This document shows, one piece after another, positions 1 through 64,000 of a stretch of DNA of 64,000 nt. Source of the DNA: Margaritifera margaritifera (Eukaryota; Mollusca; Bivalvia; Unionida; Margaritiferidae). The DNA lies in assembly GCA_029931535.1 (NCBI GenBank), contig JAQPZY010001660.1:4613001-4677000 (forward strand). Direction: 5' to 3'. Position 1 is the stretch's first letter. Each line of letters begins with the position of its first letter. Made by a program: the position numbers and the translations under genes. The notes under the pieces were generated by a model. That model saw nothing but the letters and a program-made list of their open reading frames with translations, did not search any database and was not told the origin of the DNA.

Positions 1-548
1 TGTTCACATGAATTTCAATTCTTTCCATCAATTGTTTATCAAAATAGTCGATAAACTTTGGATATTTTGACGTAATTGTCTTCAGATTTGAAATTTTAGT
101 TTTAAATTCCAATGTGTCGTCAGCGTTTACAAGGCCATTTTCTCCGAAAATAGATTCCATTATCTCTTTTTTGGCCTTTGATTCGACACCGATTCTATTT
201 TGTAGATAATGCTTTACATTGTCTTTAAGATGTTTGGAACACAAACGTCGTTTTTGCTGCCGGGAATGAATGCTGGATTGCTTTTGTCAAAGCCTTTTTG
301 CCGTCTGTTCCAAACTCTATTTCTTCAGGTACTCGGAGTTCAATCATATGTACATATCTTTCAATATATGTTGCCAAATGGGGGAAAAAGGACCTTTATG
401 TCTGATAACTTGCATCTTTATGTAACAGAATTGGTCCTAAAAAAATGGGATGATCTTTAGTCTCTTTTCTAACAACTCTAACATTTTTATAGACTATTGC
501 TGTCACAAAAAAACGACCTAAGTTAAACGTTCTGTCAACATCTATGGA
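1..548 (-). pseudogene. MULE-like transposase, C-terminal part, interrupted by Polinton 1
   Basis: Read on the minus strand from position 551, the sequence encodes a MULE/Mutator-like transposase core: VDRTFNLGRFFVT at the start, then TKDHPIFLGPI and a segment around GKKALTKAI followed by a Phe-Pro-Ala stretch, which is the usual order in this family. The reading frame is broken after about 60 codons by a stop and later by frameshifts, so it is a decaying copy. The segment begins exactly at the TACAC duplication, and the upstream part of the same gene resumes on the other side of Polinton 1 near 18951. The family assignment rests on motif recognition; a search against MULE transposases would settle it. 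Confidence 0.6.
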
Positions 549-553
549 TACAC
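549..553. repeat. Target-site duplication (left), TACAC
   Basis: TACAC immediately precedes the left inverted repeat and is repeated at 18946-18950 right after the other end. Polintons usually make 5-6 bp duplications, so this marks the exact insertion site. Confidence 0.9.
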
Positions 554-737
554 AGTAGTAAGGTAAAAGGCGGTTTCTGGCACATTTTGTTTTTCGCCGG
601 TCGCCGACCTTTTTAGCCTTTGTTAGAGACCCCCGTTAAGTTAATAAAAGCTTCTATTAAGCATTATTTTCCACCCCAAAGGTAAAAAAAGTAAGGGCAA
701 AAGATGTTTTATAACAAATTTGGCGCCTCCATGATGA
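554..737 (+). repeat. Left terminal inverted repeat, Polinton 1
   Basis: 184 bp starting AGTAGTAAGGTAAAAGGCGG. It matches the reverse complement of 18762-18945 except for A at 660 against the complement of C at 18839. The AG start fits Polinton termini. No gene lies between the repeat and 805. Confidence 0.97.
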
Positions 738-804
738 CAACGCATCAAGGGTAATCGCTGAATCCACATTCATAAATGAATGCACACATAGGTTTACTTA
801 TGCG

Positions 805-1371
805 TTAATTTTCCGCCATCATGGATATTATAATTTTTTCAAAAATGTTGATACAATTTAAAAAGAAACGTCTGTTGACAGTTAATTTAGATGTTATGTA
901 TGATGTGTTGTTGTATAGGTTATATAGAATTATGTCCTGAAACTTAGGCCTGATTACAAAATTGTTATTTTTAAGTTTGTTTTTGGAAACACCACCGCTG
1001 GAGTTCATGGAAGTATTTGATAGTAAAAATTTAGTTATAAAATCTGCTTCATCGGATTCATCATTGGTACTTGGTATTAGTATTTCTGGGACAACATCGC
1101 TATGATTTTTTACGCTTCCAGGAATAATAATTTTGAAAAATTCGTCATCGTCAGCTTTATTTGTTTGTATTTTGATTATGTTACCATGCTGCTCAACAAA
1201 ATATATTTTAATAAGTGTATCATTGATGGAATTTATATCATAGCTGAATGGAGAGTTTACATGCAGTATTGCATTGTGTATGATATAGCAATCTTCAATG
1301 CTGCCATGAATAACAAAGTAATCCATGATGGTGGATTTTTTATGTGTGTGATTTTGTGGTGAATTTCCCAT
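805..1371 (-). CDS. Unknown Polinton 1 protein, 188 aa
   Basis: I do not recognise this protein. The ATG at 1371-1369 is chosen over an upstream GTG because this is eukaryotic DNA and because ATAATAAAT immediately before the ATG resembles the leader of other genes in this element. The protein is rich in Asn, Ile, Ser and Asp, with a low-complexity NKLKNNN stretch around residue 133 and no signal peptide or clear membrane segment. The frame is intact and ends in TAA. It lies 8 bp after the next upstream gene, so the two are probably co-transcribed. As the outermost gene of the left arm it is accessory rather than part of the capsid or replication module. Confidence 0.6.
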   Translation of the reverse strand: MGNSPQNHTHKKSTIMDYFVIHGSIEDCYIIHNAILHVNSPFSYDINSINDTLIKIYFVEQHGNIIKIQTNKADDDEFFKIIIPGSVKNHSDVVPEILIPSTNDESDEADFITKFLLSNTSMNSSGGVSKNKLKNNNFVIRPKFQDIILYNLYNNTSYITSKLTVNRRFFLNCINIFEKIIISMMAEN

Positions 1372-1379
1372 ATTTATTA

Positions 1380-1862
1380 TCACGTATATTTAAATGAATA
1401 TTTTTTTTTATATTTTGATTTTCTGTTAGGAACAATATCGATTAACATGTCTTCCTTGGTTTGTAGTTCATGTATTAAGTCGATGATATTATATTCTTTA
1501 CCTCGCAGATATGCTTGCAATTGTGTTTGCATTTTTGAGTACATCGATGACGCTAATTTACATGATGATTTTTTTTGTTCGAGTTTTGGTTCTAAACGTT
1601 TAAATCCAGCGATGATAAATATGCCAGCACCTGATAATATAAGAAAAAGAGGATTAAGTAAACTTCCCGCCGAAACGATGCCAGCTGTTGTCAGTAAAAG
1701 TGGAGCATAGAATATTAATTTTATTAGTCGGCTGTAGTACCTGTGCGCACGCTTTGCACAGTACATTTTTTTATGATAGGTATTGAAGTATGCTATAAGT
1801 TGATCTCGCTCATCATCGGGTATCGTTTTTGAGATATGATTAAAATCAATAATAAATTTCAT
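1380..1862 (-). CDS. Unknown membrane protein, 160 aa
   Basis: An intact frame from ATG to TGA. Residues about 47-90 form two closely spaced hydrophobic segments (FYAPLLLTTAGIVSAG and LFLILSGAGIFIIAGF) joined by a short turn, suggesting a membrane hairpin. The N-terminal 45 residues are charged and include a Tyr/His/Arg-rich stretch, and the C-terminal 70 residues are basic and possibly helical, ending in a Lys/Tyr-rich tail. The start is preceded by TTAATTATTAATA, the AT-rich leader seen before many genes here. It lies 9 bp downstream of the repeat-protein gene, in a tight minus-strand cluster. The function is unknown; a membrane-associated virion or host-interaction role is only a guess. 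Confidence 0.65.
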   Translation of the reverse strand: MKFIIDFNHISKTIPDDERDQLIAYFNTYHKKMYCAKRAHRYYSRLIKLIFYAPLLLTTAGIVSAGSLLNPLFLILSGAGIFIIAGFKRLEPKLEQKKSSCKLASSMYSKMQTQLQAYLRGKEYNIIDLIHELQTKEDMLIDIVPNRKSKYKKKYSFKYT

Positions 1863-1871
1863 TATTAATAA

Positions 1872-3050
1872 TTAATGTATAATTTTTAGTGTTGAAGCTG
1901 AATTAATGATCATTGTTCGAAAGTCTACATTATGTTTATCATCAAGTACTGCTCTGTATTTGTCGAACACTTTAGATGTTTGATTTCGGAGTCGTTCTTC
2001 TTGTTTTTCATCATATTCTGCTTTAGATTTATAATCGAGCGTGTTTGAAGCCGTGATGATATCATTTATTTCTCCGATTTTATTTTCATGTGAATCAATA
2101 AATTCGATGGCCCCTTTGACAAAGTCGATGTTAATATTACTTGGTAACAAGTACTTGTAAAGTATCACATATGCTGTTGCGAACCTTTCTTTTACATTTG
2201 ATTGATCATCCTTTAAATAATCGGATTGATCTGAAACCTCTTTAGAATAAAAAGTGAGTAGTGCTGTTTTAATTTCTTTTATTCCTGTATCAGAGTTTAC
2301 TTGCTGGTGAAGATATAATGATCTAATATTTTTAACAATAGGATTTTTAAAGGTAATATCATCTGCTAAACGAACATTATTGTCAGCTTTTTGCCATTGA
2401 TCTCGTGGTACCTCGTAATGAGAGAAAAGGTATTTTTTAACATCATTAATACTTGTCCATTCTTTTATTTTATTCAAATCAGCTACTTTTATTTTGTCTT
2501 CTAAATGTTTATTCTTATTATAAAAATCGACCGCCGAGTTAATAATGTTTTCATAAATATCTATTTTTATTGTAAACAAATGAACTCGATACTACCAAAG
2601 AGTAAAATATGCATCAATGAATTTGCTAATATCATTATAAAATTTAATAACCTCCTCAAATTTTGTATTTGCTGCAGCTCTTATGATCAGGTTTTTAAAT
2701 TTTTTATTTTTTTCATCATTAATAAAATCTGTGTATTTATCAAATATAATCGATCTCTTATTTTTTATCATATTTTCTTGTTCTTCAGTAAGCGATAATT
2801 TACCTCTAAACTCAAAAGTTTCTGGAACATTTTGTATTTTGGTGATATCAACATAATCTTTATTTGATTCGATAAATTCGATAGCTGATTTTACGGTGCC
2901 TGCTGGTATAGTATCCAACAACAAGTACTGATATAATATTGCATACGCCGCAGCAAAATCATCTCGTAATTCATTTTCAGGCAAGAGTTCATTTACTTTT
3001 AATTTTTCTTTTATTTGATCACGTAAATTAGAATATTGTGGATCGGACAT
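1872..3050 (-). CDS. Two-repeat unknown protein, split by one in-frame TAG
   Basis: Two open stretches (3050-2595 and 2591-1872) are in the same frame and separated only by TAG at 2594-2592. The second stretch has no ATG until its last ~15 codons, so it cannot easily be an independent gene. The two halves are homologous: each contains a helix like AAAYAILYQYLL / ATAYVILYKYLL, followed by an AIEFI segment and later a KR/SKVFDKY segment. This points to an internal duplication of an all-helical domain of about 110 residues. The upstream gene at 3097-3921 carries a third, weaker copy (LATSYLILL). The TAG is either a nonsense mutation or a recoded codon. I do not recognise the family. Confidence 0.6.
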
Positions 3051-3096
3051 AAAGTTTTTTATTACACGATTATCATCGTTTTTGGTTATTATGATA

Positions 3097-3921
3097 TTAT
3101 GCTGCTTGATTTGGATCTGGTGCCCACTTTATTTCATCTGGTATTTCAGTAAGTGAATCTAATTCATCGTAAAAAACCTTTTTTTCGGGTTCTGATAGCA
3201 GCTTAAGTTTTTTTTCAATTGTTTCCACAGTATCAAAAGCAGTTGCTATATCATCATCATCATACTTATTTTTATATCCTTTTGTTTTTGATGATAATAG
3301 TATTAAGTAGCTTGTGGCGAGCCCGTGTACATCATCGGGTTCATTATGGACAGCAATAACTGTTTCAGCGTCATTGTAATCGAGTCCAACATCGCTGAAG
3401 AACCGTCGTTTAGCAAAATTGTTATGTGCTTTAATATTTCTCCCGAGACCAAACCGTTTCTTTTCAAAAATATTATCTAAACAGGTTGATCTGTTCTTAT
3501 GATCTCGATCTCGTTCTTTTATACCACCAAATTTTTGTCTTACTATAAATTTTGTTCGTAGTATTGTTAAAATATTATCTTTTGTTAGTTCTAGAATTAC
3601 ACTATGAAGTAGATCCTTAATCTGATTTTCTAACTGTACCATTTCAGATGGAACACAAAATTTTACGAATACATCATACTTATCTAATATTTCTTTCATC
3701 TGTTTTTTTCTCATTGATATAACCGATCGCAGGTTTAAAATGTTATCAGTGATCTCAGACGGATTACTTAACATATTTGCTAGTTCGCGAATAGCTATTC
3801 GACTGCTTTCTGTTCTTTTATCAGCTGTTGGTGAAGTAAAATCTGATTTAAAAATTTGAGTGTGATCAAATTCAAAAATTTTATTGTAGAACTCACGACA
3901 TACCTCAACAACTTCACTCAT
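3097..3921 (-). CDS. Unknown helical protein, 274 aa, related to its downstream neighbour
   Basis: An intact ATG-to-TAA frame. The leader ATTATTATAAACA precedes the ATG. The N-terminal half is predicted helical with many Lys/Glu/Ile residues. The middle (about residues 140-175) is very basic with RQKFGG, KERDRDHKNRS and FGLGRN. The C-terminal third has LATSYLILL and an acidic region, resembling the repeat in the next gene. There are no transmembrane segments. The three related segments on this strand look like a lineage-specific family expanded by duplication. I can assign no function; the position next to the fibre gene leaves a minor virion role possible. Confidence 0.65.
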   Translation of the reverse strand: MSEVVEVCREFYNKIFEFDHTQIFKSDFTSPTADKRTESSRIAIRELANMLSNPSEITDNILNLRSVISMRKKQMKEILDKYDVFVKFCVPSEMVQLENQIKDLLHSVILELTKDNILTILRTKFIVRQKFGGIKERDRDHKNRSTCLDNIFEKKRFGLGRNIKAHNNFAKRRFFSDVGLDYNDAETVIAVHNEPDDVHGLATSYLILLSSKTKGYKNKYDDDDIATAFDTVETIEKKLKLLSEPEKKVFYDELDSLTEIPDEIKWAPDPNQAA

Positions 3922-3966
3922 TGTTTATAATAATTTTGCAGACAAAAATGTTTACAGTATTAATAG

Positions 3967-5497
3967 TTAAACAATATCATCCAGAGTAAACATCTGAAAC
4001 AACGTTAGACCAGGATTTGTAGGTTCGGCGTTAATTACAACCAACTTGAAATACAAATATTTAGTTACGACGGGCACAGCAAATTCTTGAATAGTATTTC
4101 CAATATAAATAACATTCGGAACGGTTGTATATAATGTCGACTAGCCAACATCATTATTAGATCCATCAAGTCGCCAATTAAAAATTCTTTCTCCACCACC
4201 AGCTCGCCCGCGCAGTTGAAATTTCCATATCGCAACCGGTGATGGGCACTGAACTTTAATCCAGAAAATTGCTGACATGCCATTGGTCGCCCATTCGTTT
4301 GTGTTTACTGCATATTGAAGATGATATACAAATGCGTTAAAACCATCATAACCAGGATATGATGATGATGTTGATACAATAAATCCAGTACGATTGTTGC
4401 TATTTCCTTGCAGCGGCGGAATATACCCAACATTATTTTTAGATCGAGTAACACCACCACCGACAACTTTGGAATAGACATATGCTTTATTTGTTAGGTC
4501 ATCTGTTACAGTTGGGGCGGTCGCGCACTTTACAACACAGTTTGTCATCACTAGATTTCCCGTCATTGTGTCGCCGATTTTTTTACAACTGTGCTGCTAA
4601 GATTTAACAATGATGAGTACGGAACAGCATCTCCAGGATTAGTCGGTGCCGGTAAATTTACCAGTAATCTGTTATTCATGTTGAGTGTCCCGGTCATTGT
4701 ATCGCCGGTTTTAAGAACAGCGTTATCATTCATGTACTTGACGCTAACCGCATTGTCAACTGCCAATGACGTATAAGTATCAATTCCGTTTAAACGTATC
4801 TTCCCATGTTGAGCGAGCCTAACATCGTACTTCCGAGTCGTGGAACATATTCACTGAACTTCGTGAACATTTGTGCATAAGAAATTGCGTCGGATGAATT
4901 TGTTGGCGGGTAAGCTGTTGGTAAGCCTGTTATTTTTCCGTTGTTAGACATCGTTAATGTACCAACCATCATATCACCTGTTCGTTTGATGTTTAGTGAT
5001 GTAACATCGTCCACATACGTCTTATTAACGAGGTCGTACGGCTCTGTTGGAAACGCCGATGATTTTATTTTGTTTTTATCCATGTTGAGAGGGCCTGCCA
5101 TTGTGTCACCGCTTTTCTGAACATGTGAATTATCAGATTCAACCAATTGGTTTAGACTCACTGCTTGTGTTGGATCAATATCTGCTGGTGGATAATCTGT
5201 CACCAAGCCAGTAATCTTATTACCTGACATATTTAATACTCCCGTCATAGTGTCACCGGATTTATTAACCATGTTAGACAACTGACTTAAACTAACTGCT
5301 TGTGCTGCATCTGCGTTCACAGGCGGATAATTCGTCTCCAAATTTATTATACGTTGGTTATTCATATTTAGGTTTCCCGTCATTGAGTCTCCTGTTCGTT
5401 TTAAATAACCATCTAAATTTATTGTTTTACTCGAATCAGTTTGATCAACCGGTCCGGTAACGCTAATTAATGTTCCAAATTTTGTGTAATATGACAT
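3967..5497 (-). pseudogene. Fibre-like protein with phage tail-fibre-type repeats
   Basis: The N-terminal two thirds are about seven repeats of 35-45 residues built on GDxMxGxLxMxxxxIxxL (for example SGDTMTGVLNM), the repeat of many phage tail fibres. The C-terminal part (from about 4540) is a beta-rich domain with Trp, Gly and Asn that resembles a carbohydrate-binding or discoidin-like fold. The likely role is attachment to the host cell. The frame is broken by a one-base loss near 4795-4806, another in a T7 run at 4578-4584, and an in-frame TAG at 4143-4141; the frame then stays open for 57 codons to TAA at 3969-3967. The T7 break is also a possible slippery site on the coding strand. The gene diverges from the ATPase across 68 bp. 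Confidence 0.75.
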
Positions 5498-5565
5498 TAT
5501 TGTTTCAAAGATATATAAATACGTTCATTACAAAATTATATTGCACGAATCTATAAATAGATCCA
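5498..5565. promoter_or_regulatory. Divergent promoter between fibre and ATPase genes
   Basis: This 68-bp AT-rich gap separates two divergent start codons. It contains TATATAAATA near 5511 (towards the fibre gene on the complementary strand) and TATAAATA at 5553-5560, six bases before the ATPase ATG. The TATA-type motifs are visible; promoter activity is inferred. Confidence 0.5.
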
Positions 5566-6408
5566 ATGCCAATAATAAATTTTATTTCCATCGAAGTCAT
5601 CGTGAACAAACATAATTATGATCTGCCTAATTGCCATTATCTAATTGTTGGTAGAACTGGATCCGGTAAAACTAATCTTTTACTTGATCTTCTTCTGAAC
5701 AATAAACTTAATTATGACCGAGTATACATCTATACTGTAAATCCACAACAGGATAAGTATAATACGCTGAGTCAGTACAATGAACCACTTAAGAAAGCCA
5801 TGGGCTGTGCCGATGATATCTTTGTTATTAAAGACCCTGAGGACGTTATTCCAGTTGCAGATCTTGACTCTGATGAAAACAAAATTATTGTCTTTGATGA
5901 TATCCCACTCGAGCACAACGAAATTGAAAAAATTAAGTCTTACTTTTCATTGTCCAGAAACAAGCGATGTAATTAAATTTTTTTGGCTCAAGGTTTTTTT
6001 AACGTGAATAAGTTTATCAGACGTAACACTGGTTGCTTTATACTTTTTGACGGCCTTGATAACACCGATATTGAAAAAATCGCACACGACTTTTGTGGAG
6101 CCATTTCCAAAGAGGAATTCATTCGGCGATACCATGAAGCGACGAGATATGATGTGGAACTGAGCGGTACCTCCAGTGCTAACCCTAATCTCTCAAGTCA
6201 ATCTTTCAAAGAAAGATCCAGAGATTCAACGAGATCAAGAGCGCTTAAAGACACTAAACATAAGTTCTTTATATTTGATCGGATGACAACAGATCCTAAT
6301 AAAATGTTTCGTAGTTGCGAGCAATTTTAGCGTGATTTTTCTTTGATAGATTCGGATCCAAATGAAAGTGATCATCGTTCAGCAATAGCATTGCCAATTG
6401 AAAAATAA
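5566..6408 (+). pseudogene. FtsK/HerA-type genome-packaging ATPase (A32-like)
   Basis: The ATPase would pump the genome into the capsid. Walker A is GRTGSGKT at about residues 29-36 and Walker B IIVFDDI at about 107-113. A Ser-Arg-Asn-Lys segment and an LAQGFF segment follow, as expected in the Polinton/A32 family. Two in-frame stops interrupt an otherwise single frame: TAA about 135 codons in (near 5974) and TAG at 6328-6330. After the TAG the frame stays open for 25 codons to TAA at 6406-6408. Near the C-terminus a copy of the 17-bp hairpin (6201-6217) lies inside the coding sequence, in a Ser/Arg-rich linker. Apart from the stops the family features are well kept. Confidence 0.85.
6201..6217. 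repeat. Dispersed hairpin copy 1, ATCTTTCAAAGAAAGAT
   Basis: Perfect 7-bp stem with an AAA loop, inside the ATPase gene and kept in frame. It is the only copy besides copy 7 that lies in coding sequence. Confidence 0.9.
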
Positions 6409-6451
6409 TGTGTAAATAATATGTTAACATTAATATAACGTATTATTATCA

Positions 6452-7607
6452 ATGGGGTCCGTTGATAAAAAAGTACTTGAAGGATTAATTAAAGGTAAAG
6501 AACGAAACAGGCAATTATTTCTAGAAGCAAGACTTGGAAGACAACGAACTGAGGAAGATCTAAAAGAAATATTTAAACCTATTACAAGTGCTGTTGAATC
6601 TGCTGCTGAAACCGCTGAAAAGTCATTAACAACTAAAACTGATTCAGTGAAGGAATTGGTTGCCCGTCTCGCAGCTGGAGCAGATGAAAAATCAGCAGCA
6701 ACACAGAAATTAATAAGTGATATGAGCGAGAATTTAATTAAAAGATTCTACATTCAAGACGAAGATTTAAAACAGTTGATCATAAACAAAGATATGGTTG
6801 GATTAAGAAATTACGTCATGTTTAAAAAAAAAACTTTTAAAACAACTTGAAGACGAACAAAAAACTAAAACAGGTCCTGAATATCGTGAAATTGGTGCAA
6901 AAAGAGACGAAGAAGGGAAAAAAACTGAACAAGCTGAACAAGTGCTTGAAATTGCTAAAAAAACAGGAGGAAAAAAAATTGAATCTAAAGTAGCGGAAAT
7001 AACATTTAAAACATTAAAAGAAAAAATTGATAATTATAAATCCGATCCTAATATCGAAATTACAAGATTAAATGAGCCTGTTAATCCATATGATGATAGA
7101 GACCTTGATAGATATTTTAATGAAGTTATTGCGAAATCTAAAAAAAAATATATGATCGCCGATTGTTTACTCTCTGATGATGAAATTATAAAAATGAGAC
7201 CTGAACAGATAGAAACGCTTATTAATGTTATCAGAGTGCATAACAGACGTTCAGGCAAAGCTGCTGCAAAACGTCCTGATGTTAGAGCTGATTTGGATAA
7301 AACAATAAAATATTTAAGAGACCTTAAACTGAAATATGAAAGATCATATGCTGAATATTATAAAGATGTTGTACCGTCAACTAAAGGAATAATGAAATGG
7401 CAAACAGGAAGTGGAATAAAAGTGTTTTCATCTCCGGCTGATGTTTATGATAGGTTTATGTTAATTATCTCATCAAAACAAGCTGGAAACACCGGCACTG
7501 AAATTGATAATGAGATCGTTTAAATGTTGGATTACTTTCGGTCAAATAACTTAATTACCACAGATGAGTATCAAATTCTTAGCAGAGATCTTATAGATTC
7601 ACTATGA
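6452..7607 (+). pseudogene. PY-like Polinton structural protein
   Basis: The first part (6452-6850) is a helical, Lys/Glu/Ala-rich protein. After an A10 run at 6824-6833 the downstream frame continues the same Lys/Glu-rich helical character. The C-terminal region contains a GIMKWQTGSG patch and an AGNTGTEIDNE segment followed by LDYFRS, a signature I associate with the PY-type protein of metazoan Polintons. A TAA at 7521-7523 interrupts that signature, and the same frame stays open to TGA at 7605-7607. So the gene has one frameshift at a homopolymer and one stop. It sits between ATPase and penton genes, the usual neighbourhood of PY. A capsid-associated role is inferred. Confidence 0.65.
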
Positions 7608-7633
7608 TCGACTCAACTCAACGCGACCAACCG

Positions 7634-7650
7634 ATCTTTCTTTGAAAGAT
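7634..7650. repeat. Dispersed hairpin copy 2, ATCTTTCTTTGAAAGAT
   Basis: Perfect 7-bp stem with a TTT loop, 27 nt after the TGA of the PY-like gene and before the penton gene. Confidence 0.95.
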
Positions 7651-7720
7651 TCATCGATTCAACACCGTTGTGTCGCACCGATTCAATTCGAACAGTTTTA
7701 ATAACGCATTATTATAAATA

Positions 7721-8467
7721 ATGAGCGAAATAACATTTTTTCTTGATTCGTCTCAAACTAAATTCAGCAGCAAAAATTTTACTGTGTATTATAATCCACC
7801 AGTTGTTCTTAATCCAAGTAATAAATACCGAATTGGACTTATATCAGCGACTCTTTGGAACAGCTTTTTTAACATCAATAATGCCATTACCGCAGGTGAC
7901 CTAGTCGTTAACAATAATTTCACGTACAGGCTCAACAATGCATCTCCATGGGTAACTGTAACAATTCCACCCGGTGCATACAATATAAATAACATTAATA
8001 AATTCTTAGGGTTAGATGATTTTACAATTGAGCCAAATTATAATACATTACGTGCTAGAATCATTCTTAAAAATAACATCACCGTTGATTTTTCAGCACC
8101 ATTTTCATTTGCGGATTTGGTTGGCTTTGAACATAAACAATATAGTGCCAATGGGGTAACTGCCACGTTTGAAGGAGAAAAACCTGTTAACATTACTAAT
8201 GTCAATGCTGTGTTAATCGATTGCAGTATTGCTAATGGATCGTATTCTGCCTCCGGAACTCGTAATCAATCGATCTATAGTTTTTCACCTGATTCGCCAC
8301 CAGGATCATTAATTCAAGTTAACCCAAAGCAAATTATTTATTATCCACTTAACGTAGAATCGCAGATATCATCGATCACAATGAAGTTAACAGATCAAAC
8401 CGGACGCCAACTTGATCTCAACAATGAACTAGTAACATATTTTTTGCATCTGGTTGAAGACGATTGA
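7721..8467 (+). CDS. Minor capsid protein (penton-like), 248 aa
   Basis: An intact ATG-to-TGA frame, the best preserved virion gene of the element. The N-terminus has FFLDSSQTKF, then NPSNKYRIGLISATLWNSF, the hallmark of Polinton minor capsid proteins (a single jelly-roll penton that fills capsid vertices). Beta-rich sequence follows, including an IIYYPLNVESQISSIT stretch typical of the C-terminal strands. The length is normal for the family. The start is preceded by TTATTATAAATA, and a hairpin copy lies upstream. The next gene follows closely. Position immediately upstream of the major capsid block supports the call. Confidence 0.85.
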   Translation: MSEITFFLDSSQTKFSSKNFTVYYNPPVVLNPSNKYRIGLISATLWNSFFNINNAITAGDLVVNNNFTYRLNNASPWVTVTIPPGAYNINNINKFLGLDDFTIEPNYNTLRARIILKNNITVDFSAPFSFADLVGFEHKQYSANGVTATFEGEKPVNITNVNAVLIDCSIANGSYSASGTRNQSIYSFSPDSPPGSLIQVNPKQIIYYPLNVESQISSITMKLTDQTGRQLDLNNELVTYFLHLVEDD

Positions 8468-8483
8468 ATGATGGGTCGATCCG

Positions 8484-8500
8484 ATCTTTCTTTGAAAGAT
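8484..8500. repeat. Dispersed hairpin copy 3, ATCTTTCTTTGAAAGAT
   Basis: Starts 17 nt after the penton TGA and ends before the start codon chosen for the next gene (8537). Confidence 0.95.
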
Positions 8501-8536
8501 TCAACGAATCAGTTTTTATCATCACACAATTTAATA

Positions 8537-8908
8537 ATGAACCGAAGAAAAATCTATCGAGAACATACAATTGGAGGAAATCTGCTAGGAAACATTTTGT
8601 CAAAGTTGGTTCAGCATGGGCCTGGACTCGCTACAAAATTGGCGGCTGTCGCACTTAAATCATTAGAATCATTCGCAACTGGAGCTATGAGTAAAGTTGG
8701 TGATGCTGCTGGCAATCCTATTGCTGAACGATTTATAAAACCCTCAGACACATCACGTCAACTAGATCAACAACTAATTAGATCGATTGCGCCATCTCCA
8801 GAAGCAGCACGTGCAATGATCAAAACAGCAAAAAAGTTATTGTCTCAGGATAGTGAGCAAATTATTAAGCAATTAAATGATAAGATTTCAGCGCGACTTG
8901 AAAATTAA
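8537..8908 (+). CDS. Small virion-like protein, 123 aa
   Basis: The frame is open from 8468, but the ATG at 8537 is preferred because TTTAATA lies just before it, as in other genes of the element, and because the hairpin then falls outside the gene. The N-terminus is basic (MNRRKIYREH). Residues about 13-50 are Gly/Ala/Leu-rich and amphipathic (GGNLLGNILSKL, ATKLAAVALKSL), like membrane-active minor capsid proteins of adenovirus type. The C-terminal half is helical and ends in acidic/Lys-rich residues. The position between penton and major capsid genes suggests a minor or scaffold virion protein. The function is inferred from position and composition only. Confidence 0.6.
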   Translation: MNRRKIYREHTIGGNLLGNILSKLVQHGPGLATKLAAVALKSLESFATGAMSKVGDAAGNPIAERFIKPSDTSRQLDQQLIRSIAPSPEAARAMIKTAKKLLSQDSEQIIKQLNDKISARLEN

Positions 8909-8915
8909 AATCCGG

Positions 8916-8932
8916 ATCTTTCAAAGAAATAT
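8916..8932. repeat. Dispersed hairpin copy 4, imperfect
   Basis: ATCTTTCAAAGAAATAT, one mismatch in the stem (GAAATAT for GAAAGAT), 8 nt after the TAA of the small virion gene. Confidence 0.9.
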
Positions 8933-8986
8933 CGACGACCTGATATTGCCGCGTTTTAAGGCATTTTTATCTAACAGAAATTAATA

Positions 8987-10446
8987 ATGTCATCAACGTT
9001 GGATTTTTTTTAACATTGACGAACCGTACACGATCGATAACACAACTGTAGAATATGAGTATCTTGAGTACACTGAAGGTGACAACGACATGAACAAATC
9101 CGGTGAAAGAAAAATTAGTACACGTGATGAGGACATATATTTACTACCTCAAAAAGCATACATTGAAGTGCGTGGAAATTTAATGACAACAGCTGTTCCA
9201 CCAGTGGCACATGCTGCAGGTTCAAACATTTCACTTCAAAATAATGGATTCGGTTTGTTTAAAAATGCGCGATTCCAACTAAATAATCAAACCATCGAAG
9301 ACATTCAAGATTACTTACCTGCTGCAAGCACTATTATGAACATTTTAACATTCAGTGAGGATTATTCGAGATTAACAGCGACGAATATGCTTTGGTTTAA
9401 GGATACTGGCACAGGAGGAGCCGCATCACCAGTAGTTATGCATGGTAATTTAGCAGCACTTACTGCAATAGCAGCTAATTATGCTGATTTAGCAGCTGCC
9501 AGAGTATCAGTTAATACTCTTGCCACAGAGATAACTAATAATATTATCGCCCCGCTAAACGTCGGCGGTAATGTTTTTAACGTAATTAACAATCTGAGAG
9601 CCGCAGCTGCTGGTGAAAGCAATGAAGGACTTGTAAAACGAATGAGATTTACTGATAATGGAGCGCAGATTACAATGTTTTTCCCCCTAAGCGCAATATT
9701 TGGATTTTGTCGTGATGTGAACAAAGTTTTCAGAGGTATAAAACATACTGTTATTTTAAACCGAAATGATATCAATGGTATTGTTTTAATATATGCAGCT
9801 TATGCTAATGATGGACAATTTATTATTAGTCATCTTTCGATGTGGATGCCAAAAGTAATTCCATCGGTGGCAAAACAATTACAACTTGAAAATTTATTAA
9901 CGACATTCACTCGAAGACTTCATTTTGAACAAAACAAGATGTATTCGCAATCAATTCCTGTAACAGCAAATTACACATGGAGAATAACAACTGCCCCGTC
10001 ATATTTTTGTAGTATTTCAAACCAATGCAAGATTTACTGGTAATCAAACTTTCAACAAACATGTATTTGATAATTTACTTGTTTCAAGTATTCGCGTTAG
10101 AATAAATTCTCGGCAATATCCAGAAAAAGAGTTCATTTGCAATTTTGCACCACAGGATAGAAATATTTCACGAGTGTATAAGTCATTGATCGAAGCAGTA
10201 CATAAATATCAGGACACTGATACTGGAAGACAAATCTCAATTGAGGAATTTAGAACATTGTATCCAATATTTCATTTTGATGTTAGTAAGCATAGTGAAA
10301 GACTATCAGGATCAATGGCTGATATTGAAGTATCATGGAGACTTGATGCAGTCCCTGCTGCAGGATATCAAGCATTTGCACTGATTACATCTGATAGGTA
10401 TATTACGCTCGATGTATTAAATGGAAAGATGACGGCAACAGTTTGA
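8987..10446 (+). pseudogene. Major capsid protein (hexon-like, double jelly roll)
   Basis: The gene starts at ATG 8987 behind AATTAATA. Five codons in, a T8 run (9004-9011) throws the frame off by one base; the main part then runs from 9012 to a second homopolymer break, T5 at 10004-10008, after which the C-terminal part continues to TGA at 10444-10446. Together this gives about 485 codons, typical of Polinton major capsid proteins. Recognisable features include LLPQKAYIEVRGNL, an NNGFGLFKNARFQLN segment and a GNQTFNKHVFDN segment. Both breaks are single-base excesses in T runs with no other damage, so assembly error or slippage is as plausible as decay. The product would form the capsid shell. 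Confidence 0.85.
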
Positions 10447-10458
10447 TTTGAATACGCG

Positions 10459-10475
10459 ATCTTTCAAAGAAAGAT
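10459..10475. repeat. Dispersed hairpin copy 5, ATCTTTCAAAGAAAGAT
   Basis: Perfect copy 13 nt after the stop codon of the major capsid gene and before the pX-like gene. Confidence 0.95.
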
Positions 10476-10507
10476 TCAAACAGTTTTGTCTACGACGTTA
10501 AATAAAG

Positions 10508-10855
10508 ATGGTTAAAAAAGGATCATCACAATTAAAATCAATTACATAGATTAAAAAGACCATTGAACGAATCAAACCACTGATGAACAAACTTGAGACG
10601 TTGATAGACGAACTTAATACAATGACAGGTCACCGAAGCGCGCTTACACGCCGGGGCGGTTTTATTGGACCAGCAGCAGCAGTTTTAGTTAAATCGTTGC
10701 TACCAAAAATTTTAGCAGTACTTGGAACACTTGGAATGGCTGCAGCAACTGGTGCAATATCAGGTGCGACAAATAAAGCTGTATCAGGATCTGGGGTACT
10801 AGTACCGTGTTGTAAATCAGGATCAGGTATCAAGTACGCAACGATGCTGCGTTGA
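10508..10855 (+). CDS. pX-like small basic/hydrophobic virion protein 1
   Basis: A 115-codon frame from ATG 10508 (MVKKGSSQLKS...) to TGA 10855, interrupted only by TAG at 10547-10549, 13 codons in. After the TAG come a charged helix with IKPLMNKLETL, a Gly-Gly patch (GGFIGPAAA) and a long Ala/Gly/Leu hydrophobic stretch (about residues 55-95), the layout of adenovirus pX/pVI-like proteins that bind DNA or membranes. The next gene has the same layout (KPLFSKLETLL, GGFLQ), so the two are tandem duplicates. If the TAG is a true stop, translation could start at an internal ATG at 10583. Confidence 0.55.
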
Positions 10856-10870
10856 ATCTTTCAAATCCAA

Positions 10871-10887
10871 ATCTTTCTTTGAAAGAT
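10871..10887. repeat. Dispersed hairpin copy 6, ATCTTTCTTTGAAAGAT
   Basis: Perfect copy 16 nt after the pX-like 1 stop codon. It is preceded by a second half-site, GAATCTTTCAAATCC at 10854-10868. Confidence 0.95.
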
Positions 10888-10923
10888 TCAAAGATCCACT
10901 TTAGTCTAAAATATTAAAATAAT

Positions 10924-11254
10924 ATGCCACCAAAATCATAGACGCTAACGTCAACGACGTTAAAACCTAGAAAGAAGCGAACACCAAAAAAGTTAAACTA
11001 ATGGATCCACAGCGGCGTCAAAAACTTCAGCGAAGTCGAAATCACCTGAAGAAAAGAAAATCAAAGACATTAAAAAAATAATATTAAAACTAAAACCACT
11101 GTTTTCAAAACTGGAGACATTGCTAGCAACGGAGAAAAAAGGAGGATTCCTTCAAATGTTACTTCCAGCACTAGCAGGATTACTAGGAGGCCCGCTGATC
11201 TCGAAACTGTTTGGAAGCGGTCTAACATTACCAGGGACTTATCCTCAGTATTAG
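10924..11254 (+). pseudogene. pX-like small basic/hydrophobic virion protein 2
   Basis: The ATG at 10924 opens a basic N-terminus (MPPKS, then TAG at 10939, then KPRKKRTPKKL). A frameshift near 10995 leads into the frame that carries IKKIILKLKPLFSKLETLL, GGFLQMLLPALAGLLGG and a C-terminal GSGLTLPGT, ending at TAG 11252-11254. If that TAG were read through, TGA follows two codons later. The charged helix plus Gly/Leu hydrophobic segment repeats the layout of the preceding gene. The LTLPGT end is shared with the pX-like gene of Polinton 2 near 44780. Broken in this copy by one stop and one shift. Confidence 0.6.
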
Positions 11255-11259
11255 TTCCA

Positions 11260-11715
11260 TTGAGTAATTTTGATATAAATGATAAATTAAAAAATGTACC
11301 TGGATTCAATGGAGTTTTTTCCAAAGACAGATTTAAAAAAATATCTCTGAGTGGTAGCGATCTTTCTTTGAAAGATTCAACACCTTCAACTCATTGCGTC
11401 ATAAACATAGAAAACTTTGATGATGGATCGGGGACACATTGGGTTGCATTGTATGATAACAATTATTTTGACAGTTATGGTTTTCCTCTGAGTGATCACA
11501 TCAAAAAATATGTTCAATCGTTTCCAAAATTTTCAGATAAACCAATAAAATATGTCAGTAATCAGATTCAGCAAAATGGCACATACGCATGTGGGTATTA
11601 TTGTATAATGTTTATTAAAGAGCTTTCTAAGGGAAAATCTATGCTTGACTACATTTCTCAATTTGATCCGCGAGGGAGTGTTAATAATGATAACTTGGCA
11701 ATTAATTTTGTGTGA
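11260..11715 (+). CDS. Adenain-type cysteine protease
   Basis: The protease would mature capsid proteins. The catalytic His is in GTHWVAL (about residue 60), Asp in FDSYG (about 71), and the nucleophile Cys in ACGYYC (about 110), so the triad is intact. The frame runs to TGA at 11715. No ATG precedes the conserved LSNFDI start, and the open frame begins at TTG; the homologue in Polinton 2 also lacks an ATG there, so expression may depend on the overlapping pX gene. Between SKD and GTHW there are 34 residues, against 18 and 20 in the two other proteases of this window. The extra part coincides with hairpin copy 7. Confidence 0.85.
   Translation: MSNFDINDKLKNVPGFNGVFSKDRFKKISLSGSDLSLKDSTPSTHCVINIENFDDGSGTHWVALYDNNYFDSYGFPLSDHIKKYVQSFPKFSDKPIKYVSNQIQQNGTYACGYYCIMFIKELSKGKSMLDYISQFDPRGSVNNDNLAINFV
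11360..11376. repeat. Dispersed hairpin copy 7, inside protease gene
   Basis: ATCTTTCTTTGAAAGAT in frame inside the protease gene, coding for part of GSDLSLKDST. It is the second copy found in coding sequence. Confidence 0.95.
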
Positions 11716-11731
11716 AAACATATGTATACAT

Positions 11732-11896
11732 ATGACCAGCACGGAAAAAACGTATTGCTTAAAGCGTAAAACTAAAACTGGCAACCTGAACGAATCAACT
11801 GTGAAAACAAAAAACGGCCGAGTGGTGATTAAAAGTATTTGCTCGATTTGTTCGAAAAATAAAAGCAGATTTATAAAACAAAGTAATATAACTTAA
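11732..11896 (+). CDS. Small zinc-ribbon-like protein, 54 aa
   Basis: A short intact frame, ATG to TAA, between protease and PLA2 genes. It has the pattern of small viral zinc-ribbon proteins (DUF5679-like): Cys near the N-terminus, TKNGR in the middle, CSICSK, then a basic RFIKQ end. The first knuckle reads YCLKRK, so its second Cys is replaced by Arg; the homologue in Polinton 2 (near 44195) keeps CLKC. Zinc binding may therefore be impaired in this copy. The role is unknown. Its place between protease and PLA2 is conserved in both elements. Confidence 0.65.
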   Translation: MTSTEKTYCLKRKTKTGNLNESTVKTKNGRVVIKSICSICSKNKSRFIKQSNIT

Positions 11897-11900
11897 GATA

Positions 11901-12542
11901 ATGTATACAGGTACGAGTTGCAAATGTGAAGATAGTAAAATGATTTCCATTGAGGGAAATAAATTAGTTTGTCATTGTAATAAATGTGAGCACCGTCAGA
12001 TACTCGGAGGAGCAATTGATATTCATAATCTGACTGGAAAGTTACCAAAACCTAAAGGAGGCTGGACATTACCAGGTCATAAATATACTGGGCCATGGAA
12101 CCCTCTTGATCAACAACTTGATGAAAATGATAATCCTCTACCAGGACAAGAACCTTACAATGCTGTTGATGCAATTGCAATGCAACATGATATATGTTAT
12201 CGTGACGTGGATGAATCAGGCGAAACAAAACATACATGCGATGAAAAAATGTTGAATCAATTAAACGTGTTAGAGCCGAAAAATCTGCGAGAACGTCTTG
12301 ACAAAAAATTAGTGCAGGGGATCATCGGAGCAAAGTATAAACTTGGCTTGGGTCAATTTGACGATCGTTGGGGGAGGGATTTTTATAATGGAGATATAGA
12401 TTTAGATGTTGATGTGCATGTGTATCCGAATGCAAATCCGGATTTGCAAGCAAATCTAGCAAATGAGCTTCACACACCAATAAAAAAAGTTTCCACGAAG
12501 GCGTGTTGTAGCAAATGCAGTCGACGAAATTTGGTCTGTTGA
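11901..12542 (+). CDS. Parvovirus-type phospholipase A2 with N-terminal zinc motif, running into the integrase
   Basis: The N-terminal 35 residues hold Cys pairs (CKC, CHC-x2-C) likely to bind metal. Residues about 50-125 are a VP1-like phospholipase A2 domain: calcium loop YTGPWNPLD, then the catalytic His-Asp pair in AMQHDICY. Such domains help virions escape endosomes. After KLGLG comes a linker of about 35 residues and then LHTPIKK, which belongs to the pre-core region of Polinton integrases. So the frame runs from PLA2 into the integrase and is lost only at an A7 run (12482-12488). Polinton 2 has the same arrangement. The linker contains the 16-bp palindrome at 12432-12447. Confidence 0.8.
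   Translation: MYTGTSCKCEDSKMISIEGNKLVCHCNKCEHRQILGGAIDIHNLTGKLPKPKGGWTLPGHKYTGPWNPLDQQLDENDNPLPGQEPYNAVDAIAMQHDICYRDVDESGETKHTCDEKMLNQLNVLEPKNLRERLDKKLVQGIIGAKYKLGLGQFDDRWGRDFYNGDIDLDVDVHVYPNANPDLQANLANELHTPIKKVSTKACCSKCSRRNLVC
12432..12447. repeat. Palindrome GCAAATCCGGATTTGC
   Basis: Perfect 16-bp palindrome in the PLA2-integrase linker. Related palindromes (ATTTGCGTGCAAAT at 13669-13682, AATCTGTATACAGATT at 13710-13725) lie in the next gene. Confidence 0.8.
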
Positions 12543-13222
12543 TCTGACAGATATGTCATCGTTGGCTTCTGACAATAATAATACAGATTTTTTACTTAAT
12601 GCTGTAGATGTCCAGAGCAGATTTGCATTTAGTGAACCAATACCAAATAAAATGAGCAGCACCGTTGCATCTGCATTCAATAAGATTATTACAAATAGTG
12701 GACGGCAACCAAACAAAATATGGACCGATCATGGACCCGAGTTTTATAATAGGCAGTTTGACAACTGGTTAAAGCAACATAACATCATTAAGTACACAAC
12801 TGGAAACGAGGGGAAGAGTGTAATAGTTGAACGATTTAATAGAACACTCAAGGAAAAGATTTACATGTTTATGACAGCAAATAACACAAATAGATACATT
12901 GATCATCTTCCGCAAATTATTTCCAGCTACAACAATAAAAACATCGTTCAATTAAAATGACACCAAATGAGGCTGTTAATAATCCTATTCTTGCAAATGA
13001 AAACTTGTATCGAAGGCATAACTTTAATGTTGGTGACCGAGTCAGAATTTCAGTGGTAAAAAAACAATTTGAAAAGGGTTATACGCCAAATTACACTGAA
13101 GAAATATTTGTTGTCAGTGAGATACTGATGACAATCCCCGTCACATACAAATCAAAGACTTAAACAATGAACCGATCATAGGAAGCTTTTACGAGCAAGA
13201 ACTATTGAAAACGCGTATTTAA
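12489..13222 (+). pseudogene. Polinton integrase (retroviral-type DDE), broken
   Basis: The integrase joins element ends to the host chromosome. After the A7 junction the frame reads a basic FPRRRVVANAVDEIW pre-core, then the core with the first Asp in VDLTDM, the second in TDHGPEF and the Glu in ERFNRTLK. The frame changes at an A5 run near 12937-12941 and again near 13150, and ends at TAA 13220-13222. MTPNEAV and a RHNFNVGDRVRIS segment are the post-core region. No complete chromodomain follows, unlike in Polinton 2, so the C-terminus is short. There is no own start codon; expression would require fusion to PLA2 or a non-AUG start. Confidence 0.85.
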
Positions 13223-13231
13223 AACATCTAC

Positions 13232-13911
13232 TTATGAATTTACTTTTGCGTCAACATGTATACGTGTACAGTGATTAATAATGATAGAATTGTATATTTG
13301 CTCATACTGTTGTAATATCTTTTTACATTTTACTGGCTTGCACATCTTAACAAGATCGCTAGCTCGATTAAAATTTATGATACCAATATCTGCAAGCAAT
13401 AAAAATATCTTAGCAAAAGTAAAATCAAATTTAATATTCTTTTGTCTTTTAGGAATACTAATATTCATAAATATTTTTTTACGATCATCAAATGCCTCCT
13501 GCTCGCTTGAAGTTAAATTAAAACGTAATATTTTTTTTAAAGATGATATTTAACATTGTATCGCCGCGTTGGTGCGCTATAATACATGTATATGTGTGAA
13601 TCAACTTTTGAGTGTTCGTCATCATAATCATCTAATGGTGCGTCAACATGTTGGAGTTGTGGATTTGTATTTGCGTGCAAATCTACTTGTGAATCTGAAT
13701 CTGAATCTGAATCTGTATACAGATTTGCATTCATATATGAACGTACTTGTGGATTTACATCTGCATGTAAGTAATTATCAACATGATGAAAATAGTTCAG
13801 ATGGTCTATTTGCGCACATCCGTATGAATGTACTGGTACAGCTGCATGTACTTTTGAATGAACATTTACATCTGAACGATCATTAATCAGCAAGATTAAT
13901 TTTTCCATCAT
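13232..13911 (-). pseudogene. Unknown gene conserved in both related Polintons
   Basis: The N-terminal part (13911-13540) is polar and low in complexity with Asp-Ser, His-Ala-Asn and Gln-Leu repeats partly encoded by a GAATCT hexamer array and by small palindromes. It ends in RRYNVKYHL. A T8 run at 13531-13538 breaks the frame. The C-terminal part (13468-13232) includes IFMNISIPKRQK and FDFTFAKIFLL. Polinton 2 has the same two parts on its opposite strand at 42049-42523 (RYNVKYHL and MNIIIPGRQK), again with a shift. The function is unknown; conserved position and orientation relative to the integrase argue that it is a genuine Polinton gene. Confidence 0.6.
13669..13725. repeat. Palindromes and GAATCT hexamer array
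   Basis: ATTTGCGTGCAAAT (13669-13682), four consecutive GAATCT-type units (about 13690-13714), and the perfect palindrome AATCTGTATACAGATT (13710-13725). They encode the Asp-Ser and His-Ala-Asn low-complexity part of the minus-strand gene. Confidence 0.8.
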
Positions 13912-13939
13912 GGCTATATTTTATATAAATATTTTAATA

Positions 13940-14239
13940 ATGCAAAGATATCACGCTAAGGGGTACATACAAAATATTGAAGATATTGAAAATGCGATAA
14001 GACATTGTTTTGGAGTTCCAGTAAACGTTACTCTTAAAATAAATGAAAATCCTGATGTCAAAGACGTTAGCGGAGAATCTAGTATCAAAAAAAATAATGT
14101 ATTGTTAACGTTAGATGAATTAAAGTTGTTTAAAACAAATGGCACAATTACAACCAGGTGGGATATAGATACAATTATGAATTACTGCCATAACTGCATA
14201 AAGGTTGGTGAATTAATGCGAATACTTGATTCTGGTTAA
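13940..14239 (+). CDS. Unknown small protein, 99 aa, conserved in Polinton 2
   Basis: The ATG at 13940 is chosen because it follows ATATTTTAATA and because the homologue in Polinton 2 (41732-41993) aligns from here. The intact frame ends in TAA. Conserved features in the two copies are a helix with IENAIRHCF / LEETIRKCF, the segment LLTLDELKLF / LLTTEEILLL, and a C-terminal helix with Arg-x-Asp-x-x-x-IMxYxHxCI and ELxRI. The fold looks mostly helical. It shares a short divergent leader with the preceding minus-strand gene. The function is unknown. Confidence 0.7.
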   Translation: MQRYHAKGYIQNIEDIENAIRHCFGVPVNVTLKINENPDVKDVSGESSIKKNNVLLTLDELKLFKTNGTITTRWDIDTIMNYCHNCIKVGELMRILDSG

Positions 14240-14252
14240 ATCTGATTCTGAT

Positions 14253-14846
14253 TTAGATATACTCAAACGAAATTCTGCAATTGTATCGCTTTGAGTAAAC
14301 TGAATTGTACACATGATCAGCAGCAAATTTCACTGATCTTGGATCTATCAAAAAGTACTTTGCAGCGGCTTTGATAGACCTAAACGCGAGTTGTAAATAA
14401 TCTGATTTCACAGGACGGCGAGGTTTATAGCAACCATCTGCATTTTTACCGCGAAGGCAATTTTCTTGTTGTGTAACCAAATCCAGGTTTTCAATTCTGT
14501 TGTCGGTGGTAATACCATTAATGTGATCGATAACTAACCGTCGATCAGTTTTAATAATACCATTAAACACTTCGTAAACAAACCTGTGTGCGTAAATTGA
14601 TTTTCCCTGCTTGCAACTACCAAGCGATCCAGATTGATCACTGACACTAATCTTAAGATAGCCCATATTGGTTAAATTACCAAGAGGGTATTGGTTACGC
14701 CGGTGTCTAATGACCCCTTTATCGTTTGCTTCATAATTGCTGTATACTGGATGAGGTAAAAAATTATTATTATTCATTCTATACTTATCCTTGATTTTAA
14801 ATAAACGTAAAAATATTAAATTTGAATTCAAATTCGAAAATTTCAT
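14253..14846 (-). CDS. HNH homing-type endonuclease, 197 aa
   Basis: An intact frame. The nuclease core (about residues 85-135) reads AHRFVYEVFNG, then VIDHINGITTDNRIENLDLVT and QEN, the HNH fold of NUMOD4/HNH_3 homing endonucleases. The N-terminal YSNYEANDKGVIRH is the usual small domain before it. The C-terminal part (IKAAAKYFLIDPRSVKF) resembles a NUMOD1-type helix-turn-helix for DNA binding. The first ATG at 14846 gives a 23-residue extension; an internal ATG near 14777 may be the true start. It is divergent from PolB across 26 bp. A homologue sits at the same place in Polinton 2, so it is a resident gene there. Confidence 0.85.
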   Translation of the reverse strand: MKFSNLNSNLIFLRLFKIKDKYRMNNNNFLPHPVYSNYEANDKGVIRHRRNQYPLGNLTNMGYLKISVSDQSGSLGSCKQGKSIYAHRFVYEVFNGIIKTDRRLVIDHINGITTDNRIENLDLVTQQENCLRGKNADGCYKPRRPVKSDYLQLAFRSIKAAAKYFLIDPRSVKFAADHVYNSVYSKRYNCRISFEYI

Positions 14847-14872
14847 TTAAATATTAAAATTTTAATAATATA
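14847..14872. promoter_or_regulatory. Divergent leader between HNH and PolB genes
   Basis: A 26-bp all-AT gap (TTTAATAATATA before the PolB ATG) between two divergent start codons. It must hold both 5' ends. AT-rich leaders of the form TTATTATAAATA or TTTAATAATA precede most ATGs of this element. Confidence 0.5.
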
Positions 14873-17800
14873 ATGAGTCAAGTCCATCCGTTGCGTGTAT
14901 TATCACATCAAGTCATTTTTCGAATGCGTGAAATCGAAACAGCATTTGCTGGCACGGAGAAATCTTTTATTTTTGATAATCAGGCCGCATTAAAAGCATC
15001 TACGGAAACATCTATAGAAAAAACAGGAAAATTTGGATTAATGTTCAATGACCTTTACTCAATGCTGTACCCAACAATCCGAGGACAGTTGATATCACCC
15101 TACGGATTAAAAATTATTGTTCAGTATAAGGTAATATTTGTGATAGGCGAACTTGTAGTACTGGAGGAAGAATCAGGATCATTTAAATCAACTAAAACAA
15201 CAATAATATTACAAGGGACGAACATTGAAGAAAAAATCATGGATGCGCTTGAAGACCTTCATCAAAAAATTGAATCACATGAGTCAGCTGGATCCGGTTG
15301 GAAATGTAAAAGCACTGATGCGGTGTTACTTCACACATCAAGATATAATCCATTACGTGGATCAAGTTTTGTTGAGCTGCCAGGCCATTTTAAAAACTCA
15401 AAGTGTATTATAAATGTAAAAAACGATGATGATAAGTGTTTTCAATGGGCGGTACTTTCAAAAATATATAAAGCCAATAAAAACCCAAATCGAACATCAA
15501 ATTATGCAAAATATGTTAACGAACTAAATTTTAAAGGAATTGAATTTCCGGTAAAAATCAACCAGGTGGAAAAATTTGCAAGACAAAATAATCTCGCCGT
15601 GAACGTTTTTGGCTTATATTATTGCACAAGAAAAAAAGAATATGATGTACACCCAATAATTATTAGTGGAAAACCGTTGGATAGTCATGAGGCGTTGTGC
15701 GATGTAATTAATCTGCTTTTTTATAAAGGGCATTATTGCTGGATTAAACACTTTAATGGGATTCTTTTTAGCCAAAATAATAAACACAAAGGAAGACTTT
15801 TTTGTTGTTATCGTTGCTTAAAAAGATGTAGCTCACAAAAAATATTAGATACTCATTTGGAATACTGTGTAAGCATTCAAAAAATAACCATGCCAAATGA
15901 AGAAAATTCGAAATTGAGTTTTAAAAACCACCAGAATGAAAATAAAATTCCATTTGTGATATATGCTGATTTTGAGGCATTGTTGGAACCTGTGGAATAC
16001 GCAATAAACAATCCTAATATATCATCAACAATAAAAATACATAATCATATTCCATGCAGTGTTGCTTACAAAGTTGTTTGCGAATATGATAAAAAATTGT
16101 CAAAACATATTCAAATATATCGCGGTGCAAATCCAGCTGAGTGGTTACTAAGTAATCTATTAATTGAGGCATCATCTATTAAAAAAGAAATTAAACTCAA
16201 TGGCGTATATGATAAGAAAATGTTTATTCCAGTAGTTTTCCATAATTTTCAAGGGTATGATGCACATATTATTGTTGAGGCTTTTGGTAATGAAAAATTT
16301 AGTGTAAAAAGAATAAAATGCATTCCAAACAGCACAGAAAAATATATGTCAGTGACTTATAAACAGCTTAGATTCATTGATAGTTTTCAATTTATGGCAA
16401 CATCGCTTGATGACCTTGTGAAAGGTTACTCCGTATTTTCTAACTTACAAAAATATTTTGGGGCAAATGCTAGTTTACTAAAACGAAAAGGAGTTTATCC
16501 ATACGAGCACATGGACGGATTTTCACGATTTGATGAAATATCGTTGCCTGATCGATCACAGTTTTAGTCAAAGGTGCGTATAGGAGGAATAGACTCAGAT
16601 GAATATGAATATGCGCAAACAATATGGTCAAAATTTAAATGCGAAAATATTGGCGATTACCATAATCTGTACTTGATAACAGATGTGCTTCTTCTAGCTG
16701 ATGTGTTTGAACAGTTTCGTGATATGTGCATTAAACATTATGGGTTAGATGCGCTTTATTATCTTTCATCTCCAGGTCTTGCTTGGGATGCAGCATTAAA
16801 ATTTAATGATAAAACATCAGATTTGTTCACGGAAAAAGGTATTCGAGGCGGGATATCAGTGATAACAAAGAAATATGCAAAAGCTAACAACAAATATCTG
16901 ACAGATTATGACCCTGACAAAGGAATCAAGTTATATAATTTATTTAGATACAAATAATCTTTAGCGATGGGCAATGAGCCAACTTTTACCAGTTGGAAAT
17001 TATAAATGGATAACAGCGGACCAGTACTGTAAGGAAGCTGAAAAATACAATATCGAAAACGGATATTTCATTGAGGTTGATCTTGAATATCCATCTGCGT
17101 TGCATGATCTGCATAACGACTACCCATTCTGTGCTGAATCGATTTTAATCAATAATTCAGGCTTTCTCAAAATCAAATTGCATTTAATGAAAAAATATGG
17201 TTATGGAAGCGTTTCAGAAAAATTAGTTCCAAACCTTATGACGAAAAAGCGATATGTTGTGCACCATGTGGCATTAAAGCAAGCAGTTGATGCAGGTTTA
17301 ATAATAACTAAGATTCATTGTGTACTAAAGTTTGATCAGTCGTGCTGGTTAAAAGAATACATTGATTTTAACACGCGTCAGAGAACTATCGCAAAAACAG
17401 AATCTGATAAAAACCTTTTCAAGCTAATTAATAATAGTGTATTCGGTAAAACTATGGAAAATAAGAGAAAACGAGAAGATATTGAAATAGTGAACAATGC
17501 TGCTCGACGGGATAAAGTGATATCAATGGATACTTTCATGTCAAGAAAAATATTTAATGAAAATTTGATGGCGGTTCATAAGCGTAAAACAAATCTGATA
17601 CTAGATAAACCAATTGCAAATGGGACAGCTGTGCTAGATGTTTCAAAAACATTAATGTACGATTTTTACTATAATGTTATCAAAAAGTTGTATCCTGGCG
17701 AAAAATCTCAATTGTTATTTACAGATACTGATTCACTCTGTATTCATGTATTTACTGATGATGTTTACCAAGACATGTATGATAATCGCGAGTGGTTTGA

Positions 17801-18191
17801 TCTATCAGATTATCCTGCCAGCAGTGGATTCCAATGTAATGATAATAAAAAAGTAATAGGCAAATTCAAAGACGAAACAAACTTTGTGCCAATTGTCGAA
17901 TTTGTAGGCTTGAGAAGTAAATTATACAGTATTAAACTCGCAGATGGATCAGTAAAAAAACGTGCTAAAGGAATTCAGAGGGCAGTTGTAAGCAAAGTGA
18001 TAAAATTCGACGACTATAAAAATGCACTAAATGGAAAGCGCGATCATGTATCAATGACAACAATACGATCAGACAAGCATAAAATTATAACTGCGTTGAT
18101 AAATAAATCAGGATTATGTAACAATGATGACAAACGATGGTGCAACGATGGAATAAACACGAATGCGATTGGACATTATAAAAACTTTTAA
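14873..18191 (+). pseudogene. Protein-primed family B DNA polymerase
   Basis: The polymerase would replicate the element from a protein primer. Exonuclease motifs: YADFEAL (about residue 363), NFQGYDAH (about 457) and YLITDVLLLAD (about 600). Polymerase motif B is NSVFGKTMEN and motif C FTDTDSL. Two TAG codons interrupt it: 16565-16567, and 16962-16964 inside motif A. At both positions the homologue in Polinton 2 has Tyr. A frameshift near 16938 separates the second and third open stretches. The start is the ATG after TTTAATAATATA, and the end is TAA at 18191. The length (about 1105 codons) is normal. All other motifs are kept, so damage is limited to these three points. Confidence 0.93.
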
Positions 18192-18217
18192 TTGCATATC
18201 TAAGGCAAAATTTTATT

Positions 18218-18712
18218 ATGAAAAATCAATTAGAGAATAAAATATATAGTATAATGACGACCGAAAAAATCACATTAGTAAAATCATGTGGTGTTAAAAA
18301 TATCATGATCGGAAAAAAACGATTCGAAATAACAATAAAATCAGAAGTGACTTCTAAAAACTATCCAGAATCAGGTGGATATTTTAAAAATAAACTATCT
18401 CTTTATAATGATGGTGAAAGTGAATACTTCAAAGCGCTAGGAGATCTTGAATCAGAATTAATGGAAATGGAGGAAAATTATGTGTCAGCAATAAAACAAG
18501 AACAATATACAACTATAACCATTGACAAAGCCACAACTGTGTTTGAAAATAATAAACGTGTTCCACCAAAAGATGTTGAAAATTTGTTTAAATATGAAGG
18601 TATTAAAGTAAGTGGAAAGCTTAAGTTCTGCTTATTTAAGCCTCCTAACAAGGATGAATTTTATTTGATAGCAGAAGTTGTCACATTGAAAATTGACGAC
18701 GATGATGAGTAA
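18218..18712 (+). CDS. Possible ssDNA-binding protein downstream of PolB, 164 aa
   Basis: An intact ATG-to-TAA frame 26 bp after PolB. The N-terminal half is rich in Lys and beta-prone; a later segment GIKVSGKLKFCLFKPP and FYLIAEVVTLKI suggests antiparallel strands, and the protein ends in Asp-Asp-Asp-Asp-Glu. An acidic tail after a beta barrel is typical of phage-type single-stranded DNA-binding proteins, and the position next to PolB fits replication. This is inference from composition; no family motif is recognised. It is the last gene before the right inverted repeat. Confidence 0.6.
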   Translation: MKNQLENKIYSIMTTEKITLVKSCGVKNIMIGKKRFEITIKSEVTSKNYPESGGYFKNKLSLYNDGESEYFKALGDLESELMEMEENYVSAIKQEQYTTITIDKATTVFENNKRVPPKDVENLFKYEGIKVSGKLKFCLFKPPNKDEFYLIAEVVTLKIDDDDE

Positions 18713-18761
18713 TTATTTTAGTAACCTATTTAAATGATCATAAAACAGTTAATTTTAGTAA

Positions 18762-18945
18762 TCATCATGGAGGCGCCAAATTTGTTATAAAACATCTTTT
18801 GCCCTTACTTTTTTTACCTTTGGGGTGGAAAATAATGCCTAATAGAAGCTTTTATTAACTTAACGGGGGTCTCTAACAAAGGCTAAAAAGGTCGGCGACC
18901 GGCGAAAAACAAAATGTGCCAGAAACCGCCTTTTACCTTACTACT
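18762..18945 (-). repeat. Right terminal inverted repeat, Polinton 1
   Basis: Mirror copy of 554-737, 183 of 184 bases identical. Such similarity means the two ends have had little time to diverge since the last replication or insertion. Confidence 0.97.
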
Positions 18946-18950
18946 TACAC
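18946..18950. repeat. Target-site duplication (right), TACAC
   Basis: Second copy of the 5-bp duplication directly after the right inverted repeat. Confidence 0.9.
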
Positions 18951-19440
18951 CTGAATTCAAAGACAATAAAGTATGTTTATGACATTTCTTGTGGTACTGG
19001 TTTTTTGTCACGCAGACGTATATCTTAAGCTTGTAAGAGGACTGCAGCTAGTTGTACTGGATGTTATAGTTACATGACTATTTACTGACGTCCCAATATG
19101 TACAATGGATCCATGGCATCATCAGCCTGCATTTATAATATATGTATCTTACTTACAGAAACTAATAATCTTACCATTGTAAGTCTCAGTAAGGATGCCG
19201 AGTATGAATAGCATGATCCTATTTCTTCTCTCAAACAGTTGAAGCAGGAGAAACTAGATGATCCTTCCAAAGTCCTAATGTCATCAGCACACAGATTCTG
19301 GCAATCATAATGGTATCATAACTTGCAAACATCACACTCGACGGAATATGTAATACAGTTTTTGCGGCAATCACCACACGGCCAAAGCATCGATCTTTTG
19401 GAATAATGAATTTTACGCTTCGGCATCTTCGGCATAACAA
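18951..19440 (-). pseudogene. MULE-like transposase, N-terminal part with PHD-type zinc finger
   Basis: On the minus strand, ATG at 19435 opens a basic start (MPKMPKRKIHYSKR) and then a PHD-finger-like cysteine array: CGDC, about eight residues on a CDVC, then His and Cys, ending in FSCFNC. A TGA sits where this finger normally has Trp. A GT splice donor follows CAATG near 19174. Closer to Polinton 1 (19020-18951) the frame runs into the target duplication and is continued by the transposase core at 551. Together they show that Polinton 1 landed inside this gene. The finger pattern is clear; gene continuity between 18951 and 19174 is less so. Confidence 0.5.
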
Positions 19441-20225
19441 TAAGCTTCTGTAACTATTTTCTTGGAGGAATTTGGAAATAGTTTACAACTTGAGTCTATG
19501 ACAAAGATATACAGAGAACGTATCTACACTGTAAAATTCAACAACCCAGCAAACGCGGAGTCTGACAGCAAATGTAATGGAACAGATTTCTTGCACTCAT
19601 TTTATCCATCTCAGCGTTAATTGTGCCTTAATTACTGAATGGGGTATCCAACATGACTAGGTAATGAAACAGATGTGTGTTTCCATTATAACAATTGGTT
19701 GTTATAATGACAACAATAAAACATGCATATCAACCATTTCATCGCCAAAACATGTGACAATAGAGCATATGGGTATATGAATTTGTTTTCCACTGATAAT
19801 TCACTTACACTTTTATTGTTGTGATGATCAAAGACTTTCCCCGTACGATGTCTCTTACACATTATCTTTCATCATATAGTATATTCCTTTGATGAGTATA
19901 CAAGAAGATTAGGAGCAGCAATTAATTAAATAAATTGTCATCATCACCTCAAAGCCATTACGTAGTTATAATCGGATTAAGGTCACGCGCAATCGTGTAA
20001 AGACACAACATATGTTTATGTACCTATTATTATATTCAGGATTATCACGAGTTGGGAGTGAAGACATATGCCTGCTAAAATTCTCTTTGATAAATTCCAT
20101 ATTTTTTTTAAAAAATACAAGTTTGGAATTCTTCATCAGATAAACTTTCACATGTTTATTAACATACTAGATTGAACCTTTCAATATGAAAGTAGTTAAT
20201 TTAGGTTAGTTTGCCCTTATTTCAT

Positions 20226-20301
<76 letters not shown>

Positions 20302-20665
20302 CTTAAAATAAAATAAAACACCCCAAATCCTATAAATATATTATTACAACAATCTAATGTACAGTATCATGAATATAAATCTAATCACCAGATTCTATAA
20401 TCATTTTGATTTAATTATCTAAAAATGACTTATTTTCACATTTTAAAAGCATTATTTCACATGCCAAACTACTAAAAATACTTTTATTGTTATGTTGTCT
20501 TCTGTGGTGTAGAAACGAAGTTCATTGCACATGGAAGAGTTGCTTTCAATGGCAGTTCTTCAGCGCAATAATTTTCCCGTAAAAGAAATACTAATGCTTT
20601 TCTTTTATGAAATATGGTTATAAGTAGATAATTTTAAAAAGGGTGGTATAATTTTGCATGCATAT

Positions 20666-20706
<41 letters not shown>

Positions 20707-21568
20707 GTATCAGAGAGCCATCAAAAAAGCGGTCAGTTATACCAAACGCTATAATCATTTCGATTATATGAAAAAATGACATATTTTCACATTTTACACT
20801 CCAAACTACTAAAAATACATTTATTTGATGTCATTGGTGCAATTTGATGTGTTCTGCGGTTTTCTGTGGTGTTCTGTGGTGAAAAGACGTGCCGCCTTTG
20901 AACGACATGCTATCAAGTCGATAAACCCAATCACAGGTTAGTCATTATTGACATTTTCATATGAAGAAAATATATGGATATTAAATAATTTCGACAACAC
21001 TAAGCAAGAAAAGTTATCCTTATACCTATTTTCTATAGTGTAATATCGAACTCTTTTGAAAAATAAATCATCCGAACAAAAATATTACACCTGATTCATT
21101 ATCCATTACTTTTGCCTTTTTGCCGACCCCCGATGAATTTCTATTTTGTTGTTGTTGAGTGTGAAAAAGCAAATGGACATGTCTTACTAATCAAAATCAA
21201 TATACGTTAGAAGTTTCGCACGGTTATATGCTACGTACTGTGCCTAGGATGGATGAGTTTTCTGTACTTCTGTTTATTCATGCGGAATACATGATAAGAT
21301 TTCCTTGCTTGGCAAGACTGACGATTTTGTAGCTAAATAAAGGGTCAGTTTGACTCGGCACGACAACGACGACAATAGAACAAGAGGCACTAGATAATCT
21401 GACATCGCCCACCTAGCGTACATAACTTAAAAGTTAAAAACATCCCTAATACCTGCGGGCTCAGGGAGAATAGGCCCGATGCGCTTTTAATATATAGTTT
21501 TTATTATTCGATACTAATAAATAATATTTAAAAAAAAACAAAACATTGGAGTCTCAGTCGAGACCATA
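19441..21568. other. Non-coding host DNA with microsatellites
   Basis: I see no gene here. It contains a (TA)n run at 20228-20300 and an (AAT)n run at 20667-20706. A segment around 20380-20480 (TTCACATTTTAAAAGC, CCAAACTACTAAAAATAC) recurs near 20780-20830, so it is a short diverged duplication. Confidence 0.7.
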
Positions 21569-21730
21569 GCCGCCGTGGCTCAGTAGTTATAGCTTCCCGG
21601 ACTGGCGACTATCGGATTAGCTCGAGTCGGCTACTGGTGTGTTGGGCAAGGCACATTGCTCCAGTTGCCTTGGTACTAAATAACCTTCTTGTGTTGCTGT
21701 GTCGTAAAATTCCAAACCAAACCAATCACC
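21569..21730 (+). repeat. tRNA-derived SINE
   Basis: The head reads GCCGCCGTGGCTCAGTAGTT, a polymerase III A-box region, with a degenerate B box (TTAGCTCGAGTCGG) about 40 nt further on. The body has the TGGTGTGTTGGGCAAGGCAC segment common in invertebrate tRNA-derived SINEs and ends in a (CCAAA)n-like tail near 21710-21726. Confidence 0.65.
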
Positions 21731-21849
21731 ATCTCACTAAGCAGGCTTATGTAGTTCTATATCAGCATATGTAAACTCTTTCCCAAATTTCATATCATAT
21801 CAATTTAACTATTCTACTATAGTCGGACAAATATTATTAACAAAGAATA

Positions 21850-23265
21850 TAAATATAATTAATATGCATTGTCTCTTGCTCATAATCGAAGTTGTCCAAG
21901 ACCTTGATGATAAAAACCTATTTATCAAGTTTTAGCGAAATTGGACGAAAGTCTTTTAGATCTGGAGAGGTTATAAGCTCAGCTAATGAGAGGCAAAATT
22001 TAAGCTTATTTGACCAACTTCGAACAAAATCTATTTGAAATAGGTCCCTAGAGTGCTAACAAGATCTGTCAATAAGATACAAGATTACCTCATTAATATG
22101 CGCAGACTTGCTCACAATCAAACTCATCCAATATTTTTGTAATAAAAGACTATTTAACACGTATGATCAAAATCTGATATAAAATAAAAATATAGTTGTC
22201 AGTGTGTTACCAAGCTCAGAAAATCAAGTGTAAGATCGCGTCATTAATATGCATGGATCTCGCTCATAATCATACTCGACGGAGATCGTGATGATATAAA
22301 CCTATTTACCAAGTTTGATCAAAATCCTATCAACGTACAGTCTGTATAGTGCTAATAAAACTCACCCAATCGGATGGATGATCACGTCATACATATGCAT
22401 AGGTCTGGCTCATAATAAGACTCATCAGCATCTTAATAAGATTACCCAATTTTACCCAATCCCATTAAAATCGACATTTCTGACATATTAAAAGCAGATA
22501 TAGATATTTATCAGATTGCCAATTTACCTTCAGTTTAATTAAAATTGGGCCAGAAACAACATCACTCGAATGGTAAGAAACTCAGCCAGTCGAATGCAAG
22601 ATATTATCATTAATATGTGTAGATTGTTCTCATAATAAAACTCAGTGGATATCTTGATGATACAAGTTGTTTTTTTTTTACCAAGTATGATGAAAATCTG
22701 ATCAGAAATAGAGTTGCTAAAGTGTTGGCAAGCAAAGCCAGTCAGGTTCTAAATAACTTCCTGAATATGCATGCATCTCGCACACAATTGTACCCATCTA
22801 AGCTCTTGACGATTTGTCTCTGTTTACCAAGTTTAATCAAAGTCAGATCAGGAATACAATCTATATAGGGATAGCAAGCTAAGCCAATGAGATGCAAGGT
22901 AACCCCATTAACATGCGTTGATCTCGCTCGTTATCGAACTTGTGCGAGATCATTATCATATAAGTCTCTATTTCAAGTTTGATAAAAACCGAATATAACT
23001 TCCTAAGTAGTAACAAGCTCAGCCAATCAGATACAAGATCGCCTCATTATTATGCATAAATCTGACTCATTATCATATTCATCCGAAAACTTGATGATAT
23101 TAGCCTCTATTTCATGTATGATCAAAATCTGATAACAAAATATGGTATCCAGAGTGGAAACACGCTCAGTCAATCAGATGCAAGACCGCCTCGTTAATAT
23201 GCGTGGATCTTGCTCATTATCGAACTTGTCAGAAATCTTGATGATACAAGCCCATATTACACGAT
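21850..23265. repeat. Diverged tandem satellite, about 148-bp unit
   Basis: At least eight units share the core CATTAATATGCATGGATCTC followed by CGCTCATTATCGAA-like sequence, a GATGATATAAGCC segment, a CAAGTTTGATCAAAATCTGA segment and AGCTCAGCCAATCAGATGCA. Core positions are near 21862, 22093, 22239, 22390, 22608, 22761, 22908, 23044 and 23193, mostly 136-153 bp apart. Units are heavily diverged. A lone core near 25232 lies beyond the next repeat. Confidence 0.85.
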
Positions 23266-23271
23266 AGCAAG

Positions 23272-23905
23272 CAGTTTTCGGCTACGGTTGGGATCGATGA
23301 TGTACCCTCCTACCTTTAAAGCCACCTGCTATAAAAAAACAACTCCATAACCATTAAATTTATACATTTTTCATACTCATCGGAGAATAGAGAAATAAGT
23401 AAAAAAAAGACCGACATGACAAAGCTGATCCTTGTATGATTATCCCCATTAGAGTCACACCAGCCCCCTCCCAACAGCGCGTGAAAATCCCCGAAACTCG
23501 CGATTTTCAACTCCAAAAAGAACCTATACTTAACAAAATCGGAGAGATTTGATATAAGAGGGGCCACAATTAGTTCCAAATATTACTTCAATGAAGAGGA
23601 AAGTGGACCATAAACGGACAGATTTCCTACAAAATCACTCACTATAGAAATGTTGGTAAACGCATACAAACAGAACTAGGAGAAAATGGGAATCCTCTCA
23701 TGCGCATTGTAGGTCAAAACTTAATCTTGAACCCGTCTATCCAAAAATGTGTTTATGTTCTACAATCATCACCTTGTGCGTGCAACATGAAATCATGCAT
23801 CTTTGATACCACTGTAAATAATGAGGAAGAAAGATGGAGATAAAGTATGGATGTCTCTTCAATCAACATTTACCCCTATGGCCAATCATACGAAATGGTT
23901 TAGTA
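23272..23905. repeat. Dispersed repeat, copy A
   Basis: A 630-bp segment starting TTTTCGGCTACGGTTGGGAT that recurs at 24582-25205 with many substitutions and small gaps. Shared landmarks are GCCACCTGCTAT, AGCGCGTGAAAATCCC and a GAAAGATGGAGATAAAGTATGGATG segment. No protein is evident. Confidence 0.8.
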
Positions 23906-24581
23906 AAAATTCGAAAGTTTGTGTTAAGTCCTCACTCTCCCTACAACCTGAATATACACTAGATTATGCATAATACGGAACGCAAGATTAAACTACTTAT
24001 GGGCATCTAAAGTACCGTGATGCATTTCGTTACATTTGTATTACCGACATATGAGAAGGCTCAGCTGCATATCACCACGAAAATGTGAAGAAAAAAATGC
24101 GAAACTCGACAGTAAACGCAATCAAGGTCGTCGACTGGATATACAGTTACTTATTTCAGTATTTTAAAAAAAAATAGAAAACTATCTGATGAAATGTACA
24201 GCAATAACGATTAATTTAGCCGGTATACGTAAAATTTTTTTACCTAAAACAGTGAAATTATCCTTTATGACCTTGGACGGTGGTAGTTTAGTTTACAGTG
24301 GTAACGCTGTAATATAACTCTTAGACACTTGAGGAATAAGTGGTGAAAGTGTAAAATTTCTGCCTATTAACGTTACTTGCGTTGCTAGGATGAAAAAGGT
24401 GTAGTGCGAATTAAGGGGGATGGGCATGTTTCATGAGTATTAAGTTTTGTAATCATACTTTTTTCATAGAAATGTTTTATTTCAGGGATAAGATAATATC
24501 AATAAATTTAAAGTCTGAAATTAAAATCCAAAGAAGACGGAACAGTATGTCAAGGTTTATTTAGGTATCACTAAACAGATT

Positions 24582-25205
24582 TCGGCTACGGCCGGGATTG
24601 AGGACGTACCTTCTGTCATTTGAAGCCACCTGCTATCAAAATAAAACTCTGTAACTGTTAACATGTATACATTTTCAAACATATCAGAGAATGGAAAAAC
24701 CGAATGAGTTAAAAGATTGGCATAGCAAAGCTCATCTTTATATGATTACCCCCTTTAGAGATACTCCCTCCTCTTTTCCCTTTTCCCATTCCTCAGCGCG
24801 TGAAAATCCCTAAAACCAGCGATTTTCAACTCCATAAAGAATCTATATAGAATAAAATCCGAGATATTTCATATACATGTGTATAAGGAGGCAACAACTG
24901 GGTCCAAAATATTACTTTAATGAAGAGGAAAACCCACAAAATCACTAAGAAAATGTTGGTAAACGCATAAAAACAGCACTAGGAGAAGACGGGAAGCCGC
25001 TCATGTGATTGTAGGATTAAACTTAGTCTCGAACCCGGCAAACACAAACAGTGTTTCTGTGCTAGAATCGTCCCCTTGTATATAAAACATGAAACAATGC
25101 ATTCTAGACACTACTGTAAATAACGAGTGAGAAAGATGGAGGTAAAGTATGGATGTCTCTTCAATGAAGCATATACCCCATGGTCAATCACACGCAACTG
25201 TTTAA
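24582..25205. repeat. Dispersed repeat, copy B
   Basis: Second copy of 23272-23905, starting TTTCGGCTACGGCCGGGATT. Copy A directly follows the satellite and copy B is directly followed by a satellite core, so repeat and satellite probably belong to one larger unit. Confidence 0.8.
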
Positions 25206-25595
25206 CAAGCTCAGCTAGACAGAAACAAGCTCACCTCATTAATATGCATAGATAACTATAACAGTGTTCATTAAATATGGGAGCTGTGAAGGAAAGTGAT
25301 GAATAAAACCAAATATCCTACAAGTGAGAAAAGTCTTACATATTTATTATCATGATGTCCAAGAAGATGGGTTTTGCATTAATTCCATCCGAGAATCAAC
25401 AAGGTTTTATTGGTTTAGATAAATTTCGTCACATATCTGCTGGTCTTTTCTGAGCCTGTGTTATTCTGCCATCCAGGTAAGTATCCAGAGCAAATGACCA
25501 TGCACGTAAGCATATTACGACAATGTGCTAATTTAGGTATTTTTAAAAAAGTCCAAAGCCTGCAGCAAGTAGATAGAGGATATCTACGTTTTTCG

Positions 25596-25713
25596 AGTAG
25601 ATATACGGAAATATTTCACGAGTGAAGTGGAAACATTGTATTGTCACGAGTGGCTTCTCGTGACAATACAAAATCTTTCCACTTCACGAGTGAAATATTT
25701 CCGTATATCTACT
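25596..25713. repeat. Near-perfect 55-bp hairpin (foldback repeat)
   Basis: Left arm AGTAGATATACGGAAATATT... (25596-25650) pairs with the right arm ending ...AATATTTCCGTATATCTACT (25657-25713), spacer about 6 nt, with a few mismatches. It resembles a foldback or MITE-type insertion. Confidence 0.85.
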
Positions 25714-25715
25714 AA

Positions 25716-27141
25716 AAAAATGTAGATTTTCTTTTTATTATATTTTTTTAAAAAGCACAAGCCGTTGATTTGCATGGATTTTCTCCATTTTGTGCCAATG
25801 CGATGAACAGCTGCTTTAGTACATCGATTCAAAGAAGTTCCTAACTTTTACACTAATTTTTGGACAGCGACGTTTAACAAATTTAGCTTGTACATTTCAT
25901 GCTTTAAATTGTGTATTTTGTCAAAATAATAACTGTATTCATACGAAAATGAAGAGATTTTTATGTTTCTTGACACATTTCATACGCGGATTGATACTTT
26001 TGGGGTGGGATAATGAATAAACATCACAGCGCGGTTGTATCTGAGAGACTTCAGAGGGTAATAGCTTTAAACAACATATTTTAATGATTGTGAGTTTACT
26101 TGTAAGGATTTTCGTTCCTTATTTTGTTTATATCTACATTGTAACGTGAATGTTTGTGTTGTCTTGGCAAGCTTGCAATCGAGTTCGGTAGCAGACGCTG
26201 TATCTAATTTTCGATTGTCACTTAATTTCGGTTTGGAATAAACACCAACCAACGCCCGATTTATCCATTATTTTGAAACAAGATTGTGATGCGAGTTAAA
26301 ATTGCTACTTTAAAAAGTTTATTTTATATTTAATCTCGATGTTGTTTTCTTAAAAATGTGTACCATTTGTCTTAGAGTATTGCAGGTATACAATACTGTA
26401 TGGGTGACACGTATCAACAGCTCATGTAAGTTCAGTCACTGACAGTTTCTATGATTCATATAGAAAATTAATTATAAAAATGGTAATAATTGAAGTCAAA
26501 TTTTTGCTGTTTGGAGTTCACTTTTAGGCATTTCTTTATGGCACCTCGTTGATTGCATAAATGTACACGATAGGGTCTACAGTTGACACATTTTAAGATC
26601 TGCACATCCTGTTGTGGAGGGAGAGAGAGAAGGAGCAGAAGAATAAGAAAAATTAATTAGGTCTAAATATGGAAATACAGGTTTGAATAATATGCAAAAG
26701 GGCAGATATATTTTCTAACTAGGAAAAAAGTAGTTCCAAAAGTGATATCGCCACTGTGGCGATATAATTATTATCCCACTGATATATTTCAATATCTCAC
26801 TATGAAATGTATAATAAAACGTGCTATCATATCCTGTTTCCATAATCTGTCACGATTTTGGACAAAAGCCAGTCTATTCATTTCCACCTGTACTATGAAC
26901 CGGTACAACCTATTGATTACGCTAGTACTCAGTCTTATCAAGACGAGAATTTTGCTAGCTAGTCTATGAGATAGGACCCAATTTTTTTTTTTAAGGAAGC
27001 ACTCGCTCCCCCCCCCCCCCTCCGTACTACATTTGACAGCTAATTTCAATTAATATATGAGTTTGTGAAAAATAAACGTAGGTGTTGACCTCTATCGATA
27101 ACAGTATTGGTTTAATGCAAATATTAATGAAATTTGTATTC

Positions 27142-27179
<38 letters not shown>

Positions 27180-27299
27180 CGAAAATATGAAAGAGCAACC
27201 GTCATACGAGTTCTAGAATTGTACTCGGTCAAAACAACTCTGGCAGTACGTTTGACAAGGCTATTTATTCTAAAGCAAATGAGATAAGAATCAGATCAC
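25716..27299. other. No gene seen
   Basis: AT-rich host DNA. Poly-C (27008-27020) and poly-A (about 27145-27172) runs are present. Short open frames here have no recognisable features. Confidence 0.6.
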
Positions 27300-27314
27300 C
27301 AAGGTTGCTCTAAG

Positions 27315-27870
27315 ATGGTCAGAAGGAGGAAAAGAGGTAGACCAAATCAAACATGGCGCAGCACCATAGAGACCGAAATGAAGGAATTCCAACTCTCATG
27401 GGGAGAAGTAGAAAAGAGATAGATAGGAAGCAGTGGAGAAAGTGTGTCTCAGCATTGTGTCTCAAGATTGGTGAAGAGGACCAAGTAAAAGAGATATTGT
27501 GGAGATGTCGGGATGAATTTCAGTGTGGTCATTCGCCTCAGTGGTTTCCATTTAGCTCTGGTATTCTTCGTGTGTGTAGGAAAGCTCTACACGAACAGTG
27601 GCGTGGAGATTCTGCTTGTCGAATTTCAGCTATCATGGGAAAAGCTTGAAAAGAGAGAGATAGGAAGCATTTGAGAGGTTTGTCTTAGCATTATGCCCCA
27701 AGAGGAGTGAGGAGGACTAATTAAAAGAGATACAGTGGGGACATGTCAGGATGAGTTCCAGAGTGTGGTCTTTCAATTCAGTGGTTTCCATTTGGCTCTG
27801 GCGTTCTTCGTGCGTGTAGGAAAGCTTAACACAAACAATGGCGTGAATGATCTCGTTGTCGAAGCTGACC
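27315..27870 (+). pseudogene. LINE ORF2 C-terminal remnant with internal tandem duplication
   Basis: The 27315-27430 segment encodes RRKRGRPNQTWRSTIE followed by a MKEF...SWGEVEKR segment, the C-terminal end of RTE/BovB-like LINE reverse transcriptases. The sequence 27430-27650 is repeated with divergence at 27650-27870 (shared TTCAGTGGTTTCCATTTGGCTCTGG-like block and CGTGTAGGAAAGCT), so the end of the element was duplicated in tandem. Frames are broken. Confidence 0.6.
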
Positions 27871-28727
27871 TATATGGAATCAATATAATGACTCATATAA
27901 TAAATGGAAAGTTTTACAACAGGGCCATTCGCGCGCACAAACTTATTTGGAAGTCCATGCATCGACTTCAGTGCAGGTCCTTCCCTCTGTGAATTCATTG
28001 CATCCGTCTGTCCTGTGAATACATTTCTAGTTAAGTCAAGAAAAGGAAATCGATGAAAATAAAAAGTATTTAAAAAATGCAAAGAAAATGCACGTGCTTT
28101 ATTACTAAGCCTTCTTAAAGTGAGTAGCTAGATGAGCGTATACCTAACACAGTTTGATAACAAAGACTTAAATCACTCCCTTAAGCTTGTTTAAAGGGCT
28201 GACATGTTAGATATAATATATAACAGTATACTCATCTGCAACACAAGAGTACTGTGAACTGTTCATTATACGCCTGCCCCGTGTTCAATGTACTGTATGC
28301 AGGCACTAGTAGGAGATGACCGACTCTAGTCAGTATTTAGAGGGGGGTGAGGGGTGGGGTGGGCAAAATGAAACAACAAAAAAAAAAGCTTCCGAAGGCG
28401 CACCCACCCTCCCCTCGCTCTGTGCCCGGTGGAAATTGCCCTCCTCCGACCCCCCGACCTCCGCCCTCTAACGCTGCCACTGGTTTTATTGGCATCAAGA
28501 TAGGTGACAGATACATATAATACATTAATTATTTGAACTTCAACGACTTTTCAACAAGACAAGGAATATACGCAGTCCTAGACAATTATTTGGTGTCACT
28601 GTAAGATGACAGCAAAGACATACACATATATATATGGATAATATTGGCAAACAAATATCAGTACAAACATATATAGACAAACTCTTTCCCCAAAATCACC
28701 ATCAGAGTATCGGGATAATAGGTGTGT

Positions 28728-28788
<61 letters not shown>

Positions 28789-29350
28789 TGATATAGTTTT
28801 GTTTCAATCTCATCAAGGTAACAGTTACACAAAAATACGTAGCAAGTATCCTGTGTCATATAAGGTAGAAGGTAAAGAATAAATAGCTCTGTCAGATGAA
28901 AATTTACATGCTTTTTTGTTCACACCTAAACAGACTGCGAACATTATTATTCGATCAAGTGTTTGTATAATAACTGTTTACTATCCAACTTTTCTCATTC
29001 ACAGTTTCTGTATGCATTGTATTTTTCGACATTGAAATGAAATTTAAGTAGCTTTTTAAAATATTGCAAATTAGGTCTTTACATATAATATCTACATTTA
29101 TAAATAAGTTGTTTTGCTAAAAGGATACATACATTTATTACATCATCAGCCTCGGTTCTCTCTTTAATTCCAAATATTAAAAAAATTTCTTGGAGAAAAC
29201 TAAGTTGTTGGTGTGACTGCACTTACTCCTGATCTATTGTAACACGTTATACAAAACCGCATATGATATGTGACAATCCGAAAACAGATTAAATCATTTA
29301 CATAGATGATGCCTTTCTGAAACCATATATTGTACTCTTACCTTCTATTT
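27871..29350. other. No gene seen; (AC)n microsatellite
   Basis: Contains a (CA)n run at 28729-28786, a G-rich/C-rich patch around 28340-28470, and otherwise unremarkable AT-rich sequence. Open frames across the (CA)n run are low-complexity artefacts. Confidence 0.6.
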
Positions 29351-29379
29351 TTATGCTAGGATTAAACCACACAGATGTT

Positions 29380-31225
29380 TGCAAAAAGTATTCAGGTGAA
29401 CTAACTTGAATGAATTTAAGTAATTCTGAGAGAGCGCCAAAAACATCCATCCGATAGGATTAAGATTCTTTCCTATGGACTGAACAAAATCTGTTCCAAA
29501 GAAGTAGAAATGATCCATATTTAGAACTGAGAGCTGTTATAGATGTTTCCATTTAGATTTCTCAGACAATATTCTCCTAAGCAATGTAAGGTTTAATCCA
29601 TATGTAAATTTAAAAACACTTATCGTCTTTATACCCCCCCCCCCTCACAATATCCTTTAATGATAATTTTTCGTTTTATTTTATCATCTGCTCCCTTCCA
29701 TAGAAACTTGTAAAAGAGTGTATTAAGCTCATTAAGTATCTGTTCTGATGGGTGTCGGATACTTTTCTATGTAGGACATATAGCCAATCACAGTATCCTT
29801 CTCAGTATTATTTAGTTTCGGAATGTCAGAGTAATTGAGAAAAGTCTCAACATCAACAGGTTCAACTTTGCGTTTTTTTAAGTTTTTTTTTTTTCTTTTA
29901 CAAATTACTATGGTAACGTTTGGCTTCTTCCAAAATTTCCTCTTATGTTATGTCCATTATTATGAACAAGAGCAAGCATCATTTTACTAATGTAGTTTCT
30001 GTTTACTAAATTACAAAAGTATTTGGTTACTTTCTTCCCCTCTTCAATCCATTTCGCTCTAGCCCTAACCTTTACTCTTTCCATTTTATTCTTCCTAATC
30101 TCTTCAAGTTCTCTCCTTTTTTCATCTAATTTTGATAATTCGTTTGCATCATTTCTCTTCTACTGACTGTATCTCCTTAAGCTGTATATTTTCCTGTCTA
30201 CCTTGAGTTATCTTTCTTGAAAGAAGAAAATGATATTGTAATTCGTCTAATTTGTAACAATATTATCTCAATGAAATGTTCATCACTAATAGTAAATTTC
30301 AGATCAGCAGATGGAACATGGAACATTTACCAAATTATCAGATTGTTCTACACAAAAGTACTGGTATTTATATTTTTAATGATTTTATTTTACCTTCTTT
30401 ATGTATTCTGAGTCTTTGAGCAGTGAATTACTAAATTTCCAGAAACTTTTTCTTCTATTTTCCTTTTGAAAGACTATTTTCATATATACCAAAGAGTAAT
30501 CAGTTCTATATCCAGGTTAAAAATTAGCATTTTAAAGTATTGTAAATAAATTTTCATAGACTAAAATTTAAAAAAAAAATTAAAAAATAAATTAAAAAAA
30601 TAAAGTCTTGCTTGTTTTATTGTGAAACTTTTCCTCCACGTGAACCTATGGACACCAATATTCAGCTCCCGCCAAATATCTATACGACTATATTCCATAC
30701 AAATATGTTAAAGAACTTCTTTTGTCCTTTAATTATTCACATTAGAATAATTATAAGTGTCAGAGTTTGGATCCATGACTAAATGAAAGTCTCCGCCAAT
30801 TACAGTATAATCAGTTTTAAAATAAAAATTCTAAAATATCTTTTGTTATTTTTATTTTGTTTAAATATCTGAGAATATAATTCTGGACTGTTTCTATTTG
30901 GTCCATGTATATTTTTAAGTGTGAATCTATAATTATCAATAGTTCTATCCATAATAAGTTTATTTCCGATGTTGTCTTTCTTTATTTCATGTAAGATAAA
31001 CTGGAAAGCATTGTTCAATAATATAGCTACCCCGTCTAGAGTTAGTAGAACATGAACTAAAGAAACATTTATATCCCCATGTAGTCCTTTAAATATTTTC
31101 CAACTTTTCAATGAAATGTGTATCTTGTAGAAAATAACTTGAATTTCTTTTTGCCTTAGAAAATTAAAAACATCGTTCCTTTCTTGAGATCTCCCAGTCC
31201 CTGGCAATTAATTGTGGCACAAAAT
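29380..31225 (-). pseudogene. L1-like LINE remnant (endonuclease, part of ORF2)
   Basis: Read on the minus strand from 31225: an APE-type endonuclease start with RNDVFNFLRQKEIQVIF, a GVAILLNNAFQFILHE segment, INIHGPNRNSPE-like sequence, then IGGDFH and FTWRK near 30620-30770. Further on (30050-30100) comes RARAKWIEEGKK, typical of the region before the reverse transcriptase. The final part (29380-29560) resembles the post-RT segment ending SVWFNPSIKI. Most of the reverse transcriptase is missing near 29640-29900, where a poly-C run lies. Many stops; clearly dead. Confidence 0.65.
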
Positions 31226-32220
<995 letters not shown>

Positions 32221-32224
32221 TTGT

Positions 32225-33511
32225 ATAAAATGGGGATCTTATGAGAAAATGGAGACCAGCTGTGGTGTCCGCTATTGACGAGTGGTCAGTGAGCTATAAA
32301 ATTGTCGTTGCTAAGTCGTATCGACAGGATATTATTAGTTTAGCACATTAAACTAGCTTGGCTCGTCATATAAGATTCAGTAAGACTTATCACAAGATCT
32401 TGAATCATTTTTATTGGTCGAAATTTAAAAGTGATGTTTCTAAATACTTTAGATCTTCTCACACTTGCAAATGGTAGGAACAAAATCAGAAGATACCTAA
32501 GGCTCATCTGCAACCTATTCCTGCATTTGACGAACCATTTAGCAAATTAATGGTAGATTGTGTCGGTCGCTGACATAAGACCATGTCAGGCAACCAATAC
32601 TTGATGACCATAATGTGTGCGTCTGCAAGATTTCCAGAGACAATTCCTTTGAGAAATATTAAAACTTAAACCACTGTGAAAGCTTCGGTAAAGTGTTTTT
32701 ACACTTATTGGCCTTCCCAAATCTGTCCAGTCTGATGAAGGGTCAAATTTTATGTCTGGAATTTTCTAACAAGTTATGCATGATTTAGGCATTCAACAGT
32801 TTAAATCTTCTGCCTATCACCCTGAAAGTCAAGGAGCTTTGGAACGATTTAATCAAGCTTTAAAGAATATGATTCAGTCATATTGCTTTGATACAGGAAA
32901 ATGATTGGGATGAGGGGTGTTCATTTGTTGTTGTTTGCTGTTAGGGAATCAGTTCAAGAGTCATTCGGTTTCAATCCTTTTTAACTGGTTTTTGGACATA
33001 CTGTCCGTGACCATTGAAATTAATGAAAGATAAACTTCTTTCAAATGAAGATTCAAAGAATAATCTTCTTGACTATGTCTCAGATTTCAAATATAAGTTG
33101 TCAAATGCTTGTGAAGTAGCAAGAACTAATCTTCACTCTACTCAGTCAAAAATGAAATTAAGATATGACAGAAATACACAGGAAAGGAGTTTTAAGCCTG
33201 GTGAGAAAGTTATGGCTCTCTTGCCAATACCTCAAAATCCCCTTCGGGCAACATTGTATGGTCCTTATACAGTTGAAAAAGTTGAAAAGAAAGTACATGA
33301 CTTAAATTATATCATTAATACTCCTCGGTGGCGGAAACAGAAACAATTTTGGCACATAAATATGTTAAAAGAGTATTTTGACAGAGATAGCTCAGTTAAT
33401 TATTCAATAAATCTAGTTGTACCTGTCCCACACAGTGAGGATGTAAACGATGGAATACAATCTGACTGTAGTGATTGGAAACCATTCGGAAATTCTCGAT
33501 CGACTCAGTGA
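32225..33511 (+). pseudogene. Ty3/gypsy-like integrase
   Basis: From 32235 the plus strand encodes LMRKWRPAVVSAIDEW, then a zinc-finger region ending KYFRSSHTC, the core with LMVDCVG (first Asp), SVQSDEGSNFMSG (second Asp) and HPESQGALERFNQ (Glu), and an intact C-terminal stretch (33014-33511) with GEKVMALLPIP and the final FWHINMLKEYF. Stops and shifts occur in the core. The catalytic residues are present in the translated pieces. The fragment belongs to a metazoan gypsy-type element. Confidence 0.8.
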
Positions 33512-33960
33512 TGCAAATTTCGCGATTAATTTAAGCAAAAGTGAGTTTTGCTATGCTTGTGTCACATTTTTAGGACATATTGTGGGACTAGGTCAAGTTA
33601 CACCTGTAGAAGCTAAGGTCAAGGCTATCTCTGAATTCCCTGTGGCTGTTTGTAAAAAGCAACTGATGCGATATTTAGGTATGGCATATTATCAGAAATT
33701 TTTTTCACATTTTTCCATAGTTGCCGAACCTTTGACAAATTTATTGAGTAAGAAATCCAAGTTTCATTGGTCTGACCATTGTCAGGAATCCTTTGATAAA
33801 TTAAAAGCCATGCTTAAGAATGCACCGTTTCTTTCTGCACCAAATTTCAGACAATTTTTTAAAATGACTGTTGGTGTAAGTGATGTATGGGTTGGTGGAG
33901 TATTGAATCACATCTGGGGAAAAGACAATGTTATCACAGATGCACTCGCAAGTGTATAGA
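33475..33960 (+). pseudogene. Gypsy reverse transcriptase thumb fused to end of RNase H
   Basis: ILDRLSDANFAINLSKSEF, FLGHIVGLGQVTP, QLMRYLGMAYYQKF and a FDKLKAMLKNAPFL segment are the RT thumb and connection of a gypsy element. The sequence then jumps from a GGVL to HIWGKDNVITDALASV, which is the end of RNase H, so most of RNase H is deleted. The piece lies downstream of an integrase, the reverse of the normal gypsy order, so two partial copies or a rearrangement are joined near 33450. Confidence 0.8.
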
Positions 33961-34092
33961 ATTACTATATTGCTTTATTTTCTGTAATTAAGCTGAGTGT
34001 CGTTTATAAGACATTTTCCTATGTAATTTTGAGTATGCATATTCAAAGAAAGCTTTATTGCATAAATCTTTCCTTTTCTTTATGAGGGGAAC

Positions 34093-34600
34093 TGTTATGT
34101 ATATTGTAATTGTAACATGTGTCCATGATTGTAAGTTGCACTTAAGTCAAATTATGGTAAACTATATATTAACATAGCATTGGAGTTCAAGACTTGTTTT
34201 GTTAGCAGCTGGACTGTTATTTCCATGTCTTGTTGTGACAAAAGTCAAGTACACAAAGTGTTTTTCCACTAGAATTACTCATATTGTCATGTGACATAGG
34301 TCATGTAGGCATGTGTATTTATATACGGATTTTGGTAAACAAATTCATTTCTATTCTACAATCTCGGTTTTCAAAAGATCAGTCTGTAAGGAATCTATTT
34401 TAGTTGTCTTGTTGAAATCAGATGTTACAGATGTGAAAACCAGATATAATTCAGAGAGAGGAATTATTTATTGAAAATATTAATTGGAAATACTAAAGTG
34501 CTCATAGATTTTAGAACTATTTGGGATTTATGAGAATTAATTCAAAACATTCCAGATTATATCATTGTGGTACACCAGGACATTCAAAACTTGTGGTATA
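34093..34600 (+). repeat. Putative gypsy 3' LTR
   Basis: A purine-rich tract (TATGAGGGGAA) ends just before TGTTATGTATATTGTAATTG, the usual start of such an LTR. A TATA-like ATTTATATACGG lies at about 34317. The 3' border is not certain; a repeated CAGGACATTCA occurs near the end (34577 and 34603). No second LTR is visible in the window. Confidence 0.5.
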
Positions 34601-34629
34601 TCAGGACATTCAAGGCAACTATAATTCAT

Positions 34630-34793
34630 AGTAGTAGATATAAAGGCGGATTTCAGCAAAAGCCTTTTGCCGCATCATACCTAAAACATTTAGGATCCGC
34701 GACCCTTCGCTAGCCCCGACCATAAGTAAAACATATTTGTTATAAGAAAGTTTAAGATTTTGTGCTCAAATCAACGCCTTTATATCTGCTACT
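34630..34793. repeat. Polinton 2 terminus with foldback
   Basis: 34630-34668 (AGTAGTAGATATAAAGGCGG...) has an inverted, similar copy at 34755-34793 (ending CGCCTTTATATCTGCTACT). Either the terminus itself folds back, or the opposite element end has been brought next to it by rearrangement. Confidence 0.6.
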
Positions 34794-34872
34794 ATGCTAT
34801 CCGTCACATAAAATTGGGATATTATCCGTCACATAAAATTTCTTATCCGAAAATAATGTCGAGAACATACCG

Positions 34873-37009
34873 CTATGTAATCTCTGCCTCTACTTCCGGA
34901 CTGCTGGATACTATAGCTTTTGTGCTAATACCGTCCGAACAATATATTTTATCATCAACGTTGTACAGTCCGGATTTATTGATGATATCTGTTTCTAGCT
35001 TATGACAATGCAATCGGATAACGAAACAACCTTATTAACAACATTTTTCTTGATACCGTTTGCTCTTTTTTTTTTACTTTATCATCAGCAAGCTTGATGC
35101 TGCACATTTTACTTCTAAATCCTACAAACTCTGTAATAGGAATGAAGTTTGTTTCGTTGCACTGAAATCCGCTGCTTTTAGGAAAATCTGAAAGATCAAA
35201 CAGATCGCGATCATTCCACATGCCTTGATATATATCGTCGGTGAACACATGGTAACACAACGAGTCTGTATCTGTAAACAGTAGATCGGCTTGCTCGTAT
35301 TTTTTTCGGAAGTAATAGTAGTGGAATTCGTCGATCAACGTCTTTGATAAATCTAGTATCGCAGCACCAACATAAATCGGTTTGTTCAACTTTAGATTTG
35401 TCTTTCTCCGTTGTACTAAAATTTTCCCGTAGATTCTCATGGAAATAAAGCTGTCGTCGGACACAACCTTATCCCGTCGTTTAACGTTGTTGATGATTTC
35501 AAAATGAACTCGTTTTCTGATATTTTCCATAGTCTTTCCAAAAACGCTATTGTTCATCAGTTCAAAGAAATTCTTCCCAAAGTCTGTAGTTGCGGCGGTT
35601 CTTTTAATCGTATTAAAATCTATATAATCTTTTAGTCAAGGTGATTGCTTAAACTTTAGTACGCGATGTATCTTTGTTAGAACAATTCCGTGATCCAAAG
35701 CTTGCTTTAGGGATCTGTAGTGAATCACATATCTCTCTTTGTTTCTTAAGTTTGGAACAAGTTTATTAACAGTACATTTTCCCAGGCCGTACTTTTCTTT
35801 GAGCTCAATCTGTTCCGAAGACAGCATATCATCGATGCTTAACGTTTGTTCTGCACAAAACGGATAATCGTCATGTAACTCGTGGATCTCAGCAGGATAT
35901 TCGAGATCAACTTCTACGAAGTACCCGACATCATCTGATATCTTTCGGTCGGTCTCTTTCAGGAACTGTTCTTCTGGTATCCAGTGGAACCCGCCATAAG
36001 GCATAAGCTGAGACATAGCCGATTCATACAAGTTGTTGGATCAGATAGATAATATAACTCGAGGGTTTATCAGGATCGTACTCAGCTATATATCTGTTGT
36101 TAGCTTTAGCATATTTCTTTATAATCACAAATATACCTCCTATGATACCCTTTACGATAAAATAGAGCTGATCAGGATCTGTTAACAGTTCGAGTTTTAC
36201 TTTACTCAACTTCAAAGCTGCATCCCAAGCCAGCCCCGAGATGAATAATACGAAGCAGGATCTAGTTGATAGTTTGCCAAACAAACCGATCTAAACTCTT
36301 CGAAAACATCCGCGAGTAGTAACACATCTGATATCAGATATAAATCATGATAGTCTCCGAGTATTTGACAACCAAACTGATTCCAAACCATCTTCACATA
36401 GTCGTACTCACGATCGTTGATATCTCCCAGATTTAATTTCGAATAAAACTTATCTTTCTTTGCAAACTGGTCTCATCAAACCGCGACCAAGAGTCCATAT
36501 ACTCGTATGGATAGACGCCCTTCTGTTTCATCAGATTTCCTTGTACATCACCAAAGCGTCCGATCAAATTGTCAAAGCGATTGCGGCCTTTGATGAGTTC
36601 TTCGAGGGACAATCCATAAACTGAATGCTATCGATGAACCTTAATTTACCAAGGATTACTGACATATATTTTTCTGTGTTTTTCAGTATCTTTTTAGCTT
36701 CTATTACTTCCGGATCTCCAAAGGATTCTACGATGATATGAACGTCGTATCCTCGCAGGTTATGAAAAACAACTGGAATAAAACTCAGAGCTTTGTAGTA
36801 TAAATTGCAGCTGTCATGAGCGGCTCCCCTATATTGACCTGTAATATGACAATGATCTCGCATTAACAGATTTTATTACCTCAAACTTCCAACCTGATCC
36901 TGGTGCTGTATATTCGTCTATTTTCTTCCACATTTCCTGGTGGATCTGATCAGATAGTTATTTTATGTTAGCTCCTGCTAAAATTTGGCGAGACTTTGCT
37001 GTTAAATAT
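34873..37009 (-). pseudogene. Polinton 2 PolB, main part
   Basis: Fragments in several frames cover the polymerase: RDHCHITGQYRGAAH zinc-like motif, NLRGYDVHIIVESFG (exonuclease II), a YLISDVLLLADVFEEF exonuclease III, then MSQLMP, NSVFGKTMEN (motif B), LLFTDTDSLC (motif C), and a C-terminal part near 34990-34873 with INKSGLY and a TAG stop. A TGA replaces a Trp codon at about 35637, and frameshifts occur near 36600, 36470, 36040 and 35000. The N-terminal region is shorter than in Polinton 1: GSGWKFEV near 36885 runs almost directly into RDHCH. Confidence 0.85.
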
Positions 37010-37016
37010 AGTGAGA
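37010..37016. repeat. Possible LINE target duplication, AGTGAGA (left)
   Basis: AGTGAGA at 37010-37016 recurs at 40563-40569, just beyond the two ends of the LINE. Seven bases is short, so chance is not excluded. Confidence 0.45.
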
Positions 37017-40000
37017 GTCTTTATTCATTCCAATAGTCCAAACGGACTGTGAGGATACATTTTTCAATGAATTGAATTGAATGGCAGATAGTACAATAAA
37101 CAACAAAGTATCATCATCTATAGTCTACAATATACAAAGAAGTCATAGTAAGAAACGAAATTACATACGCATGCAGATGCAAATCCATGCAAATTAAATA
37201 AGCAGATTAATTTACAAAACTTCTCCGCAAAGAGAAAGAGATATCTACATTATTAAAGGTAATAATATGAAGATAAAATCAGAGGTTATATAATTAAAAT
37301 TCATATTGAAATGGTGGTCAGTCAAAATATTTACAAGATTTATGCATATGACGACGGTATTTCTATGATTAAAAGTTTTATAAATGTAAGTGGCCAAATT
37401 ATTCTAAATTCCAGTATTCTGGATATTCATTCATAAGTTCTATAAATTTAAACATATTTGGTCTTTTTCTGAAATATTTCTCTATATATTTGGCTCTTAT
37501 ATCTTTATACAATACGCATTTAAGGACAAAATGATATTCATCTTCAATAAGGTTACAAATAGAACAAAGTCTATCATGAATTGGTTTATATGGTCTCGCC
37601 CATCTACCAGCTTCAACTTCGAGTATGTGAGAGGATACTCTAAATTTAGCAATTATATTTCTATAGTTCAAAGAATGAATGCTATCAAGGTAAAGTTTTG
37701 ATCCGAAATTTGCAATATTTACATAAAACTGGATAAAATTGTCCGATAGCCTTAATTTAAATGACTGTAAAAATATGTCAGTGTTACCGACCCCTTGATT
37801 AACCCAAACTTCATAGAATCCTAATCTTGACAATAAATCTTTAACTAAATATGCCCAATTTACTTTATTGGGTCGAGCTTCTAAATGGTTCAACATCATT
37901 TGGTATATATATTTTATATATTTGTCCTCCTTTGCCTCTAATATCTTAAACCAATACTTCACAATGTAATACAATCTATTGACTAGCATTGTCGTACGCC
38001 CTAGCTCCTCATAAATAAAATCATTTTGTGTCGTCTTCTTCACTCCTAATATCTTTTTACAAAAATGTAAATGCACTCTTTCAATGCATTTAGCAGGAAT
38101 AAATCCCCAAAATTGGCAACAATAATTTAAGATAGGTTTTATCAGTCTATCAAAAAGATTCATGACATGGCTTGTTTTTAAGGACGTATATTTAAAATAG
38201 GTATTTTTCAAGTAAATATATTGCTTTTTGGCTTGCCCTGTCAATGTTGTCTGTGCTTCAGTAAAGGCACCACCAGACGTCATAACAAGTCCGAGATACG
38301 TAAACTTATTTACAATTTCCAGTTTTTCATTACAGTAAGTGAATTCCATATTTCTAGGTAAAGTACCACCTTTTCTAAAAATCATAACCTTTGTTTTTGA
38401 GGTATTAACCACAAGGTTCCACTGAGCACAATAATCTTTCAAATAATTTAACCCGGATTGAATACCTTCGGGCGAACCTGAAAAGATGGTAATGTCATCT
38501 GCGTATAAATGAATAAAAACATGTAACATGCCAATATCTATACCTTCAATACCATGCATGGCAATCTCTTCCTCTAAATCATTTACAAATATTGAAAAAA
38601 GAAAAGGTGATAAACATTCACTTTGCCGGACACCAAGAATACAAGAGTATTCATCACTTAACTTATTATCGTATTTAACTCTCGACTTTACATTGCTGTA
38701 CATTGATTTGATTATATCTAATATATTCCCCTTAAACCAAGCTTTGTTAATTTATACCATACGTTATCCCTTACTATATAATCACAGGCTTTATTTAAAT
38801 CAATAAACGCACACAATAATTTTTTACCTTGATGAATGATATGTGAGATAAGCCCATGTAAAATAAAAATATTGTCAACTATGCTCATGTTTTTTTCTAA
38901 ATCTTGCCTGTGCTTCAATAAAGACATGATTGTTTTCTGCCCAGTCAGTAAGTCTATTATTAAGTATACGTGTGAATAATTTACCTGTGCAACTAAGAAG
39001 CGTTATACCTCTATAATTATTAACATCATCTAAATTGCCTTTTTTGTGCAATGGTATAACTAGACCACATTTCTGGAAAGTGACCACTTTTAAATACAGC
39101 ATTAAATAAATTACAAAATGTATTTAAAAGTATATCTTTACCAATGTAAAGAAACTCATTGATAATCATATATGGACCAGCACTGCTGCCTAATTTTATT
39201 TGATGTCAAGCTTTTTCTACCTCTTGAAGGGAAATATCTTGATTTAGTTCATTAAACATGACGTTAAACGCTCCTTTTACATATTTTTCATTAAAATGTA
39301 AAACATCCATATCTGATATAAACAAGTGAACATTAGAATTGTTTACAGCTTTAAAATATTTTTCAAAAGTATCCATTGTAATATTTGAGGGGTTAGGATT
39401 CACAGCATCTTTTAACATTTTCCAGTATAACTTTGCATCATTAAATTTGGCTTTTTCAAATTCTAATGTTTTAAGTTCATCATATTCATGCCTATATTTT
39501 CGTAGTAGTTTTTTATAGTCTGATCTTGCACCTGTCATTTCTTGTCTTGCTTTAGGTGTTTTTACAACTCGATAATGATTCAATTTACTCATAAAAATTA
39601 ACCTTTTTTCTTCACATATATCCTTAAACCAAGGATTTTTTTTCCATCATATTTCTTCGGCACTCTAGCATGACGTGTTTTAAATCTTTTGAAGATTGGC
39701 AAACAAACATTGTGAAAAATATCATGCAGTGCCGACAAATAACTTTCAATAATCTCAGCGTTAACATTATCAAGTAATTGTTCGTTAATACTATCTAGTT
39801 CTTCGGTTACAGAATCGTCACTTAATTTTGATTTATATTCATTCGAGAACTCAGGTCCACAAACATATTTACCCTCTATACTTTTATATTCTTTTTCTTT
39901 CAAAAATGTTGCTTCGGCATCATTAACAGTATTAAATTCCAACGTAAAACATACAACACAATGGTCTGACAAAATGCTAGGCTCACTAACATCAAACGAT

Positions 40001-40562
40001 AGTACATTACTGAAAAGAGAATGAGACGCAATAACATAATTTATTAAACTAAATCCACCTTATCCAACATACGTATACTCCCCAATATTCTTATCATTAC
40101 CTACACGCCCATTCATTATACGTAAACCTGTTTGCTTGCAAAAGTCAAGTAACTGTATTCCATTAGAGTCTGGCTGGACAATGTTGTGGAACACGTGGTT
40201 TAATACTACAATCATCAACAATATACTCATTAGGTAATGCATACATATATCGACTATTGTCATCAACAACAAAATCTGGGCGTGTTGACGTTCGGGCATT
40301 ACAATCACCACATATGATAAACTTACAATCTTTATTGGAATCACTTTCTATTCTTACCAGAGACTGTAAGAGCATGTCAAAAAAAATATTTGTATCTACC
40401 ATCGATTGCCTACTAGATCCATCCGGTACAATATAGCAAAGGCAAACACATAAATCAAAATTCTCTCCAAATATGGAACCATCAAATTTAACCGATATTA
40501 TATTATCCTCATACCCGTAAACAAAGGTATTATCCCTAACAAGATTCTGATAGTTCTTCATC
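37017..40562 (-). mobile_element. Non-LTR retrotransposon (LINE), 5'-truncated, inserted in Polinton 2 PolB
   Basis: Minus strand. The 5' end is an APE-type endonuclease with FIICGDCNARTS (40320-40260), followed by SDHCVVCFTLEF, the reverse transcriptase with NNYRGITLLSC, LCAFIDLNKACD and HLYADDITIFSGS (the YADD box), and a 3' part with NTSKTKVMIF, KFTYLG and a final CSICNLIEDEYHFVLKC zinc motif (37399-38703, a long intact stretch of 434 codons). The 3' tail has short ATTCA-type repeats and AATAAA near 37028. Several shifts lie in the endonuclease and RT. A Jockey/I-group LINE is likely. Confidence 0.85.
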
Positions 40563-40835
40563 AGTGAGACCGCTTTGCGGTCCGCTCTTGTCCGCCACGC
40601 TCACTTTGAGTTTTGTAAACAATATATGACATTGTACTATAATCTTGAGTCCTCGTTGCTTACTAAGCTCATTTTTAACAACTGGTGAGATAAGCTGATG
40701 TAAGTCCGCTGCTGAAAATCCTTTTTTTTAAGGACGAGATGATTATTACAATGCAGTCAAAATTTTTTTTTTAGCTTGCATCAAACTTCTTTGTGCTAGA
40801 TTCCGCAAAGTCTTCATCTTTTATATTATATAGCA
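40563..40835 (-). pseudogene. Polinton 2 PolB, N-terminal part
   Basis: Beyond the LINE the minus strand encodes the PolB N-terminus: GFSAADLHQLISP and GLKIIVQCHILFTKL, which aligns with GLKIIVQYKVIFVIG of Polinton 1, confirming that the LINE landed in this gene. An A-rich run near 40765 breaks the frame. The palindrome GACCGCTTTGCGGTC (40568-40582) is inside the coding region. Confidence 0.7.
40568..40582. repeat. Polinton 2 palindrome 1, GACCGCTTTGCGGTC
   Basis: Perfect 6-bp stem with a TTT loop inside the PolB N-terminal coding region. Same stem as 42113-42127 and 42641-42654. Confidence 0.9.
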
Positions 40836-40921
40836 TATTGTTTCTCTAGTTCGCTTTGGGACCGCTCAATAGCGGGGGCTGTTTTAAGTTTTATTTAGAG
40901 ATTGAAAGGGATAATGATATA

Positions 40922-41729
40922 ATGTCATGCTGCAATAAGAAGATGTGCATTCATGATCTCGAGAAATTTTATTTTCACAAACAATACGACGAGTACGTTG
41001 CAAATCAGCTTGGTGTTATTAAAAACATTAAAACTAAAATGTCTGTCGGCCGGGTAACTCCAGCAGGTTTTAAGATTCGAATAAAGAGTTCTACTGAAAA
41101 AGATTTGACAAAAGTTTTTTTCTCATGATTTTGTATGGCAGGTGTTCAACGGCGATATTCCAGCTGGAAAGAGAGTCTTCCACGTAAATAACGCTTTGGT
41201 AAATCTAGCTTTGCAAAACGAGTAGCAGTCTCATCCAGGTTTTGATTTGTATGAAGCAAATGATTGTGGTATGATACGCAATATCAGAACAAAGAAAGTT
41301 GTTGGAACTGTTAATAACACCGGATATCTGAAAGTCGGGGTATGTGGAATAAATACTGGTTATGTAAGTTACTTATCGCATCGGTTTGTGTTTGAGGTAT
41401 TTCATGGAGCGATTCCAGAAGGTCTTGTGGTTGACCACCTGAACAATATAAAAACTGACAATCGTATCGAAAACTTTGACCTGGTAACACCTCAGGAAAA
41501 TACTAGACGAGGAAGCGGAAATGATGGTAGTAACTTTAGGGTGACAAGATCAGTGCTGTCGATCGATCTCGAAACGGAGGAGGAGATGCTATGGCCATCT
41601 ATAACGTCTGCTGCTAAGCACTTCGACATTCATCCACAAGCAATACAATTTGTTGCGGACGGCGTAAAAAAATCTGCACCATTAAAAAGGTTTGGTAACA
41701 AAATAGATTTCCTATATTGTGACATATAA
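40922..41729 (+). pseudogene. HNH homing-type endonuclease, Polinton 2
   Basis: The ATG at 40922 follows GATAATGATATA. A first, degenerate unit (40922-41230) has GVIKNIKTKMSVGRV and a broken DFVWQVFNGDIPAGKRV; a second, well kept unit (41247-41729) has YEANDCGMIRNIRTKKVVG, the HNH core SHRFVFEVFHG, VDHLNNIKTDNRIENFDLVT and PQEN, and a C-terminal SAAKHFDIHPQAI helix-turn-helix. So two HNH-type units are joined in tandem, with a stop and frameshift between. The homologue at 14253-14846 has one unit. Divergent from PolB, as in Polinton 1. Confidence 0.8.
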
Positions 41730-41731
41730 TC

Positions 41732-41993
41732 TTATCCTTTCATAATCCTCACGAGTTCTGCGGTAGATATACAAAAGTGAGCATATTTCATAATCGCATC
41801 TCGATCGTAGCGACTCCATATTTTTTCATTATTTTCTAGCAGCAATATCTCTTCCGTGGTAAGCAAAAGCTTATCATTTTTTTCCTTTTCAATTTCGAGG
41901 TATATCTATATAGGATCACCTGTTCTGAAGCATTTTCTGATCGTCTCCTCAAGTTGAGTTTTGTTTATTATATTCCCTCTTGTATGACATCAT
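41732..41993 (-). pseudogene. Polinton 2 copy of the 99-aa unknown gene
   Basis: Minus-strand translation gives LEETIRKCF, LLLTTEEILLLENN, RYDRDAIMKYAHFCIS and AELVRIM, aligning along the whole protein of 13940-14239. A TAG interrupts it about one third in (near 41908), and an indel lies near the start. It shows that this short gene is a real, conserved Polinton component. Confidence 0.7.
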
Positions 41994-42048
41994 ATTACTG
42001 ACGTTTCGCACGACATGTTTATAAAGAGTTGTTATATAAAATAATATA

Positions 42049-42523
42049 ATGGCCCAGCTACAGTTACTAGCTGATCTCCGATCACAGATCGATCACGAAT
42101 CATTAGACCACAGACCGCATTGCGGTCCGATGTTTGAACCTGTAACACCACATCATGGACGCCAACAAGATACTGTTGCAGAACAGCAATACGTAGCGAG
42201 CAAGCTCGACGCCAAGGAGGGAGAAGTTGTCGAAGACGATTCGTTGATTACGGTTTCAGATCGAAATTATCACGGTAGATCTAATACTGGCCGATATAAT
42301 GTTAAATATCACCTGACAAAAAAGATAAAGAAGTTTAATTTTATGTCTGACGAGCACAAACAGTTCTATAATAGGTTCCGGTTTTTTATGAATATTATAA
42401 TTCCAGGCCGACAAAAAATATCAAGTTTGATTTTATCTTTGTTAAGATCTTAAATCTGATTGATCTCACTGCTGAAAGAAAACAATACTTGATATCTCTT
42501 TATCGTCCGGTCAAATGTTGATC
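42049..42523 (+). pseudogene. Polinton 2 copy of the unknown gene of 13232-13911
   Basis: ATG at 42049 after AATATA. The N-terminal part is polar and Gln/Asp/His-rich and includes the palindrome at 42113-42127 (encoding RPHCGP). RYNVKYHLTKKIKKFN and FMNIIIPGRQK match the Polinton 1 gene. A shift near 42446 leads to a second frame with AERKQYLISLYRPVKC. It is convergent with the integrase, as in Polinton 1. Confidence 0.65.
42113..42127. repeat. Polinton 2 palindrome 2, GACCGCATTGCGGTC
   Basis: Perfect 6-bp stem, ATT loop, in frame inside the unknown gene. Confidence 0.9.
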
Positions 42524-43425
42524 GTTTTTAGCAAAATACGAGAAGATCTACGAGGAGCTTGACAAAAAATTTTGATACTTGCTGTTGGAATCCAGCTATT
42601 AAAACTATCGCCATAACCTCTCCATTTTACTAAACTCTGAGACCGCCCGCGGTCCACTTTTGTTTTTATTATTTTTTCAATGACAAAAACATCTTGTTCT
42701 GTTTGTTGTAGCTCTTGTTCGTAAAAGCTTCCAATAACATCTTCATCCGCTAAATCTTTAAGTTTGTAGGTCATAGGAATCGCTGTTAGAACTTTATCAA
42801 CAGCAAAAACTTCCTCCGACCAGTTTGGAGTAAATCCTTTTTCAAATCCTTTTTTTACTAATGAGATTCTAACTTTATCATTTTTATTAAATTTGTGTCG
42901 GCGGTACAACATGTTCTCATTAGCTAATATCGGATTGGCAACAGCTTCGTTATGAGTCATCGCTAATGAGCGGTGTTTAGTGTTGTTCTACTCAGATAAA
43001 ATCCGTGGCAAAATATCAACGTTTTTGTTAGTATTATTTGTTGTAAAATGCTTATAGATCTTCTCTTTGATCGTACGATTAAACCGCTCAACAACTACGC
43101 TCTTTCCTTCGTTGCCCGTTACGTATTTTTTAATGTTGTTATTTTTTTTAGAAACTGTTCGAACTGTTTATTGAAAAACTCCGATCCATGGTCGGTCAAG
43201 ATCTTGTTTGGGAGAAGTTCGGTCATTGCAATTATATTATGAAATGCATCTGCGATTGTACTTCCAGCTTTATTTTCGACCGGTACACTAAAATCGAATT
43301 TGCTAAAGATGTCGATGATGCTTAAGAATTTATTATCGTTACCATCAGCAACATTAGACATATCAGCTATATCTACTGCCCAAATATCATCAACAGCATT
43401 TGCAACTACACGTCTACGAACAAAC
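42511..43425 (-). pseudogene. Polinton 2 integrase with chromodomain
   Basis: Minus strand. The core starts with a basic FVRRRVVANAVDDIW after the T7/A7 junction (43426-43432), then VDIADMS (first Asp), LTDHGSEFF (second Asp); the Glu region near 43085 is frame-shifted. A TAG lies near 43000 where Polinton 1 has Tyr (the NNTKHRS region). The C-terminal open stretch (42960-42511) has MTHNEAV, RRHKFNKNDKVRIS, and a chromodomain VIEKIIKTK...LVKWRGYGDSFNSW. The palindrome GACCGCCCGCGGTC (42641-42654) is inside the chromodomain, coding for part of VDRGRSQ. Confidence 0.8.
42641..42654. repeat. Polinton 2 palindrome 3, GACCGCCCGCGGTC
   Basis: Perfect palindrome within the integrase chromodomain, between its first strand and LVKW. 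Confidence 0.9.
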
Positions 43426-43433
43426 TTTTTTTA

Positions 43434-43955
43434 TTGGTCGATGCAGCTCGCAAGCTCGCAAGCGAGTTTACTCGCCACGAGTCGCTCCGATGACAACTTC
43501 GCTGATGCTATTTGAACAGCAGGAGAGGCTGAGTTTATACCAACACCAAGTTTATGTTTTGCACCAATCATAGCCTGAACTAGCTTTCGACCAACACGCT
43601 CTCTCATGTTTTGTGGTTTCATTTCTTTTAGTTCGTCAAGCATCTTCTCGTCGCAACCATGCTTATCTTCTTCGTGGTCACTGTAACAAATATCATGCCG
43701 CATTGCTATTGCATCAACTTGATTATAAGGCTCCTGTCCTGGAAGAGGATTGTCGTTTTCGTCTAGCTGTTGATTAAGCGAATTCCAAGGTCCTGTGTAT
43801 TTGTGTGATGGCAGTGTCCAACCTCCTTTAGGTTTTGTTAACTTGCCAATAAGCTTATGTATATCTATTGCTCCTCCTATTATTTCTCGATGATTACAAC
43901 GTTGGCAGTAAGCTACGATTTTATTTCGTTCGATACAAAGATCGCGAATGTACAT
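43434..43955 (-). pseudogene. Polinton 2 phospholipase A2
   Basis: ATG at 43955. N-terminal Cys pair (CQRC), then GWTLPSHKYTGPWNSLNQQ (calcium loop) and AMRHDICYSD (catalytic His-Asp), close to Polinton 1. The C-terminal linker (SERLVASKLACELASC) is encoded by a palindromic, GC-rich stretch CTCGCAAGCGAG (43455-43466). The frame meets TAA at the A7 junction, beyond which the integrase continues. As in Polinton 1 there is no integrase start codon. Confidence 0.75.
43455..43466. repeat. Polinton 2 palindrome 4, CTCGCAAGCGAG
   Basis: Perfect 12-bp palindrome with further GCTCG/CGAGC half-sites around it, in the PLA2-integrase linker. Confidence 0.75.
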
Positions 43956-44039
43956 CACAATCGCAGTGTTTCATTTTTTATTAAAACCATCTGATAAAAT
44001 TAAGGGAGCTTTGCGACCTAACATGGTTAATCAGGTCTA

Positions 44040-44215
44040 ACTATAATCACCCCACCTGCTTTTCAGGGGCATCAGAAACTAGTGTTTTTTTTAAAAAGAC
44101 GCTCTTTTTCATGCCACAAATAGCGCATGTACTTTTTACACCGGATCTGTTGTTTTTTGTTGTTTATGTTCTTTCATCTACATTCTCTGTTCTGGTTCTA
44201 CACTTAAGACAGTAT
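44040..44215 (-). pseudogene. Polinton 2 small zinc-ribbon protein
   Basis: Minus-strand YCLKCRTRTE, KSTCAICGMKKS and FLKK match the 54-aa gene of Polinton 1, with both Cys pairs kept. An in-frame TAA falls in the middle, and no ATG is seen at the start. Confidence 0.6.
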
Positions 44216-44279
44216 GTTTCGTTAGTTATACTTGCTTTTACATAAAATTTGTTATCAGTTGTTATCCGTTACATAAAGT

Positions 44280-44707
44280 TTACTGCTGTCCGATCATTAT
44301 TACTGCTAGGATAAGGATCATTTTGTATAATAAAATGTAAAAAACTGAATCCTGGAGAGGACATCTGCTCGATGAACATAATACAATAATAGCCACATGC
44401 TGTAGTGCCAATTGGCTGAAGTTGTTGAACGAATAGTTGATTTTTTCATAGATCGGTGATCCGCTTGCGGATTGGGATTGTGACTGCGAACACGAAAGAA
44501 CATATCTTTTGATGGCGTCGCTTGGAGGATGGCCAAACGAATCGAAGTAGTTGTTGTGTGTAGTGCTACCCAATGAGTTCCAGAATCGTATATTAACAAC
44601 CCAACATATTCCTGGTTCCATTTTTGTGGAAGTTGATCTTTTGAAAAAACTCCAATAAAACCTTTAATTCCGTTCAAACGATCAGCAATTTCAAAGTTGC
44701 TTAGCAC
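44280..44707 (-). pseudogene. Polinton 2 adenain-type protease
   Basis: LSNFEIADRLNGIKGFIGVF, SKDQLPQ and GTHWVAL (catalytic His) in the first frame, DSFGHPPSDAIKRY in a second, and ACGYYCIMFI (catalytic Cys) in a third, so at least two shifts. The Gln/Ser-rich SQSQSQSASGSP segment, absent from Polinton 1, is partly encoded by the palindrome ATCCGCTTGCGGAT (44459-44472). The N-terminus lacks ATG and overlaps the pX gene. Confidence 0.75.
44459..44472. repeat. Polinton 2 palindrome 5, ATCCGCTTGCGGAT
   Basis: Perfect palindrome in the protease gene, at the point where extra Ser/Gln residues are present compared with Polinton 1. Confidence 0.85.
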
Positions 44708-45010
44708 TTTGACTTCTTTTTCTTGTTTTGCGTTTCGCTTTTTTCGCTCCTTTTCTCCATGTTGGAGTTGTTCCTGGAAGAGTTAGTCCTCGACCGATTC
44801 CGAGCAGATTCGGTAGTAGACTTCCTGCTACCCACGTCAGTAGCTGTCCGATGAACCCAAGAAAGAGCCAGAATCTTACCGTCATTTCTTACAAGCTGGA
44901 AACGATACTATCGTTTTCCAAACCCGTATCACCATACTCTCAAACGAGGTTGAGACTACTTTATCCTCGAGGTTTCCTGGTGACAATAGCAGCGCCCCTA
45001 GCGATGGAAT
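44691..45010 (-). pseudogene. Polinton 2 pX-like protein
   Basis: WLFLGFIGQLLTWVAGSLL and a GRGLTLPGT motif match the hydrophobic C-terminus of pX-like 2 in Polinton 1; a long basic tail (KKAKRKTRKRSQSAK) follows. The upstream part is frame-shifted and contains the inverted repeat GGAAACGATACTATCGTTTT (44898-44919 with two more bases). The open frame ends 17 bp inside the protease. Confidence 0.55.
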
Positions 45011-45020
45011 GCCAACACCT

Positions 45021-45815
45021 GCAGTAAACAAAGCTCTCACAGCGACGTTAGTTAAGAAACCTTGCGTTATATGTAAAATATCTGAAAGGTCTAAACCATG
45101 TTTTTGTCACAACAACAATAAAAAAGCGTTTTTTCCTTTATTTTCAAGTAGTAAAATATTGCCAAAATCTTCGTCTGAAACAAGATCATATTCGGAAATC
45201 GCTTACCAAAACATTACAGTTGTACAGTACAACCCATTTACGGAAATTCATAAATGGTAACGTTAGTGAGTTTCACGCATAATGGATGAATTTGAAATTA
45301 TAAATGAGTAATATTCTTTGCAACAAATCTGTACCATTAAGTTCCAACAATTTCTCCAATTGTGTTGTAAATAACTATCAAAATAATGATGTCATTCCAG
45401 TGTCAAGTTCCCATCGGAGCCTGTTACAAGGTGGCGCCAGAAACAGTTCAACCGCATTCAGCATTGCCTCTGAAAGAAACTTCCAGTCATTCAGCTGGTG
45501 AAAACTTCCGTGATGCAAAATTTCAGAACTGCACAATAACTGTAAATCACATATATGAGTAGTCTGCCCTCGAGCGTCGAAGAATTCGTGTTATTGACAG
45601 TGATGGTAGTCAAACTGAGCGAGCGTTGTTTCACAAACTTCATTCATAAAACTAATATTCATGCGCATGTCAGCCTTTCAAAAAGTAATTCGGTTTATGC
45701 TTTAAGATGAACATCGTATTATGGAGGTTGAAATGTTTAGCAATTTCTTGTGTTTTTCAACTACATATAGTGATTTTATTAAATTGTCTGAAAATTGAAA
45801 GGTATATAACAAAAA
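45021..45815. other. No recognised gene between Polinton 2 and Polinton 3
   Basis: A plus-strand open frame at 45009-45260 has CVICK and CFC but no family I recognise. No Polinton 2 right terminus is visible here. Confidence 0.5.
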
Positions 45816-45962
45816 TATCATTATCATAGTAATGTGATTTTGATCGCTAGATCACGTCTCGTTGTCAGCATAAAAATTCGCGTCTCGTAATGATCCGGAT
45901 TTTCTAATGCTGACAACTCGACGTGATCTAGCAATCAAGATCGCGTTACTGTGATAATACTA
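45816..45962. repeat. 56-bp inverted repeat, 35-bp spacer
   Basis: 45816-45871 (centre CTAGATCACGTC, GTTGTCAGCAT) pairs with 45907-45962 (ATGCTGACAAC, GACGTGATCTAG), with about nine mismatches. It directly precedes the Polinton 3 fragment and could be a small foldback transposon or a remnant of its end. Confidence 0.7.
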
Positions 45963-46039
45963 TGTATACATCCGTGGAATCTTCAAGTATCGTATCGGGC
46001 ATGCTCTTCAACCCGAACTACGCCGTGTACGTCAAAGCA

Positions 46040-46205
46040 TCATGGGCTATCACAAAGATGACAGCTACAGCTCTTTGGAACGAAGAACACGTAAAGTGGG
46101 TAAACGTCGAGTGGAAGAAGTGAAAGTGCGTTTAAAAGGATATCCTCCTAGTTTTGATTCTTGGATTGCGGCTTCCCAAGTCATCGACTATAAAAAGAAG
46201 AAGTA
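46040..46205 (+). pseudogene. Polinton 3 integrase, C-terminal chromodomain
   Basis: The frame ending at TAA 46204-46206 encodes VKVRLKGYPPSFDSWI and an ASQVIDYKKKK end, a typical integrase chromodomain C-terminus. Upstream GHALQPELRRV and a KRRVEEVK segment also fit. The core is missing. Confidence 0.7.
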
Positions 46206-46211
46206 ACCAAC

Positions 46212-46635
46212 ATGCCGTTCAACAAAGCAGCTACCTCTTCTTCGCAGAGTTCCTCTCTTAAAGAATTACAAAAACAACCTTTGTTGGTATGGTGCGGAGA
46301 ACGTGTACCTAAAAAATCAAATCGTCTTTTTCTGCCAAATCTTTGTCGTGTATTGTGTCATCGGAGCAGCCATTGCCAATTTGAGTTTGCAAGAAGGTGA
46401 CAAACAATTGTGGACCATTTTACTTAACAGTTGCATCAGTTATCTTCTGTCTAGTCCTTCCTTGAAATATACGACGGACAGTAACAACAGCAACAACCAC
46501 AATGGTACGGCCAATGTCAGTCATCCTTCTTCCAGTCACAACAACAACAGCAGCCCTATTTTGGAACATTTTGAACATCATTCTCCTTTGACCACGAGTG
46601 ACTCCTCAGACACCAAAACCCTCGAACTACTATGA
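46212..46635 (+). pseudogene. Polinton 3 membrane protein
   Basis: The ATG at 46212 opens a polar Ser/Gln-rich start; after a shift near 46300 the frame contains a hydrophobic segment IVFFCQIFVVYCVIGAAIA followed by NLSLQEGDKQLWTILLNSC and IGY-like SYLLSSPSLK. A membrane segment followed by 'GDKxLWxxLLSSxxxYLLPxPxLK' is characteristic of a small Polinton virion-membrane protein. A Ser/Asn/His-rich tail follows. The stop overlaps the next ATG (ATGA). Confidence 0.6.
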
Positions 46636-47338
46636 ATAACCGATTTTATTTAACCTTACCGAGTGACAGTTCTATGGATGTGTTTCCCAAAAATATCTTA
46701 TATTGTTTCACGGCCAAATTACCTCAGTCCATACAATTGGATCACGAAGCTCATTGGGAAGTGGCTTTGGTAGAAATCATTCATCCTACGCAAGCCCTCA
46801 ATATCAACGAAGGTCAAAACACTTTCATCGTGGATATCCTGAACGAGTAAGTGCAAGGACACTTGGACAAAAATTATCCTAGCATTTACGAATCCAAAAA
46901 GCATTACACACCAATCCTCCTTCATTGACTAGCTATACTATGAGAATTCCTACAGGGTATTATTGTCAACACGCTCAACATTTGGTGGACACCATTGCAG
47001 CTATGTTCAACGACCAATTTGGCAAAGCCTTGGACAAAGCCAAGAAAACTGTCATGATCGAGTACCATAAAGTTTCACATCGTCTTAAAATGCATTTTTC
47101 GGACCCCAGAATATTGTCCATCAATTTTTGTCTTGGGTTGTTTGATATTTTGGGTGGATACACAAAACTAGCTCCCATGAAAGACATCCACAACAACGAT
47201 CGATTTTGCCAGTTTTTTCGCTACCCTGTCGATTTGAACGTCGACACCCCTTCAGAGCTCATAAACACGGTGTTCAGAAAAAGAATAAGAAAAGAAGAAC
47301 TGTCAGAGAATAAAACGTGTTTGATTACTAACCATTGA
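46632..47338 (+). pseudogene. Polinton 3 minor capsid protein (penton-like)
   Basis: FYLTLPSDSSMDVFPKN and HWEVALVEIIHPTQALNI are the N-terminal signature of Polinton minor capsid proteins. A stop and shift lie near 46848-46925; the second open stretch (46925-47338) covers the middle, with RIPTGYYCQHAQHLV and SDPRILSINFC. The C-terminal strands seem replaced by unrelated sequence, so the gene is truncated before the capsid gene. Confidence 0.7.
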
Positions 47339-47340
47339 AA

Positions 47341-48630
47341 ATGATGCACCGAGATTCTTGCGAATGTACCAAGTCAGAACTGGATCTGTTTGCAATGCCC
47401 CCGACCATGATGACAATGCAAGAATCCAAATTGGTCGAATTTCATCCTGTATCGTCTTTTAAAATCAAAGGACAAACCGAAGATTACATCGATCTGAATA
47501 GCAGTCACTTGTATCTGAAACTTAAAGTGCTCAAAACGGACAACAGCAATCCTGGGACCGACGACAGAGTAGCTCCCGTCAATAATTTCATGCATTCCTT
47601 GTTCAGCGAAGTGGATTTGTACTTGAATCACAAACTTGTCAGCAGCAGCATGGATACTAACCCTTACCGTGCTTACTTGGAAAATATCTTGAAGTACGAA
47701 AAAGAAGCCAAGAACACCCATCTGGATGCTTCTGTGGCATCGAAACCTGACACCTTGGATACATTCAACGACACAGCGTTGACATAAGATGACAATCCTC
47801 ACAATATGGGATTTAGCAACCGTCGAAAGAAAATCAGACAAGGGCGCACTTTAGAACTGATGGATCGTTTGCATTTTTACATGTGGTTGCAAGACAAACA
47901 TTTGTTAAACGGAGTGGATGTATGCCTGAGACTGAATCGCAGCAGTACTGTCTTCCATTTGATGGCTAATGCGAACGAGTACAAAACTATCATCGAAGAA
48001 GCCAGACTTTACGTGCGCCGTGTAGAAGTGTTACCTAAAGTAGCCAACGACATCAGTCAAACTTTGAACAGAACCATCGCCAAGTATCCTGTGCGACGAG
48101 TGGAAGTGAAAACGTTTACCATTGCCTCTGGACACCGATCCAAAGTCGAAGATCACGTCTTCCAAGGATAGCTGCCCAAACGTTTGCTGATTGGTATCGT
48201 CAGTAATGTAGCCCTCAACGGAGCTATCGATCAAAATCATTTCAACTTTCAGCACTTCAATATTTCCAAGATAGAAGTCACTCGAGATGGCCAGACGTTG
48301 GGTACCAGACCTTTTGAACCTAACTTTGCCCAGAAAATTTACTTGAGATCTTACTTGACTCTGTTTGAAGCCACAGGACAGTTAAGTACCAACAGCAGCC
48401 ACTGTATTTCGTACGTGGATTATGCAGGAGGATATGCTTTGTGGGAATTTGATTTCACTCGCGACCAAGGCAGCGACGAAGAACATTTCCACCCTATAAA
48501 ATCAGGCCAACTTCGTGTGGAACTTCAGTTTGCCACAGCTCTAGCCAACACCATGAACGTCATCTTGTATGCAGAATTTGACAATACTCTGGAAATCAAC
48601 AGTTTGAGCGAAGTGATTCTAGACTATTAA
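47341..48630 (+). pseudogene. Polinton 3 major capsid protein
   Basis: One continuous frame of about 430 codons, broken only by TAA at 47785-47787 and TAG at 48169-48171. N-terminus: CTKSELDLFAMPPT, EFHPVSSFKI and EDYIDLNSSHLYLKL; middle: NNFMHSLFSEVDLYLN and NPYRAYLENIL; C-terminus: PFEPNFAQKIYLRSY and MNVILYAEFDNTLEIN. These match the double jelly-roll capsid protein family known from animal genomes as F54H12.2-like. The sequence between the stops is well conserved. Confidence 0.85.
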
Positions 48631-48632
48631 AG

Positions 48633-49067
48633 ATGCAACACGAAGAACCTATGGAGATACAAGATGAGGGATTTTGCGATGACGATGTTTTTGATCCAGA
48701 ACCAAAAGAAGAAAAAGAGACTGTCATGATGTCAAGATGGCCAGAACAAGAACAACATTTAGTCTGCTGTTTTGCTACGGATTTGGCTGAAAGAATTACA
48801 GGTCTGACCAGAGAACATAGTCATGGATGTCAAATCGAGCATCCGAGTCAGAAACAACACGACAAATGTATGATGATGAGTGCAGAAGACAAATTGGAAG
48901 AGTATCTAGATGAGGCATGGTCTCAGATCTAAGAAGAAAAGATGTTGAGAAAGTGCTATAAAGACTTGCAGGATCGTTCCTCACCTCCATTGACTTCTCT
49001 GGAGACCCGACGCATCGTAGCTCTCTTGCAACAGAGTACAGAGACTACCGTTCATCGACTTACTTGA
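48633..49067 (+). pseudogene. Polinton 3 acidic conserved protein
   Basis: The ATG at 48633 follows the capsid stop by two bases. The acidic N-terminus is followed by CCFATDLAERITGLTRE and GCQIEHPSQKQHDKC, a Cys/His motif regularly found beside F54H12.2-type capsid genes. TAA at 48930 interrupts the frame, which then stays open to TGA at 49065-49067. The function is unknown; metal binding is plausible. Confidence 0.65.
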
Positions 49068-49127
49068 CAGACATATTCAAGCATAAAGTCAAGTGTGAAT
49101 TGATGACTTATCATTACCTGTGAAAAA

Positions 49128-49685
49128 ATGGATACCTGGGAACTTCATTACATGTTGACTCGCAGTTCGTACACCGCTTCTTGGAATCCTGTGGTGTGTG
49201 CTAAAGATGAACTTCCACATCGCAAACCTAAAGACGTTCAAGCTTATGTCATCAATACCGATCGACCAGGAACCCATTAGGTGGCAGTGAACTTTCCCAA
49301 CGATCACAGTGTGGAGTATATTGATTCTTATGGATTACCTCCTTTGGAAGACGACATCATTGACTTTATGAGAAGAAATGCTACCTCCACTCGATTCAGT
49401 AATGTGAGATTACAAGGATCAGATTCCATGGTGTGTGGACAATATTGTGTACATTTTCTTCATCAACGCAGTCTTGGATATCCCTTAGAACATTTAGTGA
49501 CTTATTTTGATAAAGAGTACGCTAGAAACGATGTTAAAGTTGAAAGATGGTTTTGTGAACATCTTGGTTATCTGTTGTCTTTATCTCAGAAAAGTAGTGT
49601 TCATCGAGGGCAGAATGACTTTGAACAGTGGAAGTCGAGTTTGACTTCACAACGTTGTCAACCCTATAAATACGTTCACGTTTAA
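49128..49685 (+). pseudogene. Polinton 3 adenain-type protease
   Basis: One frame from ATG 49128. CAKDELP, then GTH followed by TAG (49278-49280) in place of the usual Trp, YIDSYGLPP (Asp) and VCGQYCVHFL (catalytic Cys). The triad residues are all present. The TAG can be explained by a G-to-A change of TGG. The extended C-terminus ends at 49685. Confidence 0.8.
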
Positions 49686-49878
49686 ATATGTTTGTTTGTA
49701 TTTTGTGTCAGAGAAGCTTCTTCTTGTTGATTAAAAAAATCTTGATTTTTGAAAAAAAATGGTGTTGTGTTGTTTTATGAATTAATAAAATTAAATGTAT
49801 ATGCTCTTTGACTTCTCTATATCGATCTGAGGTAACTACTCTTTCACATTTCTCTCTATCGATCTGAGACATATTTTC

Positions 49879-49930
49879 CATCGCGTCCGCGCTTCCAGCA
49901 TATAAAGCGGTGCGTTTGCCAGTCGGGTCA
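49879..49930 (+). promoter_or_regulatory. Promoter block 1 (TATA box) of the tandem gene family
   Basis: CGCGTCCGCGCTTCCAGCA followed by TATAAAGCGG (TATAAAG at 49901-49907). Nearly the same block occurs before genes B (TATATATAGCGG near 52247) and C (TTCACGTCCGTACTTCCAGC, TATAAAG at 53072). A LINE now separates it from gene A. Confidence 0.7.
49920..49930. repeat. Target-site duplication CAGTCGGGTCA (left)
   Basis: Exact 11-bp match to 51414-51424, flanking the LINE fragment. Confidence 0.85.
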
Positions 49931-51413
49931 GTAGCTTTGGAAGATTTTTGCCAGGTATAAAAGAAGCAGGAATAAATTGCCCACACTGTCCCACACCTGA
50001 AACATTATGCCACATTTTTAACGAATGCCCCAAATATACCCAAGAAAGGGAAAAATTCCAGGAAAATCAGAAGAAACTAAAGACCCAAGATAGCTACCCG
50101 GATTTCCTTAAAACAGGAAATAATACCATAAGTTCGGTGTGCTCAAACATACTGGGATTCATCACCGACATTGGGAAGAGAGGGAAGATATAATGCCTGG
50201 TTAAGAAAGATAACAACAACAACAAAACACATTTACTATGGCAAACCCGAACAGTCTAAGGCGGGAGAGGAGGGCCTCGCACAAGGGGGAAAGGGATTGG
50301 TATATCAGGATCGCTAGGACGCTAGGGTGCCGTGGTACGCCGCAAAGGCGAGCCAATCACCGCCATCTTAAGCGGGAGAGACTCCTCTCCCATGATAGGA
50401 CTGAGAGGCAAGCCAAAAAAAAAGAAAAAAATTATACAAATACAAATTGGAATATATGAATAAAATAAACTTGGGATAGTTGCCTATAAAGATCCAGACA
50501 TAGAATTCAAAATTTTAAAAAAGCGATACTTTTTGACCCCCCCCCCCCCATTTACTACATCATCTTAACCCTCAAATTAATCCTACGTTTTCCCAATCCC
50601 GAACACAACACTAAATTCTTAACAAAGTCACTAACAACAAAGCATGTTACCTCACATTAACATAGAAATAATCTATTTCTACTGGTCTATATTAAACTCT
50701 TTAGGTAGCACCGGTGTACCATGTTTTGTATAACTTAACTTGAACCTCAATTGAAATTAACTTAGCATAAGGTGGTCGTAAGCCCAGACCATCAGACATA
50801 GCCGCTCAAAGTGGCATTGATTTGAAATTCAGAATTATTAGAGGTCCCGCTTAACTGACCACCAACATGATTAAGAGTATAAGGTGGTTCAAAGCCCAGA
50901 CCAGCAGGGTCCCACCGCACAATTCGGTAACTGATACCTCAAAAATACTCACCCAAATATACGATGAAGCACAGACGCCAAGAGAAAAACTATGGACATA
51001 TACACAAATTAGTCAATATAAGGTGGTAACAGACCATCAGGCCCAGCCACACAAGGTGGCAACGATTAAACACAACAACAAAACCCCAATAATAGTAGGT
51101 GCCTGTGCTTGCAAACCTATAATCGTACTCCCTGAACTAAACCGGGCTCAGAGTGCATCCATTTCCTTCTTTCTTCTCTGCTGGTATAGTAGTAACCTTA
51201 ATTAACTGACGTAGGCAATCTGTCATTAGTACAGAGTATCTCATCAAAAATTAACATTAGATAAGAAGCAAGACGACAACATTCATCTTTTGGCAAATAA
51301 AGCAAATCTAAATTCAATCTTGGACCACTTGGAGCCATCTGCGCACACTGGGGATATATAGACGTAAATGGCCTTATGGCCGAACACGTCTCTAATTCAA
51401 CTAATCAATCAAT
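49931..51413 (+). mobile_element. 5'-truncated LINE, 1,483 bp
   Basis: Bounded by an exact 11-bp duplication. Near the 5' end (49950-50190) it encodes CPHCPTPETLCHIFNECPKY, the zinc motif at the C-terminal end of many LINE reverse transcriptases. The rest is 3' untranslated sequence with a TGGCCTTATGGCC hairpin and a 3' (AATC)n tail (51398-51413). It lies between a TATA box and the start codon of gene A. Confidence 0.8.
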
Positions 51414-51424
51414 CAGTCGGGTCA
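51414..51424. repeat. Target-site duplication CAGTCGGGTCA (right)
   Basis: Second copy of the 11-bp duplication, directly followed by the leader of gene A. Confidence 0.85.
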
Positions 51425-51443
51425 CCCTCGTTGACTCGTCAAC

Positions 51444-51814
51444 ATGGCTGCGAAGATTAGTTTACTGAATGAATGATAGTGAACATGCAGCGGGTTAGAC
51501 ATAACCTGATTCAGAAGAACCCAGAGAAGAAGACGATGATCTTCCTGCAAATGGCCCAAGATCTGATGGAAGAAGTTTTGCGAGAAGAGATCATCAGGGA
51601 CAGAGCGGAATGGGAGGAGAAACAAAGACTGCAGCAGCAGCAAAGACAACAACAACAGCTACAACAATAACTCTTACAGCAGATGCAACAACAAGAAGGA
51701 GAAGTGTCCTGTAAGATGGACTGTGAGGAGTTTGCCTTCTCCTTCATAAGGAAGCGTCCTTGTCCTGCGGCGGTGAGACCTGTGGTGAAACGTGGCCGTC
51801 CTGAAAGAAGTTAA
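51444..51814 (+). pseudogene. Tandem family gene A (coiled-coil, Gln-rich, basic tail)
   Basis: ATG at 51444 (MAAKISLLNE) stops after ten codons; the shifted frame continues with NMQRVRHNLIQKNPEKKTMIF, a coiled-coil-like EEVLREEIIRDRAEWEEKQR and a Gln-rich run. TAA at 51668-51670 interrupts, then EGEVSCKMDCEEF and a basic tail with RKRPCP and VKRGRPERS (AT-hook/NLS-like) to TAA at 51812-51814. Homologous to gene B by the DP/NPxKK, EEVxEDR and Gln-rich segments. I do not recognise the family. A nuclear, DNA-associated protein is a plausible guess. Its promoter is separated by the LINE. Confidence 0.55.
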
Positions 51815-51842
51815 AAATTCTCACCAAACAAAAAAAAACAAC

Positions 51843-51860
51843 GGTCCTTTTCGAGGACAC
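51843..51860 (+). terminator. Histone-type 3' stem-loop, gene A (degenerate)
   Basis: ACGGTCCTTTTCGAGGACAC, 28 nt after the gene A stop. A 5-bp stem GTCCT/AGGAC with a TTTCG loop. Differs from the canonical histone stem-loop by an extra loop base. A purine-rich TAGAAAAGA lies 10 nt downstream. Confidence 0.6.
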
Positions 51861-51929
51861 CCGTATCTGTAGAAAAGATTACTCTATGATTGACTACAAA
51901 AATGTGTGTATGTTGAGTGTATGTTTGTC

Positions 51930-52100
51930 TTTGTTTGTTTTTTTCGTCAACGATAAAAATTCCCTTTCCCTTGTGTGTTTGTATGGAGTGTGTTTGGTGT
52001 ATGTTTGTATAGAGTGTGTCTATAAACACTCCCTTACCCTTCCTATGTTAAAAACGTGTTTTCTTTTAGGTCCGCGCACTTGGTATGTTTTATGTGAATG
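51930..52100. repeat. 3' flank repeat of the tandem unit (copy 1)
   Basis: TTCCCTTGTGTGTTTGTATGGAG..., GAGTGTGTCTATAAACACTC and TTCTTTTAGGTCCGCGCACT recur at 52880-53010 after gene B. This shows that genes A, B and C are units of a tandem array of roughly 0.85-0.95 kb. Confidence 0.8.
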
Positions 52101-52221
52101 GCGTCATACTCAGAAACTGATGACGTCAGACGCGGTAGCCGGGTTCAAGTGAGTCCTGTTTTAGGTCTGCGCGAGTTATGTTTTATGCATGTGTGGATTG
52201 TATTTTCTGGTGTGAGGGATG

Positions 52222-52262
52222 TTTTCCTTCACGTCCGTGTTTTAAGTATATATAGCGGTGCA
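52222..52262 (+). promoter_or_regulatory. Promoter block 2 (TATA) before gene B
   Basis: TTTTCCTTCACGTCCGTGTT then TATATATAGCGGTGCATTCA, 20-30 nt before the gene B ATG. A CRE-like palindrome TGACGTCA lies upstream at 52121-52128. Confidence 0.65.
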
Positions 52263-52282
52263 TTCATCAACAAAGAAGAAGA

Positions 52283-52693
52283 ATGAGTAGTAATAGGGCA
52301 GAAAAACTTAGCCAAGTCTTAGTTCACCTAGAGCATGTTCGTCGCCTCCTGGATGACCTCGAGGAGCTAGATCCAGACAGGAAAATATTCCTGAGGAAGA
52401 TAATAAACTTAAAATTTTCCAATCAACTGATCGTGGTATCTTTGAAGGAAGAAGTGATAGAGGACAGAAAAAATTATGAGAAAGAAAAGAAGTTAAAGAT
52501 ACGTCCCAACTGTGCTGTCAAACCAATGGTGAGGACGCAGCAGCAGCGACAGCAAACACAGCAGCACCAGTAACAACAGCAGCGACAGCAACCACAGCAG
52601 ACAATATTCACGGTCCCTGCAACAGAGAATTGGGACGGTGAAGCCACTCAACCCCCGTCCTCTTTTCCCATCTCCATCAATCCCTGGGGTTGA
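52283..52693 (+). pseudogene. Tandem family gene B
   Basis: ATG at 52283, 96 codons open, then TAA (52571-52573, in a CAA/CAG-rich run), after which the same frame continues to TGA at 52691-52693. The N-terminal part is a helical LSQVLVHLEHVRRLLDDLEE, then DPDRKIFLRK, and a coiled-coil-like KEEVIEDRKNYEKEKKLK; a Gln-rich run and a Pro-rich tail (QPPSSFPISINPWG) follow. It lacks the AT-hook tail of gene A. The family is unknown. Confidence 0.55.
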
Positions 52694-52779
52694 GATCAAT
52701 GGAGTGGGAGATGTGCTGCCTGTGGGGCCAGACCGGGGAGGTGTCCACACCTCTAGGTGAACAAAAACAAAAACCAAAC

Positions 52780-52795
52780 GGAACTTTTCAGAGCC
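52780..52795 (+). terminator. Histone-type 3' stem-loop, gene B (mutated stem)
   Basis: GGAACTTTTCAGAGCC, preceded by AAAC and followed by ACAAC. 14 of 16 bases equal the canonical GGCTCTTTTCAGAGCC; the two changes break two stem pairs. Confidence 0.65.
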
Positions 52796-53040
52796 ACAAC
52801 AATTACCAAGAACAGAAATCTGATTTGCCTAAACAATTTGTCTTTGTATGTTGGGTTTGTGTTTGTGTCTGTCTTTTTAAAAAACAAAAAATCCCGTTCC
52901 CTTGTGTGCTTGTATGGAGTTTGTTTGTGTAGAGTGTGTCTATAAACACTCCCTTGCCCTTCCTATCTTAAAAATACTTTCCTTTAAGTCCGCACACTTG
53001 GTGTGTTTTGTGTGTAAGTGTTTTTTTTTTATTTTTTGGG

Positions 53041-53090
53041 GATGTTTTCCTTCACGTCCGTACTTCCAGCATATAAAGCGACGCATTCAC
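53041..53090 (+). promoter_or_regulatory. Promoter block 3 (TATA) before gene C
   Basis: TTCACGTCCGTACTTCCAGC then TATAAAG at 53072-53078, 52 nt before the gene C ATG. Confidence 0.7.
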
Positions 53091-53129
53091 CATTTGCGTC
53101 ATTCGTCGTCAACTGAAAAGAAGACAAGA

Positions 53130-53733
53130 ATGACAACAGTGGAGAATTTGCAGGAAGCCTGGGCTTGGATGCTGGGAGTGGAGTATCTGCTTGAAAAGAT
53201 ACAGTGTTATTGGCGTTATCCAGTCAGCCCTTACAAGAGCCAAAGGTCTTGTCCATGACGTCATGAAGGAGGAAGCGATGAAGATGAAGGTGTCCTCGGT
53301 AGTTGCACCCTGTCAAGTGGGAAAGTTAAAGAAAGCCTTGGGTTTGATGAAAGAGGTGGAATACTTCCTAGATAGGGTGCATGAAGACTTTTGGTTTTAT
53401 CAACCCCTCAGTAGTGTGAGGAGGGAAGAGGCTGCCCTGCTCACAGCCAAGGGTATTGTTAGAGAAGTCATAGAGAAGGAGGTGTTGTAGATCAAGAAGG
53501 TTTGGACTCAGGAAAGAATGGTGAAGAAGCAGGAGAGGAGAGAAAGGGACTTCCACCGCCTGAATGCTCATTGGATCAAGGTCCAGGAGAAATTCAGGAG
53601 ATTGGGTCAACCGGACTGGATCCCTGATCCACCAAAGAAGAAGACGAACATTCTAGGCTTCCTGAAGAAATGGTGGTCAGGGAGGTCAAAGTTAAAACAA
53701 ACGGCCCTTTTCAGGGCCAACCACATCTTTTAG
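53130..53733 (+). pseudogene. Tandem family gene C (internal duplication)
   Basis: ATG 53130 opens MTTVENLQEAWAWMLGVEYL; a shift near 53205 leads to the main frame. Two related helical units are visible, EAWAWMLGVEYLLEKI with AKGLVHDVMKEEA, and KALGLMKEVEYFLDRV with AKGIVREVIEKEV, so the protein contains an internal duplication. TAG at 53488-53490 interrupts, then a basic, Trp-containing tail (PPKKKTNILGFLKKWW). The frame runs through the stem-loop to 53733, so the original stop was probably lost. The family is unknown; related to A and B by position, flanks and helical layout. Confidence 0.5.
53703..53718 (+). terminator. Histone-type 3' stem-loop, gene C (perfect)
   Basis: GGCCCTTTTCAGGGCC: a perfect 6-bp stem with the TTTC loop, flanked by ACAAAC upstream and AACCACA downstream. 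It fits the metazoan histone mRNA consensus GGYYYTTTTCARRRCC. A purine-rich AGAAAAGAAAC (53732-53742), like a histone downstream element, follows. Confidence 0.85.
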
Positions 53734-53804
53734 AAAAGAAACAATAAAAAACATTGCCAATGGTGTTTCTATGTTTGTGTGTTTGTTGGGTGTATGTGTC
53801 TATT

Positions 53805-53938
53805 CTGTCCGCATAAAATACTTCTGCCCCATAAACTTTTACCCCATCAACACTTCTACCACATAAATACTTCTTTCCCATAAACACTTCTGCCCTATAA
53901 ACACTTCTGCCCTATAAACATTTCTGCCCCCCCCCCCC
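53805..53938. repeat. Minisatellite, CTTCTGCCCCATAAACA unit
   Basis: Seven or so units of 16-19 bp (CTTCTGCCC, TATAAACA variants) ending in a poly-C run at about 53927-53938. Confidence 0.85.
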
Positions 53939-54085
53939 AATGTTAACCTACGGGCTAATGTTAATTCCCGAGTACTCCCCCACCCATTACTAATCCTGAA
54001 TATTTTGGTGGAGGAAGAACCCGGGAAGAATCATCGACTCACGGGAAGCTAGTTGCAAGCTTTCTCACATACCCACGTTCGCCGA

Positions 54086-54172
54086 GTCGGGACTTAAACC
54101 CACGCGGACAGAGGTGAGATGTGAGTGATATGTAAAGGCTCGCGCCTTAGACCACTCGGCCACCCGGGCCCC
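54086..54172 (-). repeat. tRNA-like sequence (tRNA-derived repeat or degenerate Ser/Leu tRNA)
   Basis: On the minus strand, GGGTGGCCGAGTGGTCTAAG (A-box region), a long variable part and GGGTTTAAGTCCC (B-box/T-arm) have the layout of a class II tRNA. The acceptor stem does not pair cleanly, and the flanks look repetitive, so a tRNA-derived repeat is more likely than a working gene. Confidence 0.5.
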
Positions 54173-54279
54173 TGGTCAGTCAAACGGTTTATTGATTAGT
54201 AGGTGTCGTTGATGTTCAGTCAAACGGCGTGTTGATTAGTAACATGGTGAATCTTTTTCACATTGCATTTTCGTTTGAG

Positions 54280-54600
54280 TCCAAAGTTCATGTTAAATTC
54301 CCCTTGTTCCACAGCCTCCCATTCACTTCTTTATCCTATGGACATTTTAACATAGAATTTCCTTTGACTCCAGATTCCCACTAACATGTTAATCCTATGA
54401 ACATTTTTAACATTATCTTTTCCCTTGACCCCAGAGTACCATTTGTATCTAAACTAAAAACAATTTATTTGGTGAAGGGAAAATGTCATGCTTATTTCAT
54501 AATGTTAACACCCAGTGACCCCAGACTCATACTCACATATTAATCCTATGGGCATTTTTACTTGGAATTCCCATTAACTCCAGATACCCATACTTTGTAG
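54280..54600. repeat. Diverged tandem repeat
   Basis: Four or more degenerate units of about 65-85 bp sharing TTAATCCTATGGACATTTTAAC and TTGACCCCAGATTCCCA-like blocks. Confidence 0.7.
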
Positions 54601-57429
54601 ATGGCGACCGTAGTGTTAATTCCCACTGACCTCAGATCGGCCCATTTAACTGCAGGGTATACCACTATACTACTCTTTATGAACAAGGGAGACATTACTG
54701 GTTTTCCAGTATTTTAAATCTATGTTTAATATTGTAAACATTCGATTACATATTATAGACCTTTACCAGAAAATGAATGACACTAAAATGTTCTTTAAAA
54801 AAAAATTGTATGACAAATATAAAAAATGTTAACACTACAGGTATGATTCCATTAATAAAAGTGTAAACTTTTCATCGTGAAACCAGTATTTTGGGGAATT
54901 TTTAACTCGTCGGCTTATTGTTTATAACCTCCTAACCCTCATCACTCATAATTTTTGTTGCAATTTATTTGTATATGTCCCTTTGTAGCAGATGTAAACC
55001 AAAATTAGTTGTATAATTTGGTTCTTGTTTTGTAGAGAAGTTGCCTTTTTAAATAGTAGCGGTAGTAGATATTTCTGTTGCTGTTGTGTTCTTGGTATAA
55101 AAAGCAGGTCCTTAATATGAAACAAACTTGACTGTTTTTCGCCTAACACAATATAAATTTAGACTGCATTATAATAATTATATTTGTTACTTACAGGTGT
55201 TATTGGAATAAAGGTGCCCTATGATCAGATGGCACCATTAGTTTGTTTCACATCAAATTAAAGTTATGCGCTTTAAAGGATAGGAATCTTTGCAGCATAT
55301 TTAACAAGCACAGAGAAGTCAATTAACTAAAATACCATCATGTACAGTCAACTATCCAAACAGGAAAAAATATCTAATTAAAGAAGGCCCATGTACATAT
55401 CTGTCGTTATGAAAATGGGGATTCGTCTGCTCTCGTCAGCTTTTCGACAATGCACACTTTGGAGAATGTAAATACTTATAGAGTCCACGCTAGAGTGATA
55501 AGGGCGAAATAGTCACCTTAGAGTCCGTCACCTAAACAGATCCCAAAGGCGAAGTTCACTTTACTCTGCACTTCTTTGATGACATTATTGCCCCCTCCCA
55601 CTCCCAATTTTGTTTAAATAAAATGCTCTATTAATCGAAGTAAAACGTCGACTTTCGTGTAAATTTTTCTTTAAAAGTGGAAGGTGCAAAGAAATAATAA
55701 TAAGCTCTATGTTCTGCAGTCAATTTTGGTGCTAAATTGATGATGATAAATACCAGAATGTACATTGTTATCTACGGAATTCCCATCGAAATTTCACACA
55801 TTATCCTTGAAAAACAAATGAAAAATTGACTTCCTGTAGCTCAGTTTGAAGCAAATTATGACTCACTGGACGGATCCAGGCCGTTACTAACAAAACTCAT
55901 AATTGTATCCGATATTTAATTCTACTGACACAACAAAAAAGGACTTCTATTGTCAAAAATTGTGCCGATTTTCGACTACAACTTATTTTTGAGGTTGTCC
56001 TTGTCTGTTATACGACAAATGCGGCGAAACAAACAAAAATAATACTATTTGTACAAACTTTTAATAATATTTCATCAGCATTTTCATAGTCTGATATGAA
56101 AAAATGTAAAAACATTAGTTTAAAGAGACTATTTTTAACTCTCTACACCCCACTTTTCTCTATTTATATCCAACTTCACCCTATTCTGGTTGAACAGAGG
56201 TAATTTTGCCCTAATATTAGGGTCCAGCTTGGACCATGACTAATTACAATTAAAGTAACTTAGTAGCAATCCCAGGCTTTTGCATGATTAAGGTGACTTC
56301 TGGTAAGATAAAGGTAAAATTATGGTTCAGATCTAGTAACACATGTTAAGATGTTAATGGGCTGAGGGTAGAGTTCGGGCAAAAGCCAGTTTTATACTAA
56401 CTTTCAATTGGATATTTCAAAATACAAATTATGGCCGACAGGTGGCGTATAATCAATATAGCATATCATCTCTGTGTCATTATCAGCCACATCGCACCCA
56501 TTGGAAATATAGAACATATTTCTTCTTCAAGTCACACTTTGCACGTGAAAAAAATATCTCTCTGGAAATCAAAGACTTCTCTGAAAGATGTATTCTTACA
56601 AAATTATGAGCGATCTCCCGCAATCCAAAAATAGAAAATGGGAGATATTCAAATCCTATTACTCCTTTAAAAAGAAGAATTTATGAACTGTGTGATAATA
56701 ATACGACTGAAATGAATTTATTTTCCTTTTTGCAATGTCCATTTTATTCTAGTTGTAGGGAGGTATTGTCAATGACTTCAAAGAGTTCCATGATCTGTCC
56801 GACCCCCCCCCCCCCCAATAATGTATTTGATGGCATCAGATGTCAGTAATATATTCATTAATATCGGCTGTTTTCTAATTGTTACCATTTTCAGTATATT
56901 AATATTTTAATAAACTGCAATAGATTCAGACAAAAGATTTTGATATAAAGGTCTAAACTATATTTTGTTCATTTTATTTCCTCTTCTAAATAATCTAACG
57001 TCCAGTCCATCAATAATATATTATATTGAGTAGTTTCCTTCCCTAACTGGACCCGTAAATCTGATAATAATGTTACAGTATTCTACATTATGTCCCCAAA
57101 ATAGCAAAGAATTCACACTGGACTGGTCATTGACAACGGCATTTTTCCAAATTGTAAAGGTTTGTGCGAACATAGGATGATGGTATGGTTTTAAAGTTTG
57201 TAAGATATAAACATCAAAACTGGTGACGATAATGCTCTGATGGATGAGCAATTTACACATATCTGTAGGAGGTAATTTATGTAATTAAAGAGAAAAAAAA
57301 AAGCGATTTCAACCCTCCCATGATTCTTCAGTCAGTTCAAAATATTCGCGCACCAAAAAAGAAAATATCCCCCCCCCCCCCATTAAATTGTCGGTCCATA
57401 AGTTTTTCCGTTTCATAGTTTCACGAAAG
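54601..57429. other. No gene seen
   Basis: AT-rich host DNA with poly-C runs (about 56803-56816, 57368-57380). Short open frames have no recognisable features. Confidence 0.6.
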
Positions 57430-57552
57430 TAATTAGTCACGAGACTAGTTCCCGCCAAACGTTAGCCCGCCCCGTACTTCAATCAGCTGTACGAAAAGGG
57501 GACAGACATTTTTGGGAAGTTTTTGTAGGGCTGTGGCAGGATTTTGTTACAA
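57430..57552 (+). promoter_or_regulatory. Possible host promoter and first exon
   Basis: A locally GC-rich block with GTTCCCGCCAAACG (E2F-like) and CCCGCCCCG (GC-box-like), followed about 80 nt later by ACAA/GTGAGT, a good splice donor at 57552. No ATG frame is evident, so it could be a 5' untranslated exon. Weak evidence. Confidence 0.3.
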
Positions 57553-60500
57553 GTGAGTATCCTAAATGATATGTACATTGACTTGTAATTTTGTATGCTG
57601 CCATTGAAGATATTCTCACGTTAGAAATTCGGTACAAATTTTTGGTAATGCAACTTTTGTTTACTGTTGAATGATTGCACGTGCATTTTTACAACTTTCA
57701 ATGTAATTTTCCTATCTGCAATATTCATTTTACCTCCAATATGTAAATGTATGAAATGGGAGGAATTGTATACCATTTAGGGAGGTGACGGAATAATACA
57801 AATCCATCAAGAATGTCAAATGTTGTTACAATTTTATTAAATTTACTCGCATGAGAATTGGAGAGCAAACGGAATGATCCTTACTGGCAAGTCAACAAAG
57901 CTTTTCATTTTGGAAATGTTTTTATTCCACAATAAATTCTAATGTAATAATATTTGAGTTCTGTTTGATTTATTTTGGTCCATTTCCAGGAATGCAGTAA
58001 AATTACATAATATTATGCACACCAAACATGAGTATATGTGCGAACTTTATGAGAAGTGAAGTTCTCAAAATGTCCAGTTAGCTTGAAAAGCATCCATGTC
58101 AATATCCAAGTCAAAAATACGAAATAACTAGTTATCATCTGCTCAGTTCATTTGATGTAAACAAGATCACGATCCCCACTGCCTAACATATAAATTTCCC
58201 CCCACAAAATTGTCCATATTTTCATTAAAATTGGCATCCACATCACCACCGCTTCAGTACTGTCTGCCATTTTGAATTGCACGCATCAAAATTCAGTTTT
58301 AAAATCAAATTTTCTATGAACCAGTTGTCATCATCCCTGTTCATTTCGTCTCAGTCGAGCTCACAATCTACACTGCCTAAAGCAACGATTTTTCCCACAA
58401 AATAGTCTATTTTCATCAAAATTGGTATCCACATCACTGCCGTAACTTGCTGCTTCAGCGCTCTCTGCAATTATTGATCTCCACATGTTCTAACTCGTGT
58501 TTGAAATTAACTTTTCAAATAACCAGTTTTCATCAGCTTCATCCATTTTGAAGAAGTAAATATAACGATTCCCACAGGAGTTCCTTTAGTAATACAGTCA
58601 CCATATTTGCATGGGCGAGTCTATATTTTGAAGCAACAGCTCTGATGTAGTTCACCATCTTTGATAATCTCAATAATTCGGTAAATTTACGAGTTAATCT
58701 CTTTGAACACATTTATGTACGAGTTCCTCCTTTTTATTTGTTCAGTTATTTTTAGCGATATTAAAACTACACATTGCAAATATTGGACTTGGACACTATT
58801 CTTACTGAAATGGACTGTTCTAGAAACCAGAGAAGGACATTGAGCAGTCTGTCTGCTTGTTTACATCGAGAGCTTCCATTTGGTTTGAAATGCCAATAAG
58901 TTGGCAGTGTTGGGGACTCTGGTGACAGTCGGGTTAGAAATTATAAATTGATGAATTAAATTACCAAGTTTTATGCATTTTTCATATCCTTCATGCTTTT
59001 TGTTTTTAAAATCGGTGGTGGGGGGTACAAACAAACGGGAGGGTGTGCGAATACTATAGATTGTCATTGCTTCAGTGATTGGCTATTTCCTTCTACAAGT
59101 CTTTTCTAAGATTGGCACCAATCGCTACATCTTGGCCTAACCTGGCAAATATAGTAAATGAGCAGATTATTTGAGAAAAGTATGTACACAATTTTATTTT
59201 CCAAATGATTCTTCAAGAAAAATAAATTTGATTTGAATTGAAATTAAATTCTTATTTTTTTATATTCATTGTTCATATGCATAATACTAATAGTTGCATT
59301 CACTTTGAAGCAGACCAGAAGTATTGTTTTTGAAAACCATGATATTGTGGGCAACACCTGAAGCAACGGATAAATTTGTGTAAAAGTGGTCATTCAGAGT
59401 CAATAAGGTACTTAATTGGTACATGGGGGAAAGGTTTAGAATGTCTTTACAGTGGTGTTAAGTTATGAGTGTCTAAAAGCACAAATAGTATAGGAAAATC
59501 AGAATGTAGTCATGGAGAGGTCAGATTGTGAACTGCGAGAGTTAGTTACCTTGTATTAATTAGGAGTTGGGGAGGGTGTTATCATAAGTTAATCCCCTTT
59601 CGATTGATAGAATCAAGTGCCTCCAATCACACCTCTAGGTTGACCTCATCTAAAATTGTCCACATACTTTAACATTGAGTTTTTCCATATGTGTTTCTCA
59701 GGGCTTGTAAATAATGACCTTCCAAAGGAATATAGATGTATGATTATCCAAATAAAGTGAATAATTGCCATTTAAAAGCATGTGTAATCAAATTCTAAAA
59801 ACGACGCCCATTGCTGAAGTAGTCGGCACTGAATGCATACATGACCTGTATGACTTTTACTATAACATTAGTGTGCCAACATGTCTGCGACATGTGATCT
59901 CGGTAAATGTAAGAGAAAATTAATGAAGCTTGTGTTTCCCTTGTTCCCATTTTTATATGTAAAAATAAAGAAAATGTATTCCGATAAATATTTGCTTATT
60001 AATTGGTTGTTTGCACTGGGGACTCTTTGTTAAGCATTATCGTCAGTAGTATTCTAAGGGTTCTCAATAGACGTGTACCCTCGGGTTTTGACACTTGGAA
60101 TTTAAATGTGACCACCCGTACAGAAAAATCTCACCAATTCACACGAGCTGCTCATGAGCTTCACATGAGAACATTGTTAGAAACGTATGCAAATTGGGTA
60201 TATTTTGCAAGCTTATGTGTGCAGTTTGTTAGATCTTGTGAGCCATTGAAAAACTAACCAAATTTTCTCATGTGCAGATTTTGCTCACTTGAGAATTTGA
60301 ATGTTCACATGAGAATGTACGACTTAGAAAACATTCTTTCCCCTTACATCTGACTGTGTTTGAAAATAAGGTCGAGTTCTAATTTCTCATGTGAGTCATC
60401 ACCTGAGAAATTTGGACTTCGATTCTGATCAGACACATTTTAGATTTGTTCTAAGTTGGTTTTTCTCATGTGAGTTAGAGACCCATCCCATTCTTCCAGC

Positions 60501-62590
60501 ATTCTATAAAGAATTATGCTTCAAGAATTTTACTTTCAATAACCAAATCAAATAATAAAATAAAATCACATAAGATTAAATGTGGTTTTATGTGACTGAG
60601 ACCTTATCCAGTATTGAGACAATAACGCTGGTTATTTCCCAATGTTGTAAGCATATTGAAGTAACTTCTCCCGTGTTTGCTCTACCTGTAGTTTACCATT
60701 GTCAGTTTATGCATTATTGCAGTAAAATTGTCAAAAGTCACAAGTAATTACATTTTCTGACTTGAAAATGAAAAGACCTGTTTCATTAAAATGTGGTACC
60801 AGTATTACAACAACGAAAATAGTTTTGGTTAATCGCTCGCATTTATAGTGACCTTGTTTACATCATGGCCTCACTGCATGTACGTTGAAGACTTCAACTT
60901 GCGCTGAATGAAGTACATCTCTTGGTTTCGAATCATAGGCACCACTACACTAAACTTCAGTAATGTCTCAAAAATACTCAGGGAATTTTGTCCAAATGCT
61001 ACAACATTACTCCTTTTATTACCTTTACTACATAACATTAGCATGATTACCAAAGCTGAGTAAATATGTACTTATTTAAAGGTTGCTGACATTAAAGCAA
61101 ACTACCACTGCATTATTATTGCAATTATTTTCAAAGCATTAATTCTGACACTTCATTATAGTATTTTTGAGACATTACTGAAATGTTCTCGTGTTCTGAG
61201 AACACTGTATTCCAGTTCTTCAATTTTCTTGATCTGTACCAGCCTGTATGGACTCTTTTCACCAGGCCTGACATACAAATTATGAATGTATTACCCTTTT
61301 TGGAACATCGAATCTTACATTTATCGTATTTTATGTTGCCAGGTGCTTTTTAAATGCATTCATTTCTCATTAACAACTCTGTGTCAAGGTATTAGTTTCC
61401 TTTGATAGGTTAGCTCCCCTAGTCCATTTTTTGAGAATGAACTAACAGATCTCATAGTAACAAAATCTGAACTTTAACACTCTAATGGTATTTTTGTTTT
61501 ATTATATTACAGTTAGGAATCATGCAAAAAGATCTGCCTCTCAGAATATATGCTATTTGTGCACGTATTTTGTCTGATACATTGTTTACAATTAAATTTT
61601 ACCTGTTAATCATTGTTTTATTTTTTCTTTACATGACTTTCCCCCATGAATTATGCAATGAAAAATAGGAAACCAAATTGATTGATAATGTTTATTTTAA
61701 TATTGAATGATGATGAATTTCAGTTTACCTCTTTTGTTCGGTGGCATGCAGATCAGGCTCTAAATCTTTGGTTTGAGTTGGCCATAGGAACTTGTACTGC
61801 ATTGAAACTTCCTGTTTCTCAATATCAAAGTGTGAACTTGGTCTTTTTGTGACAATATTGTACTTTTCCTCCGAAAGTCTTTTTTATAGTGTTTTTGTGA
61901 CGTCAGTCTCTACAGTTTGGTATGAGGAATATTTCCTGGTCTGATGTGAAACTAAATTCTCGCATTAAGACAACCTTTGATTTTCCTCTGTACTTTTGAC
62001 ATTTTTGACATTGTAAAATAACTGAAGTTTATGTTTTGAGTTTCAAAGTGTGAATTCAGTACCTGCTTAGCACTGTTAGAACTACATTCAGCACTGTTTA
62101 TATTGATTCTTTACATCAATGGAGGCTAGTATCAGTTTACAGTCTGGCCAGACTTGCATTTTGCCTCAGATTCCAAACCTCTACATTTATCAATTTTTCA
62201 TGTGACAAGTGATGAAAAATAAAATAAACCTGTTGGGTGCCATAAATGCTTCTTAATATATGATTCAAGAAAACAAAATCTCCAATTAAGGAAATTTTAG
62301 GCACCCAAAATATGATCTTTATACCAGAAATTTATGAAAATAGGGGGTTGCGTAATTTGACACCTCTTATTACATAATGCTTATAGGTGGATATTTCATG
62401 CATGCATATCTGAATGGCAGACACACAGGAAATAAGGAAAAACATGAGACAAACTATTACAATCACTGCATTAATTTATCTACATCTATAATATATGAAA
62501 ATGGTAAACATTCTTGAAATACAACATTCATTCTGATCATCTATCAATATTACCATTTAGTGTGCTTAGAATATCACCCAAGTTAGTATA
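57553..62590. other. No gene seen; possible large intron
   Basis: AT-rich non-coding DNA. A TTCTCATGTGA motif and its complement recur several times at 60130-60480. No open frame looks genuine. Confidence 0.55.
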
Positions 62591-62599
62591 GTACATACT

Positions 62600-63265
62600 T
62601 GGTGTCTAAGGTTGTCGATGGTGTCCAAGGTTGTCAATATACACAAATGTATGTTTGGTATTGAACATGTCAGCTGAGATGGCGTCATTGGATCGACATC
62701 TAGTACAAATTCTAGCTACACACTTTTGAAGTTTGATTATACAATTAATATTAGTTTGTGTGCATGAGCCCAATACTATGCAACAGTGGTCCATAATAGG
62801 TAATATGCAAGTTGAATATAATAGTTTCCTTGCATGCATTGGTAGATAGATATTTCTTTAGTCTGTGCAGTAGTGTTAGTTTGGAGACTATAATGTTACA
62901 GACATGATCTGTGTGATGATTCCAAGTTAGTTTATCATCAACATGTACTCCTAGGAGCTTATGGCATTCTATATTAGATATATATTCATCATTTACAGAC
63001 AATCGAATGGGGTTTTGCATGGATAATCTGTTGATGTTCCTAGTAATATTGCACTGGTCTTTTTGGTATTTCTATACATTCCATTGTCTTTACACTATTT
63101 ACTGATGTACCTACTAGCATTGCAGTGGTATTTTTGGTATTGATATACATTTCATTGTCTTGACACATTTTACTGATGTGATTAAAATTATACTGAAGCT
63201 GTTGTTGGATTGTGTTACTGTTTTGATTCGATGTGTGGAATGTTGCATCATCTGCATACATACTG
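62600..63265 (-). pseudogene. LINE reverse transcriptase remnant
   Basis: Minus strand: MYADDATFHTSN (catalytic FADD/YADD box), then a gap of one short duplication (about 63055-63150 repeats 'CATTGTCTT...ACTGATGT'), CHKLLGVHVDDKLTWNHH and a C-terminal SRLxxLY-like LLYSTCILPIMDHCC. Typical of the RT finger/thumb and downstream region of animal LINEs (CR1/Jockey type). Frames are broken. Confidence 0.75.
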
Positions 63266-64000
63266 TATCACTTTCAGTGTTTTCTGTATACAATGGCAGG
63301 TCATTAATGTATAAGAGAAATAAATAAAGAAATAAGTTAAGTGTTGTTTCAAGTTTATCTCAAACTCTGTTTATGTTAGTATCATCACACTAGATGAGTA
63401 TGCATCTCTATTAGTACCATATACTTACCACAAAAGGTCATTGTGACCTACATGTTACACTTTACTGGCATTGGAAAGTTTTTGCACTTGGCTCATGACC
63501 AAAAAAGTTTTTTAATACCCAACACACATTGTTATCTCAACATTCATGAAGTGATGATGTATCTTGAGTACTACACCTTCATCACAAAAGTATTTCACTG
63601 TGATCCATATTGCATGTTTCACTGCGTTAGTTTTACTGTCAAGCACTGTTTATGCCAGAATTGTTGAACTAGGTGATTGTACCCTATTAGTACAATACCC
63701 TTACAACAAAATGAGGATATTGTGAAGTACATTTCACATTTGAAAGGCTTGTGTTAAGTTGTTAGCTCTGTGAAGTAGAGTTATGCTGTTGTACTACCCA
63801 TTGTGTCGGCATCAGCATCCACACAGGTATACATCTGTACACTCATTGAATGTCGACTGTTCTTTATTCCTAGGTTCTATGAAACAGTTTGCAGTGGGTT
63901 TCATGGCACCTACTACTAGGGGAGGAGGCTGAAGGGAAGAAATTGCTAAAGTGAAAAATTTGGGTATTTATCTTTATTTTAAAACCAAAATAATTTTTAT
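63266..64000. other. No gene seen
   Basis: Host DNA. A pyrimidine-rich acceptor-like TGTTCTTTATTCCTAG ends near 63872, so a host exon could begin there, but no convincing frame follows. Confidence 0.45.

Follow-up and report, generated by a model that had tools for sequence, protein, structure and literature searches.

A lineage of Maverick/Polinton-type (adintovirus-like) viruses, many copies of which are integrated in the genome of Margaritifera margaritifera, very probably expresses five of its genes, here named A to E, through the host pathway for replication-dependent histone mRNAs. All five end in a histone-type signal: the stem-loop GGYYCTTTTMAGRRCC, which lies 14-56 nt past the stop, then ACCCA, resembling a cleavage site, and then a U7-type purine element with the core GAAAAGA at the spacing found in the host. 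The viral signal consists of a 6-bp stem and a 4-nt loop of the UUUM type, with an A before it and ACCCA after it. The best reading of these signals is that the virus borrowed the host histone expression programme, that is SLBP/U7 3' ends and histone-type promoters, for some of its genes. To our knowledge histone 3' ends in animals are almost private to replication-dependent histone mRNAs, and among full-text, open-licence PMC papers none was found to report a histone stem-loop on a non-histone gene of a virus.

The signals were met in the window, the 64-kb stretch of DNA that was analysed, where genes A, B and C are what is left of one end of such a virus (capsid, X, protease, A, B, C) in a decayed copy. 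All of its features lie on the forward strand. The order begins with a fragment of gene E (45962-46078, residues 1-39 of 77; tblastn 74% identity, E 1e-15), the major capsid protein gene in pieces in several frames (47341-48627; tblastn 75%, residues 1-440), gene X in two pieces found by tblastn between capsid and protease (48633-49120), and an adenain-type protease gene (49128-49682; tblastn 79%, residues 1-190), whose homologue in L011 matches Peptidase_C5 with E 0.004, below the curated cut-off. These are followed by a histone-type promoter element of A (49874-49894) consisting of TTTTCCATCGCGTCCGCGCTT and then CATATAAA, recognised by GTCCGCGC at 49885 and its context. Some 1.5 kb of other DNA (49906-51420), probably a later insertion, lies between this element and the A frame. 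Gene A (51476-51811; tblastn 67%) is interrupted by an in-frame TAA, gene B (52283-52753, by its frames, with the tail at 52625-52753 by tblastn) is likewise decayed, and gene C (53130-53676; tblastn E 7e-41, and frames) has a frameshift near 53224 and a stop at 53488-53490. A second, different Polinton occupies positions 554-18945 of the window, has 184-bp terminal inverted repeats that are 99.5% alike, and encodes PolB, ATPase-like, DJR capsid-like and phospholipase A2-like genes; the window-wide pattern scan gave no stem-loop match in it.

The sequence-only reading had placed histone-type hairpins behind A, B and C, and all three are where it put them: a degenerate one at 51843-51858, a 14/16 match at 52780-52795 and a perfect 16/16 match at 53703-53718. 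The purine-rich downstream elements that it saw for A and C are equally real, with GAAAAGA cores at 51872-51878, 13 nt past the A stem-loop, and at 53733-53739, 14 nt past the C stem; TTGCC, a third 3' module common to the sites, follows at 53754-53758. When the window was scanned for ACGGYYCTTTTMAGRRCCA with up to three mismatches there were exactly three matches, all on the forward strand and behind A, B and C, while 100 shuffles gave a mean of 0.15 and never reached three, which disposes of chance-level hairpins. The covariance check that had been proposed was borne out for C only. By the Rfam Histone3 model C alone is above the gathering score, and barely so (34.1 bits against 34, E 4.5e-6); B is below it (16.9 bits, E 0.73 on 4 kb) and A is absent from the model's matches in the window, so that the window by itself amounts to one good and two decayed sites. 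It would thus leave doubt, and it is the relatives elsewhere in the genome that settle the identity of the hairpins. The description of A, B and C as a tandem family holds in that they adjoin and have alike regulatory ends; their paralogy is unproven, as profile comparison was weak for A and C (probability 10%) and gave nothing for B against the others. Within C it indicated an internal duplication (93%). A, B and C are thus not clearly one family, judged by these profiles.

A search with the Histone3 model over the window's own genome (2.45 Gb), in which 75 of 508,685 candidates were scored, returned 75 hits over the cut-off, the best with 45.8 bits. The best of these scored hits (about 45 bits) stand behind homologues of A to C, many of them with open frames, and the first eight loci contained homologues of the window's gene C or of its viral neighbours and not histones. 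Pieces of 9.5 kb were fetched around 20 of the 75 hits and their genes assigned by tblastn. Every piece contains one or more of A to E, and 19 of the 20 (the exception is L027) also have the polymerase, capsid, X or protease gene. Two arrangements recur: capsid, X, protease, A, B and C in one, and in the other the polymerase, a CCHC-knuckle gene (Zn), D and E back to back, and then C. The protein of this Zn gene (L015:6368-6877 and relatives) has three CCHC zinc knuckles (Pfam zf-CCHC 4e-21), unexpected beside a Polinton polymerase. A separate genome search with the E protein, in which 150 of 5010 candidates were scored, gave 141 of the 150 without an internal stop; the family is large in the genome and its frames are mostly open.

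A Maverick/Polinton is expected to combine, within about 15-20 kb, genes for PolB, integrase, ATPase, protease and capsid. The element on C72 has, in its middle piece (L053), three Pfam matches over their cut-offs, namely an integrase core (2e-13), a chromodomain and an A32-type ATPase, and on these, together with matches of the polymerase to PolB and of the protease to Peptidase_C5 that are below the Pfam cut-offs, the elements are assigned to the Maverick/Polinton type. The C72 element measures about 20 kb between its outer stem-loops, as read in three pieces that cover all but one stretch of it, and it unites PolB, integrase, ATPase, protease and capsid, the last assigned by its relatives only. 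Gene C lies near both ends of the element, and the ends show inverted similarity over 185 nt at 97%, the terminal stem-loop included. Some 60-190 nt past the C stem-loop in L009, L013, L014 and L015, inspection by eye also showed an almost perfect inverted repeat (CCGTATGTAGTGACGAA...), each arm about 40 nt long. The capsid has no Pfam match and no relative in IMG/VR, but it resembles bivalve proteins named F54H12.2-like, which we take to be the Polinton capsid; among 120 of 1602 listed relatives, those named for a host are mostly bivalve (Mercenaria, Ostrea, Saccostrea, Crassostrea). The elements share with Mavericks/Polintons and adintoviruses a retroviral-type integrase with chromodomain, an A32-type ATPase, PolB, an adenain-type protease and a capsid, and differ from them in five accessory genes, A to E, with histone-type ends. 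Such ends also set them apart from the other Polinton of the window and from the analysed pieces of distant relatives (capsid 41-44%), for which four contigs of other origin gave no Histone3 match, although the relevant gene region may lie outside these contigs. In IMG/VR two stem-loop patterns found no match.

These results bear on the suggestion that the units are decayed histone repeats or a host gene family of non-viral nature, to which their histone-type 5' and 3' parts and their many copies might point. That reading is hardly credible. None of A to E has a Pfam hit over the cut-off, to histones or otherwise, the genes recur in order next to polymerase, capsid, X or protease (19 of 20 pieces) and next to integrase and ATPase (one element), and the host's own histones lie elsewhere in 8-kb arrays. 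The sequence-only reading had held the coded proteins not to be histones and had considered an origin from a virus or mobile element, with more units to be sought in the genome; in each respect it is sustained, by the absent histone matches, by the gene order and the integrase and ATPase, and by the size of the family, respectively.

How regularly the viral genes carry the 3' signal was counted from tblastn rows reaching the C-terminus, which leaves out, for example, D in L019 and L024 and E in L028. In all 50 such rows of A to E (49 gene copies) a stem-loop with two mismatches or fewer stands 15-56 nt downstream of the stop. As the loci had been chosen by their stem-loop, the 21 copies among the 75 hits were removed from the count, and the stem-loop was present in all 28 copies that were not search hits (A 6, B 5, C 3, D 10, E 4). 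A second test took 20 E copies, about every seventh on the list of 150, two of which were also among the 75 hits. Chosen in this way by list position, 20 of 20 had the stem-loop (18 without mismatch) and 19 the GAAAAGA core; in the corresponding control two of 1000 mononucleotide shuffles reached two mismatches and none did better. The remaining viral genes gave a different picture. Within 500 nt of capsid, X and protease the stem-loop was found in none of 20 rows, and behind the polymerase in none of nine, of which four were followed by less than 500 nt of sequence; the middle piece L053 was also without it. The pattern did occur in 6 of 11 Zn rows, which were not counted because they match the reverse strand of the stem-loop of the convergent gene D.

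It could be argued that the hairpin acts as DNA, in replication, packaging or end recognition, and not in the mRNA, since gene C lies near both element ends and the inverted end similarity of the C72 element takes in the terminal stem-loop. Against this, the hairpin is also present in A, B, D and E, where it follows the stop closely on the sense strand and is accompanied by a strand-specific ACCCA and purine element as in histone pre-mRNA, which makes a role confined to DNA highly improbable.

The viral sites were compared with the histone genes of the host. Host H3, H4 and H2B lie in 8-kb tandem arrays and end in GGCCCTTTT[ACT]AGGGCC, then A[CT][AG]CA and a purine element. Of 53 viral sites, 48 have GAAAAGA beginning 13 nt past the stem and one has it at 14 nt, the other four having one-base variants; in the host, the core GA[AG]AAGA or GGAAAGA is found at 13 nt in 10 of 10 sites, which as array copies are non-independent. 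TTGCC follows 26-39 nt past the stem in 50 of the 53 viral sites and at 34 nt in 5 of the 10 host sites, with TGCC in three, TACC in one and nothing comparable in one. Host H2B (L037) and viral A (L012) share the identical sequence TCTCTAGAAAAGAT. After the stem the viral sites mostly have ACCCA and the host histones (L037-L052) ACACA, ATACA or ATGCA. The three contigs with H4 arrays had none of the 75 Histone3 hits, which represent a small fraction of the candidates. With replication-dependent histone genes (Rfam RF00032, SLBP, U7 snRNP) the viral genes thus have in common the stem-loop, an ACCCA-like cleavage context, the purine element at 13 nt and a short 3' UTR, and A to C also the promoter element of host H2B; they differ in that their proteins are not histones and in that they are part of a viral element. 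For the host U7 RNA itself, the Rfam model had no match in the genome, and control genomes were likewise without one. The pattern TCTTTTCT..AATTTGTCTAG had 4 matches in the host against 2 in the reversed control, and in no case was there a strong 3' hairpin. A further pattern, TCTTTTCTAG..TTTSTCTWG, had 7 matches against 5 in the control, and none was accepted, the best 3' hairpin (L079) having -11.1 kcal/mol.

The likeness to the host extends to the 5' side of some of the genes. The 21-mer TTTTCCWTCACGTCCGCGCTT is present without mismatch upstream in all three host H2B promoters, and with at most one mismatch in 25 of 26 starts of A, B and C outside the window, the exception being C in L021. 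Within the window the elements of B (52222-52242, then TATATA) and C (53045-53065, then CATATAAA) have two mismatches each. Among D, E, capsid, X, protease, polymerase and Zn, 27 starts had 7-12 mismatches, and 200 shuffles per start gave a minimum of 4 or more. It should be said that the motif was defined after both viral and host sets had been viewed, and that the host array copies are non-independent. Host H4 has a related GGTCCGCGC in three of four promoters (5-6 mismatches to the 21-mer), and the 21-mer is absent from four upstream parts of host H3 of 152-193 nt each. Just past it TATAAA is found in 5/5 starts of A, 6/7 of C and 1/5 of B, the other B starts having TATATTAAA. D and E share a region which by eye has CCAAT-type motifs. 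As D and E (and C of L021) are without the H2B-type element, the promoter part of the argument applies to three of the five genes. The 21-mer presumably resembles the binding site of HINFP (HiNF-P). In mammals, a passage in PMC5706932 describes HiNF-P as recruiting NPAT to H4 promoters.

Poly(A) hexamers were sought behind the same genes. A[AT]TAAA stands 52-59 nt past the stop in 5 of 7 protease rows; within 400 nt a hexamer was found in 1/6 capsid, 1/7 X, 0/9 polymerase (four rows shortened) and 1/11 Zn rows. With such low counts, use of poly(A) signals among the genes without stem-loop is supported for the protease alone, and capsid, X and protease, which lie close together, may have one common transcript. 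Among the stem-loop genes, a hexamer is absent from the first 400 nt in 14 of 15 C rows and in every row of D (10) and E (11), and A and B have hexamers further downstream (6/6 rows, the first at 156-235 nt, and 5/8 rows, the first at 187-276 nt, respectively). The hexamers behind A and B would agree with a hairpin that serves SLBP-based mRNA stability or translation only, the 3' ends being made by downstream polyadenylation. The rows of C, D and E speak against this, as does the positional conservation of the U7-type element, and we consider it unlikely.

Selection on the coding regions was estimated between copies. For B to E, dN/dS is 0.07-0.42 in pairs with dS above 0.4, with the 3' signals intact, and synonymous sites have reached saturation in 9 of 15 E pairs. 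Pairs of A (dS at most 0.32) gave 0.19-0.47 and in one case 1.02, one close C pair gave 0.99, and the protease pairs gave 0.6-3.8, values of little weight at dS below 0.04. In the stem itself 94% of the cells pair, and changes on both sides are seen at two of the six pairs. Five cells are changed on both sides against 2.2 in shuffles (reached by 15 of 500), and two stem pairs have such changes against 1.5 (reached by 269 of 500); covariation is modest, and a small excess is what a nearly invariant motif would be expected to give.

This matters for the possibility that the hairpins are passive relics, left when a viral ancestor captured parts of a host histone gene by recombination and now idle. 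The promoter element and one of the downstream elements match host H2B letter by letter, as capture would leave them. In spite of this, all five gene types have the signals, in 28 of 28 and 20 of 20 copies and at fixed spacing, and several copies of C and E have diverged strongly at synonymous sites (dS 0.8 to over 1). Idle relics are therefore very unlikely in our judgement.

The viral proteins offer few relatives. Gene C had none when 5.8 billion proteins were narrowed to 4413 candidates. The PDB gave no relative better than E 0.1, and phages gave no match; X has one database relative (P0121). In two copies, gene X (window 48633-49120; L012:1412-1969; L011:2254-2820) gave a BTG-like match with E 1.5e-4 and 21.9 bits against a cut-off of 23; the domain is absent in P0121, and one X copy had no PDB match. 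BTG is an anti-proliferative, deadenylase-adapter domain, and its likeness in X, being borderline, can be taken as a hint only. The D proteins (L009:3818-4453) end in GLGRGKGLRQLKLIM or nearly so, which resembles the tail of H4 (SGRGKGGKGLG); this may be chance.

If the virus did borrow the histone programme, host SLBP would bind the viral stem-loop, U7 snRNP would pair with the GAAAAGA downstream element, and CPSF73 would cut after ACCCA to leave an mRNA end without poly(A). The mRNAs of A to E are then probably poly(A)-less and expressed in S phase, to which histone-type 3' ends together with histone-type promoters would couple the viral genes and in which a nucleus-replicating virus could exploit host DNA synthesis. 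A bolder version, possible but distinctly tentative, is of a viral regulon disguised as histone genes from promoter to tip, which would use the histone locus body (HINFP/NPAT-type activation, SLBP/U7) to make poly(A)-less mRNAs in S phase that are possibly exempt from deadenylation. The virus would in that case turn deadenylation on host mRNAs, for which the borderline BTG-like domain of X might be a candidate. A histone connection in animal DNA viruses has a parallel in the adomaviruses, described in a passage of PMC11071296 as having histone-like proteins (Histoid genes); as far as that passage goes, it is the protein that is histone-like there, whereas here only the regulatory signals are.

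Borrowing of the host programme by this lineage, if true, would mean that viruses can plug into the histone 3'-end pathway, and do so in a large family with five non-histone genes. The many copies would supply natural sequence variants for studying recognition by SLBP and U7, and would allow a direct test of whether foreign genes can borrow S-phase coupling.
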